From the NCBI GenBank assembly GCA_947179485.1, contig CAMXBY010000055.1, positions 204,801 to 268,800 of the forward strand: DNA of 64,000 bases, written 5' to 3'. Every line of letters starts with the position of its first letter. The stretch's first letter is position 1. Positions 1 to 64,000 of this stretch are shown piece by piece. The notes under the pieces are model-generated. The model saw nothing but the letters and a program-made list of their open reading frames with translations, was not told the origin of the DNA and made no database searches. The position numbers and the translations under genes were made by a program. Source of the stretch: Allacma fusca (Eukaryota; Arthropoda; Collembola; Symphypleona; Sminthuridae).

Positions 1-345
1 AGTACATTTAATTTAGGACGGATACATATTATTTAATTGTACAGTGATATCATGGTTAAAATATATCAAATAGCGTCAAATTCGAACATCACTTAAAATT
101 AAAATCGAAATTCTCACTTTTTTGTAACAATCCTACTACAAAAGTTAGTGGTTTGTCCTTGGTCAAAGTTAAATATAGCCAAATTGCACATTTAAAAAAA
201 TATAATTGAATTTTCAGCAGCAACAATCGGCAAGTTGGGTTCAAAAATTTTGAAAAAATGGGACGTAATATGTTCAAACACGAAAATGTGTTCAGTTGCA
301 CTTCTCGGTACGATTTTCAGACAAAATATCTTGTTTTTTGTTGTA
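1..345 (+). repeat. repeat family R4, 3' part
   Basis: This stretch shares order and wording with about 45950-46170: a shared phrase near AATAGCGTC, then a tract ending in TTGAATTTTCAGCA. No coding signal is visible, and the short minus-strand open frame here looks accidental. It is probably the 3' part of a dispersed repeat whose other copies lie near 28200, 29150, 45720 and 58260-59090. Boundaries are by eye. Confidence 0.4.
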
Positions 346-480
346 TTCAAAATATTTTAGAGATCTCTAGGCAACAACGATAAATAATCGTTTAAGTGAC
401 TGTTATGTGTGATAAACGAAGTTACAGAAAATATTTTCGCTGTGAACGCAATGGTAAAATGGCGGAAATCGACAAAGCAA
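325..480 (+). repeat. repeat family R2 fragment
   Basis: The text around TAGGCAACAA and ATAAACGAAGTTACAG recurs at about 53085-53170, 61140-61200 and 62500-62570. There the same text follows a GTGGCGTGAA block. Here the block itself is replaced by other sequence. No gene is visible. Confidence 0.4.
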
Positions 481-499
481 CCCTAAATGTATTCTATCA

Positions 500-1775
500 G
501 AAGAGCTGAAGAACATACGATATCTCTGGAATTCAGATTTTGGTATTTGTACGAAAACGAAATTCTGAAAACAGTAAAACAAAGCTGGGAACTATTGCAT
601 TTTACTGTTTTTTAATTTTAATTTACACAGTACAACCGTTTGTTCATGTTCGTTTCACAGACACATTTATACTCCGACACTGCTAAAAAGATACATACCT
701 CCATATCCATGTATACAAAACCACTAAAATTATTTGAGGTGGCGTGAAAGCTGGAAATCCATAAAACGCAATTGAGGTGAGATTGGTTTCAAGAAAAACT
801 TTTTTATAGCCGTTCAAAAACTTTCCCTTGTATTCATAGGTTTTAAAAATAAATTCACTTAGGTAAACTCAAATGAATCCCCATTAAACGTTTTGTAAAC
901 TTATCTTCCGCGAAACATCGTTTCACTACCACGTTTAAAATTGCGACAGCGCATACAAATCTTACAACGCCTCAATACCCCGCCAAAAGAGACATAAAAT
1001 TATTTTAATGGCGTGAAAGTTATAAATCCATAAAAACCAATTGGCGTGATATTGGTGTCAGGAAAAACTCTTTTTATGGCAATTTAAAAACTTTCCGTTA
1101 TGTTATATTTTTTAAAACCGAATTTGCTTACGTAGGCAAATGGGCTAGACACAAAATTGAAGGTCAGAAATTCTGTCATTCTGCAAATACCTCGCTTCTG
1201 CTCGTGCAGCTGAATTTCTTTACAGGTTTTGGTCGTCCATATTTTTTACCATAAAGTCCTTTATAATAGCAGCTTACAGAATCCATGAAATGTTTTGCAA
1301 ATTAGGAAACTGTCTGAAAAATAAAATTCTACAAGACTCACAAACATTTGAAATTAATATTTACAAACAACATCAACTTTGCTTGACAATTCTCGACTCT
1401 GTGAACAAATTTTTGGCTCAAAACAATGGGGTGAATTCTATAAAATATAAACCGATATTTATTACAACCTTAGGGATAATGAAATATTTTATTAGACACA
1501 CGTTTGCAGACCTGAGGTGCACACAATAATTATGGTCTTGCATGTATGTTCCATTTCATTTTTCCGTGTACTGTCCCTTTGTTCAAGTTAAATAATTTCC
1601 TATATGAAACGCACGTCCAGATTTTAGAAAGCCTAAGAAAAAAGGTTTCCCACACTTAAAAATGCTTACCAGACCTCCATGAATTTGAAAAGTCGAAGGG
1701 AATAGGTTTTGTAATATTATGTTGTGACACTCTTGTTGACCACCTTCAAAATTTTCTACTTTATTGGGAGGGAAA
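500..1775 (+). repeat. repeat family R1, copy 1
   Basis: This is a diverged copy of the most abundant repeat of the window. Marker phrases in order are a tract near TTTACACAGTACAACCG, a GTGGCGTGAAAGC block at 739-751, GTCAGAAATTCTGTCATTC, GAATCCATGAAATGTTTT, GCTTGACAATTCTCGACTCT and TTATGGTCTTG. The same order occurs at 3530-4726, 13031-13770, 19480-20180, 31340-32830 and 59190-59900. The block region is locally duplicated, so 720-900 and 985-1150 are tandem copies of about 170 bp. The short open frames here are not convincing genes. Confidence 0.6.
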
Positions 1776-2120
1776 ATAATTTAAACGGCGTGAAAGCTCT
1801 ACATTTAAAACACATTTAATCCTCAATGAATTTATCCAGACTGGCCTTCTAGCTTTTTTAATTTTCAATGTATTTCAAAACGAAGTTTATGCTAAAATTT
1901 AATTTCTTTAATAATTTATTAATTATAATTGAGTAACAATTATTTTACTCAATTATGTTATGCTGTGTGACCAATTCCCAATATTTGTTTTAAACATAAT
2001 CCTAAAATGCACACTGGGGTTGAACCAATTTGAAACCGCTGTTAGGGCAAAAATATCAGAAAGATCAAAGCTTCAAAAAAATGGACTGCTAATTTTAGAA
2101 ATCGTGTATTGAGTTCATAT
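1776..2120 (+). repeat. repeat family R3, copy 1
   Basis: The repeat starts at an ACGGCGTGAAAGCTCTA block and continues with phrases near AATGAATTTATCCAGACTGG, TGCTGTGTGACCAATTCCCA and CGCTGTTAGGGCAAAAAT. Close copies lie at 26791-27130 and 43906-44110, with a partial copy at about 3380-3530. No coding potential is visible. Confidence 0.55.
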
Positions 2121-2739
2121 GAGATTTAATCTGCTTCAGTTTTGCAAGGGATATTACTCGCGTCTGTTTTGATATTGAATCCGAAAACAGTACTTTGGAG
2201 ATCATCATGATAGAGCAAATCTGGATCTTTTTGGAACAGGTACAATTGTGTCGCATAGAAGATCCCTTTTGGATCTGTACAAGTGGTACCAGGTTGTAAA
2301 AGAGACATCGGTTGGCGGTATGTATGTGTAAGTTTGTATGCAACAAAAACTCTGCGTTACAATATTTAAGCAAATTTACTAAATGTTTTTCAATTAATCC
2401 ATGGTTTCTTTCCAGAACTTATTTATGGGTATTTATGTAAAAACAATATTCTTAAGTATGAATATTCGTAATATAAATTTGTCACGCGAGGCAAATCTCA
2501 GAATTATATAAATGGTGTGGAAGATACGATATTTGAATATATTAACTTAAAAGCGCTCCCTCACTTACAAGTAAACATTGTTTGGTGCCCCCTCCAGATT
2601 TTCGAAATTCCACCAAAACTAGTTTGCTCATACCCTAAGTACTACTTTAAGTCACACCTTCCACCTGAAAAATCCTTCGCATAAAATTGCGCGAAGTTAA
2701 TTCGAAAATCAAAACTGAAAATTTTAAATGGCATTTAAC
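2121..2739. other. no recognisable feature
   Basis: This is AT-rich sequence. The overlapping minus-strand open frames at 2095-2373 show no motif I recognise. I found no repeat partner in the window. Confidence 0.3.
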
Positions 2740-3076
2740 ATAGAGAATTACAAGTTTCACTTACCCTTCGAAAAGTTGAAGGTTTTTGTCAAACGGTTTT
2801 CCGTATTCAGATTTTGGCATTTGTACGAAAGCAAAATTATAAAAGCGGTAAACAAATCTCCAATTATTAAATTTTAATATTTTTTCATTCTTATTTACAC
2901 AGTACAACCTTTTGTTCATCTTCGTTTCACGGACACATTTTTGCTGCCACATTAGTAAGAACGCGTGGCAACTTCTCGGTCGTGGGAATATGGCAATTAA
3001 AATTATTTTAGATGGCGTGAAGGCTATAAATCCATAACAACCAATTGAGGTGAGCTTGGTTTCAAGTAGAGCTTCC
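2740..3076 (+). repeat. repeat family R1, short copy
   Basis: The copy contains the TTTACACAGTACAACC tract followed by GATGGCGTGAAGGCT at 3011-3025 and the TAAATCCATAA phrase. It then breaks off at a GTTCC-rich array at about 3080. The 105-residue minus-strand frame across it is antisense to repeat text. Confidence 0.5.
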
Positions 3077-3079
3077 AAT

Positions 3080-3185
3080 GTGTTCTACATTTTTGTTCCG
3101 TAGGAAATTCCATTCCGTTCCGAAACATACAAAAATACTGTTCCCGGTTCCGTTCCGATTTTCGGGACATCGGAACATTTTAATT
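3080..3185. repeat. GTTCC-motif array (hAT-array fragment?)
   Basis: Short degenerate repeats of TTCCGTTCC and its complement CGGAAC fill about 100 bp. The style matches the interiors of the four hAT-type elements, and the text just before (AGAGCTTCCAAT) resembles the CAGAGCTTCTG terminus of the element at 44765. No right terminus or target duplication is visible, so this is only a possible fragment. Confidence 0.3.
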
Positions 3186-3199
3186 AACCAATTTCGAAA

Positions 3200-3530
3200 A
3201 TTTTCGAGATTTTTCTACCGAAGGGCAAATTTAATTTTTTGTGAGACGGTTTCACTTTTCCTGGTCTAATTGGAGATGAAACGTTATGGAACCAGGGACC
3301 GGCAATTAGAAACTTTTCAAAATAAATGTTAATTTTCAAAAAGGCTTGGAATTTTCAAAACATAATCCCTTCCATGCGCACACAGGTCACGGGATCTTCA
3401 AAACAAGGAAAATTTAATTTACTTAATTTTACATAATTTTTTTAAACACTGTTTTTCGATTTTTTAAATATACTATAATGGACATTTGGGTTAAGCCAAT
3501 TTAGAACTGCTGCTAAGGCAGTTACAACAC
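3200..3530 (+). repeat. fragments of repeat families R5 and R3
   Basis: The phrase TGGTCTAATTGGAGATGAAACG (cut here to its core GGTCTAATTGGAGATG) is R5, also present near 12230, 16310, 33470 and 62730. It is followed by an R3 stretch with ACATAATTTTT and GGTTAAGCCAATTTAGAAC. These are joined repeat fragments without a gene. Confidence 0.4.
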
Positions 3531-4726
3531 TTGTTTTTAAAATATTAAAGGTATATAAAGTTATATTTAAAATTATAACGTATGTTAAGAGTATAAAGTT
3601 GACTTGCATGATGCTCAACAAAAAATAATTAAAACACGAATCAATTTAAAATCAGTTCTCCGAACCTAAAACCTAAATGCTTGGAGTTATAAAAATACAG
3701 GGGTTGTTCTTAAAAGTTTCATATCTTGGCTAAATATATATAATAATATATGTAATAAATATAACATTTTGGCTTTGTTTTTTCTCACTAAGGAATTCGC
3801 GGAGACTTCCACTTGTACCTCTGAATTACAATGAAGAGCTGAAGAACAAACGATATACCTGTGGAATTCAGATGTGGGCAACGATATCCGGAAATCAGTA
3901 AAAAAAGCTGGTAAATATTGCATTTTAGTATTTTTCCGTTTTTATTCACACAGTGCAAGCGTTTGTTTATGTTCATTTCCCTAGCACATTTAAAACGACA
4001 GTACTAGTCCAGCGCTCAACTATCCTAACTGCCGGTTGTATAGACAGAAGATTATTTGAGGTGGCGTGAAAGCTTTTCTATAATCCATAAAAAGCAATTG
4101 TAGTGAGATTGGTGTTACGAAAAACTCTTTTTATGGCACTTCAAAAACTTCCCTTGAACTTGTAGGTTTTATAACCGAATTTTTTTACGTAGGTAGAAGG
4201 GCTAAATGAATCCTCATTAACGTTTCTGCAAACTTGAAAAATCTATGAACGCCGGACTGTTCATAAAAAATTGAAGTTCAGAAATTCTTTCATTCTGCAT
4301 CTTTCTCGCTTCTGCTCCTGAAGCAGAATTTCTTTACAGGCTTTGGTCATGTCCATATTCCTTACCTTACAGTCCTATATAATAGCAGCTTAGAGAATCC
4401 ATGAAATGTTTTTCAAATTAGGCTCAAAACTGTGTCTGAAAATAATTTTCTAAGAGACTCTCGAAATTAGTAAATTAATATTTTGAAAAACGCCAACTTT
4501 GCTTGACAATTCTTGACTCTGTGAATCAATTTTTGACCCAGATCAATGGGGTGAATTTTAGAAAATATAAAAAGTCATTTGTTACAACCTTAAGGGGAAT
4601 CAGATATTTTATGAGACACACGTTTGCAGACCTTAGGTGGACACAATAATTATGGTCTTGTACGTATGTTCCATTTCATTTTTCCATATGTCCCTTCTTT
4701 CATTTTAAATAAATTCGTATATCAAA
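3531..4726 (+). repeat. repeat family R1, copy interrupted by transposon 1
   Basis: This R1 copy includes GTGGCGTGAAAGC at 4061-4073. It is cut at 4728 by the two-gene transposon and resumes at 9870. The text on the two sides reads continuously when compared with uninterrupted copies near 1590-1700 and 13560-13620. That shows the transposon landed in an existing repeat. Confidence 0.6.
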
Positions 4727-4728
4727 TA

Positions 4729-4875
4729 CCCAGTCAGCAAAATGAAAGCGCCCCACGATCAAGAAATAGTCGCCCGTCATTTTTGTATCAGCCGTCGCTT
4801 CTCTATGCGCCAAAATTTGTTCAGCGTTGTCAAAACGACGATGGTGGGCATATATTTAATATATACGCCCATAAG
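4729..4875 (+). repeat. left terminal inverted repeat and subterminal motifs, transposon 1
   Basis: The terminus CCCAGTCAGCA is followed by GCGCC, TCGCCC, GCCGTCGC and GGTGGGC motifs. Their complements recur at the right end (9640-9869). Such subterminal clusters are typical transposase-binding regions in CACTA-type elements; binding itself is inference. Confidence 0.65.
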
Positions 4876-4963
4876 CATCATATTTATGTAAACATGATGT
4901 CAGCATCTGTAGACACTCTCTGTAATTTGGCACATATAATTTTTACTCGATTATGCATGATTA

Positions 4964-7511
4964 ATGGCAAATCCAAAATCGACGCCAAATAAGTCAACTT
5001 GGGTTCTACACGAAGCCAGAATTCTTGGCAAATATAGTAAGTGTTATTTTACTAATAAGTTTCTCTAAAATTATTTTAAATAATTTTTAATTATTTATAA
5101 TAATTACATTTACAATCACTGCAGTTTATTTTTCTATACAAATTTTTATATCGATAAAATTTGTTTCCTAAATATAATAATGAGCGAAGACTATTAATAA
5201 ATAAATTATCATTTCGGAAATAAATAATTTATTATTTCATTGTAGACGAAATACAGCATAATTAGCATGTACGTAACTAAAAAATTATAATCAAATAATT
5301 GAACTACTTATTGAGTTAAAATTTTATATTTTGAACAAACAAACATTAAATGAACACGCGATTACAAACAATTTATTTTAAATTGCAGAAACTCTGAAAT
5401 TAGCTCGTGAAGCAGAATTTACTTCGCTGATGACATCCGGGATTGAAAGCGATTCAGACGGCTCTACAGAAATACCAAGGCTCAGAAGCGCCAGAATAAG
5501 GCAGCATATTCGTGTTGATCGCCATTCAGACGAGGACGAGAGTTTTGAGGATACTGTGAATACTGACCTTCCGTTACCTTCCACCACTTTATTTCAATGT
5601 AAGTATAATTTATTCTTGGTTATGAGTGGGGCCTTTGCCTCATTGTTTGTAATATCCTATTTAATTACAGAACTTGCTGGTTCTTTTGAGTCAAACCCCA
5701 CCTAATCGTAGATCCTGTTTCATTGAAAATTAACCAGCTCTTTTTGAGATATTGTTGACTAACTTATGTGACATTTATAAATTATTTAATGAACTAACTT
5801 CAGAGTAACAGATCGCACGAAGACCAGAATAATGGTTCTGACAGCTAGTATTAACTGAATGTAATAGAAAGTAAATATTTGAAGGAAATAGAAATGCGGG
5901 CTCTTGAGCTCAAAATTCATAGATCACTATTAGTTACGCATCATTTTACTGTGAGTTTTATGTTACCATATGAAACAATGATCACAGTGAAGATAACAAA
6001 CTAACAAAACAAAGTATCTGGGATCTCTGTAGACCTCTGCTAAGTTGCTCGCCAACTAATAATGTACTCTGTTAAAATCTATAGATAGTTGTTCGTATGT
6101 ACTTAGTACTAATTTGGCAATTTAATCACACAGTATAACAAATTACTCCTTTGAGATGAGTAATGTCTTCAGGGAGGACAAGTAAATTGGTTTTGATCTA
6201 CCTTATTATGCATTCAATGTAATGTTTGGAGAAAGCTATAAAATAAACCTCAATTGAACGATTTTTATTCCAGTCAAAAAGTAAAAGTCATGAAAGGCAG
6301 TGTGATATACATACATACCTACATTAATCTAGGGCACTTGGCATCCCTGAGAATACATCCTGTTGCTATTTTATTACGTCCACACAACATTAGTAATTAC
6401 TAAAATAAATAATAATAATAATTAATAACCAAGTGATATAAATAAAGTTGCTACAGGTGCTCCAGGAGCCACCAATGACCAACCAGAACAATGCAGCAAC
6501 AATTCCATTCCACTGCAATTTCAAGTAGCAAATAACCCAGCAGCCAAAAATTCGGAACAGATTCTGGACCTGGAAATATCAACTGCTGACCTGGGGAATT
6601 ATTCTGCCGTTGGTCCTGGATCGATACATTTTTATGTGACTGATTCGAATAAAGCGACCGTTTGTTTGGAAACGCAAACAGACTACCACCGTGGTTTTGA
6701 TTTAAGTTAGCTATAGATAATTTATTTTTCATTGACTAAGTTCACAAAACATTGAAACAATACTTCTAAGTAACCTTTTAATCATTTTAAATTCTAAATA
6801 GCGTTTCTTAGAATTTCAAGAAATTGTACTAAAGAAGCTCGCCCAGTTGCAGTTTGTACAAGATAGAATTTTGGCTGCTGTTTCTTCACGCAGTGACTTA
6901 GACGCAGACAATTTCGCTGTTCCTAACCCTTGTGAAACTATCGACGAGATAGAATTGTTGGAGAAAACATTGTCTGACGAAGATCATCGGATAAAGCTGG
7001 CAAGTCTTAGATACTGTAGTTATTAAGTTTTGGCAGTAAGTATCTCCAGGAAATGCCCAGTAACTGATCAGACAAAACTTTCAGCATTAGCAACCGGATA
7101 TGCTAACTAATTGAAATTTTATTTACCAGGAAACCTATTTGGCGTTTATTGGCGGATCCAATATCCAAAAAACTGTCAACAACATTCTTACAAAGATCAT
7201 AACGGATAAATTAGCAACTGTGATCAGTTACTCCGGGAAAGGCAAAGCTGATATTTCATTTCAGAAAATTCCTTTAATTCATGCTGTTGTCATCCGTAAG
7301 TTTGATTTAGTTAAGATATATAATTATACATATAAACTAAATTTAATTAATGTATTATTTTCATGTTTTAGGGTCAACTCGCCACAACAATGTTTGTAAA
7401 TATGCTAGCGAAACAGACATAAATAAAGCCATTATGGAATGGCTGCGATTGGCAGGAGATAGAAATAGCAAGAGGTCTCATAAGAAGAAAGGAAATTCTA
7501 GAAGCTTCTGA
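4964..7511 (+). CDS. gene A of transposon 1: DUF4806-like protein, spliced
   Basis: The proposed exons are 4964-5036, 5389-5598, 6457-6705, 6812-6999, 7130-7295 and 7372-7511. All splice phases agree and give an open frame of about 341 codons. Junctions are GT/AG except after exon 4, where the donor reads CTG-GCAAGT (a GC-AG intron). The product has an N-terminal stretch with LGKY and AREAEF, an acidic and serine-rich middle, a FQEIVLKKL helix, then IGGSN, NNILTKII and LATVISYSGKGK, and a basic tail. This order resembles insect DUF4806-domain proteins. The function of that family is not established as far as I know. The last three exons match those of the second copy (188/166/140 nt against 197/160/140 nt). 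The first exon is uncertain: the copy lacks the VVDF...VPSNWL domain seen in copy 2, so an upstream exon may have been lost. The role in transposition (DNA or end binding, targeting) is inference. Confidence 0.6.
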
Positions 7512-7512
7512 C

Positions 7513-9494
7513 ATGGGAAGTGTTTCCAGAATTACGGGTTATAGAAAAATCGCTAAATTGTATGATTCGATGGTGGTAGAATTAAATGAGAATATATCTG
7601 AGATTGATGCTAATATTAACCTAGGTGAAGTGAGTATATGTCAAACAACAATATTACCAAAAACCGTTACTAGTGAAAACGAAAACAACGCTCACGCTAA
7701 TTTTAATGTAGGTAACAGTACTGACATTGAATCTTTTGACAACCAATACCAGGATAGTTTGAGTGACTCTCTGATTGATGTAACTAGCTGTGATGAGTCA
7801 TCGGATTCAGTTGTTACTAGTGACTTTAGAAATGAGTTACGATTGTGGGCTATTAAAAACAATACCACACATGGCAGCTTGTCTGAGCTTTTAAAACGTT
7901 TAGGTAAAAAATTTCCATTAGAGAATTTACCCAGGGATGCGCGAACTCTTCTACGAACTAATGTCAATTACGTAGTTCAAGATAAGGCTGGAGGTAAATA
8001 TTATTATTTTGGAATAGCACATAATTTAAAGCTAGTTGAAAGTAATTTCAAAGGTGAATTAGTCAACAAAATATTTTTGTCAGTAGGCATAGATGGATTG
8101 CCTTTAGGGAAAAGTAGCCCAAAATGCTTTTGGCCAATTTTAGGGAAAGTTAGTATTGGTGAAAGTGATATAGTTTTTACTATTGCAATTTACTATTGGG
8201 AGAGCAAACCAAACTGCATAGCAAGTTTTTTGTGAAGAATGCATCCGATTTTTGTGAAGAACAGAAAAAGTTAGAACTTGAGGGCATAACATTAAATAGT
8301 AAATTATTTTATGTTAAGCTTTACGCTATAATTGCAGACGCACCTGCGCGTTCGTTTATTAAATGTTGCAACCCGTATAATGCTTACTTTGGTTGCGAAA
8401 GATGTATAATAAAGGGCAGTTATAGTGGTAGAGTAATTTTTAACAGAACTAATTGTCAGCTAAGAACAGATTCTACATTTAAATTACAATTAGATTTTAA
8501 CTATCATACGTCTACTTCGCCCCTTGTTAATCTAGACATGGGTTTAATTACCCAAGTCCCCCTTGATTATATGCATATGATATGCCTTGGTGTAATGAGA
8601 AAATTATTGCGGTCTTGGGTGAAAAGTATTAGGCCCATTGAGATGCACAGATATTATTTAAAAAAATTAAATTTAAACATGATTCGCATTAAACCGTATG
8701 TTGGGAAAGAGTTTCACCGTAAACCACGTAGTATTTATGAAGTTGATAGATGGAAAGCAACAGAGTTTAGATCTTTTTTATTATACTTTGGGCCTGTTGT
8801 ATTGTTGAATGTACTTCCTGAAAATAAATATATTCACTTCCTTAACTTAAGTATAGGCACGTGTATCGTGTTAAGCGATAAAGCAAATGATAAAAGTTGA
8901 AACGATCTGGCTAAAGGGCTATTTGTAAATTTTGTAAAGTCTATTAGTTTAATTTATAATAAAGACTGGCTTATCTACAATGTTCACTCACTAGTGCATA
9001 TAGCTGATGATGCTTTAAAATTTGGCCCCATTGACAATGTTAGTGCGTTTAAGTTTGAGAATTATCTGCAGTACATTAAAAGATTGGTGAGGACTAATCA
9101 TAATCATTTATCACAGATTATTAGGAGGTTGTCTGAAATTGGTGTAGAAACTAATTCTGTTACAAATATTTGTGACGCTCAGATTAATGTTACAAATGGG
9201 AATAACGTATGTTTAAATTTTGATGGTTCGGTGTTAAAAGTTGTTAATATAGTTTCAATTAATAATAAAAAAGAATACATTTGTAGGAAGTTTTTAAATT
9301 GTATAGATTTTTTCGATAAACCTATTAGAAGTTCGTTACTATGTATTTACAAAGTTCAAGAGAGATTCTTGTCTTCTGAAATTGTTGTAAAAAATATTCG
9401 TGTTTTGCGCAAGTGTCTGTGTTTTCCTTTAGAAGGCATGGAAGAGTTCGTTGTTGTACCGCTAATTGTTAATGATATTAATAAAAGTAAATAA
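7513..9494 (+). pseudogene. gene B of transposon 1: tnp2-like transposase, broken
   Basis: An ATG starts 1 nt after the stop of gene A. The frame is also open upstream from 7423, inside gene A's last exon. About 660 codons run without introns to 9494. Recognisable in order are LPRDARTLLRT, SVGIDGLPLG (possible catalytic D at 8092), ADAPARSF (D at 8337), a GCERC Cys pair (8394-8405), PLDYMHMICLGVMRKLL and KATEFRSFLLYFGPVVL. The layout parallels plant tnp2/Transposase_21 (DGFNP, DFPA, ACPxC, LDVMHIEKN), so a cut-and-paste transposase of the EnSpm/CACTA group is the best call. It is broken twice: a 1-nt shift in a run of six T at 8226-8231, and an in-frame TGA at 8898-8900. Otherwise it is well preserved. 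Exact superfamily and catalytic residues need alignment. Confidence 0.7.
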
Positions 9495-9639
9495 TGTTGT
9501 TGTTTCCAAGAACTTATTACCTTCTCTAACCTGATTGAATCATATGCATCCTAAAGGTTTAACCGCATGTAAAAGGTATGTAATAGTAGTAGAGTATAGT
9601 AAATTATACAGTAAATATTTCATCAGCCCTAACCCTATG

Positions 9640-9869
9640 GCGCCTTCAAAAATTATTCGCCCTGGATGCATTGGCGCTTCAATAGCGCAATTCCTACTCT
9701 CATATGGCTTACTCGAGAATCTATCGCCCATACCGGCCAAGATTACATGTGGGCGATCCTCGCCCACCACCGTCGTTTTTATCGGAATTTCGTCTCACGG
9801 CGCATTGTGCAGTGATATCATGAGGCGCACTGCGCCTCGACATCGCCCTACCAATTTCTGCTGACTGGG
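9640..9869 (-). repeat. right terminal inverted repeat and subterminal motifs, transposon 1
   Basis: The region is rich in CGCCC, GGGCGA and GCGCC motifs and ends in CTGCTGACTGGG, the inverted counterpart of the left end. The open frames found here on both strands run through these motifs and are not genes. Confidence 0.65.
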
Positions 9870-9979
9870 TATGGATTAAAATTCCGAAACCTTAAGAAAA
9901 AATGATTCCCACAATTAAAAATGCTTCCCTGACCTCCATGAATTTCAAATTTCGGAGGTAGGTTTTTTAATAACATGTT
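9870..9979 (+). repeat. repeat family R1, continuation after transposon 1
   Basis: This is the resumed R1 text (AAAAATGCTTCCCTGACCTC), matching about 1655-1700. It is cut again at 9988 by hAT element 1. Confidence 0.55.
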
Positions 9980-9987
9980 ATAACGCT

Positions 9988-10911
9988 TAAGGTTCTCAAC
10001 GGAACGGATATATCCGAGCGGATACGGATAGGATAAAACCGTGGATTACCAGATCAGATAATTATCCGAACGGATTGTCATCCTAAAAAAATCACGTTTA
10101 GGATCGGATGCTCCTACATAAAATATCCGAACGGATCGGATGGCGACTTTTTGTTTTACGAACATTCCGAGGATATCCGCGGATAAACGAATTTTTTAAA
10201 GTATGACGACCACTCAAACAATTGAAATCTGCTGTAAACCCCGAGGACATTTTTTCGGGGATTTCGCAAAACGATTATACTTTTTTCATTTCATGGAGCT
10301 TTTGTATCAAACCTAGAACCGAACCTCACGAATATAAACATGTATTAAAGTATTTATCTTTTTACCAGAAATTCAGACACATTTTGAAATCCAGCTGCTT
10401 ATTCTAGTTAACTGTTCTTATATTTGTAGATTTTAAATTGTTATAGCTTTCCATCATTTTAAATTTTAAGGATATGCGATATGCGAAACGAAAGAAATAT
10501 TAATTCTTAAATTGTTTCGTCAAATAAATATTCTTGTCGTCCCTTCCGTCATTACAATTCATTATTATCTAAAAGTATATTATATTTAAAAACTAAAATA
10601 ACTCTAAACTAAAATAAAAATAACTAAAACCCTAACTCTAGGAGTAATTTCAATTTCTACAATTTATTCGTGTATCCGCACATATGATCGGATATATCCG
10701 AAGATAGGATCCGGTAGCTCCTTTTTGTATCCGACGTCTTTGGATAGGATAAGAATGTCATCCGAAAAGTTACCTATAAGCTTCGGATAAGGTTATTTTT
10801 AATCCGATGGAAGTGGATAGGATGGGATATGCTTCAGGTCTATCGGTCAAAATTCGGATCGGACAGGATACGGATAGGATAAGGGAATTATCCTATCCGT
10901 TGAGAACCTTA
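9988..10911. mobile_element. non-autonomous hAT-type element 1 (GGATA-array)
   Basis: The ends are inverted: TAAGGTTCTCAACGG at the left and its complement at 10897-10911. They are flanked by an 8-bp duplication with one mismatch, ATAACGCT (9980-9987) and CTAACGCT (10912-10919). TAAGG fits the loose hAT terminal consensus YARNG. Both flanks of the interior are packed with degenerate GGATA, TATCCG and ATCCGAACGGAT motifs, and the centre is plain AT-rich sequence. No transposase is encoded. It lies inside the R1 repeat. Confidence 0.75.
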
Positions 10912-10919
10912 CTAACGCT

Positions 10920-11420
10920 CTTTGAATAAAATTCTGAGGGTTTTCCATTGAGCTATGTAAATGATCTTTGCCCAGAGAATTGAGGTCACAAAAGCTTAAT
11001 CATATTAAATAAGCTTGAGACAAATATTTAGTCCCAGGGGTTAAGCAAACCATCTGTGAAAATTCTGACATTGTTTCGTATGTGACCGCTGGGAACTCAA
11101 AAATCGGCAAATAAAACAAAAACTACGAGAAAAGAATTTCCTAGAAAATTTTGGAATCAAATATTTTCAGAGTTAGCCCCTGATATGGTCAAATAGGGAG
11201 AAACTAATATTCATGAGCGAAGGGATAAGACCTGACATTATTTCTACGTCCAAGGATATTTATTTTATGCCTGATATCAACTTAATTTTGTTGTAAGGAA
11301 AAATATCCCACTTGGAATTACAATAACTATAATTTATAATAATTGTTACCAATTGAAATGTTTGTTCAAAATTTAGTTGGAAGTCACTAAAAATTTAAAG
11401 TTACTTAATTTTGTTTATTG
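10920..11420 (+). repeat. repeat family R1, distal part
   Basis: The markers AGTCCCAGGGGTTAA, AATCGGCAAATAAAACAA, CCTGACATTATTTCTAC and TAGTTGGAAGTCAC recur at 13640-14600 and 32880-33060. They recur in reverse at 18340-18720 and 56680-57050. No gene is visible. Confidence 0.5.
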
Positions 11421-11639
11421 ACACGTTTTATGAATACTTATTTGCCTTTATGGCCTTCGTAGGCATTGTAAGCATTTGTTATTTAATATCATCATTTCAA
11501 ACTGATCATTTTCTGTTCGTAAAAATATTCCAACTTAAAAAGGAACTTGAAAGTGATACATATAGATAGTTTATTTGCATATTAACATAGTAAAATTACA
11601 TGTAAAAATAAATACGGAGCAAATTTGTTTATGTATTTC

Positions 11640-12600
11640 AAATGGATAAGTCAGGTATGCATACATATATGCGTATCAAATTCACTCATTCAGCCAAGCA
11701 AGTCATTCTCATTCTCTAAATCAGCCTCTTCTCTCTTGTAGGCGTAGGAAAGGAGTGTTTCCTAATGTCTGCATTATATTTTTAATTTCTTAATTTAATT
11801 TTAGTGAACTTCAAAGTTCAATATTTTGTTTTTTAATGTCTTTAATTTTAAGCAATTAAATTTGAAATCGCGATGATTATCTCTTACTGGCATTTTAGTC
11901 ATGTCAATCATCATTATTAATTTCCGTCTTAATTCTCGTTACTTTCTAAGAGTAAATAGCTTCTCTCCCAACTGAATTCCGAAGTTGCAGAAAATTGTAA
12001 AGAAGCTACTTTGTGGACCGCATATTAGAAAAACCGACGGGGCAATTGTAGTCCACGTTTTTAATTAGGTCCAAGTAACCAACATAATAATGCTACAGAA
12101 AATTTTAAAGCACCTATACTTTGTCTAGCGGATTTTGAAAAAGCAGCGGGACAGCTGTTGTTTATCAAAGTCCAATTTCGAAAATCTGCCAGAGAATTTG
12201 CAACCGACGGGGAAATTAAATTTTTGGGAGAAGATTTCCGTGTCTAATGTGAGATTTTATGTTATGGAACACGGGACCGATAATTATTAGAAACTTTTCA
12301 AAATCAAGGTTGATTTTCAAAATGGTTTGGAATTTACAAAACGAGTTTGTTGTGAAAAAGGTTTCGACAACTATTTTTTGTGCAAATATAAAACGCCTAG
12401 GGTTTTTCGGCGTCTCTACATTACAGAGTCACAGTACTCGCCACAGGGGTATAAAACATCCCAAGAAGGACTCAAACATATTACCTTTGGTGTTTTCGGT
12501 GCAGTCCTTATTCAATTCCATTATCCTTCAAAAAAAGAATTTTAAACAGATTTCCGGAGAGAGTAAAATAACGTAATCCATGAATACGAATTTATATTTG
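11640..12600 (+). repeat. repeat families R5 and R6
   Basis: The text around ATCTCTTACTGGCATTT and the later TCTAATGTGAGATTTTATG tract recur at 17480, 20270, 33410 and 55670. The tail from about 12430 (TTACCTTTGGTGTTTTCGG, GGAGAGAGTAAAATAACG) is R6, also at 26440-26570 and 43580-43690. The overlapping frames at 12259-12576 are translations of repeat text. Confidence 0.45.
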
Positions 12601-13030
12601 AAGCGCCCGCAACCTCAATACAAGAAACAAATGGGAAACGGCAGGCGATACAACAAAATCTCTGGGAGACGCAGCTCTCTGAGAAGGAGTAATTAATTCG
12701 CAAAGCAAAATATATTTTCTCCCAAGTTACAAACCGGTCAATGGTACTTTAAAAAGAATGATGAAGCTGTATGGCCGGGAAAATGAAGAGGAAGTTTTTA
12801 AAGAGCTTTAGTTTCAAGAGCGAAAATGCGAATGATGCAAGAAATATAAATATTTCCATTGTCATTTATCATGGATGAGCAGACCTCCGTAAAAATATTT
12901 CGGCATAACTCTTGCTACAAATGTATGGGAATTGTCCAAAACTTTAGAATCTCAAGAATAATCTTCCTACTGTAAAAATTGAGACTGCTGGAGTTTCTAT
13001 CTTAAAAAACTGGGTACTCAAGAAGTCTGA
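12601..13030. other. no recognisable feature
   Basis: AT-rich sequence. I found no motif, no long frame and no partner repeat by eye. Confidence 0.3.
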
Positions 13031-13770
13031 AGCCAGTAACATAAATCTACACTTGTTTTTTAAAATATTAAAGCTCTATAAAATTATAGCGTATGTTAAG
13101 AATAAAACGTTGCCTTGTATGATGCTCAACAAAAAATAAATTAAAATCGAACCAATTTCAAACCCTTTCTCCGAAATTAAAACCTAAATGTTTGCAGTTA
13201 CAAAAATATTGGGGTTGTTCTTAAAAGTTTCCCACGTTATAACATTTTGGCTTGGCATTTCCTTTCCAAGGAAACATCCTCTTGTCCTTCTGAAATGCAA
13301 AAAAGAACCGAAGAGCATGCGATATATCTCTGCAATTCAGATTTGGGCATTTGTACGAAAACGAAATTACAGATATAAAATCAGTTAAAAAGCTTGTAAT
13401 TATTACACCTTCGCATTTTTTCATTTTTATTCACACATTTACTAGCGTCTGTTTATTTGCGTTTCAAAAATACATTTATACTGCGACAAGACACAATAAT
13501 TATGACCTTATGTGTTTGTTCCATTTAATTTTTCCATACGTAGACTTTCCCTTCTTTCATTTTAACTGAATTTGCATATGAAGTCAAGGTCTAAATTATA
13601 AAAAAAAACCTAATAAAAAAGGATAATCTTTACCCTAAAAATTGAGGCCACAAGCCTTAATAATAATAAACAAGCATGAAACAAATATTTAGTCCCAGTC
13701 GTCAGACTGAACATTTATGAAAATTCTGACTTTAGCTAGTGACCTCAAAAATTGGCAAATAAAACAACCC
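13031..13770 (+). repeat. repeat family R1, copy 3
   Basis: The copy starts with the TATAGCGTATGTTAAG and GATGCTCAACAAAAAAT phrases and runs through TTATTCACACATTTAC and GTCCCAGTCGTCAG. The central part that normally holds the GTGGCGTGAAAGC block is deleted here; a block appears later at 14224. The short frames are repeat translations. Confidence 0.5.
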
Positions 13771-14213
13771 CATACGTACAACAAACGCACAATGATTTAA
13801 TTTGTAATACCTCTATCTCATTTAAATTTGGGGGATCATCAATATCATCAAATAATTATTTCTGCAGTGCTGAAGGCATAAGACAAAACCTGCGACATGT
13901 TACGCTCAATTTTAAAATAACAAAACTTTTGAAAAAAAAGGATCTGATAATTTTAACACTTTTGTTTCGAATCACGATATGCTTTCATGCAAATATGTTT
14001 TTACACGGGAAACAGTTTCAAATAGATTTTGTAAAAAATCAGATCGTGCAATTTTTTCTTACAATTTACAATTATTTCTGGTTATTTATTATTACGAGCA
14101 AAGTACATCAGAATGTTATAGCAACCCTTGATAAGAAGGCCTCTAATCTCATGAGTTTGCTTTCTTTATTCCGCCAATTTAAACTTACTAGAAAATTTGA
14201 TAATTCCAGGTAG
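13752..14213 (+). other. 153-codon open frame of unknown nature
   Basis: The R1 text stops at about 13766 and an unrelated 450-bp segment follows, almost all of it open in one frame (153 codons). The predicted peptide is hydrophobic and basic, with no domain I recognise. Composition is as AT-rich as the surroundings. It may be an insertion into R1 or a chance frame. Confidence 0.2.
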
Positions 14214-14215
14214 AA

Positions 14216-14640
14216 GGCACTCAGTGGCGTGAAAGCTCAAATTATTTTGAATTTATATTAAACTTAAGAGAGCAAATCCTAAAATATTTAATTCCCCCAG
14301 TTTGTAGAAAAATCCATCGCAGATTATCTAAAATTATGTTCATTGTTGGGTTATCCATTGCGTTTTGAAGCAGACGTAAATTGTGAAGTCGAGAAGAAAT
14401 CCCAAATTATCCAAAGAAAAAAAACAAGGATGTTTATTTTATGTCTTTTGTCAAAGTTTTTTTGTACCCTGGAAAAATATTCCAATTGGTGACACAATTA
14501 TAATTCATAATAATTTACCAATGGAATTGTTTTCAATTTTACTTGCTCAAAATCCAGTTGGAAGTCACCCCAAATTTAAAGTGACTTCCAAATTTTTCTA
14601 ATGACCCTATTTATAAGGCTAGGTGCAAAACAAAGATTAG
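14216..14640 (+). repeat. repeat family R1, distal part with GTGGCGTGAAAGC block
   Basis: The block lies at 14224-14236. Later text (TAATTTACCAATGGAATTG, GTTGGAAGTCACCCCAAAT) matches 11330-11400 and, in reverse, 18340-18420. Confidence 0.45.
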
Positions 14641-15284
14641 TCAAACCTTGTACTAAAATGTACACATTTTTTGTGGTAATTTTCCAGAGTGTTTTCTAAA
14701 TTTCTTGTGTTCAGAAAGAATTGTAAGTCCACATCAGTGGAACGTCTGTTAACGTCCAAACTCCAATGCAGTGTAGGAGATGTAACTATCAAAGCAGTTA
14801 CACGAAAACGAGGAGCAAGAAATGCTTAACTTACTTAATACTTAAAGCGAAGGGTTAAATATACGAAGTCATATCCGCTTGCAATGCACCGTTCAACTTC
14901 TGTCATATGCCATGCTTTACCCCATACATTTTCTCATACGTATGTATACACAAACAGGAAGACAGGGACTTGACTTCAATATAAGTTTCTCAAAGGCACT
15001 GTCTTGATATAAAGTTATTTAACACAATTTTTAGCATCCGCTAACAATTTCAGGTGGCATCGCCATCTATTGTAAAAAATTTTCAAAATTTGACTAATGA
15101 ATGTAAAATGAATTGAATCGAAACTTTAATTGTTCCATCATTTAAAATCAACTTATAAGAGTGGAATTATATTATTTCCCACTCTTAATAAGAGCAACCC
15201 CAAAAAGAGTCAAAATCTCATTGCATCATTATAGTATTGAGGGATAAAAATCATCGCTTCGCGATTATTTACTGCTTGCGCGAA
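14641..15284. other. intergenic sequence, mostly unassigned
   Basis: The start (GTACACATTTTTTGTGG, CAGAAAGAATTGTAAG) is repeat text shared with about 16780 and 17090. From about 14800 to 15284 I see no gene or repeat partner. Confidence 0.3.
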
Positions 15285-15785
15285 GGTGCGACGTAGACGC
15301 TCGTCCGGGGTAAACCGGATTTGGTAGTAAGGTGGAGGAGATGTTCATAATATTTGTTGAGTTCGGATTAATAATAAACAAATTTCATTGAAATCGGTCC
15401 AGTAGTGCTTGAAATAACTGTCATTTAATTGAAACTTTGAAATTTCAAGAATGTTTTCTCAGAAACTATATCCAACCGATATCAACAAAATACGAACCAA
15501 GGTTACATGTTGGCATAAGTAATGTCCAGGAAAAATTTCATCGAAACCGGTTTAGTAGTGCTTGAAGCTACCGTGTTGTAATTGAAATTTGGAAATTTCA
15601 AGAATTTGTTTCTCCAAAACTATCCAACCGATTTCAACCAAATTTGAACTCAGACTACCTGTTGACACAAGTAATGTTGACAAAAAATTTCGACGGAATT
15701 GATCCACTAGGTTTTGAGCTATCGTGGGAATGGACGTACGGACGGACATCGATCATCTTACTAGGGGCGTCGTCTACGTCGCCCC
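15285..15785. mobile_element. inverted-repeat element with 152-bp tandem units
   Basis: The perfect 12-bp inverted core GCGACGTAGACG lies at 15288-15299, with its complement at 15771-15782, inside longer imperfect arms of about 20 bp. The interior holds about 2.5 tandem units of about 152 bp. Marker phrases near AATTTCATTGAAATCGGTCC start at about 15380, 15534 and 15686. No coding frame is plausible. It looks like a MITE or a small non-autonomous element. No target duplication is certain. Confidence 0.5.
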
Positions 15786-15949
15786 TAAAAAAATTGTAGT
15801 GGGTCACACACAGAAAAGGGCGTAAATATTTGTATCCCTTAAGATATTGTTCCTAGGGGGTCTCTTACAGCAAGTACACTAAAATCCAAAAAATAGTTCG
15901 TACCCGCTGCACAAAACTCGTGTACGATCAAACAAAAACTAAAAGAAGC

Positions 15950-15954
15950 AAAAA
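15950..15954 (-). terminator. RNA polymerase III terminator of tRNA-Met
   Basis: Five A on the plus strand, hence TTTTT on the transcript strand, lie 3 nt after the tRNA 3' end. This is the usual pol III stop. Confidence 0.8.
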
Positions 15955-15957
15955 TAC

Positions 15958-16030
15958 TGCCCCGAGTGAGGCTCGAACTCACGACCTTCAGATTATGAGA
16001 CTGACGCGCTGCCAACTGCGCCATCGAGGC
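15958..16030 (-). tRNA. tRNA-Met (CAU), elongator
   Basis: Read on the minus strand, a 73-nt cloverleaf can be drawn. The acceptor stem GCCTCGA pairs with TCGGGGC (discriminator A), the D arm is GCGC...GCGC, and the anticodon loop CTCATAA holds CAT. The T arm GTGAG-TTCGAGC-CTCAC contains the standard B box. The sequence fits the animal elongator tRNA-Met type, not the initiator. There is no intron. A T5 run follows directly downstream. No tRNA partner is nearby. All stems pair except one weak pair at the base of the anticodon stem, so it is probably functional. Confidence 0.95.
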
Positions 16031-16099
16031 TTAGCTGGGAAGTGTAGTCTATTTTCTCGGAAATTTTCCAGGATTTACAATGTTTAACGTCTCATTTTC

Positions 16100-16690
16100 T
16101 AAACCAACATCGTCTCTTTCGTAGGAAAGGTGTGTGACCTGTGTTGTTTCTAACTGTCCTTAGCATATGCGGAAATTTAATTAATTTCAATGTTAAATAT
16201 ATTTATTTTGATAGTCTTTAATTTTGTGTGAATCGATTTTTCTAATTATCGTAATTTACATTACTTTCTAAAACATTCTTCGTTTTTTCAACACACTTTT
16301 CTGTTTTCTGGACTACTGGGAGACGAAATGGTATTGAACTCTGTACTGACAAAAATTAGAAACTTTTCAAAATAAATGCTAATTTACAGTGAGTGTTACA
16401 ATTTCAGCAAAAATTCCTCCCGGGAGTATCTGAAGCTGACGAGCTTTTGTGGATGAATAGATTTAAACCCCTTTCCCATCACCTATGCACTAAGCAAATT
16501 GACACATTTTACTAGACTAATTCGAAAAGCCAGAATTTTGATTGTTTTGACATGAATTTTAAAATTCATCTGGGATTAATTTATCCTTATAGGTAGGGGT
16601 GGGGTCAGCAAGTCTCTGATTATTTGTTCTTGATGAAAATAAATACTGAAATTTTAATTGAAAAGCTGATGAACTTGAATATCCCTTAAA
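16100..16690 (+). repeat. repeat pair with 62620-63200 (R5 type)
   Basis: This stretch and about 62620-63200 share ordered text: GTGAATCGATTTTTCTAA, CTACTGGGAGACGAAATG or near, CCTCCCGGGAG, and GTCTCTGATTATTTGTTC. The two copies are diverged but collinear over some 550 bp. No gene is visible. Confidence 0.5.
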
Positions 16691-17589
16691 TTTAATGTTA
16701 CTTCCACATTTTTTTAATGACTCGTTCTATAATGCTAGAGACAAAACAGGGTTTAGTTGAACTATATACGTAAATGTACACCTTTTTGAGGTTTTTTTCC
16801 GGAAGATTCTTCCATTCAGGAAGGATTGTAAGGCTACATGAATTGAACATCTAGTGTTCTTGAAAATCCATTGAGTGCTACAAGATCCACGTGAACTAAT
16901 TGCATAATATTCGTAACGGCAGGAAGAAACAGTTATGTGGCGTGAAAGCCCAGCTTTAAATGTACTAAGTCATTCTCATTATCTTCATTAATTCAATGTC
17001 GTTTCTTTGGTAGAAAATGTGCTTGACTGATTGATCAGGACTGTGCTTGATTTGAAAATTGGGTTCAGTTAAACTATAAACTAAAATATAAACATTTTTT
17101 GAGATAATTTTCTCGAATATTTTGCAAGATTTTTGGATTCAGGAAGAAGTGTAAGTGAACATGAAGTGAACTTGTGGTATTGTTGAGGCTCCATGGAAAT
17201 AATGACATTGAAGATGATGCATGTCTTGAATATTTAATTGGCTGAAGTGTAAGAAATTGTTACATATGTGGCACGAAAGCGAAGCCTTAAATATACCACG
17301 ACATTATCATTTTTTAAATCCAGGAAATGTATTTGACCCGACGTGTTTCTAACTGTCTGCAGCATATGCGTAATTTATTGCAATTTTAATTAGCTTTTTT
17401 TATTTTAATTTAAAGTTCAATTTTATTGATTTTGATTGTGTTTAATTCTGGGTAAATTAATTTGAAATAAAGATAATAGTTGTCTCTTGCTGGTATTTAA
17501 GTCATATCGGTTATTAATTTTAATTGTCCTAATTCCCGTTACATTACAAGAGTAAATCGTCTCGTCAAACTGAAACTGATGATATATTT
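16691..17589 (+). repeat. repeat family R5 with two GTGGCGTGAAAGC-type blocks
   Basis: Blocks lie at 16937-16949 (perfect) and 17268-17280 (GTGGCACGAAAGC). The second is followed by a CGAAGCCTTAAATATACC tract. The same tract occurs in reverse at 18160-18188, so 17260-18190 has inverted flanks about 930 bp apart. The layout repeats at 55440-56500. Confidence 0.45.
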
Positions 17590-19440
17590 ATTTCCAAAAA
17601 CTCATGTAATTTAAATCTAATCTGTGGGGATTAAATGTATTCACTTACAACAGCTGTTGATGAGCTTCATATGTTCCCGGCAGAAATTTTTGATTAAATT
17701 GTATCACTTACAAGGGAAAAAATTGTCAAAATCTTTTTCACAACAAAATTGTCTTGGAAATTCAAAACTGTTTTAAAAGTATCATTTATTTTGAAAGTTT
17801 TGTAATTGTCATTACACAATTCAATAACATTTCGTCTCGGATTAGACCAGAAAAAGGGTAACCGTTGAAAAAACGAGAATTTCTAAGAAAGCAACGTAAA
17901 TTACGAATTAAGATAATTTAAAATAATAATAATTTACATGGCTTCAATAATTATTACTTCCAATAGATAATTATCTGGACTTCAAATTGATTTACTCAAA
18001 TTAAAGTGGGCGGAAATAAATATATTATTTAATTAAAATAATGAATTAAAATAAAATAACAATAAATTAAGCATATGCTGCAGACAGTTCGAAATACGCT
18101 GAGTTGCGCACATTTCCAGCCAAAGAGATGATGCTGGTTTAGAAACTGAGAATGACTTGGTATATTTAAGGCTTCGCTTTGACGCCACATAACTATTTCT
18201 TCGGTGACGAACGCCTAAGGTTAATCCAGATTTCAATTATGGCCTAAAGTAAGAAATATACAACCACCCGTGACAATTACATTAGGAAATCGCGTACATT
18301 TCAATATACAGTTATAAAACGGGTGATTAAGCAATTTTGGAAACAACTTTAAATTTGGTGTGACTTCCAACTTTACTTTGAACAAATGAAATTAAAAATT
18401 ATTCATTTGGTAAATTAATATTAATTATAATTGTGTCATCCGGTGGGATATTTTTCTATAAATATTTTAACATCCTTAAATGTAGTAATAATTTCAGGCG
18501 TTATCCCTGCTCCCCTTGAATAACAGTTGCCCCCAATTAGACAATATGAAGGAGTAACGCACAGAATATTTGATGCCCCAATTTTCCTGGAAATTCGTTT
18601 CTAGTAGGGTTTGTTTCATGAGTCAGTTTTTGTGGTCCCAGCGGGCGCTAACGAAACAAAATCAGATTTTTCGCAGATGTTCAATTTGACCCCTGGGACT
18701 AAATATTTGTCTATGCTTGTTTAATATGATTAAGGCTCAATTTTCTAGGTAAAGATCCGCCATATAGTACCCTGGAAAAACCTTCCGAATTTTAATCAAA
18801 AAGCGTCAGAACCTTATTAGAAAACCCAACTCTGGCGACTGTTGAAATTCGCGAAATTCAATGAAATATTTTTAAGCGTGGGAAATCTGTTTCCTAAGGT
18901 TTTTGGAATTTGAACAAAATTGGAAATTGGAAATTATATTCAGCCACAATTTCGAACTTAATTTGGAAAACATAGAATGAATTTTCTATGCTGCTTTTAT
19001 TTATAATTATGATTCTAAGATAAGAAATATAGACATGACCAGAAACTGTAATAATAAATAATTCGTAATTAAAATTTAGGTGGAAATCACAGATTGGGCA
19101 ATATGGGCAACAGAATATTTTTGAAGATTTTTTGTTTATGTATCAGTGACAGTAACTGATGTTTGCTAAAACCTTGCCCCAAAACTTGAACTTAAACTTT
19201 TGTCCAGCAATTAGTATCTTTTTACATTAGAACAATCCCGTGCGTCCTGTCAATATTGTATTTTAAAAGAAACGAAAATTAAAAACAATGTATGTTGTGA
19301 CGACACTGAATGTTTACATGCTCACATTTATTACGGAATTATAAGGGAAATTTTAACGACGTATTAAAAAATATTTTTTATAGGCAATTCACGTAACTCG
19401 AACCTAAGTCGTTAGTGAGTAACATTTTCACATTAATATT
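17590..19440 (-). repeat. long duplicate of 55910-57790
   Basis: The two regions are collinear. Both contain GCTGTTGATGAGCTTCATAT, GTCAAAATCTTTTTCACAAC, TTTGACCCCTGGGACTAAAT, AAAAAGCGTCAGAAC and GAATGTTTACATGCT. Identity looks around 90 percent by eye in many blocks, higher than between R1 copies. Relative to most R1 copies this duplicate is reversed. The minus-strand frame at 18033-18236 is a repeat translation. Confidence 0.6.
19224..19374 (+). pseudogene. Cys-rich peptide remnant (piggyBac-like tail?), copy 1
   Basis: A short frame gives LEQSRASCQYC, about 12 residues, then CCDDTECLHAHIYYG and a stop. The same peptide is present at 57642-57854 with several conservative changes. The spacing C-x2-C ... 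C-x4-C-LH recalls the cysteine-rich C-terminus of piggyBac transposases, but the match is weak and no other transposase part is seen. It could equally be a chance frame in repeat DNA. Confidence 0.25.
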
Positions 19441-19479
19441 TATTACGGATTCTTTTCCGGCGGTGCCCATATCATCCAA

Positions 19480-20180
19480 ACATTGCAATTAAATGTTGAA
19501 ATTGAATTGTTAGTGAGTAACATAAAACTACACTTGTTTTTAAATTACTTTAATAATGATACTGTAAAATAAAATCATAGCGTTTATTTAGGAGTAAAAT
19601 TCTCCTTGCATGATGTTCAACTAAAAAAAATTAAAAATAAATTCATTTAAACTCAGTTCTCCTGAATTAAAACCCGAATTTCCCCGGTTGTTACTATTAC
19701 ATTTTAGTATCTTTTTATATTAATTCACAAAGCTCGGGCATTTATTTATATTCGTTTCACAAATACAATTAACCTGTGACAACGCAATTCCAGTACGTTG
19801 CTCTGACGGACAATAAAATTATTGAAAAATTGACGGTCAGAAACTCCGTCATTATGCAACTTTTTCGCTTCTGCTCCCGAAGCTGAATTTTTGTACAGTT
19901 TTTGGTCATGTCCGCATTTCTTCATATAGGCTCATGTAATAGCAGCTTAGAGAATTTATTAAATGTTTTACAAATTAGGCTCAAAACTGTGGCTCAAATA
20001 CAGTAATGTTTAAATTAATATTGACCCAAATGGATGAAATGAATTTTTAAAAATAAGTAACGAAATTTGATATAACCTTAAGGAGAATAAAATATCTTAT
20101 AAGACACGTACATCTTTGCGAACTTGAGGTGGACACAAAATTATGGTCTTGAAGTAGAGATTATTTTGGAATTTACAAGA
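19480..20180 (+). repeat. repeat family R1, copy 4
   Basis: It holds the ordered R1 markers GATGTTCAACTAAAAAAA, TTTTTGGTCATGTCC, TAATAGCAGCTTAGAGAAT and AAATTATGGTCTTG. The block region is missing. No coding signal is visible. Confidence 0.5.
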
Positions 20181-20199
20181 AATCCCAAATTATGAGGAA

Positions 20200-20698
20200 A
20201 AACGGAAATGTAATCACCTTATTGTTGAGTAAATCGATTTAAAATCCAGATATTTATCTCTTACTGGTATTCATGTCATATCAGTTATTAATTTTAAATG
20301 TCTTAATTCCAATTGCATTCTAAGAGTAAAGATTCTATGCAAACTGAAACTGATGTTACAGGAAATTATTATGAACCTACATTGTTTTGAAAAAAGCAAC
20401 GGGACAATGGTAGTTGACATTTTTATTTAAGTCCAAGTAACCAGAACTTTATTTTAATTTTCCTCTTTTACTCCTCGAATGTAAAGACTTTGATAACAAT
20501 TGTGCCCGGGATTTATTAGGGAATTAAATTTCTGACAAAATAAATGACAAATTTGAATTACAAAATTGGAAACTCAAATACTGTCTAGTAAGTTTTTGGT
20601 AAAAATTCAAACCATTTAAAAGGGTTCAAAAGTCTCTATTCCAAAACAAATCAATTTCGAAAATCTCGCAGAGAATTTGCTATCGAGGGGGTAAATCG
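20200..20698 (+). repeat. repeat family R5 fragment
   Basis: The text TTATCTCTTACTGGTATTC and GAAAATCTCGCAGAGAATT matches 11880-12200. It ends abruptly at the zinc-finger fragment at 20699. Confidence 0.45.
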
Positions 20699-20776
20699 AG
20701 GATCCACACAGGAGAGAAGCCATATGCGTGTGGAGTCTGTGGAAAACGTTTCCTCAAACATTCATCCTTCAAATAG
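20699..20776 (+). pseudogene. C2H2 zinc-finger fragment
   Basis: An open stretch of 25 codons encodes [18 protein letters not shown] followed by LKHSSFK and a stop. TGEKPY is the standard linker between C2H2 fingers, and CxxC-x3-F is the start of the next finger; its histidines are missing. The text just upstream is ordinary repeat R5. It looks like a piece of a host zinc-finger gene captured into, or inserted next to, a repeat. No other fingers are adjacent on either strand. Confidence 0.75.
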
Positions 20777-21585
20777 TTAAAATTATCCCAAAACACTTCT
20801 CCCGAGTTCAAAAATGTTCTTGCTATTTAAACGGGCATTTTATACTTAATATATTAGCTTGTCTTGCAGTTTAATGGTCAACGGTGATTTGCAATTAAAA
20901 TTTTCCAGTGAAATCTAACTATACATGTATTTTTTGTACTGCATCATTTTTATTCGCTATAAGCGATATCACGATATATGTACGATATCGTACACATATT
21001 ACGATTTTCGTAATTGTGAATAATTTTTTATTCGCTGTCGTTACACCTCACAATCAGACAAGTGGCATTGTTATAAAAGACTAAAGGTCTGAGTTACTCA
21101 CCACAGAGTTGGCTCAACTCATTCCCTATTTGATTTTTACCATTTAGAAGAAAAGAAATTAATAGCAAACTTGATAGACTATCAATTTTCAAGGGTGAAG
21201 TTATAGATTTTTACCAAAATTTTCCAAAAATATTTGATTCCATATATTTGTGGAATTATTCTGGAACATTTTGCAACATCTTCATTGATTGTTTTAAGAT
21301 GCCATTAAAATTATATTAATACGATTTAAAACAAATTTTCAGAGAAATCAGAACTTGACTGTGAAGAATCCGATAAAGGAATAAAATAAAGTAATAAAAA
21401 CTTACAATTAGGTGCTTGTTGACTTCGTGTAGCACAAGCGATTCGGAGCGATCCCTTATTTCCTCCCCATTCCGTTTCATTGGTAGGGCCAACTCAATGT
21501 TTAGAACGTAGCACTGAAACACGTAATCTTCAATAGGAACGATGGACAGGTGCATGTTACATCTCCAAGGTACAGGCTTCTGTAA
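20777..21585. other. no gene recognised; near-palindrome
   Basis: A near-palindrome ATGTACGATATCGTACACAT occurs at about 20977-20996, next to further CGATAT/ATATCG text. The minus-strand frame at 21316-21555 (79 codons) shows no known motif. Nothing else is recognised. Confidence 0.3.
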
Positions 21586-21589
21586 CGTG

Positions 21590-21890
21590 GAGTAGAAAAA
21601 GTGAAAGGGAACGCTTATTGTTTTAGGACACTTTTACTAAAGCGTCCATGCGTTGTACTCACGCATGGCAGTAGCAACTTCCACATTAAAACCTTTTCCA
21701 GAAGAAGCAGGGTTTGACATATGTACAATACACTCTATACAAAGGGAAAAAAGTGAAAGGGTACTTAATTTTTTGGGACACTTGCAAAGCGTCCATACGC
21801 CTTACTCTGAACTCACACACGACAACAGTCACTACGTTGTTTACCTTTGAGTTCTACAGAAGCAGTAGGGATTGACACATATTTATATTC
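21590..21890 (+). repeat. tandem duplication, unit about 152 bp
   Basis: GTGAAAGGG...GGACACTT...AAAGCGTCCAT...ACTC at 21601 recurs at 21753 with matching order and some changes. Two units are visible. The 65-codon frame across it is a repeat translation. Confidence 0.55.
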
Positions 21891-23745
21891 AGTACACCCG
21901 GACTATAAGAATCTCCTTTTAAGAGCATTTTTTCTACAGGGGTAAAAACAAATTCATCAATTCCCATTAATCCCAATGATTATTTTTGTCTGTACAGTAG
22001 CATTTCACTTAAAAAGATTACTGGCTACCAAGTTCCAAAACTAATTTAATACAAAATAAGAAATTAATTTAATTAATTTAATATATGCACATACGTAGTA
22101 TCTAATAAAATCATTTCTAGTAAGCACTGGCAACTTATGGCTATAATGTAATTGTGTGGGCAACTGCCCCTAGAATAGGCATCTTATAAGGGACTAAATT
22201 GATCATGCATTTCCTGTGGAGTTGTTTAAAAAGGGAAGAGATTTGAGTTTCTTGTTCAGATTTAAGTTCTGAGTTGATCATTAATAATGACTTAATCTGT
22301 TTATTCACATTTCTATGCTATTCACAATCAATGACAGTAGCAAAGGATACTCCACCATTGCTTCTTCCTCCGTGTCAATAGCAGGAGCATTGGTAAAAAC
22401 ATATTCTGTTCACCCATTTTGTTGTGCCTTAATTTTAGGAATTCGGAATTACTATATGTTTTTAAATCCGCTAACTTAGAAAATGTTAGATATAGCAGTG
22501 AAGGAAATGGAGCTAATTGTAAGTCCGGTTTTTCTATAAAAAAAGGTCATAGAAAATAACATTTCCGTAATTAGTTTTTGTAATACAAAAAAAACATTTC
22601 TTTCTCATAATAATAATATACGTACCTTGCCCCTTTAAAAATTGAAACAACGCAGACACCATCAAGAGAACAAGATTTATTTTGAAAATGAGAAATAATT
22701 ATTCAAAAAACGAAAAACGGGGAAGATGTTTTTTCGGGATGTTTAAATAAGCAAAAAATATTTATTAGTCGACAACATTTTGAAACAATTATTATTCACT
22801 AGCAATCAAGCCATCCGCTGAGACGGTTGGGATGTCTGGCAGAAATGAATTTTAATTCGAATGAAGAAATAATGTTTTATATACAAATATACCCTAGAAG
22901 TTGTTATTTTGGTAGTAACTTTTAAAAAAATCATTGCATAAAATAACAAAACAGCTAAATAATCTTAACATGAAAGGAAACGCTGGATGAAATCTTACCA
23001 CGAGTACACTCTTGCAAATAATGCGGTATGATTTTCTCTGAAAACAAGGAATTGAGCTGGCAATACTACCATAATCATAAATTGCCAACTATAATGCTGT
23101 CGAAGTTGTCTATCAATATTGGGGTTATAGTTGTGACAGACTAATTTGGACATGAAATACCTTTTGTTGGAACCTTCCGTGATCTAACCTTCCATGATGG
23201 GAATTGGTTACTAAACAATTTAGAATTGTAGGTTAATGACTCAATTCATACACACTATAAATTCTATTACCATACAAGCAATTCCTATAGTAGGTATTTT
23301 AACGAGGTTCGTACATATATATTTGTAAGTGTATTGCAAATGACAGGTCCGTGGATGGTCAGTGCTGAGTTTTTAATTATAATGGGAAATTTGTGTACTG
23401 TTATGAGAGCAGAATAAATTTATTGCATATATTTATTAATAATCGCCGTGAATAAATACCAACAAAACGTTTTGCTTCAAATACTTAACGCGCTGCCAAT
23501 AATGTTTGTTCCAAATGATCTACTCTGATGCGTTCCGGTATGGTCTGGCCCGACGGTTGAACTAGATCATAATTGATAGTATTAAAAAATACCTGTAAAG
23601 TATAATATTACTGTGAAAATTAATACGTATGGGAATTGTTCCGTTTAAAATTTGTTATTCTTTACGTGAATACTTTTTTAAGCAAACTTCCGCTATTTTT
23701 GGAGGTGCTCGTATGGAAATAGTGGAATTTCGAACATTTCTTTTA
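21891..23745. other. no recognisable feature
   Basis: AT-rich sequence. I could not place it in any repeat family of the window, and no frame above about 65 codons has a motif. A host intron, intergenic DNA or an old repeat are all possible. Confidence 0.3.
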
Positions 23746-23749
23746 CGAC

Positions 23750-23890
23750 TGGGGTTCTAATCGGGAAGGAACGTCCCAAGGCTTTCGGTATGGGATCGGG
23801 TCGGGACAAAATTTTTTCCACGTGTTATTTCAGAACGGAATCGGGACGAATATTTTAGTCCCGAGAATTTTTACGAAAATCCCATAAAAT
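23750..23890. repeat. GGGAC/GTCCC array fragment
   Basis: Motifs TCGGGAAGGAACGTCCC, ATCGGGTCGGGAC, ATCGGGACG and TAGTCCCGAG lie within 140 bp. This resembles the interior of hAT element 3 (44765-45598), so it is probably an eroded relative. No termini are seen. Confidence 0.4.
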
Positions 23891-24225
23891 CGAAATTTGT
23901 TCTAATAATTTCTGGGCTCTGGCTCTGTTTAAATGAACTTCCAAGCTGAGCTTACATATCTCTGGATATTTTTTAAGTTCGTACAAATATAGTAGGAATG
24001 CTTTATTTAGTATTTATTTTTTCTTATTGTTAGGGCGTTTAGGTCTTGTTTTAAAGCCGTTCTACTTTGTAATATTCATTATTAGTAGTTTTGTGTATGC
24101 ATTTTAGGCAAAATTTGGAACAATCTACATTCGAAAATGGGGACATTCTGCACGTTTTTATGCTGTGACTAGCTGATAAGCCTGTAGGATTTTTTTCGTC
24201 TTGTACTGCATTAACAATTTAGAAA

Positions 24226-24790
24226 CTAAAGTATTTCTTTGTATACACAATTGCTTGTGTACACTCCCTCGTCTTTTCCCATGATTTCAGCTTGCTCAGC
24301 GGTATTAACAATAACAACTCTTACATTGTTTTTGCATTTAGCTCTGGAAAATGTTACGTATAGCTGTCCATGTGCGAAAACAGGTTTGGGCAAACATATG
24401 ACTACTGTATCAAAACTCTGCCCTCGTGATTTATTAATTTTCATCGCAAAGCTCAATCTAATCGGAAATTGACGACACTTTAATACAAATGGAAAATCTC
24501 CTTCACTGGAAGTTAGTGTTCTGCGAGGAATAAATACAGCTTCACCAGCAGCTCTTCCAGTCAAAACTGTAGTTAAAATGAGATTTTTTTGCAGTTTTGT
24601 TACAATAAGTCTAGTACCGTTACATAAACCACGCTTTAGTATTTAAATTGCGCAATATCATAACAATTGCTCCTGCTTTGAGTTTCAAAATGTGAGTGGG
24701 CATGCCAGATGGGGTTATGGTATTAAGATATTCAACAGGGCAAAGATGGTCAAATGAAGCGCCTAAGTGAAAGCCTGCCTATTTTCTTTC
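24226..24790 (-). pseudogene. Helitron helicase C-terminal remnant
   Basis: On the minus strand the frame at 24226-24564 reads LTGRAAGE, FVLKCRQFPIRLSFAMKINK, SRGQSFDTV and HGQLYVTFSRAK. These are the last motifs of the Pif1-like helicase of animal Helitrons (superfamily 1B). Upstream, a second frame at 24640-24714 gives PSGMPTHILKLKAGAIVMI and RNLN, the preceding helicase segment. A frame change separates the two. The Rep/HUH domain and most of the helicase are absent, and no 3' hairpin with CTRR end could be confirmed. It is a degraded fragment of about 560 bp. Confidence 0.85.
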
Positions 24791-25290
24791 AAAAAATATC
24801 GCTATAATATATAGGCCAATAGGTTGTTTCAACGAAAAGAAGAACCTTAATACCAAGGGTCAAGTAATTACTCTAACTGCCGGCCTGTTGGCCTATATCT
24901 GTCCTATTCTGAATTGCTTGCCTGCCAATATTTGCTGTACAGGTTCTGACAGCGCTTTTCCCGCCTATAAATGCGATATAATAGTGAGTTTTAGATAGTG
25001 CAAGCCATATCACATGCAATTGGAAACCAATGTATGGGTTTGATTAATTCTGTAGTAAACTACATAGCATCCAGTGGGAACAAAATATGGCCTTTACTTG
25101 AACGAACTTGTTGCCTGCCGGAATAGCCAAGTCCAATGTTCGAAAATACCTGAATAGCCAAGATTTTCCCTAAGTATATATTGTAGGTGTGATTTTCCAG
25201 CCTAGAACCTCGCCTAGATTTATATCCCAACTTGCAGCATCCTTGAGCCTTAGCCTATTTATAGGGCCTAGAATCTAGGCAGGAGCCCAT
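24765..25290. repeat. GCCTATA/GCCTGCC motif array
   Basis: Many short copies of GCCTGCC, GGCCTATAT, AGCCTATT and the complement TAGGC lie within 520 bp, in the same style as the hAT-array interiors. CCTGCCTA occurs at the left (about 24774) and in inverted form at about 25280, but I found no target duplication. An element of the same class is possible. Confidence 0.35.
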
Positions 25291-25681
25291 GTTTGCAACA
25301 GGGTAATAACCTGAGTCATTCTGTGTTGCACAATCCACAGAATCTATGCTTTTGTAAGTTAGCTCATCACCAGGAAGCAGCTTAAGAACCTGGTCATTTA
25401 TCGTAAATGAGTCTTCGTTTACTTCGCTAAACTCCTCCATTCGCGCCAAGTTTGCATTTTGTACGGAATATGGTTACTCTATGATAACTTGCTTGCCCAT
25501 TCGGACGCTTCTGGTTGGTTAGGATTTCTAGGATATGGTTGTACGGTCATAACTTGCTTCCCCTCGGGAAAGGTTCTGCTTGGTTAAATCCTAAGATCCT
25601 CCCTTCGCGCGAAGTTTTAAAAAATTGAGCCATGGTCATCCTTCTTTTAGTACTGACAGATAATTTACTGCTCACTGTAGT

Positions 25682-25902
25682 CTACATGGGGGTGGCCCGT
25701 GGGTTAAATTTCGGGTTTTACCGTGGCCCGACACGCCCGTACGTGCTATAGGTCGGTTCGGGCTAAAAATGTTTTTTTATTGCAAGCTGCGGGTCGAGTT
25801 AGAAATTCATGCTATCTTAACAGGCTGGGACGGATCGTATTTAGATTACATAGTGCGGGCTGCGGGCGGGTTCGATTTGTTTATATCTGGGATCGCATGT
25901 AG
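25682..25902. repeat. GGCCCG/CGGGC motif array
   Basis: Repeated GGCCCG, CGGGTT, GCGGGC and GTTCGGGC motifs fill the ends of a 220-bp segment bounded by CTACATG and its inverse CATGTAG. The 7-bp inverted ends are short and no 8-bp duplication flanks them, so this is only a candidate array-type element. Confidence 0.35.
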
Positions 25903-26260
25903 CCCCCAAATTTCGGAAAGCCAATCAACGACTTTCAGGATTTCATAGTGGATAAACAAACGTTGTTTTTATTTAGGTTTTGCGCAAGTGCTCATACATA
26001 CGTTTGACGTATGTGATGTATTTCTTTTGTATCCTCTTTCTGCTTATTAATGTGATATGTCATTCAAAGCACATAGGAATGCAATATTGATTTTAACATA
26101 ATGTTCTGAGGTTTTGCTAATGTAGGAAGCATTTCAACATTTTCAATAGAACCGTTATTGCCCTTGTTTTTTTTCTGCAGCCACTTTGAGAATTCAAAAT
26201 ACCAATACTAATATAATACATATCTAATGTACTGGATGCCAAGAAAAGAATACCTTCCTG
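25903..26260. other. no recognisable feature
   Basis: AT-rich sequence without motif, repeat partner or long frame. Confidence 0.3.
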
Positions 26261-26790
26261 TCCGTGATTCGGGAGGAAAAGGTAAAAATATTCAGCTCCC
26301 ATAATTTACAACATCTTCTTCCACATATTTCAAAAACGGCACAAGTGAGACTGTACAACGCGCATATTACCCGGGAATTTTTTGCGCCATTTCAAGAAAG
26401 ATTCACAGTACACGTCACAGGAGTAGTAAACATGCCAAGAAGTTTCCAAATATATTTCCTTTGGTGTTTTTGAAGCAATCATTATTAAATTCCTGGGCCT
26501 TTAAAAAAGACAATTTTTGAAATGTTGGAAACGTTTACGGAGAGAGTGGAATAACGTAACCCTTGTCATGTGCACTCAGTTCATGCAATTTTCAAAGCAA
26601 ACCTTCCTGAATTTCAAAAACGTAGCTAAGCTGGCACTAAAAAATTCGATGCTTTTCTAATCCGTATTGAATTTTGACCATCTGATTTTGTACCATCTTT
26701 ACAAATTGTATCATCATATTTTACTAGGCGTTTCTATAACATTTATTGCGAATCACGTACATCTGCCACCATTCCTGGGTAAGAAATTAT
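26261..26790 (+). repeat. repeat family R6, copy
   Basis: Markers TTCCTTTGGTGTTTTTGAAG, GACAATTTTTGAAA, GGAGAGAGTGGAATAACG and the later GATTTTGTACCATC match 43580-43820 and partly 12470-12570. The frame at 26264-26473 is repeat text. Confidence 0.45.
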
Positions 26791-27130
26791 TTTAAACGGC
26801 GTAAAAGCCTTACACATTTGATCCTTAATGAATTTGTCCAGACTGACCTTCCAGCTTTGCTAACTTTCAATGGATTTCAAAGCGAAGTTTATGTTAAAAT
26901 AATTTCCTTAATTTTACTTCATTATGTTACGCTGTGTGACGTGTGACCAATTCCCACTATTTGTTTTACACATAATCCTAAAAAGCACATTGGGTTTAAG
27001 CCAATTTGGAACCACTGTTAGGGCAAAAATTATTGAAAAGATCAAAGCTTAGAAAAAATGATCTGCTAACTTTAGAAACCGTGTGTTGAGTTCATATGAG
27101 TTTTAATCTACTTCATTTTTGCAAGGGATA
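26791..27130 (+). repeat. repeat family R3, copy 2
   Basis: It begins with ACGGCGTAAAAGCC and follows 1776-2120 closely: TTGTCCAGACTGACCTTCC, GACCAATTCCCACTATTTG, CCACTGTTAGGGC and GTGTTGAGTTCATATGAG. As at 43906, it comes directly after R6, so R6 and R3 are parts of one larger repeat. Confidence 0.55.
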
Positions 27131-28190
27131 TTTTTCACGTCTATTTTGATATGGAAAAACTTTGGAGAGCATAACTACGATAGACCTGAAACTTCTTAAT
27201 TTATTGCTGAATGGACATGAACTGTAACGATCATCTTACTATGTTTGGCCAGAGTTTATTTCTGCGTATTAATATAAAAAAGTTGTAATATTTTATTATA
27301 TGATTTTTACTAACTCAGTCCAGAACTTTCAACAAATTAATAACTAAGTCCCTCCATGTACAACCCACGGATTTATTCCCAAATAAATTGTATGTACAGC
27401 CAGACGTTATTGAGAGGGGTGAGGAAGCTGTAAACATTTAAGAATTAATTTACAAAATATTTACAAATATTACATTCTTCTCAACGTCCCATATTACTTT
27501 TTTAATTTTCAATATATTTTAACGTGAAACTAATTAAAAATCAAATTAAAAAAATCGTAAATTGCAATCCCTTGACCTACAGCTCAATGAGCGCAACGAT
27601 GGTTGTCGTATGCGTTTCACATGAGTGTAAATAAAAATTCATTTCGCAGCTTGTTCCGGTAGCAAAACTTTATAATGAATGAAATTTTCCCGGCATTCTC
27701 GGAAACTGAAAAAAATTAACTGGTTTGCATACACACTTGCTGAAAGGTTTCGGATTTTGGAAAACTGGGAATTTCGAAGTGGATCGATCATTCACAAGGT
27801 CAGGGGAACGTGTAAACCAAATTTGAAAGTTAAATATTGATTTTGATTTTTTTCGAAATTTTTTCAAAATTTTGTAGATTGCAAAATTTGAGGTTTGCAC
27901 ATCTAAGTGGTCACGTGGTTGGGCTACAGAAATTGGTTTTCAGCTAAGTTGAACAGCATGGAAACCTTTGTGTCCACAATGCGAGAAGCGAGATTATTAC
28001 ATTACAGTGAACTCGCAAAATATTTTATTTTATAAGCACTATCCCTTATTATTAGTATAATTTGATACATTTTGCAAATTGGAATTGGAACTTACATTCC
28101 CTTTTATCGAAAATCCCTTATAAGGGTATCCTTTAAAGGAAGAGTTCACTGCGTATAACGCATGGCTCATAAAATACAATCTGTTTGCGA
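27131..28190. other. no gene recognised
   Basis: AT-rich sequence. The minus-strand frame at 27670-27900 (76 codons) has no known motif. I see no clear repeat partner. Confidence 0.3.
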
Positions 28191-30003
28191 ATTTACAGTC
28201 TATTGTTATGTTATCAACTTTCTGTCGTACCTTCTGGAACTTGCTGGAAAAATGTCTTCTGTGGCGTTGATTTTAAAATATTTTAAAATATTTGGGGGGA
28301 TGATTATTACAAACAATTTATCTAATTGCCCATGGGCTTAGTATTGGGACTCCTTTTGGGTACAGGTGCATTTCATGTAAAGGTACATGAAATTATTTAA
28401 ATTGAGATCAGGTACATTTGGACGTGTTAATTCAACTTTGTTATGTTCCAATGAGACATGCCAAATTCTCAACGTAGGAAAATATATTGCTTCAAAATAT
28501 ATTAGTGAAAAAATTTGATTCAAATAAACCTGTGTTAAATTGAAAATGAAAATCTCTAATTTTAGCCCCATTATTTTGCTTTAGCCACTGCGGAAGCCAA
28601 AATATTATCCAAGGTGAATTAAAAGAGATTTAATAGTTTGGGAGAAAATTTGCTTCAAAATGGGGCATCCGTATTTTGTGAGTTACTCGTTTATGTGAGT
28701 TGAATGGAGGTAATAATATTGTGCTTCCTAAACGTTGTCATCTGATTCTTTTTTTACGCTGTACAGGGTGTCCCAAAATGTCAAGTAAGCAAAGGAGTAC
28801 GATCCCTTGCTAAGTTTTATTTAAAAACAATTTTTTTTCTCACGTACAAAAATGTTTCACATTTTTAGATTTTGCAACGTGTATCGCATAGCTTTGTGTT
28901 AGAACTGCAATTCAAGTAATGCTCGTACTCAAAGTCAGATTTAACTTGAACTCACACTCCGTTTTATTATTACACTCCAGTTAAAAATAAAATTTACAAT
29001 TAAACTTGACTTTAAATAATTACTAATCCAAATCGCGCCAAAGTGAGCGCCAAATCTTTTCACAATTGAGCTTCAAATGTTTTGACAATTCTGACCTCAG
29101 AATGACAACCTGACAATCCATTTAGATTTACAGTTTTAATTACCTTTTTCGGAGACAATTAAAGCTAAGTATCTGCAACTAATTCGATTGCACGATTGAA
29201 AAACATTTTGTGCAGCGTGGAGATTCAGCAGTTTTGTAATATTTTTAGTTTTGGCAAATGTGATTGGGAATTCCTCATTAAATAATTGGCCAGCAAAAAT
29301 TTGTTCGACCCATCATTTCACCCCAATACTGGGTAACAATAATAAATAAAGTTGAAATTGCTGCAGGACAATGCAAGGAACGGACAAGATGTTTCACTTT
29401 GTTATTGTCGATTTTATTCTGACATTAGTTCCAAAAGCGCTATGCGAAATGTAATGGGTTGAGGTTTTTGGGAATACTTAGTAGAATGTCTTGTGTGACG
29501 TTAGTGTTAAAATATTTAAATAAATATTTTGGAGACAATTACTATAATTAACAATTATTATATTTAATTATTTAAAGACACCAGCAGTGCATTTCATTTT
29601 CAGAATTTTGCAAACACTTGTAATTTACTACTGAATTGCGGCACATGTGTCAAAATAATTTTTATTTTTTTAGCAAAAATTTAATTTTTGAAGAAATTCT
29701 TCAACAGAAATGCTGGCCTTGCTCCATTTCAGTGCTCAGCAAGTGCTCGCTTTTTCTGATATCTATGATTACCCGTACTCATAACTGAATATTCGGGTAC
29801 ACATTTTTCTCATCCGTACTCGCAATGCAATCTGAAACTATATACATACATACGTATAACTACCTGCATTGTACTGTACCCAAAATGTACTCGAAAATTG
29901 TAACTACACTTGAACATCTCAGTGTCGAACTGAATACTCGAACAAGGGTACTTTATCAAGAATTGTTTAAATGTAATAGTATGTTATATACAACGATGTA
30001 TGA
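28191..30003 (+). repeat. repeat family R4 and related segments
   Basis: Two related stretches, about 28240-28330 (TCTGTGGCGTTGATTTTAAA) and 29470-29560 (TTGTGTGACGTTAGTGTTAA), repeat the GTGGCGT-like block followed by AAAATATTT. GCAGCGTGGAGATTCAGCAG at 29213 recurs at 45727. The part from about 29740 (TACCCGTACTC, CGGGTACA) matches 54810-54900 and leads into hAT element 2. The 91-codon frame at 29825 is not a convincing gene. Confidence 0.4.
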
Positions 30004-30011
30004 TTTCTTAG

Positions 30012-31331
30012 CAGACCTGGATAACCGAAAAATAAGGTTTCCGTTAGTTCGTTATACGTTATTGTCAATTTGTTTTCCGTTTTCGTTTTCGTTATTTTAA
30101 AATACCGTTATCGGTTAAAACGGTTTACAATCAAAATAAATTCGGTTAAACGGTTAATAACGGTATTCAAAAAATTTTATTTGTCTAGTTTTAAATTTAT
30201 ATTTGATTAGACTAATAACAACAGTATTATTCAAACATTTCAAAACCACGGATCCAATAACATTCAAAATCCGTTGGTTGGAAGGAACAAAACGGCGTTC
30301 AGTACCTCGTCCTTCATGTCCTGGTTGTGACTAGTTGAACACATCCTTTAATAACTGTTGAAGAGTCCATACTGATCTTTATGGATGCTGGCGTTGTATT
30401 GAAAAATCCCTTCTTCTGTCGATATTGCTTCGGTCCAGTTGTTCCCGGTTCAGTATTAAAAATCTCGACAGGCCTTTTTTAACTGCACATTTTGTAGCAT
30501 CTTGTTCTTCAACCGTCTTAAAAATTTCAGGATGGCTGATTCATAAATGCTACTTGAGATTTCCTGCATGACTACCCTGTGGTTATTGAAATAGTATTAG
30601 AAACATTCGAAGATAAACCCTGACAAGCATAGATTTTGTCATGCGAATTATGTGTCTAGTAATAGGATTGTGCATTCATTATGCATTTATGTGCTTACCC
30701 GAACAATTGAATCACAACCTTCCACTAAGCAGCGAGATGTTTGATCAGCGTTTCTGAACTCAAAATGTTGGAAAACTACGCCGACTTTTTGTCTGCCCAT
30801 TTTTGTGGTCAAATGTTTTTAAACCCTTGGAACATAAGTTGTAAATAAAGTGGAACTAACAATTAGAACTTTTAGTAGAAACCGAAATACGCTGAAATGG
30901 AAAACAATTAGCAAAAGCAGATGTGTTTGTACGAAACTAACAATACATAAACCGGAATACGCTCAAATTTAACGAATCTAACAATAAGTAATTTTATGCT
31001 CACTAGGTGAGTAATCAACGCACCGATATGTACATACTCATATAAAATACGTTTACAATTAGCCACGAATTTCAACGGCATACGTTTGCATTGAGTTCAA
31101 TCGACAGTTGGAAGGGAGGGGTACTGGTCGCATTTAGTTAAAAAAAACCCTAAAATAACCGTATTTTTTCCGTTTCCGTTTCGGTTTTTACTAAAATACA
31201 TTTATCGTTTGTTTTCGTTTATCGTTAATATTTTTTTTTTGGTTTTCGTTAGGATTTTAAAAACCGTTACTGTCATTTTTCCGGTAATAACGTTATGAAA
31301 TAACGTTACTCCATAACGTTATCCAGGCCTG
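30012..31331. mobile_element. hAT-type element 2 (CGTTAT-array, with BED-finger remnant)
   Basis: The ends CAGACCTGGATAAC and, inverted, CAGGCCTGGATAAC are flanked by a perfect 8-bp duplication TTTCTTAG (30004-30011 and 31332-31339). Both sides hold arrays of CGTTAT, CGTTTTCGTT and CGGTTAAAACGG motifs. The middle carries a degraded protein piece on the minus strand (30520-30576). It is 1320 bp long and no longer encodes a transposase. It was inserted into an R1/R4 repeat that continues on the right. Confidence 0.9.
30520..30576 (-). pseudogene. BED zinc-finger remnant of a hAT transposase
   Basis: The minus strand reads GSHAGNLK, stop, HL, stop, ISHP and EIF. NLxxHLxxxHP is the second half of a BED finger, the usual N-terminal DNA-binding domain of hAT transposases. 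Two stops lie within 20 codons. It supports the hAT assignment of the surrounding element. Confidence 0.55.
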
Positions 31332-31339
31332 TTTCTTAG

Positions 31340-33120
31340 TACGTAATCTGTTTTTCTTATTATTTTATAAATATTCCATCCTACAACAAATAATCTCCTT
31401 TACATTCCCAATACCCAATTTTCTTTTTAATACTCATTTTTCCTAAGTTAAGCAAAGTTACAACCAAATCAAGCATAAAACTTTTTAATTTTATTCACTA
31501 AGTACAGTCATTTGTTTCTATCCATTTCACAAACACAATTAATTTCCGAAACAACTTTTAGGTCATGGCCATATTTCTTACCTTAGAGTCACAATTGGAA
31601 GTAATAGCACCTTAGAAAATCCATTATATATTTTATGAATTAGGATGAAAAACCTGTCAGAAAATTAATAATAAAAACGTGCCGCTTGTCAATATATGGT
31701 ATACAACTTTAAATTTTTTTTTAAATATTTAAAAAATAATAATGGAAAATAAAATTAAAGCTTATGTTCGGAGTAAAATTTGCCTTGCATGATGTTCAAC
31801 TGAAAAAAATGCAAACTCAATCAATTTAAAATCAGTTGTCAGGACTTAAAACCCAAGTTTACAAAAATATTGTGGTTGTTTTTAAAAGACTTGCACCTTT
31901 AAATATTTTGGATTTGCTTTTAATTTCCAAGGAATTTTGCGGAAACTTCCTCCTGTCCTTCTGCATTGAAATGAAGAGCTGAAGCGCATATGATATATCT
32001 CTGGAATTCATATTTGGGCATTTGAAATCCTAAAATTAGAAGGTTTGTAATTATTAAATTTAAAAATCATTTTATATTGATTCACAAAGTACAGGCGTTT
32101 GTTTATGTTTGTTTCGCAAGAACATTTAAACTGGACGATTGAATAGAATCGCACAACGAAACAAAATCTCGAACAGTAGGAGCCGCAGGCAGGTAAAATT
32201 ACTTCAGGTGACGTGAAAGCTGTAAATCCATAAAGAGCTATTCAGGCGAGATTGGTATTCAGAAAAACTCTTTTTATGGAAATTCAATATCTATAATTAT
32301 ATATATTTCTAGGTTTTAAAACCAATTTTGTTCACGTAGTTAGACAGAGCTAGACCATTAAATTTTCTGCAAACTAAGCTTCCCGAAAAAAAATCGATGG
32401 TCGCAGGATTGTCCATGAAAATATGAAGATCAGAAATTCCGCCATTCTGCATCTTTCTGCTTTGTTTATAAAGCTGAATTTCTTTACATTTTTTGGTCAT
32501 GTTCACATTTGTTTCCTTACAGTCCTAAGTTATCGCAGCTTAAAAAATCCATGAAATGTTTTATAAATTAGGCTCAAATTAAATATTGACCCAAATAAAT
32601 ACAAGGAATTCTAGAAAATACCTGACAACATTTGATACAACATCGGGGTGAATCAAATATTCTATAAGGCATACCCCTTTGCGGAATTGGAGTGGACATA
32701 ATAATTATGGTATTGTATATATGACCCATTTTGTTCTCGTGTCCACTATTGCTCCTTTAATTTTAAATACATTTTGATATGAAGAATAGGTTCAAATTAC
32801 AAAAAGCACAAGAAAAAAAGTTTCCCACACTTAAAAGCAGTCCCTTGGCCTCCGTGAGGGTTTCCAGGGAAAGCTATGCGGAGGATCTTTACACTGAGAA
32901 TTGAGATCAAAAGCCTTAGTCATATTAAACAAGCTTAAGACAAATGTTTAGCCTCAGGGGTGAAACGGAACATCTGTGAAAAGTCTGACTTTGTTTTTTT
33001 TAGGGCAGGCTAGAACCTCAAATATATACAAATAAAACAAACTCTACTAGAAAATAATTGTCTGAAAAATTGGGGAATCAAATATTTTGATTTATTTCCT
33101 TATATTGCCTAATTTGGGCA
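31340..33120 (+). repeat. repeat family R1, long copy
   Basis: This is one of the most complete R1 copies. It includes TTTCCTAAGTTAAGCAAA (shared with 54985), GATGTTCAACTGAAAAAA, a GTGACGTGAAAGC block at 32208-32220, TTATGGTATTG, TTCCCACACTTAAAA and GACAAATGTTTAGCCTC. The minus-strand frame at 32309-32506 is a repeat translation. Confidence 0.55.
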
Positions 33121-33790
33121 GCTAATATTTATTAAAAATTTTTTTGAGATAATTCTCCCGAATGTTTTGTAAGATTCTTGCATTCCGGAAGAATCGACAT
33201 AAAGTGAACGCCTGATGTTGTTCAGTCCACATTGGAATAATTGTCACAGATGATTTTAACTTTCACTGATATAGTTCCTTCAGGAGTCCCCAATAGTTAT
33301 GTGGCGTGAAAGCGAAACCTTATATATACCACGTTATTATCATTTTTTAAATCAGCATCGTCTCTTTGGTACGCAATGTGTTTGTTGTGAATTAAGTTGC
33401 AGTTACGATAATTATCTCTTGCTGGTATTTAAGTCACATCTGTCAATATTTCGTAATTCGGTTTCCCTTTTCTTGGTCTAATGGGAGACGAAATTTTGTT
33501 GAACTCGGGTCATTTACAAACTTTTCAATATAAAAATTGATTTTCAAAATGTTTTGGAATTTACTAAACGAGTTTGTTGTGGAAGAGATTTTGACAACTA
33601 CATTTGCATCAAAAATTTCTTAAGCAAACATGAAGAGACAGAACTTGAAGAGGGAAAATGGTCCGTGTCCTCTACAAAATCTCACATTTTGCCTCTTTTG
33701 CTACCATCATGTTCCGCAAAACTACTACGACTAATTCCAACATATCCACAGGAAACAGTCACCTGGCGTGGAAGTTATAGAACTTAAAAT
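33121..33790 (+). repeat. repeat family R5 with GTGGCGTGAAAGC block
   Basis: GTGGCGTGAAAGC lies at 33301-33313, followed by GAAACCTTATATATACC, then ATCTCTTGCTGGTATTTAAG, GTCTAATGGGAGACGAAAT and TTTACTAAACGAGTTTGTTG. A weaker block CTGGCGTGGAAG is at about 33763. The 60-77 codon frames here are repeat translations. Confidence 0.5.
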
Positions 33791-33959
33791 ATGTCATATC
33801 TTTATCTCTCAAACAATATTGTCTTTTGTATCAAAAGATTACCGGCATGGATTATATATGCTACTTTGATTTCAATCAAGATCCGATAACTATTTCTTTT
33901 TAAAATTTCAATACATGACACAAAGTAAATTTTTTAAACGCATTTGTAAAATTTATCTT

Positions 33960-34260
33960 GGATTAATTTATCTTGAGTGTGGTGGAAGGCGGAGCATCTT
34001 CAAAAATGCTAAAATTTTGGTCGAAAAATTTGCGATTTTGAATCTCTCGCCAAAATTTCGACTAGGATTTTGAGATTTTGGTTGAAAAGATTGTAGGTTT
34101 TAAAACTATTTTTAATAAACTATTAAAACCGTGTTTTGCAATTCTTATGCAAATTATTTAGTATTGTTTTCCCAGTATCTGTTACGATTACATAAATTCC
34201 TAAAAAGAAGTTACAAATCCATGTATGTAGTGAATGTGTGTCGGAGGAACTTAGGAAGAA
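33960..34260 (+). repeat. repeat pair with 63165-63420
   Basis: Collinear text in both places: GAGATTTTG...GATT, TAAGGTTTTAAAA or near, GCAATTCTT, GTATCTGTTAC, CAAATCCATGT and GGAGGAACTTA. The copies are strongly diverged. The 108-codon frame at 34131-34457 overlaps it and shows no domain. Confidence 0.45.
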
Positions 34261-34759
34261 ATTGCGGAGTACTGTCAATGTGCAGTTATACCCAGAAGTT
34301 ATTCCGGGTAGAAATCATGTATACTATTTATAAGTCATTACATTTCATGAAGGAAAATAAGAACGTTCCAGTCACATGTGAACATTTTTCTAGTTATATG
34401 ATTGTTTTAGAATACTGTAAAATGCTGATGTACATTGTTACATTGATGTTCTTGTAATTTTAAGCACGTGGTGTCGCACAGTATATTTATGCATGAATTG
34501 CTTAGTGTTTATATTGCTTGTTAAAATATTTGTGTTCATAAAAAACATGCACCTGTCCATTTGTTTACTGTGGACAGAAGTTATTTTAAATTTGACATTA
34601 GGTTGGGCCAGCTTGTCCCGACTTTTTAATTCCTTATTATTTCAAACTTGTTGAAGTTTCTTTTTTGTAATGAACATTTGCGAGTTACTAAGTTCTATTA
34701 TGAAACCATTGTAAGTAATGGGAAAATTAATTTTAAGCTCCATATATGTGTGTACATAT
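34261..34759. other. sequence left of the LTR retrotransposon, unassigned
   Basis: AT-rich, no motif recognised. It includes the 3' part of an open frame of 108 codons at 34131-34457 that I do not consider a gene. Confidence 0.3.
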
Positions 34760-34952
34760 TGTTAAGACATTATTGGCTTTAAGAATGATTATGAGCCATA
34801 CTGTACTATATAATAACATTGATGTACATATATGTCTGATTTCTGTTAATAATGCCCGTGTAATACATCAGGTACTTTTATTTGTTATTTCCCATTGGTT
34901 TAAATAATGTCTGGAATATTCCAGGAGGTGGACACATAAGTGCTCACCTCCG

Positions 34953-34960
34953 TATATAAA
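34953..34960 (+). promoter_or_regulatory. TATA box of the 5' LTR
   Basis: TATATAAA is followed about 20-25 nt later by CCTCAGTCTCGAG, a plausible start region. It is conserved at 42214-42221 in the 3' LTR. Confidence 0.7.
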
Positions 34961-35074
34961 CCCCAGCTTCCTCAGTCTCGAGAGACGAGAGACTCCCGAG
35001 CCACAGACCAAGAAAGACCAAGAGACGCGTGTGAGAGCAGACAAACTGTGTAACCATTTGTACGCACGATGTAC

Positions 35075-35080
35075 AATAAA
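35075..35080 (+). promoter_or_regulatory. polyadenylation signal AATAAA in the LTR
   Basis: AATAAA lies about 115 nt after the TATA box and is conserved in the 3' LTR (42363 region excluded; the copy is at about 42335-42340). It would define the end of the R region. Confidence 0.55.
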
Positions 35081-35322
35081 ACTATACTGCGTGAGTAAAG
35101 TGATATAGTACATACGCACTTATTTCACACGAACGTCGTCTCATCCCTCTCACACAACAAGAGTGTGTGCTCTGCCTGCTACACATTCCCCCATCTACTA
35201 TTTTTAACACTTCATTCCTTCTTCCTTCAAGCTCTCTCCACTTTTTCCTATTTTATTCCTTTTTTGTTCCCTTTTCCTCTTTTTAAACTCTATTACTCCC
35301 CGAGTCAAATTATTAAATAACA

Positions 35323-35340
35323 TGGTGAAGGCGCGGCGTT
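35323..35340 (+). promoter_or_regulatory. candidate primer-binding site
   Basis: TGGTGAAGGCGCGGCG begins directly after the LTR's terminal CA. A TGG start complements tRNA CCA, as in most retroelements. I cannot name the tRNA with confidence. Confidence 0.5.
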
Positions 35341-36174
35341 ATTCTGTACTTTGAATTTGTCAATTGTAGTATAGACGATCCCTCACCTCCCAAAGATATA
35401 CCAGACAGTAAGACCAAAATACTCAATGCCCTCTCTATGTCCAAATATCCCACGGAAACCGCAACTATGTTTGCACTAAGAGTTAAAGCTGCAGCAGGTT
35501 CCAACTGGAACAATTTTCCGGAAACAACGGCAGTGGAGTCCATACGAGAAAAATTGGACCCTACAGTCAAGATATTCCTGCAGCGACACAATGCCAAAAT
35601 CCGTAACTTCGCCCATCTCCTCGATGATCTCAAAGCCTATGAAACCTGTGCACCTTCAGGTCCCAAGGAACAAGCTGCTCCTACTCCCACGCTTCCTTCC
35701 AACTTAGTTGACAAATTAGACGCTGTTCTCAAAAGACTAGAAAAATTTTAAACTACAAATACAGCTATAATGGCTGTCACCCACCAGATGCCTCAACAAA
35801 GACGCCAGTACTCATCCAACTATCAACCAAGACAATCTTCCAATAACTCAAGCCCTGTAGTATGCTACAGATGCAATAAACCAGGCCATATATTTCGCCA
35901 ATGTCCCACCATTGCTACTCAACAACAAGGACAAGCAACCGCCTCTACAGTTATTTGTGAAAGATGCTCAAGACCCGACCATCAGACAAAATTTTGTCGG
36001 CAACATCTGCCTATGCACTATAATGACTATGGAAATTATCTTGCTGAAAGACGACGACAACGAATCCAACAAGGACAAAATTTAAACTTGCCAGGGCAGG
36101 CTGCCCTAGGCCTGCCCACAAGCAACTTACGAGCATTGCCAGCTCCGGAAACTCAAGCCTCCAACCGAAATTAA
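35329..36174 (+). pseudogene. gag: gag, 5'-shortened, with one in-frame stop
   Basis: One reading frame runs from 35329 to 36174 with a single TAA at 35749-35751. The N-terminal part has a capsid-like segment (TATMFALRVKAAAG, IREKLDPTVK, AHLLDDLKAYE). After the stop the frame continues with a Q-rich segment and two CCHC zinc knuckles, CYRCNKPGHIFRQC and CERCSRPDHQTKFC, then a basic RRRQR stretch. About 280 codons is short for Ty3/gypsy gag, and the frame begins almost at the primer-binding site without a proper start. The 5' half of gag was therefore probably deleted. Pol lies in the -1 frame and overlaps the end. Confidence 0.85.
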
Positions 36175-39100
36175 TAATTCCAACAATCTCTATGCTGTCT
36201 GGAACTCCAACATCCATTTATTCACTCTCATGCTCTTTGAAAATTATCATCACTATCCATGGCCTTATGGCCATGGATAGTGATGATATTCTCATCGACA
36301 CAGGAGCTGCGGCGTCATTAATCCACCCTTCATATGTACCACATGGATCTCGCATATTACCCAGTACAACCAGATTTGTAGACGCTAGTGGAAATTCCAT
36401 GCAGAACAACGGCCTAACTCTCGCCAAATTCTAGAAAGGTCAATGTACTTTCAACCATCCCTTCATTGTAGCTCCTTCAACTTCCATCAACTGTATTTTA
36501 GGTACAGATTTTCTGTACTCTAAAACTGGATTCATCATAAACACTACAACAAATACACTCTGGAATAAATTCACGGGACACGTTCCCCTCATTCACACGG
36601 TCCTTCAACATGAACAAGCTTTGCACGACCAAAGTGAAGTTCCAAGTTTACTTCCCGAGGCTACTTTAACAACAGAAACTGTTTGCAACAAGGCCTTAAA
36701 TCTGATCTCCACAGCAACGAATGCTACGCTTCACCGACCCTTAGACAAAGACCAGGAAATTAAGTCCGTTGACCCTCCTCTGACTCCTTCCAACGGACCT
36801 TACACACCTTCACAAACATCTGCCTCCACACAAACTCTTACCACTTTTACAGACAGCTCACCTCAAACCCTTTCCAAAAGGAAAAATACAACTACCCATG
36901 GACGAAAATATTTCCAACGACAGCAACAATATTCAACTACAGCAGAAACTACTTCTAATGAGTCTGACCACGAATACTACCATAGGTCATCGAACCCAAA
37001 CCGTCGAAAGATCTCAACTTCTCGTCGACGTATTCTAAAAACTATTCCCAATTTTATATTCTCCAACCCTACTATACCTCCCAAACCTACAACATCTACA
37101 ACTCTTCCAATCTTGTGTGTATCACACACCAAACCAAATCATGTACTAAGAGTACAAGGAACTCAAACTATTGGCCCCAGGTCTCATGTCACAATCCCGA
37201 CTTTTCATCCATGTGAGGAAATTCTTCCAATATATTTTCAACCTCATCCATCTCTGTATAACGATTATTACATTTTAGCTCCTCACTCCATTCTGTCTCC
37301 AACCTCTAAATTTTTACTTGTTACGAATCCCACCAATATTCCAGTTACTCTACACGATGGCCTCGGATTAGGTCACATCACCCCTTTAGAATGTTACGAC
37401 AACTCCATGGATCCCATCCCCATTAATGCCCTTGACAACTCCCAACTTCACAACGAAGTTGCATCCTTCAAAATAAATCCCGACCTTAACCCCAAAGATA
37501 CAACCAAATTCAGAGACTTACTCAGAGAAAACCGTAGTTCCTTCGCATTTCACCCTAACGAGTTAGGCAAATTTGCCACCATCCCATTTAAAGTTGAACT
37601 GGAACATCAGAAAATTGTTGCCCACAAGGCTTATAAAACATAAGCTCATCAGGACCAGATTATTAACGCTGAAGTACAAAAATTGCTTGACAACAACATC
37701 ATCGAACCAACAACTTCCCCTTTTACTAGTCCAGTCATTATCGTATTTAAAAAACCCGATGATGCAGGATTACGAAAACCCAGAATGGTGATAGACTTTC
37801 GATCCTTGAATACACTTACTAAATCAATGCACTGGCCATTGCCGTCCATTGATGAAATTCTACGCCATCTTCAGAATCAGAAATACTTTTCTACTTTAGA
37901 CCTTGCTCAAGGTTTCCACCAGATAACTGTTGACAAAGATTCCCGTGAGAAATTTAGTCTTATTACCAAAGACGGGCAATTTCAATACCGCATGATGCCC
38001 TTTGGAACAAAAAACGTAGCGTCCCACTTCTGCAGAGTTATCGACGTCATCCTCTCTGATCTCAAGTACACCACAGCATTAGCCTACGTCGACGATTTTA
38101 TTATAGCAAGCACCACTATTGATGAACACATCAGCAAATTACGGAAAATCTTTGACAGATTTAAAGAACATAATTTACAATTCGAACCTTCTAAATGCAA
38201 GTTTGGCTTCGAAAAGATAAATTTACTAGGATTCACGATTACATCCTACGGGATACAACCTTACAACATAAATCTCGCTGGAATTCGCAACATGCCACCT
38301 CCACACGATGTCAAATCAGTCCAATCATTTTTAGGCATGGCCAACTTTTTTAGACGCTTCATTCCTCACTTCGCTCAAATTGCTTCCCCACTACGGGATC
38401 TGACAAGACAAAATGTGCCCTTTGAGTGGACACAAGAATGTCAACAGGCATTCGAGGCTCTGAAGAACCTCCTCATCTGTCAACCCGTATTAGCGCATTA
38501 TGACCCAAATAAACCTACATTCCTATACACGGATGCATCTTTACTAGGTATCGGAGCCTATCTTACCCAACCCCAACCTGACGGACATGAGCATCCCATT
38601 TATTTCCTCAGTCGAAGACTGAATAAATACGAACAAAAATACAACATCAGACTGTTAGAGTTACTAGCCATCACATGGGCCACAATGAAGCTAAAAGAAT
38701 ATCTGTTAGGTATTCCATTTACTGTAAAAACAGATCATCACAGTCTCTGTTACATCATGAAGACCAAAGACGAATTAGACCCCAAACTTCAACGCCTCCA
38801 GTTGTTACTCATGCCCTATGACATAACCATTCAATATGTTAAAGGCACTACACATCGAGTAGCTGACTGTCTCAGTCGCCACCCATTTGGAGAACCTGCC
38901 CATTCCGAAACTGATGATGATGCCTGCTTGTCCATTCACGCCATCAGCATCTCTACTCTCAAGGAACAACAAATGAGTGATCCAGCCCTACAAAAAATAA
39001 TTAATAAATTACCAACAACCTGGAAGTTGAAATCAAAATATACCCTGATTAATGGTATTTTGTACAAATACAATTCCCGACAAGGTGATGACTACCTAAT

Positions 39101-40409
39101 AGTTATACCCAAGCAAATGGTCCCTGATGTCCTTCAAAAACACCACGACTCGGTGTGCCATATGGGACACACCAAGACTTTACAGAAGCTACAAACAAGT
39201 TTCTACTGGAGGACAATGTCACAAGATGTTCACACATATATTCAATCCTGCAAAATCTGCCAGGAGCGTAAAACTCCCAGAGGACAGAAACAACCTGGAG
39301 AATTCCAGTACATCCCGATTCCCCTCCGTCCCTTTGAGCGAGTCCAAATGGACATACAGGGCCCACTGACCAATCAAGCTGGCCGACCACGGTACATAAT
39401 TACAGCCATCTGTTATTTAACAAAATTCCTAGTTACTGACGTTGTCCCTATAGCAGATGCCAAAACAATTGCGAATTTTATCTGTAACAAACTAGCCTGT
39501 CAATACTCACTCCCTAACACTTTACAAACAGATCAGGGCACGGAATTTAATAATTCGGTCCTCACTGAACTCTCCAAAATTTTTGACTTCAACATGCAAT
39601 TTTCCACTACCTTCCATCCACAGAGCCAAGGGCTTGTGGAAAGGACTCACCAAACTTTAGGAGACGCAATAGCAATGTACACTGCTGAAGCTAAAGCTGA
39701 CTGGCCTTTGGCACTATCCGCTCTGACATTCCATCTAAATAACACACCACACACTTCTCATGGATACACCCCGTTCTTCCTTCTTCACGGATTCAATGCT
39801 CGCACTCCTCTTAGTAATGCCTTCCCAACATTCTCCCCTGAACACCAAAATATCCAAAATATGGACACACTATGGAAATTAACACATGACATTCTTCAAC
39901 GACATCGACAAAAATATGCTGCGCGAGTTAACAAAACTAAACGCACGGTTACGTATGAAATAGGAGACAATGTACTCTTGGAGCATACTTCAATTCAGCC
40001 AGGAGTAAGTATCAAACTTCTTCCCCGTTGGAAAGGTCCATTCAGTATCATTGACATTCCGTCCGCAGTAAATTATACAATACGAGGTTCCACTGGCACG
40101 ACTATGAAAACAATGACAGTACATGTATCAAGACTCAAAAAGTATTATGAACGCCCAAACTGGTTAAAACTGCCATCTTTATTGAACACAGCACATCAAG
40201 CTCCAAATGCAGAGCCGTCCACAAATTTACAAACTTTAACACGAAAACATATTGACTCTACAGGTCGGGTGACCTCACCTTACCCTGCAAATTTGTCTAT
40301 GTATTTAAACGAAGAAAAGTCGGGCGTGACCCCTCTAGGAACTCACGATCCCGGGGGACCCACAAACCCCCCCACCCCCTATGGAAGGCCCGCCTCCCCC
40401 AAGAGGTAG
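36135..40409 (+). pseudogene. pol: pol: protease, RT, RNase H, integrase; two in-frame stops
   Basis: A single frame stays open from the gag overlap to 40409 apart from TAG at 36432-36434 and TAA at 37641-37643. The protease shows LIDTGAAASLI (36297) and, after the first stop, CILGTDFL. RT has PRMVIDFRSLN, LDLAQGFHQI, MPFG and YVDD at 38085-38096. RNase H has TDAS (about 38530), LLELLAITWA and TDHHSL. Integrase has the HHCC finger (from 39141, with CKICQERK) and the catalytic residues D 39351, D 39531 and E 39639, with 35 residues between the last two. PRWKGPF marks the C-terminal GPF/Y-like module. All catalytic residues I can see are present, so only the two stops disable it. Confidence 0.93.
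36246..36287. repeat. perfect inverted repeat (hairpin) before the protease active site
   Basis: The arms TCATCACTATCCATGGCC and complement pair perfectly over 19 bp (20 with the flanking T-A pair at 36245/36288) around the 4-nt loop TTAT. It lies inside the pol frame about 10 nt before the DTGA codons. It could be an RNA structure or a template-switch artefact of reverse transcription. Confidence 0.85.
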
Positions 40410-40716
40410 CCTTCCCCCATTTGTACCCAACCCTTCTAAAGATTTAACACCTGACCTACCTACGGTAATTGATCAACCTACGGCATTATCATATGCCAAT
40501 GATTCCCTACGTGCAAATTTGCAACCATCAGAATCAATTACTCTACCTACTAAAAGAGTTCGAAGAACTCAACAACAAATTTTAGAAGAGGATTCACACA
40601 AAATAATTCCATCAGATTTTTATACACGTAAAGATGAAGAATTCCGAAGGTCCACAAGACATAATATAGCTGCGGTGGAAAATTTATTCCACTCCATGCT
40701 TATTCGCTGTTCATAA
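40381..40716 (+). CDS. third short ORF of the retrotransposon, unknown
   Basis: The ORF has 111 codons, overlaps the end of pol by 29 nt in the +1 frame and starts at an ATG. The product is proline-rich at the N-terminus, then charged (KRVRRTQQQILEE, RKDEEFRRSTRHN). There is no signal peptide, membrane segment or known envelope feature. It may be a pol C-terminal extension reached by frameshift, a small accessory ORF, or the 5' piece of a lost gene. It has no counterpart elsewhere in the window. Confidence 0.4.
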   Translation: MEGPPPPRGSLPPFVPNPSKDLTPDLPTVIDQPTALSYANDSLRANLQPSESITLPTKRVRRTQQQILEEDSHKIIPSDFYTRKDEEFRRSTRHNIAAVENLFHSMLIRCS

Positions 40717-42020
40717 TTTCCATCTGCACTACTATACACATTTTACTTAAGAAAATATTGACATAATATCAAAAGAAAAATTATGGAACTCAAGATAGTC
40801 CCATCCTCGGGAACTCATCTCTGCCCCAGATGTAATGGACTCGACCAGCATTATTAAACACTCAAATACCGTGCACGGGCAAAGCTTGCCGAGTCCCACG
40901 GAGCACTTCAATCAAATAAACAATTAAACAATTGACCCACAAGTACCGAGTGCTCATAATGCAAGACAATTCCATGACACCATAACCGGCATCATAGATA
41001 AATTCCCTGGATCTACAGACCGTAAGGGTACCAGCCCGCAGACCCTTTGCCCTATCCTACACAACTATCACGATAAATGTTTGCACAACTGTTTCTCCAT
41101 GAGCGATGAATTCAGAATAACCGAAATTGTTGTCACCCTGTAGAAATACAAAAATACAGAATTACACTTTGTTTGTCACAACCTTATACTAATTCATGAA
41201 TATTTTTGAGTTCTAGAACAATTTACATTCTGCAGAATTATCCTCCGAAAAAACTCCAGCTGAAGATATCTCTACATCTCCTACTCCATCAATTAGCAGC
41301 TACACAGCGCCTGGATCCACAACGGCGCCAACCAATTTCATGAAATCCACGTTTAAAATAATTATTCTTTATTGCTTTTGATTCTCACAAACATTTCCAT
41401 ATAATTTACTCATTTATGCCACTCTTATAATACACCATTTATTTACACTGTCAACACTCACTCTATTTTTCACGTGCACTTTCTATTTCCCCGAAACTTA
41501 TAGAATTGATCACTCCAATATTGTATCGACCCCTACCCATTCGAAGCTCTGAAAAACACACAAAATTTCTTTGTAATATCTTTTACACACACATTTACAC
41601 TCATACTTTATGCTAAAATTAATATGAACGAAAAAAAAATAGTTCCTACTCACCCCGTATAATCACTTTGTTGTATTTTCCATTCCACAAATTATGGGGG
41701 CATAATTTTCCCTGTACTAGTGCAGTTTACAGCACCAAAATCTCTTCACAATTGTATTTTCTATTGAATTTTGTATTTTTTGTGAGTTTGTATGCTAAAA
41801 ACTTTGGCAAACATGTCTGCCAGAAAAAACCTCACTTTTAAGTTCAAGACTGCAAAAAGAAAGAAGAAATCGCTCCACATCCAGTCCATTCGGAACGTCT
41901 CGGAAACCATCACAAAAAATTGTACAAAGTTAATCCAATGTACTATGTTTATCCAATTGTACAATCCATTCCCACTACTACGTTCAATAACGGGAACATC
42001 ATTTTTCTAAATTGGTAGAT
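40717..42020. other. non-coding 3' internal region of the retrotransposon
   Basis: The region is 1.3 kb between the third ORF and the 3' LTR. It contains no frame above about 72 codons and no envelope-like signal. A purine run AAAAAGAAAGAAGAAA at about 41855-41870 is distant from the LTR. Directly before the LTR only AATTGGTAGA is present, so the polypurine tract is not obvious. Confidence 0.5.
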
Positions 42021-42583
42021 TGTTAAGCCATTATTGGCTTTAAGAATGATTATGAGCCATACTGTACTATATAATAACATTGACGTACATATATGTCTGA
42101 TTTCTGTTAATATCGCCCGTGTAATACATCAGGTACTTTTATTTGTTATTTCCCATTGGTTAAAATAATGTCTGGAATATTCCAGGAGGTGGACTTATAA
42201 GAGCTCACCTTCGTATATAAACCCCAGCTTCCTCAGTCTCGAGAGACTAGAGAATCCCGAGCCACAGACCAAGAAAGACCAAGAGACGCGTGTGAGAGCA
42301 GACAAACTGTGTAACCATTTGTACGCACGATATACAATAAAACTATACTGCGTTAGTAAAGTGATATAGTACATACGCACTTATTTCACACGAACGTCGT
42401 CTCATCCCTCTCACACAACAAGAGTGTGTGCTCTGCCTGCTACACATTCCCCCATCTACTATTTTTAACACTTCATTCCTTCTTCCTTCAAGCTCTCTCC
42501 ACTTTTTCCTATTTTATTCCTTTTTTATTCCCTTTTCCTCTTTTTAAATTCTATTACTCCCCAAGTCAAATTATTAAATAACA
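42021..42583 (+). repeat. 3' LTR
   Basis: 563 bp, TGTTAAG to AATAACA, with TATATAAA at 42214-42221. It matches the 5' LTR except for about 16 substitutions counted by eye and no length change. It is followed by ATAT, the target duplication. Confidence 0.95.
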
Positions 42584-42587
42584 ATAT

Positions 42588-43540
42588 ATGCTGACAGAAC
42601 ACCGAACTAAGAATGTATACTGAATTTACTCACTCATTTCAAGATGCATCGATGGAAATCATGCATTTCTAGATAGATAACGAATTTTTGAGAGTGATTT
42701 TTTAAGAAGATAATAGAAAATAAATAGACGCGCTTAAAAGTCGCAATATTTTGAGAAACTTGTAATTGGAATTTGCATTGGCGGTTGCCTGGAAATCCAG
42801 GTTTTAATTTCGAATTTGCGACTTCTTTTTACCATGTTACAATCCTGATTGTTAGGCCCAGTTCAAAAATTCGAAGCTCAAACTAAAATTTAGTAGAATT
42901 GTTTTTTACGAAACGCGAAGTTTCCACGCCGCTTAAGAGTAATTATTACTGTTATATGTATTAGCTCAGATCAATGCAGGTACAGCCTGGATTTTACACT
43001 CGAGCGAAAAGAATAACAACTATAAAATAATTATTGAACAATATGCATCGAAGTAATATTTTTCGCATGAATATTTTTCGCACATTAAAAACGTATCGAC
43101 TGTCAATGAATCCGTAGTGTGTAATCGTCTTTGTGCTTTCCTAATTTATATTTATCTCGATACTTGTTGTAGGCTGTACACCGATGGCACAACTTGTTGG
43201 GAAGATATCCGTAATATATATGTTTGCGCCTATTTTTAATATATACGTATTTCTGTCATACAAATTCTTGTACTTCAACCTGGGACACCAACATTCAGAG
43301 GTCCCCACTGGCGAATATGTGCATTTTGGTTTAGTGAAACATCTAAAACATGAACTAAAATATTTAATTTGAACAGATATTGTTTTACAAATTAACATTG
43401 ATAGTCTGCTGATTTCAAGAAGTTCAAACAGGCAGTTCTGGTCAATCCGTGCGAAAATTACTCCCTTTCTTCAAGCCACTTAAAGAGGATTTGATTTGGC
43501 GATAGTACCTGTTGCCCTGGATTAGAAAACGTTTTGCAAA
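42588..43540. other. no recognisable feature
   Basis: AT-rich sequence. The opposing short frames at 43141-43398 show no motif. There is no repeat partner that I can see. Confidence 0.3.
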
Positions 43541-43905
43541 CCTTGCGCATATTACCCGGGATTTTTTGGCGTGGAAAAAATGGATTTCCTTTGGTGTTTT
43601 CGGTGCAATCCTTGCTTAATTTCATTATAGTTCAAAAACGACAATTTTGGAAAGGTTTACAGAGAGAATAACGCAATCCCTGCCATGTGAACTCACGAAA
43701 TGGAATCTGCAAAGCGAAGATTCCTTGAGTTCGAAAACTTAATTAGGCTGACAATAAATAAAACAATGACTTTCTAGTCTGTATTTAATCTTGAACGTAC
43801 CATGTGATTTAAACATTTTATTATTTTATTCTACTAATGGTTTTCAACACATTCAATGTAATCCCTAAGAAACCTAAACTGCTTTAAAAAGCAGCCCTGG
43901 AATGG
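43541..43905 (+). repeat. repeat family R6, copy
   Basis: TTCCTTTGGTGTTTTCGGTG and TTACAGAGAGAATAACGC match 12470-12570 and 26440-26560. Confidence 0.45.
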
Positions 43906-44110
43906 AGAATATTTTAAACGGTGTGAAAGCTCTAAATTTAAAACGTACTGTGTATCCTTAATACTTTTTTCTGACTTCGCTTTGTTAATTTTCAATAGAT
44001 TTTAAAGTGAAATTTATGCTAAAATTTAATTTCCTTAGTTTTACATAATTGTAATACTGTGTGACCGTTGACCTGTGGTTTTTTAAACATACTATAATAT
44101 ACATCAGAGG
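43906..44110 (+). repeat. repeat family R3, copy 3
   Basis: It starts with ACGGTGTGAAAGCTCTAAA and continues with TTTATGCTAAAATTTAATTT and CTGTGTGACC, as in 1776-2000. It is truncated at about 44110 by the CATGAACTTG array. Confidence 0.5.
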
Positions 44111-44365
44111 TGATTTCGGGTCACGTATTTTACTGGATCCGGCCATGAACATGACCTGGACATGAATATGCAAGTACCAATAATAATCAAACCCGAACTT
44201 GGTATTTTATGATCAAGTAAATACTTGCAGGACCAAGTTCATGGCCACAAGTACTTTCTGCCAGAACTTGTGTTCGCGCGTTCGGTGTAGTACGCGCGTT
44301 CAGTACATTTTTCTAACCCGATCATGAACTTGACTTGACCATGATCCTGAACATGAATCTTCAAG
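44110..44365. repeat. CATGAACTTG/CAAGTTCATG motif array
   Basis: CATGAACATGACC, CAAGTTCATGGCC, GATCATGAACTTGACTTG and CCATGATCCTGAACATG occur in both orientations within 250 bp. The style matches the hAT-array interiors. I could not find matched ends or an 8-bp duplication. Confidence 0.4.
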
Positions 44366-44756
44366 TACTTTAAAAATAAAGGAATAATATGTATTATATC
44401 ACAATAAATCGGCAATTTTATGATTATACGCTGATCTTGAAGACACGAAATTGTCAGGATGGTCGTAACGAATATGAGTTGGGGTTACATATTAACTATT
44501 TGTTTTCCTAACAATTTTTCGGTACACTTTACATGTAGTGGACGTTGGAACATTTCAACCATTGGATTGTTTAAATAACTTTCAAAAAAACGTACAGCCT
44601 TGTCGGGAATTTTTGGAACGAGTTGTGATTCTTGAACACTTTAGTTTTTCAAACATACAAGGTATTCATCGTATTGGAAATGAGTAAGCGGGAATTTATT
44701 TCTTGTGCAATGGGTTGAGTTCACACTTGACTTCGGGAAATAAAAGTTTTCAGGAA
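44366..44756. other. no gene recognised
   Basis: This AT-rich stretch includes ATATTAACTATTTGTTTTCC, similar to about 58220. It is probably R4-like repeat text, and hAT element 3 is inserted into it. Confidence 0.3.
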
Positions 44757-44764
44757 CGTTGTAG

Positions 44765-45598
44765 CAGAGCTTCTGCCGGGGACAGGGACGTCCCGTTGGG
44801 ACACTGGACGGACCGGGACGGGACGTCCCCGGGGACAAAATTATTGTCCCCATGTCGTATTCGGGACGGGACGGCGACAAAAAAAATTGACCCCATTGTA
44901 TTCGGGACGGGACGGGACAAAAACAAATGTCACCATTATATCAGGGACGGGGACAACAAAAATGTTCTCCACTATATTCGGGACGTAATGGGGACGGAAA
45001 AATTGTCCCCATTGTATTCTGGACGGGACATACTGTTTGGTCCTGTATATAACGGGACGGGACGAGCAAGCATAGCAGAACAAGGATAACGTTTTAGCTT
45101 TAATGCTCATGAGTAAACTATTCTGTGAACACTACTTCACCGAATGTAAGACATTCGATTTTAGGTTGTAGAAAATGAAGCTTCTTGCTCAAAACGTTAA
45201 GGAAGAATCTTGGAGCCACGATTCTATAAATTTGTTTTGTCTTTAGTACAAATATTTTTTGTACGAATTTTTCTCATGTTCCGATTTTCGATATGACTGT
45301 TTTTTGTAAGTATCGGGACGGTACAGGAATTTTATTTACATGCCCCAATTTTCGGGACCGGAGACAATGTTTTTTAAACATTTTCGGGACGGGACGGGGA
45401 CAAGCTTTTTGTCCCCATGTCCCGACTTTCGGGACGGGACCGGGGACAACATTTTTATAAATTTTTGGGGACGGGACAGGGACATGGTTTTTGTCACGGT
45501 GTCCCGATTGTCGGGACGCGACTGGGGACAAATGTTTTTAAAAAATATCGGGACGGGACGGGGACGAGACAAGAATTTTGTCCCCAACAGAAGCTCTG
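44765..45598. mobile_element. non-autonomous hAT-type element 3 (GGGACGGGGAC-array)
   Basis: The 11-bp inverted ends CAGAGCTTCTG are flanked by a perfect 8-bp duplication CGTTGTAG (44757-44764 and 45599-45606). Both arms consist of degenerate GGGACGGGGACAAAA units or their complement GTCCCC, with an AT-rich centre. The six overlapping frames here encode only repeat peptides (SRPV, RDGTG) and are not genes. 834 bp. Confidence 0.92.
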
Positions 45599-45719
45599 CG
45601 TTGTAGTAGCAGCAATCCGTATAGGACTAAAATGTTTTTTACATTTTTCTGAGAAAATTAAGACGAAGTATCTATGTATATGTTCTGCTATACTGCCATA
45701 CACGATGGGAAAATATTTC

Positions 45720-46175
45720 GTGCAGGAGATTTTAGTGTGGAGATTCAGCAGTTTTGCATTATTTTTTATTTGTTTTCTTCAAGGATTTAAAAAAAACTTG
45801 ATTAAAAATCGCATTGATTTGGAAAATGCAATTGTGAATTCTTCATAAAGTAATTGGTTTACAAGAGTTAGTTCGACTCTTCACTTCCTCCCCAATAAAT
45901 GATAACTATTTTCAATTTTGAATCAGGGGATTTTCAGACTATTTCAGAAGGTTATGTTCCTTGATTAAAATATTTGAAATAGCGTCCAAATCTAGATGTT
46001 TATTTGTTTGTAACAATTAAACTCCAAAGGCTAACATACTAAGCTAAATACTACAAGCTTGTCGTTTGTCTGTGCTCAAATGTATATATATACAGCCAAG
46101 TGGAAACTTTGCAAAAATAATTTTGAATTCTCAGCAAACATTGGTTTTAAAAACTTGACTTCTTCAGCATAAATT
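45720..46175 (+). repeat. repeat family R4
   Basis: GTGTGGAGATTCAGCAGTTT, AATTGTGAATTCTTCATAAA and AATAGCGTCCAAATC recur at 29213-29270, 58832-59090 and 1-200. No gene is visible. Confidence 0.45.
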
Positions 46176-46909
46176 CTAGTTTTGCTCCACTTCAGTCAGG
46201 GAGTAATAACACGAGGCTTTGAATTAGTACAACGAGAAAATTTGAAAATATTTGCGAGAAATTGTGCTAGAAAATAAGAAAATTTAATGTTCCTTGTCGT
46301 TTTACTTGTAAGTGGGTTACAGGGAAGGGAACGATTTTAAGGATTTTTTAACGATTTATCCGCAAGTATAAAATTATCAAATTGAGTTTCAAATTTGGGT
46401 TAAATTTTCATTCCAGGATCCCTGGTGCTGATCATGGTACGCAAATACGAAACACTTCTACGTTGTTCTTTCGCTGCAGGACTTGAAGCATTTAATATAA
46501 AAAAATCTTTAATAAATTGCAGTCGGCAAGCAGATAGATAAATGAGCAAAGCGTTGTGGGGGTTATGCGTTTAATATGTGCATGACCCTTAAGTAAAAAT
46601 TTAAATTATAGGAGCACATAATGACTGATTATTACCGAGTTCGTATTAACGTATTACAAATGCACCATATTTCCTAATTTTCAGGATATTACCTATTTAA
46701 TTATTAGTCCTTGGAAACATTTACTAAGGAAAAACCCAGAACGGCCAATTTTGGCAAATTGTGTAAGCAATAAAGGCTCCCACAGTATTTCACTTAGACC
46801 AAAATGGATTTCCCCACCATAATATGGTAAGCTTGCAGACGTACGTTGAGGTTCAACTTATTCAATTTTAAAGAATTTCTGTTTTTTCCTGTTTTTCGTT
46901 TCCAGTTTT
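46176..46909. other. no recognisable feature
   Basis: AT-rich, no motif, no long frame, no partner repeat seen. Confidence 0.3.
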
Positions 46910-47090
46910 AAGTTTTTTTTGAAATTTCGATTGCGAAATTTGATACAAAACTGTCAGCAAGGACAAGCAATAAGCGCCGTCTGTTTTATCTTATGCTTGC
47001 ATTTCTTCAGTCACATAGATGGCGTTTGCTTGTCGTTGCAAACATTTTTGTTTTGGAACAAATTTTGAAAATAATGTTTCGATTAAAAAA
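46910..47090. repeat. imperfect palindrome (foldback-type element?)
   Basis: The inner arms GCAAGGACAAGCAA (46957) and TTGCTTGTCGTTGC (to 47039) pair with one mismatch. The next segments (AAGCGCCGTCT / AGATGGCG) and the outer AAATTTG...CAAAAC text also pair imperfectly. The whole could fold into one long hairpin of about 180 bp. No target duplication was identified. Confidence 0.45.
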
Positions 47091-47775
47091 AAACAAAAAT
47101 TCAAAGCGCTAGACACATCCACATGGTGCAGACTTTGTGTCAGTGAAATATGAGCCCTTAATTACCTTTTCAAAGAATTTCCAAGCTCCAAGGATCATAT
47201 TGCTGAAAACCATTTTGCGCCACGTGAAACAACTCTTCAACCTATTACATACGTCATCTCCAACTGATTACTGTTGACATATGTGTTCTAACTTTGTAAC
47301 ATCCTGGATAATCGATTCACAACATTTAGTCTCACAAAGGGGCCGGAATTTTGTGGGAACAAGGGAACACAAATTTCTCACAGGGAAAAGAATTCAAACA
47401 AGGCCAACTTCTTAGAGCAGGAAGGTCTTAGGATTGACCCCGTTATCAATTAAATGTTAAAACAATTGTGACTAGCACTTCGTAAAACTGTGTTGGCTTT
47501 TAAAGGGACATATATCTACTTTTGGGTATAGGAACGAAATTTTAGTATTTTGCTGTTTATATAATCGGGTGTACTATTTGCTATTTTTTATGAAGTATCA
47601 AAACAGTGGCATTCCTTGCAAAATTAGATGACGACGTGTTAATATTACCTGTGAAGATGCTGATATGTAATCCAGCAATCCGTTGACGTTGGATTTACTA
47701 ACTACTTACTTTAAAACTATTTTCTTTGGATTCCGATTTCGTCGTCATGTAACATTGAAGCTGCTTTACGTCCTA
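47091..47775. other. no recognisable feature
   Basis: AT-rich sequence up to the left end of transposon 2. The frame at 47683-47880 crosses the transposon end and is not a gene. Confidence 0.3.
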
Positions 47776-47870
47776 CCCAGTAAACAACGAAACCTGGCCC
47801 AGGACCGGTCCCATTCAGTTATTTATGGCTACATGTTGGCATGGAACATTCTATGGCAAACCAGAGTTTT
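47776..47870 (+). repeat. left terminal inverted repeat, transposon 2
   Basis: CCCAGTAAAC is followed by CCTGGCCCAGGACCGG and by TTGGCATGGAACATTCTATG, which resembles the GCATGGGAA units near the right end. Confidence 0.65.
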
Positions 47871-48129
47871 ACCACAATAAGCGAGTTGTCTTATTCTGGG
47901 AAATACTTTTGGCGATGGTGGAAGTTTAGGGTATTCATATTTTCCGCTACAATTCATGCAGCCAGTTATGGTCCGTTACCAAGTGAGATCTGGTTGCCAG
48001 CAAACGGTCAAATATTGGTTAGCCAGAAAGCTAACAGTATTGGTACCAGGGCTGGCCCAATAATATTATCACAGAAATGAGAATTTTACGGATAACCTGT
48101 GGTTCAAACTAAACGTCTATCAATGTCAA

Positions 48130-50307
48130 ATGTTTGGGAGCAGTCCGTCATTCGGAAGAAAATTAAATCAAGGGAAAATCAAGGTAAGCCATATGTGGTC
48201 CTCTTCAGTATTGTCTTTGGCATATGTATTACTACTAAAACTATTGGTTTCACGGTTCAGCACGTGTTGCCAAAGTAAACCCATAAGGCAAAAACGCCAC
48301 AACCTTAGATTTCTGGCGCGACATTGGTAGCCCAGTTATTGACGCCATTCATATATGTACACACCTCTTAAAAACTCCGTCAGTTATAAATTTGCAGTGG
48401 CTGATTTTAAAATACCCATATGTGTGATTCTTTACGGCATTTAAAAGTCGTGACACATTTACCGTAGTTAATGAGGAGTACTACACATTTTGCAGAAAGA
48501 ATACGGACTTAAAATAACCCCGTGCTTTTATGTTGTAGACTTTTCTAAAGACAGTAGTGTAGAAGCTGTACCATCAAACTGGCTTTTCGAAAAATATACT
48601 AAATGTCACTGGCCTACCAATGTGGACGACTTGAAGATCACTAGATTCATTCAAAAGTGCGTGGATCCTACCCTTTACCCAAAAGTCGAATGGATGATTT
48701 ACGATTGTAAGGTTCGAGAAAGAGCAGGAAAATTTGGTAAGTTCAAGTTCATTTTAATCACATTTTCTAATTATGATTCGAAAGATATGAATTAATTGTA
48801 CATTTTTAAAAATAATTTATTTTCCTTTTTCCAATTTTACTTGAATATTTGCTGATTTTTAATAGTAATTCACAAATATTGTAATAATGTTTATTTAGGG
48901 AAATTTAGGGTGAAAATCAATTGCTGTTTGATTTTGAAACACAAATTCACACATTCTGAAATTACAATACCCTTTGCAGATACATATGAGCAAGCGAATT
49001 TTGCAGCTGATAAAGCTGTAGAACAAACAGATGTAGAGCTGACAGAATCCGATGGAAATTCAGATTTGCCGTTCAAGCGCCGACTTCGTAAGAGACGTCC
49101 CGTTACTGCTAAAGACCAACAAGACAATTTTCGTTCTTTACACGGTGTTAATCACCCCAGTGCTACTTCTTCAGCCGTTATTTGTTCTTCGTCCTCTTCC
49201 GGAAGTAGTGAGCCTTTGATGGAGGATAATTACGTAACGGATAATTTGGAGAATCCGTTTGGGTTTCTTGGCAATTTATTTGTTTCAGACAAATCAGATG
49301 CTGGATTTGGTAACATTTAAAACTACAGAGGTAGTTCCAATTTTTAAACCAAATCAGTATAACTGAAAGTATACAATACTGTTTGAACAGATTTGAACAC
49401 AGTTGAAGATCAAACGGTAGGTGAAAATGTGAATGCAGGTGGAACGTTTCACCAACTTACAACTTCCCAAATAAAAGGCTTACTAGAGGACAGAATCGAA
49501 TCACTTACGCTTGAAGTTCGAAGTATTGCCTAATCGGGTTTATCAAATTTGTGAACATTTTTCAATCATTTGATTTTTAATTTGTAGTGAAAAAATTAGC
49601 AAAATATTAAATATTATAAGATTGTGTTGTATATATTCCAGGGTTTCAAGAAGTTTTGACAAATCAGTTTCTTCATCTAAAGGAAGACATCGCTCACATC
49701 TCTCGTATGGTTTTACTTGGATCTTCGGAACTACCAGTCGATGAATCAGACCTTGGTATACCTTTACCGTGTACAATTATTAACCAATTTACTGACTTTA
49801 ACGTGTGGTTGAATATTGGCGAAAATCGCTTACAATTAGTGAGTTAGAATGAGTTTTTGCATAAAATTTTTACATTTGAATGAATTCATACCACTATTAA
49901 TAAGATTTAAAGAAAGTTTTCATAATGATAGGCAAGGTTCCTGAAGGGAATAGGTGGGCACAACACTGATTCGTTTGTGAAGCGTATACTTCAGCGAACA
50001 ATTGGACCTGATTTAGCAAATGCGATGACCTTCGGCGGGACCAGGACTAAAATTGCTTTTGAAAATCATCGATTAATGTCTTGTGTTGTCGGTGAGGGTT
50101 ACACATGCGAACAAAACATTTGTAGGGATATTATTTCATGTACATATATTTTTACTTTTCTATATAGCTGCTGTACGCAAACCCCCTGAGGACAGCGAAC
50201 CATCGGAGGCGGATATTGAGCAACACGTTCGAAAGTGGTTTTTGTGTTCCGGAGATCGAAATGGTGGGCGAGCGAGGAGAAACAAACAAGCGTGCCCTAA
50301 CAACTAG
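48130..50307 (+). CDS. gene A of transposon 2: DUF4806-like protein, spliced
   Basis: The proposed exons are 48130-48183, 48496-48736, 48980-49309, 49391-49522, 49642-49838, 49932-50091 and 50168-50307. All have GT/AG ends, the phases agree, and the frame is open for about 417 codons. Exon 2 encodes a compact domain: ITPCFYVVDFSKDSSVEAVP, SNWL, KCHWPTN, VEWMIYDCKV and GKF. This resembles the N-terminal segment of insect DUF4806 proteins (VVEF...VPSNW...CxWP). The middle is acidic then serine-rich. The C-terminal part has FQEVLTNQFLHL, LKGIGGHNTDSFVKRIL, LANAMTFGGTRTK and AAVRKPP, then a basic tail, which resembles DUF4806 itself. The last exon is 140 nt, as in copy 1. The family function is unknown; association with a transposase in two elements suggests an accessory transposition protein. 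Start and first exon are the least certain parts. Confidence 0.65.
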
Positions 50308-52201
50308 ATATGCACAAATAAGTTCAGAAAAACGCTGCAGGCGTCGAAGGATTGCTTCATCTGTGTCAGCTTTGTTATCTACTGTTCGAAGCCAGATTGA
50401 AGCACCTACCAGTAAACGTGAGCATGAAATTAATCAAATAAACTCTGAACGTACTTCGGCATTAGTGAGTTACAGTGAATGTGTTCAAGAAAGTATTTGC
50501 GAAGATAAATACTTCAAATCGCCTTTTAATGATAATTTGTTTAGTAGCGATAGTGATAGTGACATTAAAGATGCTAATGTATCATTGAAACAAAGTTTAG
50601 CAGAATGGAGTTGTAGATTCAATGTAACACATAAGTCAATAGATTCGTTGTTAAAAATTCTACAGCCTCATGTAACAGTTCAACTTCCTAGAACTGCTAG
50701 AACTTTGTTGGAAACACCACGCAACGTCATTTTAGAAAATATTTGTTGCGGTGATTTTTATTATTTTGGTATTCTATCTAACATCATTTCTAGATTAAAA
50801 TGTGGTTTCAATTCCTTGTGAACTGAAGTAAGTATTACTGTTGGCTGTGATGGTCTTCCAATCAGTAGGAGTAATAATAGACAGTTTTGAGCAATATTGG
50901 GGAATTGCAACCAGTCAATTAATCAGACCCCATTTGTTATAGCCATATTTGAGGGGAAAAGTAAACCCAAGTGTTTAGCGTCATATTTGAAAAAATTCAT
51001 TGAGGAAGTACAATTGGTTGAAAAACATGGAGTAATTTTTGAAGATAGTAGTTATAAGTTTAGCATACTGTGTTTCATAGCAGATGCCCCAGCACGTAGT
51101 TTTTTAAAATGTATAAAAACTCATACCCTGAAATAAATTGCAAACTTCGAACGGACAACAGCTTCAGATATCAAAGTCAGGAGGAGCATCACTGTGGAAA
51201 CTCTCCTTTAAACGAATTAAAAATTGGATTGGTTTCAGAGTTTCCTCTTGATTACATGCACCTTGTGTGTTTAGGTGTAACTCGCAAGTTATTACAGAAC
51301 TGGGTGAAAGGGCCATTAAAAGTACGATTGACCTGTCGTAGTGTAGATATTCTCTCCAACAATTTAGTTATGCTGGTTCCATTTATTCCCAAAGAGTTTG
51401 CTCGTAAAGCAAGGTCTTTACGGTAATTGGACCATTACAAGGCCACAGAATATAGATCATTTTTACTTTATTATGGATTAGTTGTTCTAAAATATGTTTT
51501 GCCTGCTCTACTTTACAAAACATTTTTAAAACTTAGTGCATCTATATTTATTTTGGTTAGCCCAAACGCAAAATTAGCAGATTGTTTTAATTTGGCTAAG
51601 CAGCTTTTAACTGATTTTGTGACTGATCAAATCTCTTTATGGTCCTGAGTTTATTGTATACAATGTTCATGGTTTAACTCAATTAGTCAATGATGTACAA
51701 AATTTTGGATGTCTCGATAAATTCAGTGCGTTTGGATTTGAAAATGTTATGCAAACGTTGAAAAAAATGGTCCATTCTAAAAACATTTGGTACAGCAAGT
51801 TGTAAATAGGGTGCGAGAAATGGAAAATTGTTCTATTTCAGCATCACATAAAATAGGAAATTTTGTTATCTGTAAATCTAACAATAAGAACATATAACAA
51901 TGTAGTTCTGTCTATTACTGAAGGCGATAACTGTTTTTTAACCAACGAGTTTAAGATTGTAATTTTAACATCTTTACATGATGTTGAAAAAGGTAGTGTT
52001 GAGTGCAAATTTTTGCTTAATTTAAATGGGCTAGAAGATTACCCTCTTGATAGTAGAAAGTTATGCATATTTATCGGTGAAGGATTTTCATGTCCCATAA
52101 TTGTATCTATACAAGCTTTGAAGCAAAAATGTACACTTTTTCCAACTGTAACAAACAAGTTCATTTGTATTCCCTTGACTTTTGATATAATTCACAAATA
52201 A
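50216..52201 (+). pseudogene. gene B of transposon 2: tnp2-like transposase, heavily broken
   Basis: The frame opens inside the last exon of gene A in the +1 frame; ATG at 50261 is the most likely start. Segments match copy 1 in order: LPRTARTLLETPRN, GCDGLPISRS, ADAPARSFLKC, LRTDNSFRY, EFPLDYMHLVCLGVTRKLL, YKATEYRSFLLYYGLVVL and a C-terminal KFICIPLTFDI. Lesions are TGA at 50819-50821, TGA at 50888-50890 (in place of a Trp in copy 1), a deletion near 51120 removing the Cys-pair region with a frame change, TAA at 51424-51426, and a frame change near 51640. Further breaks lie before 51863. It is a dead tnp2/Transposase_21-type transposase, older or less constrained than copy 1. Confidence 0.7.
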
Positions 52202-52302
52202 ATTACTGTGAATATGTTTTAAAAATGAAAAATAACACTGAAATTATTGTAGTAATTATTACAGAAATTACGTTAATTACGCAATTGCAAAATGGCGGCA
52301 TC

Positions 52303-52480
52303 TGCATGGGAAAACATTTTAGGGCCAGTCGTGGCAATTATCCTTCAACCTGTACTGAACCGGCATGGGAATTTAATATAGGTCCAGTGGTGGTAATTAT
52401 CCTGTAATATGAAAATCGGCTTCTGCATGGGAATTCAATATAGGGCCAGCACAAGCAATTTTCTTGCAACCATGAAAAAT
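52303..52480 (+). repeat. subterminal direct repeats, transposon 2
   Basis: Three direct units start with GCATGGGAA at 52304, 52363 and 52424 (spacing 59 and 61 bp). Each continues with TTTAATATAGGGCCAG or near and CAATTATCCT or near. Subterminal arrays of this kind are the expected transposase-binding sites in CACTA-like elements. Confidence 0.7.
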
Positions 52481-52599
52481 AGTACAATGTCCCGGCACTG
52501 GTCCTGAATCTGACCTCTTGGGTTTACCAATATGTTACCGACGTATAACCGGGTAACTACCACATTTTCGAGCCCGGATGGCACCTTTATAGCGCCGGC

Positions 52600-52677
52600 G
52601 GACAATACCAAATCCCAAACAGATTTTAAAAATACGGCTAGGGCCAGTCCTGGGCCAAATATTTCTGGTTTACTGGG
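52600..52677 (-). repeat. right terminal inverted repeat, transposon 2
   Basis: GGCCAGTCCTGGGCC, then GGTTTACTGGG, is the inverted counterpart of the left end. Confidence 0.65.
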
Positions 52678-52689
52678 ATAATTAATAGT

Positions 52690-53170
52690 TCCTTGGGACG
52701 ATCTTGGGAAATAGATACCTACATCGGCGTGGAAGGAAATTTTTTTTCAAAGTTTTGATATTTTAATTCGACAAAATAAATTGTGCTTCAAAGCTGCTGA
52801 TTTTCAGGACGTAATATGTAGTGTCACATGTTCAAACATTATTAAAACATCGAAAGGCCATTTCAATGAGCACATATATTTTTGTTGTCAAACCCAACAA
52901 ATTGTGCTAAGCTGGATGCCACAACCGGACGTTGTTCGGACGAATAAACGGTACACTTTAACACCGTATAATTGATGTTGACTTAAGTTTCAACGTTTTT
53001 AGAAACTAGAAACGCTACTACACGTTTTATCTAGGATGACCTCGAATAATATCTTGTGTGGCGTGAAAGCTAAAACATATTAGAAATAACTAGGCAACAA
53101 TGAAAATTAACAATTTGTTATGACTGTCATGCGTCGTAAATGAACATATATTTTTTAAGAAAAATTCCAA
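52690..53170 (+). repeat. repeat family R2, copy 1
   Basis: It starts at AAATAGATACC, then CGGCGTGGAAGGAAATT, CTGATTTTCAGGACGTAAT, GACGTTGTTCGGAC, GTGGCGTGAAAGC at 53058-53070 and TAGGCAACAATG. The same order occurs at 60745-61240 and 62085-62600. The 64-codon frame at 52781 is a repeat translation. Confidence 0.55.
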
Positions 53171-53475
53171 TTGGCCTCGAAACTTATCATTTGCAACAAT
53201 TCATGTTTCTGGAATTTTTGCATTGAAATTTTGTATTGATTTTATCGTTTTACACAATCTTGTTGATTTTCCTCCGAGATTCTACTTTCCTGTTTCATAT
53301 ATAAAATTGATTTTTTCTATATATTGGGAATTTATCACAAAATAAATACTGTGCTGCAAAACTTTTGTACAACTGTCTGACGCTTCACTTGGAGAGAAAA
53401 ATATATTCAAATGTTGAACACAAGTTCTGTTACATGTAGTCAGTCAGCCTGTGGTGCGACCAAATCCGCAAAGTA
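53171..53475. other. no recognisable feature
   Basis: AT-rich spacer between R2 and the pogo-like element. Confidence 0.3.
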
Positions 53476-54254
53476 CAGTGAATTTCCTATATATTGGTTT
53501 CCAAGGGAGTGACAAATTGCTGCCACTATATAGGGATGCCACTGTATGTTACTAATGGTTAACTATATACTATTAATGTTTATAGACAATAACTGTAACT
53601 AAATACATTTACAAAATTTATTTTTACAGAATACTCAAAATTATGAGGTATGCTAAGCTTTGTTGAGTTTAAGATGTTCAGTAACTTTAGATTTCCTCAT
53701 ACTATTACTCTGCGGTTCTTTCAATATGAGGTTTTGCTTGACAGTCTGTTTAATGTCATTTTAAATCTTCAATATGATAATTCAATTTATTTTAAAAAAT
53801 CAGCTAGAATTGGAACTTATTAGAAGTGTGCCAAGGCAAAAATGGCAATTATTTGTGTTATAACTTCGTTTTAACTTCAATCAGGGATCATATAACGTAA
53901 ATCCAGGTAATCATACCGGGGCTTCAGTAAACCACAATAATAATCAAACTGTATTAACATTTTAAATTAAAATTGAACCAACGACATAAGCATTATTAAC
54001 CGCCCGCCCGTTTTATAACATCATGTTGTACTTTTGTAGCCATTATTTAGCTATTTTTATGCCAACTGCCATTATAATTTCGCATTGTCTGAGCCACCGT
54101 AACACATAATAGTGACATTATAGAGGGAATACCATTATAGCGGGTGCCACTATACTGTATACCTTTAACATTGCAAATCTCTAGGGAGGGTTTTTTGATG
54201 CCATTAAAGAGGGAATGCCATCTAAGAGGAAACCACTATATGGGAAATTCACTG
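53476..54254. mobile_element. pogo/Tigger-like non-autonomous element (MITE)
   Basis: The terminal inverted repeat of about 27 bp starts CAGTGAATTTCC and includes TGGTTTCC. It occurs at the left and, inverted, at the right end, with TA on both outer sides (53474-53475 and 54255-54256). CAGTG-type ends and TA targets fit the pogo branch of Tc1/mariner. Subterminal copies such as GCCACTATATAGGGATGCC occur inside. No transposase is encoded. 779 bp. Confidence 0.75.
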
Positions 54255-54256
54255 TA

Positions 54257-54790
54257 TTTGAAAATTCAATTTCAAATGCGAATCAAACCAAGTACAAATA
54301 GGAATTTTCTAATAAATTGGTTTATCGAATCAAATTCAGTTATGTTTGTAAGTTGAAATTAGTTTTGAAAAACAGATTAACTTCAAATCAAATTTCATTT
54401 AATCAATTGAAAACCAAATCAATTTCGAATCGAGATTGGCTTAACGCAAAATTTAAATTTTAAATTGGTTTGAACTTGGTTTTTAATTGTATTGCATACG
54501 AATTATTTTGTACATTCTCGTCGCTCATCTCAAGCATTGCATTACTGGCAATTACGTCCTCACGTTGGTCTCACGATTAGCGTTGCGATCATTATTTTAC
54601 TTGATTTCAAAAACCATTTTTGTAGTAACTCGTAATTTTATTTTATTTTAATTGAAGCCACTAGCAATGCATTTCATTTCTAGTATTTTACAAGCACTTT
54701 TCACCTACTATTGACTAGCGACACATGTTGAAAAATTATTTTTAATATTAGCAAAAATTGACTTCTTCAATAGAAATCCAGGCTTCAGTG
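54257..54790. other. no gene; low-complexity AT-rich text
   Basis: Repeated AAATTTAAATTTTAAATTGG-like and CAATTTCGAATCGAG-like phrases suggest a degraded simple array. No frame has a motif. Confidence 0.3.
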
Positions 54791-55300
54791 CTCAGCAAGG
54801 GTGAGTAATTTCTGGTATCTATACCCGCACCCATACCTTAAAATTTGGGTACAAATTTTTCACATCCGTACCCGCAATGCAATCCGAAATCTTTTCTTCT
54901 TGTTTTATTAAATATTCTATCCCATACTAAATAATCTCCTTTACATTTCCCTATAAATAATTTTCTTTTTAATAATCATTTTTCCTAAGTTAAGCAAAAA
55001 GCTACAAGAAAATCAAGCTTAACACTTTTTAATTTTATTCACTCACAATCAGTACGGACAGTTGTTTCGATCCGTTTTACAAACACAATTAATCTACAAA
55101 ACAACTTCTAAACTGAAGCTGAATTTCTTTACATTTTTCCATGTGTGCGCTGTCAGATCTTTCAATTTAAATAAACTTAGATGTGAAATGTATGTTCAAT
55201 TCTCAAAAAATCTAATGAAAAACGTTTCCCACACTTAAAAATGCTTTACCCTGAGAACTGCGGCCGCGTGCCCTATTCATAATTAACAAGCATGAGCCAT
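54790..55300 (+). repeat. repeat family R1/R4 fragment
   Basis: TACCCGCACCC, GGGTACAAATTTTTCACATC and GCAATGCAATCCGAAAT match 29760-29840. TTTTTCCTAAGTTAAGCAAA matches 31438-31458. It shows the uninterrupted form of the repeat that holds hAT element 2. Confidence 0.45.
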
Positions 55301-55309
55301 ATATTTTCA

Positions 55310-57790
55310 TGAATTTTTTGTAAAATTCTTGCATTCAGGAAGAATAATTATTGTAAGTCAACATGAAGTGCGTGTTATTGTTGAGACTCCATTGGCGAAA
55401 GGTCCAGAAGTATTGTAAACTTAACAACAAAAAAAGTTACGTGGCGCGAAAGTGAAGCCATAAATATACTAATTGTAAGTAATTCTCATTTTCTAAATCA
55501 GCATCGTTTCTTTGGTAGAAAATGTGCTTGACCCGTCGTGTTTCTAACTGTTTGCAGCATATGCGTGATTTATTGCAATTTTAATTAACTGCAAAGTTCG
55601 ATTTTAATGATTTTTATTGTCTTTATATTTGGGTAAATTAATTTGAAATAACGATAATAATTATCGCTTGCTAGTTTTTAAGCCATATCAGTTATTAATT
55701 TTAATTGTCCTAATTCCCGTTACATTGTAAGAGTAAGTCGTCACTACAAACTTAACTGATGCTATTTAAGCATGAGAAGGTCAAATCGGATCCGTCCAAG
55801 AATAAAATTAGGAAATTCAAATCATAGTGCAACACGTCAATAAAATGCTTTTACCGAACCGCAAAGTTTGAAATGTTAATTTTGTTTTAAATCAGGGATT
55901 TATTTCTAAAACCTCATGTGATTTAAATCTGCTCTTTGGGGATTAAATCTATTCACTTCCATCAGCTGTTGATGAGCTTCATATGTTCCCGGCAGAAATT
56001 TTTGATTAAATTGTATCACTTACAAGGGAAAAAAATTGTCAAAATCTTTTTCACAACAAAATTGTCTTGAAAATGCAAAACTGTTTTGAAAATTATCATT
56101 TATTTTGAAAGTTTTGTAATTGTCAGTACAGAGTTCAATAACATTTCGTCTCCCATTAGACCAGAAAAAGAGAAACCGTTGAAAAAACGAGAATTTCTAA
56201 GAGAGCAACGTAAATTACGAATTAAGATAATTTAAAATAATAATAATTTACGTGGCTTCAGTAATAAATTCCAATAGATAATTATCAGGATTTCAAATTG
56301 ATTTACTCAAATTAAAGTGGTCGAAAATAAACATATTCATTAATTAAAACAATGAATTGAAATAAAATTACAATAAATTCGGCATATGCTGCGGACAGCT
56401 CGAAACACGCTGGGTTGCACACCTTTCCTGCCAAAGAGATGAACTGGTTTAGAAACTGAGAATGACTTGGTATATTTAAAGCTTCGCTTTGACTCCACTG
56501 TAACTATTTCTTGTCGACGCGCACCAAAACGCACAACAGATTCCACGCGTCAGGTAACGCAAGAGATTTACAAAAATTGTGGACAATTACCTGACGAAAT
56601 CGCGTTAATTTCAGTATACAATTATAAAATGGGCGATTAAACAATTTTGGAAACAATTTTAAATTTGGTGTGACTTCCAACTAGATTTTGAACAAATGAA
56701 ATTGAAAATTATTCATTTGGTAAATTATTAATAGTTATAATATTGTCATCAGCTGGGATATTTTTCCATGGTACATAAATATTTTAATATCCTTGGATGT
56801 AGAAATAATTTCAGGTGCAATTTCATCCCTGCGCCCCTGAATAATAATTGCCCCCAATTTAACCATATAAGGGAATAACTTCCAAAATATTTGATGCCCT
56901 AATTGTCCTAGAAATTTTTTTCTAGTAAAGTTTGTTTCATGAGTCAGTTTTTGTGATCCCAGCTGTCGCTAACGAAGCAAAGTCAGATTTTCGCATATGC
57001 TCAATTTGACCCCTGGGACTAAATATTTGTCTATGCTTGTTTAATATGATTAAGACTCAATTTTCTAGGTAAAGATCCGCCATATAGCACCCTGGAAAAA
57101 CCTTTCGAATTTTAATCAAAAAGCGTCAGAACATTATTAGAAAACCCAACTCTGGCGTCTGCTGAAATTCACGAAGGTCAAAGAAACATTTCCAGTCCGG
57201 AAAGGTGTATGTATATGTCTCATAAAATATTTTATTCTCCTTAAGATTGTAGCAAATTTCGTTACAGATTTTTTAGAATTCACTTCATCCACCTTGGTCA
57301 ATATTTCAGCTCACAAGGTATAGAAGTGTCAAGTAAAATTGGTGTTTTCCAAAATATTAATTTGAAAATTATGTTCAGTCAAAATTTCGAATCTAATTTG
57401 GGAAACATAAACTGGATTTGCTAAGCTACTATTGTTTATATTTATGACTCTAAGGTTAGAAATATGGACATGACCAAAAGCTGTAAATAAATAATAAATA
57501 ATTCGTACATCAAATTTAGTTGAAAAAAAAACAGATTTGCTGCAAAATGGGCAACTGAATATTTTTAACGCACTATTTTATATATCAGTGACAGGAATCG
57601 ATGTTTGCTAACACCTTGTCCCAAAACTTGAACTTACACTTTTGTCCAATAACCATTTTACATTAGAAGAATCCCGTGAGTCCTGTAAATATTGTATTTT
57701 AAAAGAAACAAAAATTAAAAACAATGTATGGTGTAACGACACTGAATGTTTACATGCTAACATTTATTACGGAATTATAAGAGAAATTTT
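55310..57790. repeat. R5 segment plus long duplicate of 17590-19440
   Basis: From 55310 it follows the R5 order (GTGGCGCGAAAGTGAAGCC at 55441, GCAGCATATGCGTGATTT). From 55910 it is collinear with 17590-19440 to about 57790. A reversed block GCTTCGCTTTGACTCCAC is at 56481-56498. A 120-bp segment near 57170-57290 is present here but not in the other copy, and is itself R1 text. Confidence 0.6.
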
Positions 57791-57854
57791 AACAGGGTAT
57801 TGGACTTGGTTCTTTGCTAAATTTATATACAGTATTCCTAATATTGCTGGTTAA
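57642..57854 (+). pseudogene. Cys-rich peptide remnant (piggyBac-like tail?), copy 2
   Basis: A 70-codon frame contains FTLEESRESCKYC, CNDTECLHANIYYG and IIREILTGYW. It differs from the copy at 19224 mainly by conservative changes, but this alone does not prove past selection. Assignment to piggyBac rests only on cysteine spacing. Confidence 0.25.
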
Positions 57855-58260
57855 ATCAAAGCGAATGATTTGACCTGAAATTTCAATTTACTATTATAAT
57901 AATTTAAAAAAAAAATGTGAAGCTCAATTTAATCTTTCATCCTAGTTAAATTGTAATTAAAAAACGTTTTATTTATTTATATTGAGAAAAATTCTCCTAA
58001 CTTTTCTAAAATGTAATTAATTGACCTCGGATATTTGTTTGGGCTATGTTAGTCTATAATTTAAAGTAAATGGAGGACATTCTTGGATTATCATATCTAC
58101 AGTAATTATTCTTATTGTAAATAAATGTATAATTGTCGTTATCATTTTGTACATTAAAATGCCATTAAAATGACATTAAAATGTGAGCATTTTTGGAACA
58201 AAGAAGAACTGACGTCGCATATTAGCTATTTGTTGTTCTAATAATTTTTCTGTATACCTG
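57855..58260. other. no recognisable feature
   Basis: AT-rich. It contains ACATTAAAATGCCATTAAAA, a short local duplication. Confidence 0.3.
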
Positions 58261-58304
58261 GCACGTAAGGGTAGGATGGAAAATACTTATTGCAGCGTGG
58301 AAAT

Positions 58305-58831
58305 CAGGGTTGGTTTGGTTTAAACCAAATGATTTAAACCATGGTTTAAACCACGGTTTAAACCAAACGGTTTTTTTATAAAAACCAATGGTTTAAACCA
58401 AACACCTAAAATTTTAATATTTTCAATCCAAAATGCTTATATTTCCTAGTGCACAAAACTTGTGCAGTTACTGTGATATTGTGTAGTTAAACTTTAGTGA
58501 AGTAAATAATACTATTAGCATTTAGTCTTGTACATTTAGAAATTCGGAATCGTTTGTAAAATGAAAAATGCCAAACTTATGTTTATGCTGCAAAGTTATC
58601 GTTGAAATTATATCTAAATTATTAAATATTTAATGCTTTGTGATACTTACTGAGTTTGGGAAATAAGTAAATTTGTTCAAATTCACATGTTTTTGCATAT
58701 TAATGAATGTTTTGGATTGAAAATTTGTTTAAACCAAAAAAACCTGGTTTAAACCAAAAAAACCCGGTTTGAACCAAAAAAACCTGGTTGTTTGGTTTTT
58801 TTGAAAAAAACCAAAAAAACCCCCAACCCTG
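58305..58831. mobile_element. non-autonomous hAT-type element 4 (GGTTTAAACC-array)
   Basis: The ends CAGGGTTGG and the inverse CCAACCCTG are flanked by a perfect 8-bp duplication GTGGAAAT (58297-58304 and 58832-58839). Both arms are arrays of the palindromic GGTTTAAACC and of GGTTTTTTTGG-like units, with an AT-rich centre. 527 bp. It lies in an R4 repeat whose text resumes at 58832. The frame at 58700-58885 is an array translation. Confidence 0.92.
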
Positions 58832-59095
58832 GTGGAAATTCAACAATTTTGTGATATGATTTAAAATTGCTCTCCAATTCGCCACGGATTTTTAAAAAAT
58901 TCTTAATTAAATGTCGGATTGATATATCAGATGTGATCGTGAATCTGTCATAAATTAATTGTTCTCCAAAACTTTGTTGGACTGTTCACTTCACTCCAAA
59001 GGGATACTAAATTTTCAATTATGGATCAGAAGATTTTGAGACAATTTTAGAAAGCTAAGTGCTGTGGATAGAATATTTTAAATAGAGCCATATGC
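58832..59095 (+). repeat. repeat family R4, continuation after hAT element 4
   Basis: AATTCAACAATTTTGTGAT, GTTCACTTCACTCCAAAG and GGATCAGAAGATTTTGAGAC match 45740-45980 in order. Confidence 0.45.
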
Positions 59096-59189
59096 AAAAT
59101 GCTAATTTGTTTTTTTTATGAAAAATGTCTCTTGAAAAACGAATCTTGGCTCACAATTTTTTTAGATGTGGGTAAGTCACGTACCTCGA

Positions 59190-59900
59190 ACCTAAATCTA
59201 AAGCCATTAACGTTAAACTACACATGTTTTGAAAATAGTTTAAAAATAATAGTGAAAAATAAAATTATAGCGTATGTTAGATGTAACATTTGCCTAGCAT
59301 GGGTTTATAATATTATTATATTTTATTATCTTTTTATATTGATTCACAAAGTACCCTCGTTTATTTATGTTCGTTTTATTCGTCGTATCGTATTTACACT
59401 GCGACGACAAAACGAATAAGTCAATCTAGAGTTTCCTAAGAATGCGACGCATGCAAAATTATTTAATGTGGCGTGAAAGCTGTAAATCCATAAAAATTGA
59501 GGTGAGATTGATTTTAAGAGAAAATCTTTTCATGTCTTCAAAAATTTTTATGTCTTTGTAGGTTTTAATGACGAATTTGTTCACATAGGTATATAATTGG
59601 GGCTAGACTTAAATGAAACCCCATTAAATTTTCTGCAAAATAAGCTTCCTGGAAAAATCTATGAGCGCCGGACAGTCCATGAAAAATGCAAGTTGAGAAG
59701 TTCAGTCATTCTGCGCCTTTCTCGCATTTGCTCTTGCAGCTGCATTTTTTTTTAAATTTTTTATTACGTCCATACTGTATTTTTTGCCTTAGATTCATAT
59801 GTAACAGCAGTTTAGAAAATCCATCAAATGTTTTACAAATTGGGCTCAAAACTGTGTCTAAAATAATTTTTTAATTGATATTTAAATAAATAACCAACTT
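59190..59900 (+). repeat. repeat family R1, copy 6
   Basis: It includes TATAGCGTATGTTAGATG, GTGGCGTGAAAGC at 59468-59480, CGCCGGACAGTCCATG and TTTTACAAATTGGGCTC. The 106-codon frame at 59099-59419 is hydrophobic and lies across repeat text, so I do not treat it as a gene. Confidence 0.55.
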
Positions 59901-60640
59901 TGCTTGACACTTTTCTACACTGTGAGCTCAAATATATTGTAAATGAATTTATATATGAAATATATACAAATATGCATATACATATAACAATGATTTCCGT
60001 ACTTCAAGTAATGCAAAATCATGCTGTAGATTTAACTACCTTTAGTTTTGTTTTTTCAAAATTTCATGAAATTTTGAACAGTTTTCAAACGTTTTTTGTT
60101 ATGACAGCTAAGGATTTCTCACGGGAAGAGTTACATACAACGACAGAACTAACGCCAACCAACCTCATTTGTCTTGGAATATTGTCACCCTCCTTCAATT
60201 TTCCAATTACCAAAATGTCAAAATATTTCGAAAAAAAATCAAACTTTGCGTAAAAATCTTATTTAACCACGGAAATGAATTCAAATTCCTTCCCCTCCCC
60301 GGAAGTCGACATTTCATGAAATTTAAAAAAAAAACACTTGAGAAACATTCCAATTTGACTTCACAAATGATTTAGATTTTCAGTGCGACCGTGAAAAATA
60401 ATTTTCACAACTTTTTGTTTAATTTGTAATTATCTCTTTTTCCAGGAAATCCACCCGCCTCATGAAATGACGTATAAATGTACTCAGCTTTGTTACGTAA
60501 ATATAATTCAGAATACATGCAATACACAGATCCCCGGACACAAACAGTTAACTAATCCATTGACTATCAACTAATCTTACACTAGTTTTACACGAGCGTT
60601 AAACTTCAATTCCTATCGATTCATCGACTACAGTTCGGGA
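59901..60640. other. no gene recognised
   Basis: AT-rich. The 117-codon frame at 59900-60253 shows no domain or signal. I found no repeat partner. Confidence 0.3.
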
Positions 60641-61240
60641 TTTTTGTGTTGTTATGTTTGATAAAAGAAGTTGCAGAAAGTATATTTTCTTTGAACGAAG
60701 TAGCAAAACTTTCAAATAAATTTTCCATTCGGCGTATCCTGATGAATAGATACAGTGGCGTTGAAGGAAAATTATTTTCAAGTTTTGGTATTTTAGTCCG
60801 CCAAAGTAAATTTAGCTTCAAAAATGCTGGTTTTCAGGACGTAATACGTAGTGTGACATGAATGTTTGAACATTCTTAAAATATCAAGAGACAATTGGAA
60901 TGAGCAAACATATATATATCTAAAAGCGGATAAATTGAATTCAGCTGGGCGTCATAACAAGACGTTGTTCGGACCAATTGAAGTTACAATTTAAAGCTGA
61001 CATATCTATATGCTCACGCAATCAAATATTTCGAAAATCATCTTTAATTGTAAGTAGTAATTCCAGACAAAATATCTGGTGTGGCGTGAATACTAAAACA
61101 TTTCTGAAGTGTCTAGTTAAAAATTGTAAAGAACAGTTTATTATTTGATTGATACATATGTATGATAAACGAAGTTACGGAAAATATTTTCGATTTCAAC
61201 GGAGTAGTAAAAATGGGGGAAATCGTCCAAAACAACTCTG
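60641..61240 (+). repeat. repeat family R2, copy 2
   Basis: GATACAGTGGCGTTGAAGG, GGTTTTCAGGACGTAATACG, GACGTTGTTCGGACC and GTGGCGTGAATAC at 61081-61093 keep the order of the other R2 copies. Confidence 0.55.
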
Positions 61241-61341
61241 GCCGTATTTTATTTCATTTGTCCAAACATGAATTTGTTTGAAAATCTGGAAAGGAATTGC
61301 TTGACAATGTAGGAGTAACTTCGTCGTCCCTTATCTTAATT

Positions 61342-61616
61342 AACAAGGCAATTTCTCGGGACAAACCTTGGTACGACCATGAGTGTAGGCGTTCCCGTGC
61401 ATTTGTAATTCGAAAACTTAAGACCGTTAGGAAACATTATACAATTCGAGGTTCTAGGGAGGAGTATCAGTAGGCAAGAATTGCTCACCGAAATCTAATA
61501 CATGGAGATCGTATAAAATTTTGCTTAAGTAACCCTAAGAACACTTCGGTTTTTTGGAAGACGTTTATCTCTTTTAAATCACGCCCAGCCTCCGATAACC
61601 CTATCTCGGTTACATA
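61342..61616 (+). pseudogene. LINE ORF2 fragment (between endonuclease and RT)
   Basis: One frame reads NKAISRDKPWYDHECRRS, RAFVIRKLKTVRK and SREEYQ, then a stop, ARIAHRNLIHGDRIKF and NPKNTSVFWKTFISF. PWYDxEC...R...Y..AR...K...FW is the characteristic linker that precedes the reverse transcriptase in Jockey/CR1-like non-LTR retrotransposons. Neither the endonuclease core nor the RT motifs are present nearby. It is a 275-bp decayed fragment lying between two R2 copies. Confidence 0.8.
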
Positions 61617-61619
61617 ATT

Positions 61620-62084
61620 CTGTAGTTGATATTTCCAAGCGTCATTGTCACTTGTGCAGTTTAATTTAAGTTTTAATTAAAGTTGACATGTAATTTTTCC
61701 GTTCAACGCCTCATTAAATTTAGTAGCATTCGTATTTTTCATTATGTCCGCGTACTAACTTTACATCCGAATAAAGTGATGTCAATTGTAAAATATTCCA
61801 ATTGGCTCGACATTTTAGTATTTATAGCAATAATTATTTACGTTTACTTTTTTAGCTTTCGAATTGTTCCGCATTTTCGGGGACAAGGTGTTAACAAACA
61901 TTCTTTCCTTTAACCGATGTACAAGAATGTCCGTCGAAAATATTCGGTTGCCCATATTGCTGCAAATCTGTTTTCTAAATGTAAATTTTAATTAGGAATA
62001 ATTATTGTAGTTACTGCCTCAGGATTATTATGGTAATTTGTGAAACTGTTTCCAGATCCCATCCAATCCATTGAACTAATTCAT
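61620..62084. other. no recognisable feature
   Basis: AT-rich. The 76-codon frame at 61683 is hydrophobic with no recognised family. Confidence 0.3.
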
Positions 62085-62600
62085 GTTATCATTGGAATAT
62101 CCTGTGAAATAGATACAGTGGCGTCGAAGGACAAATATTTCCAAAGTTTTCGTATTTTAATTGGGCAAAATAAATTCAATTCAAAACTGCTGATTTTCAA
62201 GACGTAATAATTATGCATAGATATTGTAACATGAATGTGGAGACATTTTAAAAATATTGAATGACAATTTAAATCAGCAAATATTTGGCTGTTGTCAAAG
62301 CGGACAGATTGCATTCACCTGGACGTCATAACTGGCGTTGTGCATACCAGTTTAAGTTACATTTTTACGCTGTAACCTGTAATATCAATGCACTGTGCAC
62401 TGACACAGTAGGAAGTGCTGATTGTGAACCTTCATGTTAAAACCAGCAATTCAAGGCAGAATCTCTTGTGTGGCGTGAATGCTAAAATATGTTGGAAATA
62501 TCTAAGCAACAATTATAATTTATTATTTGCTACGCGATTGGTATGAGTGACAAACGAAGTTGCTATAAATATTATTTGCTAAAATAGTACAAAAATATAC
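62085..62600 (+). repeat. repeat family R2, copy 3
   Basis: GATACAGTGGCGTCGAAGG, CTGATTTTCAAGACGTAAT and GTGGCGTGAATGC at 62470-62482 follow copy 2 in order, about 1350 bp downstream of it. Confidence 0.55.
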
Positions 62601-63420
62601 TTAGTTAACTATATTTAACTAAGTTAAATATATTTGTTTTGATCGTCTTTAATTTTGAGTGAATCGATTTTTCTAACTAACGTAATTTACGTTACATTCG
62701 AAGACATTCTTTGTTTTTTTAAAACGCTTTTCTTTTTTCTCGACTACTAGGAGACAAAATGTTATTGAACTCTGTACTGACAAAAATTTCAAACTTTTCA
62801 AAATAAATGTTAATTTTCAAAATGGGTTTGAATTTACAAAACGAGTTTGTTGTGGAAAACTTTTGGCAGCAATTTTCCATGTAAGTGTTAGAATGTCATA
62901 AAAAATTCCTCCCGGGAGCATATATGAAGCTGACGAGCTGTTAAAGATGAATAGAATTAATCCCCTTTAATGGAAAAGTTTCTCAGCACCTATGTACTGG
63001 ATTTGTAAAAAAATTTGCACATTTTATGGAAAAATTCGAAAAACCAGAATTTGTTTTTTACATGTAATTATTGGGAAAATTTATCTGGGATTAATTTACC
63101 TTTATGAGTGGGGGGGGTGGGGACAGCAAGTCTCAGATTATTTGTTCTTGATAAAAATAAATACTGAAATTTTAGTTGCAAAGCTGGTGAGGTTGAATAT
63201 TCCGCCCAAATTTTGACTACGTTTTTGAGATTTTGATTGAAATGATTTAAGGTTTTAAAATTATTATTTATTAACGATTTAAATCGAGTTTCGCAATTCT
63301 TTAGCAAATTATAAAACCCTACTTTCAAAGTATCTGTTACAATTTCATAAAATACTTATGAAATATTCCTGACGTTGCAAATCCATGTTCGTAGTGAAAG
63401 TGCTGTGGAGGAACTTACAA
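62601..63420 (+). repeat. R5-type repeat, partner of 16100-16690 and 33960-34260
   Basis: The first 600 bp follow 16100-16690. From about 63165 the text follows 33960-34260. This joins the two partial copies into one longer repeat. The frames at 62992 and 63068 are repeat translations. Confidence 0.5.
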
Positions 63421-64000
63421 GGTAACATTTTGGGATGGTACAAGCCGATTCAAACAAAGCATAGCACATGTTTTAGTACTCACCTAGTATGTTTCAAAAC
63501 TCATGTAACTCGAGTGCATTTTGCCCCGTTCTCCTAGGACACGTCACCAAAGTTTCAAAATTTAAAACGATACCACAGGTGGGGGCCTGTCTTTTCAAAA
63601 AAAGTTAATGTTAAATCCCATAAGGATTTTGAGTTTTTGAAAGTCGATGAAATTTTGATTTTCGCTATTTCAATGAAATTCAAGTTTTTACGTACATAGT
63701 TTTATATCCTTCAACAAAATTCCCCAAAAAGTAATCCCTCCATCATTGCGCATCTGTATGTATGTTGTCGATATGATATGTCCACTCCATATTTAATCAC
63801 TTATACATACGCATAAACTAGACTATTGAGATTTGCCCTAACAATAAGTATAACCAGGGTTACTCAAATGAAAATGTCATGGGTTGTATGATTGCCTACC
63901 CACCTGAAATTGCACTTAAAATGCTCTAGTCTGGCAGTGCTCGGATATTTTGGGCATTTTTAGCGTATTGGTGACGTTAGCAGAACCATGTACACTGTTG
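63421..64000. other. no recognisable feature
   Basis: AT-rich right edge of the window, without motif, long frame or repeat partner that I can see. Confidence 0.3.

Follow-up and report, generated by a model that had tools for sequence, protein, structure and literature searches.

Many diverged transposon families in the genome of the springtail Allacma fusca carry the same pair of genes, gene B for a transposase with a predicted RAG1-like fold and gene A for a DUF4806 protein. This suggests that the DUF4806 family includes helpers of DNA transposons. Titles and abstract openings among the matches listed for the BEN-domain, EnSpm, CMC, Allacma fusca and RAG1/CACTA literature gave no account of a DUF4806 transposon; Repbase lay outside this comparison.

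Two elements with the same gene pair

The window, a stretch of 64,000 nucleotides, contains two elements, E1 and E2, both lying at the positions given in a first-pass annotation and bounded by inverted repeats (Table 1). The same gene pair was indeed found in both: the gene A products align with an E value of 8e-20 (27%), and gene B pieces show 44% over 95 aa. Since E1 and E2 show no DNA similarity in blastn, we rejected the view that they are copies of one family.

E2 belongs to family F1, together with L002, L003, L004, L006 and L009 at other places in the genome, and its DNA is 85–95% identical to these relatives. The element reads CCCAGTAAAC...GTTTACTGGG and, because its flanks differ (TA vs. 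AT), lacks a clean target duplication. Its gene B is interrupted by stops and has lost about 60 bp, and the start codon that is gone from its gene A is still present in L002. E1 reads TA-CCCAGTCAGCA...TGCTGACTGGG-TA with its flanks. When joined, these flanks match three unbroken copies of a host repeat within the window, i.e. empty sites, one listed in Table 1 (79% identity) and the others at 32692–32857 (71%) and 55129–55254 (73%). E1 is broken as well, with the start region of gene A gone (this first part is present in the Allacma relative P0123) and one frameshift and one stop in gene B.

Table 1 Features of the elements E1 and E2, positions in the window
Feature	Position	Strand	Remarks
Element E2	47776..52677	+	dead; 4,902 bp; member of family F1; TIRs, identity to F1 relatives
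E2 left terminal inverted repeat, CCCAGTAAAC	47776..47785	+	
E2 right terminal inverted repeat	52668..52677	-	homology of family copies ends here
E2 gene A exon 1, VVDF..VPSNWL..CHWP block	48514..48736	+	P0121 aligns; start codon lost
E2 gene A exon 2, linker with basic stretch	48980..49309	+	relative P0071
E2 gene A exon 3	49391..49522	+	
E2 gene A exon X1, DUF4806 region begins	49642..49838	+	
E2 gene A exon X2, DUF4806 core, FLKGIGG...	49932..50091	+	
E2 gene A final exon X3 including stop (KWFLCSGDRNGGR)	50168..50307	+	
E2 gene B, putative RAG1-like/CMCT transposase, broken	50261..52201	+	ATG 47 nt upstream of gene A end
Element E1	4729..9869	+	dead; 5,141 bp; family separate from that of E2; TA duplication; TIRs
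E1 left terminal inverted repeat, CCCAGTCAGCA	4729..4739	+	
E1 right terminal inverted repeat	9859..9869	-	
E1 insertion site, empty paralogue	1509..1713	+	match to joined E1 flanks
E1 gene A, 3' remnant of first coding region	4964..5036	+	comparison with P0123
E1 gene A exon 2	5389..5598	+	P0123
E1 gene A exon 3	6457..6705	+	P0123; 5' limit ± ~25 nt; 3' limit approximate
E1 gene A exon X1	6812..6999	+	GC donor assumed in reading
E1 gene A exon X2, DUF4806 core	7130..7295	+	
E1 gene A final exon X3 including stop	7372..7511	+	
E1 gene B	7513..9494	+	frameshift near 8230; stop 8898-8900

Element ends and pairing across the genome

Both ends were read for 12 insertions, a set that takes in the boundaries of L033 and L034. 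The left end is CCCAG in all of them and the right end CTGGG in ten and TTGGG in two (L002, L003). A 2-bp target duplication, mostly TA, accompanies 11 of the 12 insertions, E2 having none.

Copies elsewhere in the genome support the proposal that the DUF4806-like gene is a component of the element. Gene A accompanies gene B in 44 of the 45 B copies examined in Allacma fusca, recent near-identical copies retain it, and both genes diverge in step across families. The one exception, L018, was rejected as an element without gene A, as it is truncated at its 5' side near the start of B and no left end was found in ~5 kb upstream. Recently mobile copies without gene A, which had been named as evidence against the proposal, do not occur among the 45. 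Conversely, gene A also occurs alone. An incomplete list of B shows none in range for exon 1 at 25 of 66 places and for X2 at 8 of 31; four of these places were fetched, none with a full B. With queries A1 and A3, no relatives outside the Allacma fusca genome were found in viral or genome contigs.

Gene A encodes a DUF4806 protein under constraint

The gene A product consists of an N-terminal VPSNWL block, a basic linker and a C-terminal DUF4806 region. The predicted likeness to DUF4806 was confirmed for E1, which matches the Pfam model (PF16064, cut-off 25) with 36.3 bits (E 7.2e-9), but not for the C-terminal part of E2 itself, which gave no DUF4806 match in the Pfam search. P0121 passes the cut-off with 25.1 bits, and nine of ten gene A sequences (spliced or deposited; alignment A3) match at E ≤ 0.01. 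Protein searches with gene A returned relatives from Allacma fusca only (P0121; then P0121–P0123), and a PDB profile search with alignment A3 gave nothing at E ≤ 10. A structure prediction by AlphaFold2 (P0121 and 10 other rows) reached a pLDDT of 40 and was unusable for a fold comparison. The exon phases in relatives were imposed by script, modelled after E1 and E2; their recurrence is thus a consistency check only.

Between families, gene A is under purifying selection. Within families the changes are few, and among 15 pairs omega was 0.16–0.23 in five, and 0.37, 0.44, 0.67, 0.94, 1.40 and 1.48 in six more. Two further pairs gave 0, and the last two, with no synonymous and with 1 and 3 nonsynonymous changes, have no defined value.

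Gene B resembles CMCT transposases

Residues D193, D272, C291, C294, H488, H492 and E512 of gene B are invariant in 28 sequences. They form the signature of CMCT transposases, a DDE triad whose second D and E enclose C(2)C and H(3-4)H. The complete motif series is present in ten of 15 families of the genome itself, the other five reading short or changed. The predicted fold is of RAG1/Transib type, as is typical for CMCT. Judged by this signature and the modelled fold, the gene B product appears to belong to the EnSpm/RAG1-like (CMCT) clade of DDE transposases. Its kinship to CACTA is only distant.

A protein search with gene B yielded 2,087 relatives, the 120 listed including sequences from Folsomia candida, Allacma fusca and the fish Megalops atlanticus. 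In the precomputed annotation of these 120, PF02992 (Transposase_21) occurs in one (P0110) and PF13960 in 11. Transposase_21 matched two and DUF4218 all of ten gene B relatives, in each case below the cut-off. The expected match of gene B to Transposase_21 failed in the window, as its pieces match no Pfam transposase model.

Possible role of gene A

We consider it likely that the elements are two-gene cut-and-paste transposons, B cutting the ends and A binding subterminal repeats and recruiting or positioning B. The cuts would fall at inverted ends of the CCCA[AG] type, and insertion would duplicate 2 bp of the target, mostly TA. With its VPSNWL block, basic linker and DUF4806 domain, putatively of BEN type, the gene A product would be a nuclear DNA-binding protein, its most likely targets being the subterminal repeats rich in TGGC/CCAG at either end. 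By analogy to TnpA in plant Spm or the Myb-like protein of Harbinger it may recruit or position the transposase, and it would be needed for movement. The enrichment of the subterminal motifs, which were discovered in the same sequences as those used for counting, is inflated by the G+C-richer termini (0.41–0.47 vs. 0.33–0.36). A palindromic CCAG..CTGG site was rejected as universal signal, since it is present in only three of eight families (0 in the other five). The two genes adjoin or have up to 50 nt in common, so that a single transcript probably serves both, by alternative splicing or reinitiation.

It seems rather unlikely that gene A acts outside the cutting complex as a regulator of the element, for example by controlling the element's promoter or counteracting silencing. 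Such a function would agree with the conservation of A along with B and with three of the four fetched copies without full B, which keep gene A and the right end as a repressor-making derivative might. According to PMC11075544, DUF4806 is linked to the BEN-type domain, and a role in recruiting chromatin factors has been predicted for BEN-type proteins. Nevertheless, the TGGC motifs are dense at both ends and not at the 5' promoter side alone.

A passenger acquired once, without a role in transposition, is highly improbable. L001, a DUF4806 gene of the same genome without gene B within ~5 kb, seems apart from any transposase, but the between-family constraint on A, its divergence in step with B and its presence in all B copies except a 5'-truncated one speak against this reading. 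That splicing yields one fused protein, with the separate stop of A unused, is scarcely tenable: the deposited Allacma fusca model P0071 does fuse A with B and the two genes lie only -50 to +81 nt apart, but their frames differ in E2 and L002, the A C-terminus (GSGDRNGGR-like) and B start (KRRK-like) are conserved in many families, and in neither of the Allacma models P0121 and P0123 is A fused with an entire B.

Comparison with known systems

EnSpm/CACTA elements (plant Spm, tnpA and tnpD) have a DDE transposase with the same clade signature, and TnpA of plant Spm binds subterminal repeats. A second protein that supports movement is described in PMC4158355, a likeness to the A and B pair. The springtail elements differ by their ends (CCCA[AG].. 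vs. CACTA, with no CAC..GTG termini), by a 2-bp instead of a 3-bp duplication, by DUF4806 as second protein and by B relatives scoring under the Transposase_21 cut-off. The label tnp2/CACTA given in the first-pass annotation is thus weakened to a distant kinship.

ESTA (PMC12730594) shares two features with the springtail elements, TA duplications and an EnSpm-like transposase that has C(2)C and H(3-4)H; it is described there from fungi with a TET/JBP gene, and CMCT ends are mostly CA..TG. In these described features the springtail elements, with a DUF4806 partner gene and CCCA[AG] ends, differ from ESTA and other CMCT lineages. PIF/Harbinger elements also combine a transposase with a second protein, a small DNA-binding one, and in zebrafish a Myb-like protein binds a 9-bp subterminal motif (PMC9710019). 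Their transposase family, 3-bp duplication and Myb/MADF protein differ from the springtail elements, whose second protein matches DUF4806 only and whose duplication is 2-bp.

ProtoRAG and RAG1/RAG2 have a two-gene layout as the springtail elements do, and gene B shares the RAG1-like fold according to the prediction. Nevertheless, identity to RAG1 is 9%, and the partner is a DUF4806 and not a RAG2-like protein.

Implications for the DUF4806 family

Through this pairing DUF4806, whose function is unknown, acquires a defined context and a role open to testing, and a transposase of predicted RAG1 fold gains a partner protein of a new kind. Species-specific expansions of DUF4806 genes may also find their explanation here. 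One table gives 69 and 54 DUF4806 genes for two Hydra compared to 0–6 for five other cnidarians; furthermore, DUF4806 is listed as enriched in a beetle gene set, and PMC11075544 names four zebrafish-specific DUF4806 genes. If transposons account for such expansions, annotators could class many 'DUF4806 domain-containing proteins' among the products of transposons. It is conceivable, though doubtful, that DUF4806 is in essence a domain of transposon partners, that a widespread group of RAG1-like animal transposons uses a BEN-type DNA-binding protein in the place that RAG2 has in ProtoRAG, and that the free-standing genes, expanded in Hydra, insects and zebrafish, are transposon copies or domesticated partners. 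As near-identical copies with open frames exist, some families may still be mobile, which would make laboratory testing possible.

Two elements carrying the same gene pair

Two DNA transposons, E1 and E2, each combine a spliced, DUF4806-like gene A with a RAG1-like transposase gene B of the CMCT clade. Both were seen as claimed in the first-pass annotation, with the genes in the same order and on the same strand between CCCAG-type ends. blastn revealed zero DNA similarity between them, and they are thus members of different families. The boundaries of E1 were confirmed by empty sites: its joined flanks align with three unbroken host-repeat copies in the window (79, 71 and 73% identity), and this comparison is compatible with a TA duplication. 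The host repeat is a diverged long family; E1 inserted into one copy, and others act as empty sites. The left flank of E2 is TA and the right flank AT; its target duplication is therefore lost or was never clean to begin with.

Elements and further features (positions in the window unless a contig is named)
Feature	Position	Strand	Description
Element E1	4729-9869	+	CCCAG...CTGGG inverted repeats; gene A then gene B
Element E2	47776-52677	+	CCCAG...CTGGG inverted repeats; gene A then gene B
Donor of E1 exon X1	7000-7001		GC donor required
Long repeat family	590-4700, 19588-20150, 31462-32900, 55000-63000		Diverged copies
LTR retrotransposon	34758-42318		Gypsy-like
Tandem arrays	44830-45565		CGGGACGGGGACAA-like units
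Loci L001 and L052	G000 C8:17592900-17599950		DUF4806 gene without nearby gene B

Both window copies are dead. Gene A of E1 lacks the first part present in P0123, a deposited Allacma fusca protein that otherwise looks nearly identical by eye, and gene B contains one frameshift and one stop. In E2 the start codon of gene A, still present in its family member L002, is gone, and gene B is interrupted by stops and has lost about 60 bp.

Gene A domain and exons

The proposed DUF4806 likeness of gene A was checked by profile search and holds directly for E1, the spliced C-terminal part of which scores 36.3 bits against the Pfam model (cut-off 25) at E 7.2e-9. The C-terminal part of E2 gave no DUF4806 match of its own in Pfam and is linked to the family through its alignment to the E1 counterpart (E 8e-20). 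DUF4806 was matched by nine of ten gene A sequences, spliced or deposited (E ≤ 0.01). E1 gene A reads almost letter for letter like an Allacma fusca protein. The first exon bears a second conserved block, VVxF..VPSNWL..CHWP, which in E2 is recognised by no Pfam model.

Exon phases were read by hand in E1 and E2 and then imposed by script on 40 loci. The exon with the DUF4806 core (X2) was found in 31 and the stop-bearing exon (X3) in 37 of these, a recurrence that at imposed phases is a consistency check and not independent proof. The hand reading of the preceding exon X1 in E1 requires a GC donor; P0123 is spliced otherwise at the equivalent site, where the start of the DUF4806 core is lost.

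Genome-wide association of both genes

The genome (392.7 Mb, 91 contigs) was searched with P0071, an Allacma model with A and B fused, yielding at least 48 gene-B places. Thirty-eight of these loci were read: in 29 of the 30 with 1.5-kb flanks on each side, and in all eight of 10 kb, gene A exons precede gene B on its own strand. The sole exception, L018, is truncated near the gene B start, with neither a left end nor gene A within about 5 kb upstream. Five gene-B copies chosen to test depth, more distant at 41-47% identity to gene B of locus L036, all have gene A as well. Altogether it accompanies gene B in 44 of 45 copies, E1 and E2 included. By our grouping of pairwise matches, the 38 loci, E1 and E2 form 17 DNA families.

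For the reverse comparison a list of 100 gene-B places, a lower bound, was used. At 40 of 66 gene A first-exon places a listed gene B followed on that strand after 1.5-3.7 kb, and at one further place after 8 kb; another order or strand was found at none within 4.5 kb. Gene B lay within 2 kb at 23 of 31 X2 places. The remaining 25 first-exon places have no gene B on this lower-bound list. None of four fetched from them contains a full gene B: one is truncated, and the other three still carry a CTGGG end downstream of A, along with a scrap of B in one case. The six-frame search of the genome listed a single DUF4806 match, L001. About 5 kb downstream of it were free of gene B, and neither a CTGGG nor a TTGGG end occurs in its 3.2 kb, the part scanned for ends. 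According to these counts and L001, gene A can occur without gene B. The opposite case, gene B without gene A, was encountered among the 45 copies only in the truncated L018; no recently mobile copy lacking gene A, the refuting case named in the first-pass annotation, was among them.

Loci L042, L043 and L045 retain gene A and the CTGGG right end, with gene B all or nearly all gone, and are possibly non-autonomous or repressor-like derivatives. The DUF4806 gene at L001 and L052 may be a gene of the host, a copy that was domesticated, or else a distant derivative.

Layout of the gene pair

The distance from the A stop to the B start was −50 to +81 nt in the 23 of 32 loci with a start found; for the other nine, either the B start or a frame could not be located. 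The two frames share 47 nt in E2 and L002. Such spacing leaves hardly any space for a promoter of gene B's own and suggests that A and B may be expressed from one transcript. In the deposited models P0071 and P0121 gene A seems to run on into B, whole or in part; this reflects either faulty annotation or a genuine fusion transcript.

Selection and co-divergence

Between families (13 pairs), the gene A exons were saturated at synonymous sites (pS 0.71-0.99), while nonsynonymous differences amounted to 0.17-0.48 in A and 0.21-0.51 in B. Within families, omega of gene A was determined for 15 pairs with small change counts. It was 0.16-0.23 in five (L002/E2, L002/L009, L012/L016, L028/L034, L033/L037), 0 in two, and 0.37, 0.44, 0.67, 0.94, 1.40 and 1.48 in six; it was undefined, with no synonymous change, in L002/L004 (one nonsynonymous) and L002/L006 (three nonsynonymous). 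Across 15 of the 17 families, protein distances of gene B correlate with those of gene A (last two exons), two families being left out as their representative had no found exon X2 (r 0.82, without E1 0.735; p 0.0001, 9,999 permutations), with means of 0.541 for A and 0.529 for B.

Mobility, ends and target duplications

Two copies on contig C8, 27.6 Mb apart in unrelated flanks, are each 5,172 bp long and show two differences over 5,176 aligned columns, TA on each side included. Both have an open gene B frame of 697 aa and stop-free gene A exons. Several further families contain copies of 98-99.9% identity.

Both ends were read for 12 insertions, and 11 of them have a 2-bp duplication (TA 8, TT 2, GT 1; none in E2), with the boundaries of L033 and L034 shifted by one base on inspection. 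Right flanks of other copies start with additional dinucleotides, and TA is thus preferred, not obligatory. The right end was CTGGG in ten and TTGGG in two of the 12 insertions. TGGC/GCCA, a motif discovered in the same data, occurs 25.8 times per kb in the terminal 250 bp versus 5.15 inside, with an excess in 8/8 elements (one per family) that partly stems from the G+C content of the ends (0.41-0.47 versus 0.33-0.36 inside). Palindromic CCAG..CTGG was found 13 times in 8.8 kb of ends (11 elements) versus three times in 46.5 kb inside, was present in three of eight families and is frequent only in some.

Classification and putative role of gene A

The element is not placed in EnSpm/CACTA, to which the first-pass annotation linked it through the tnp2 likeness of gene B, as both the terminal sequence and the 2-bp duplication length go against it. 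It is classed as an unplaced CMCT-clade lineage whose partner protein is DUF4806. A CMCT lineage of fungi that makes TA duplications, ESTA, appears near in kind.

Gene B would cut and join DNA. The gene A product, whose DUF4806 domain is reportedly linked to the BEN type (PMC11075544), most likely attaches to the subterminal repeats and would help B to find or pair the ends. Among systems that are known to work, it most resembles two proteins: the Myb-like protein of Harbinger, which recognises a 9-bp subterminal motif and makes contact with the transposase (PMC9710019), and, in plant CACTA elements, the second protein (PMC4158355).

The A-B pair was seen in one genome. Gene A relatives in the protein collection come exclusively from Allacma fusca, and the gene B matches listed include a fish and Folsomia. 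Together with the expanded sets of DUF4806 genes described for Hydra, a beetle and zebrafish, the latter are hints at a possibly wider distribution of the pair.

Other features of the window

The Gypsy-like LTR retrotransposon, named from its reading frames, has 300-bp direct repeats at its ends (96% alike) with frames of 402 and 921 aa between. The tandem arrays have periods of 36, 40 and 82 bp.
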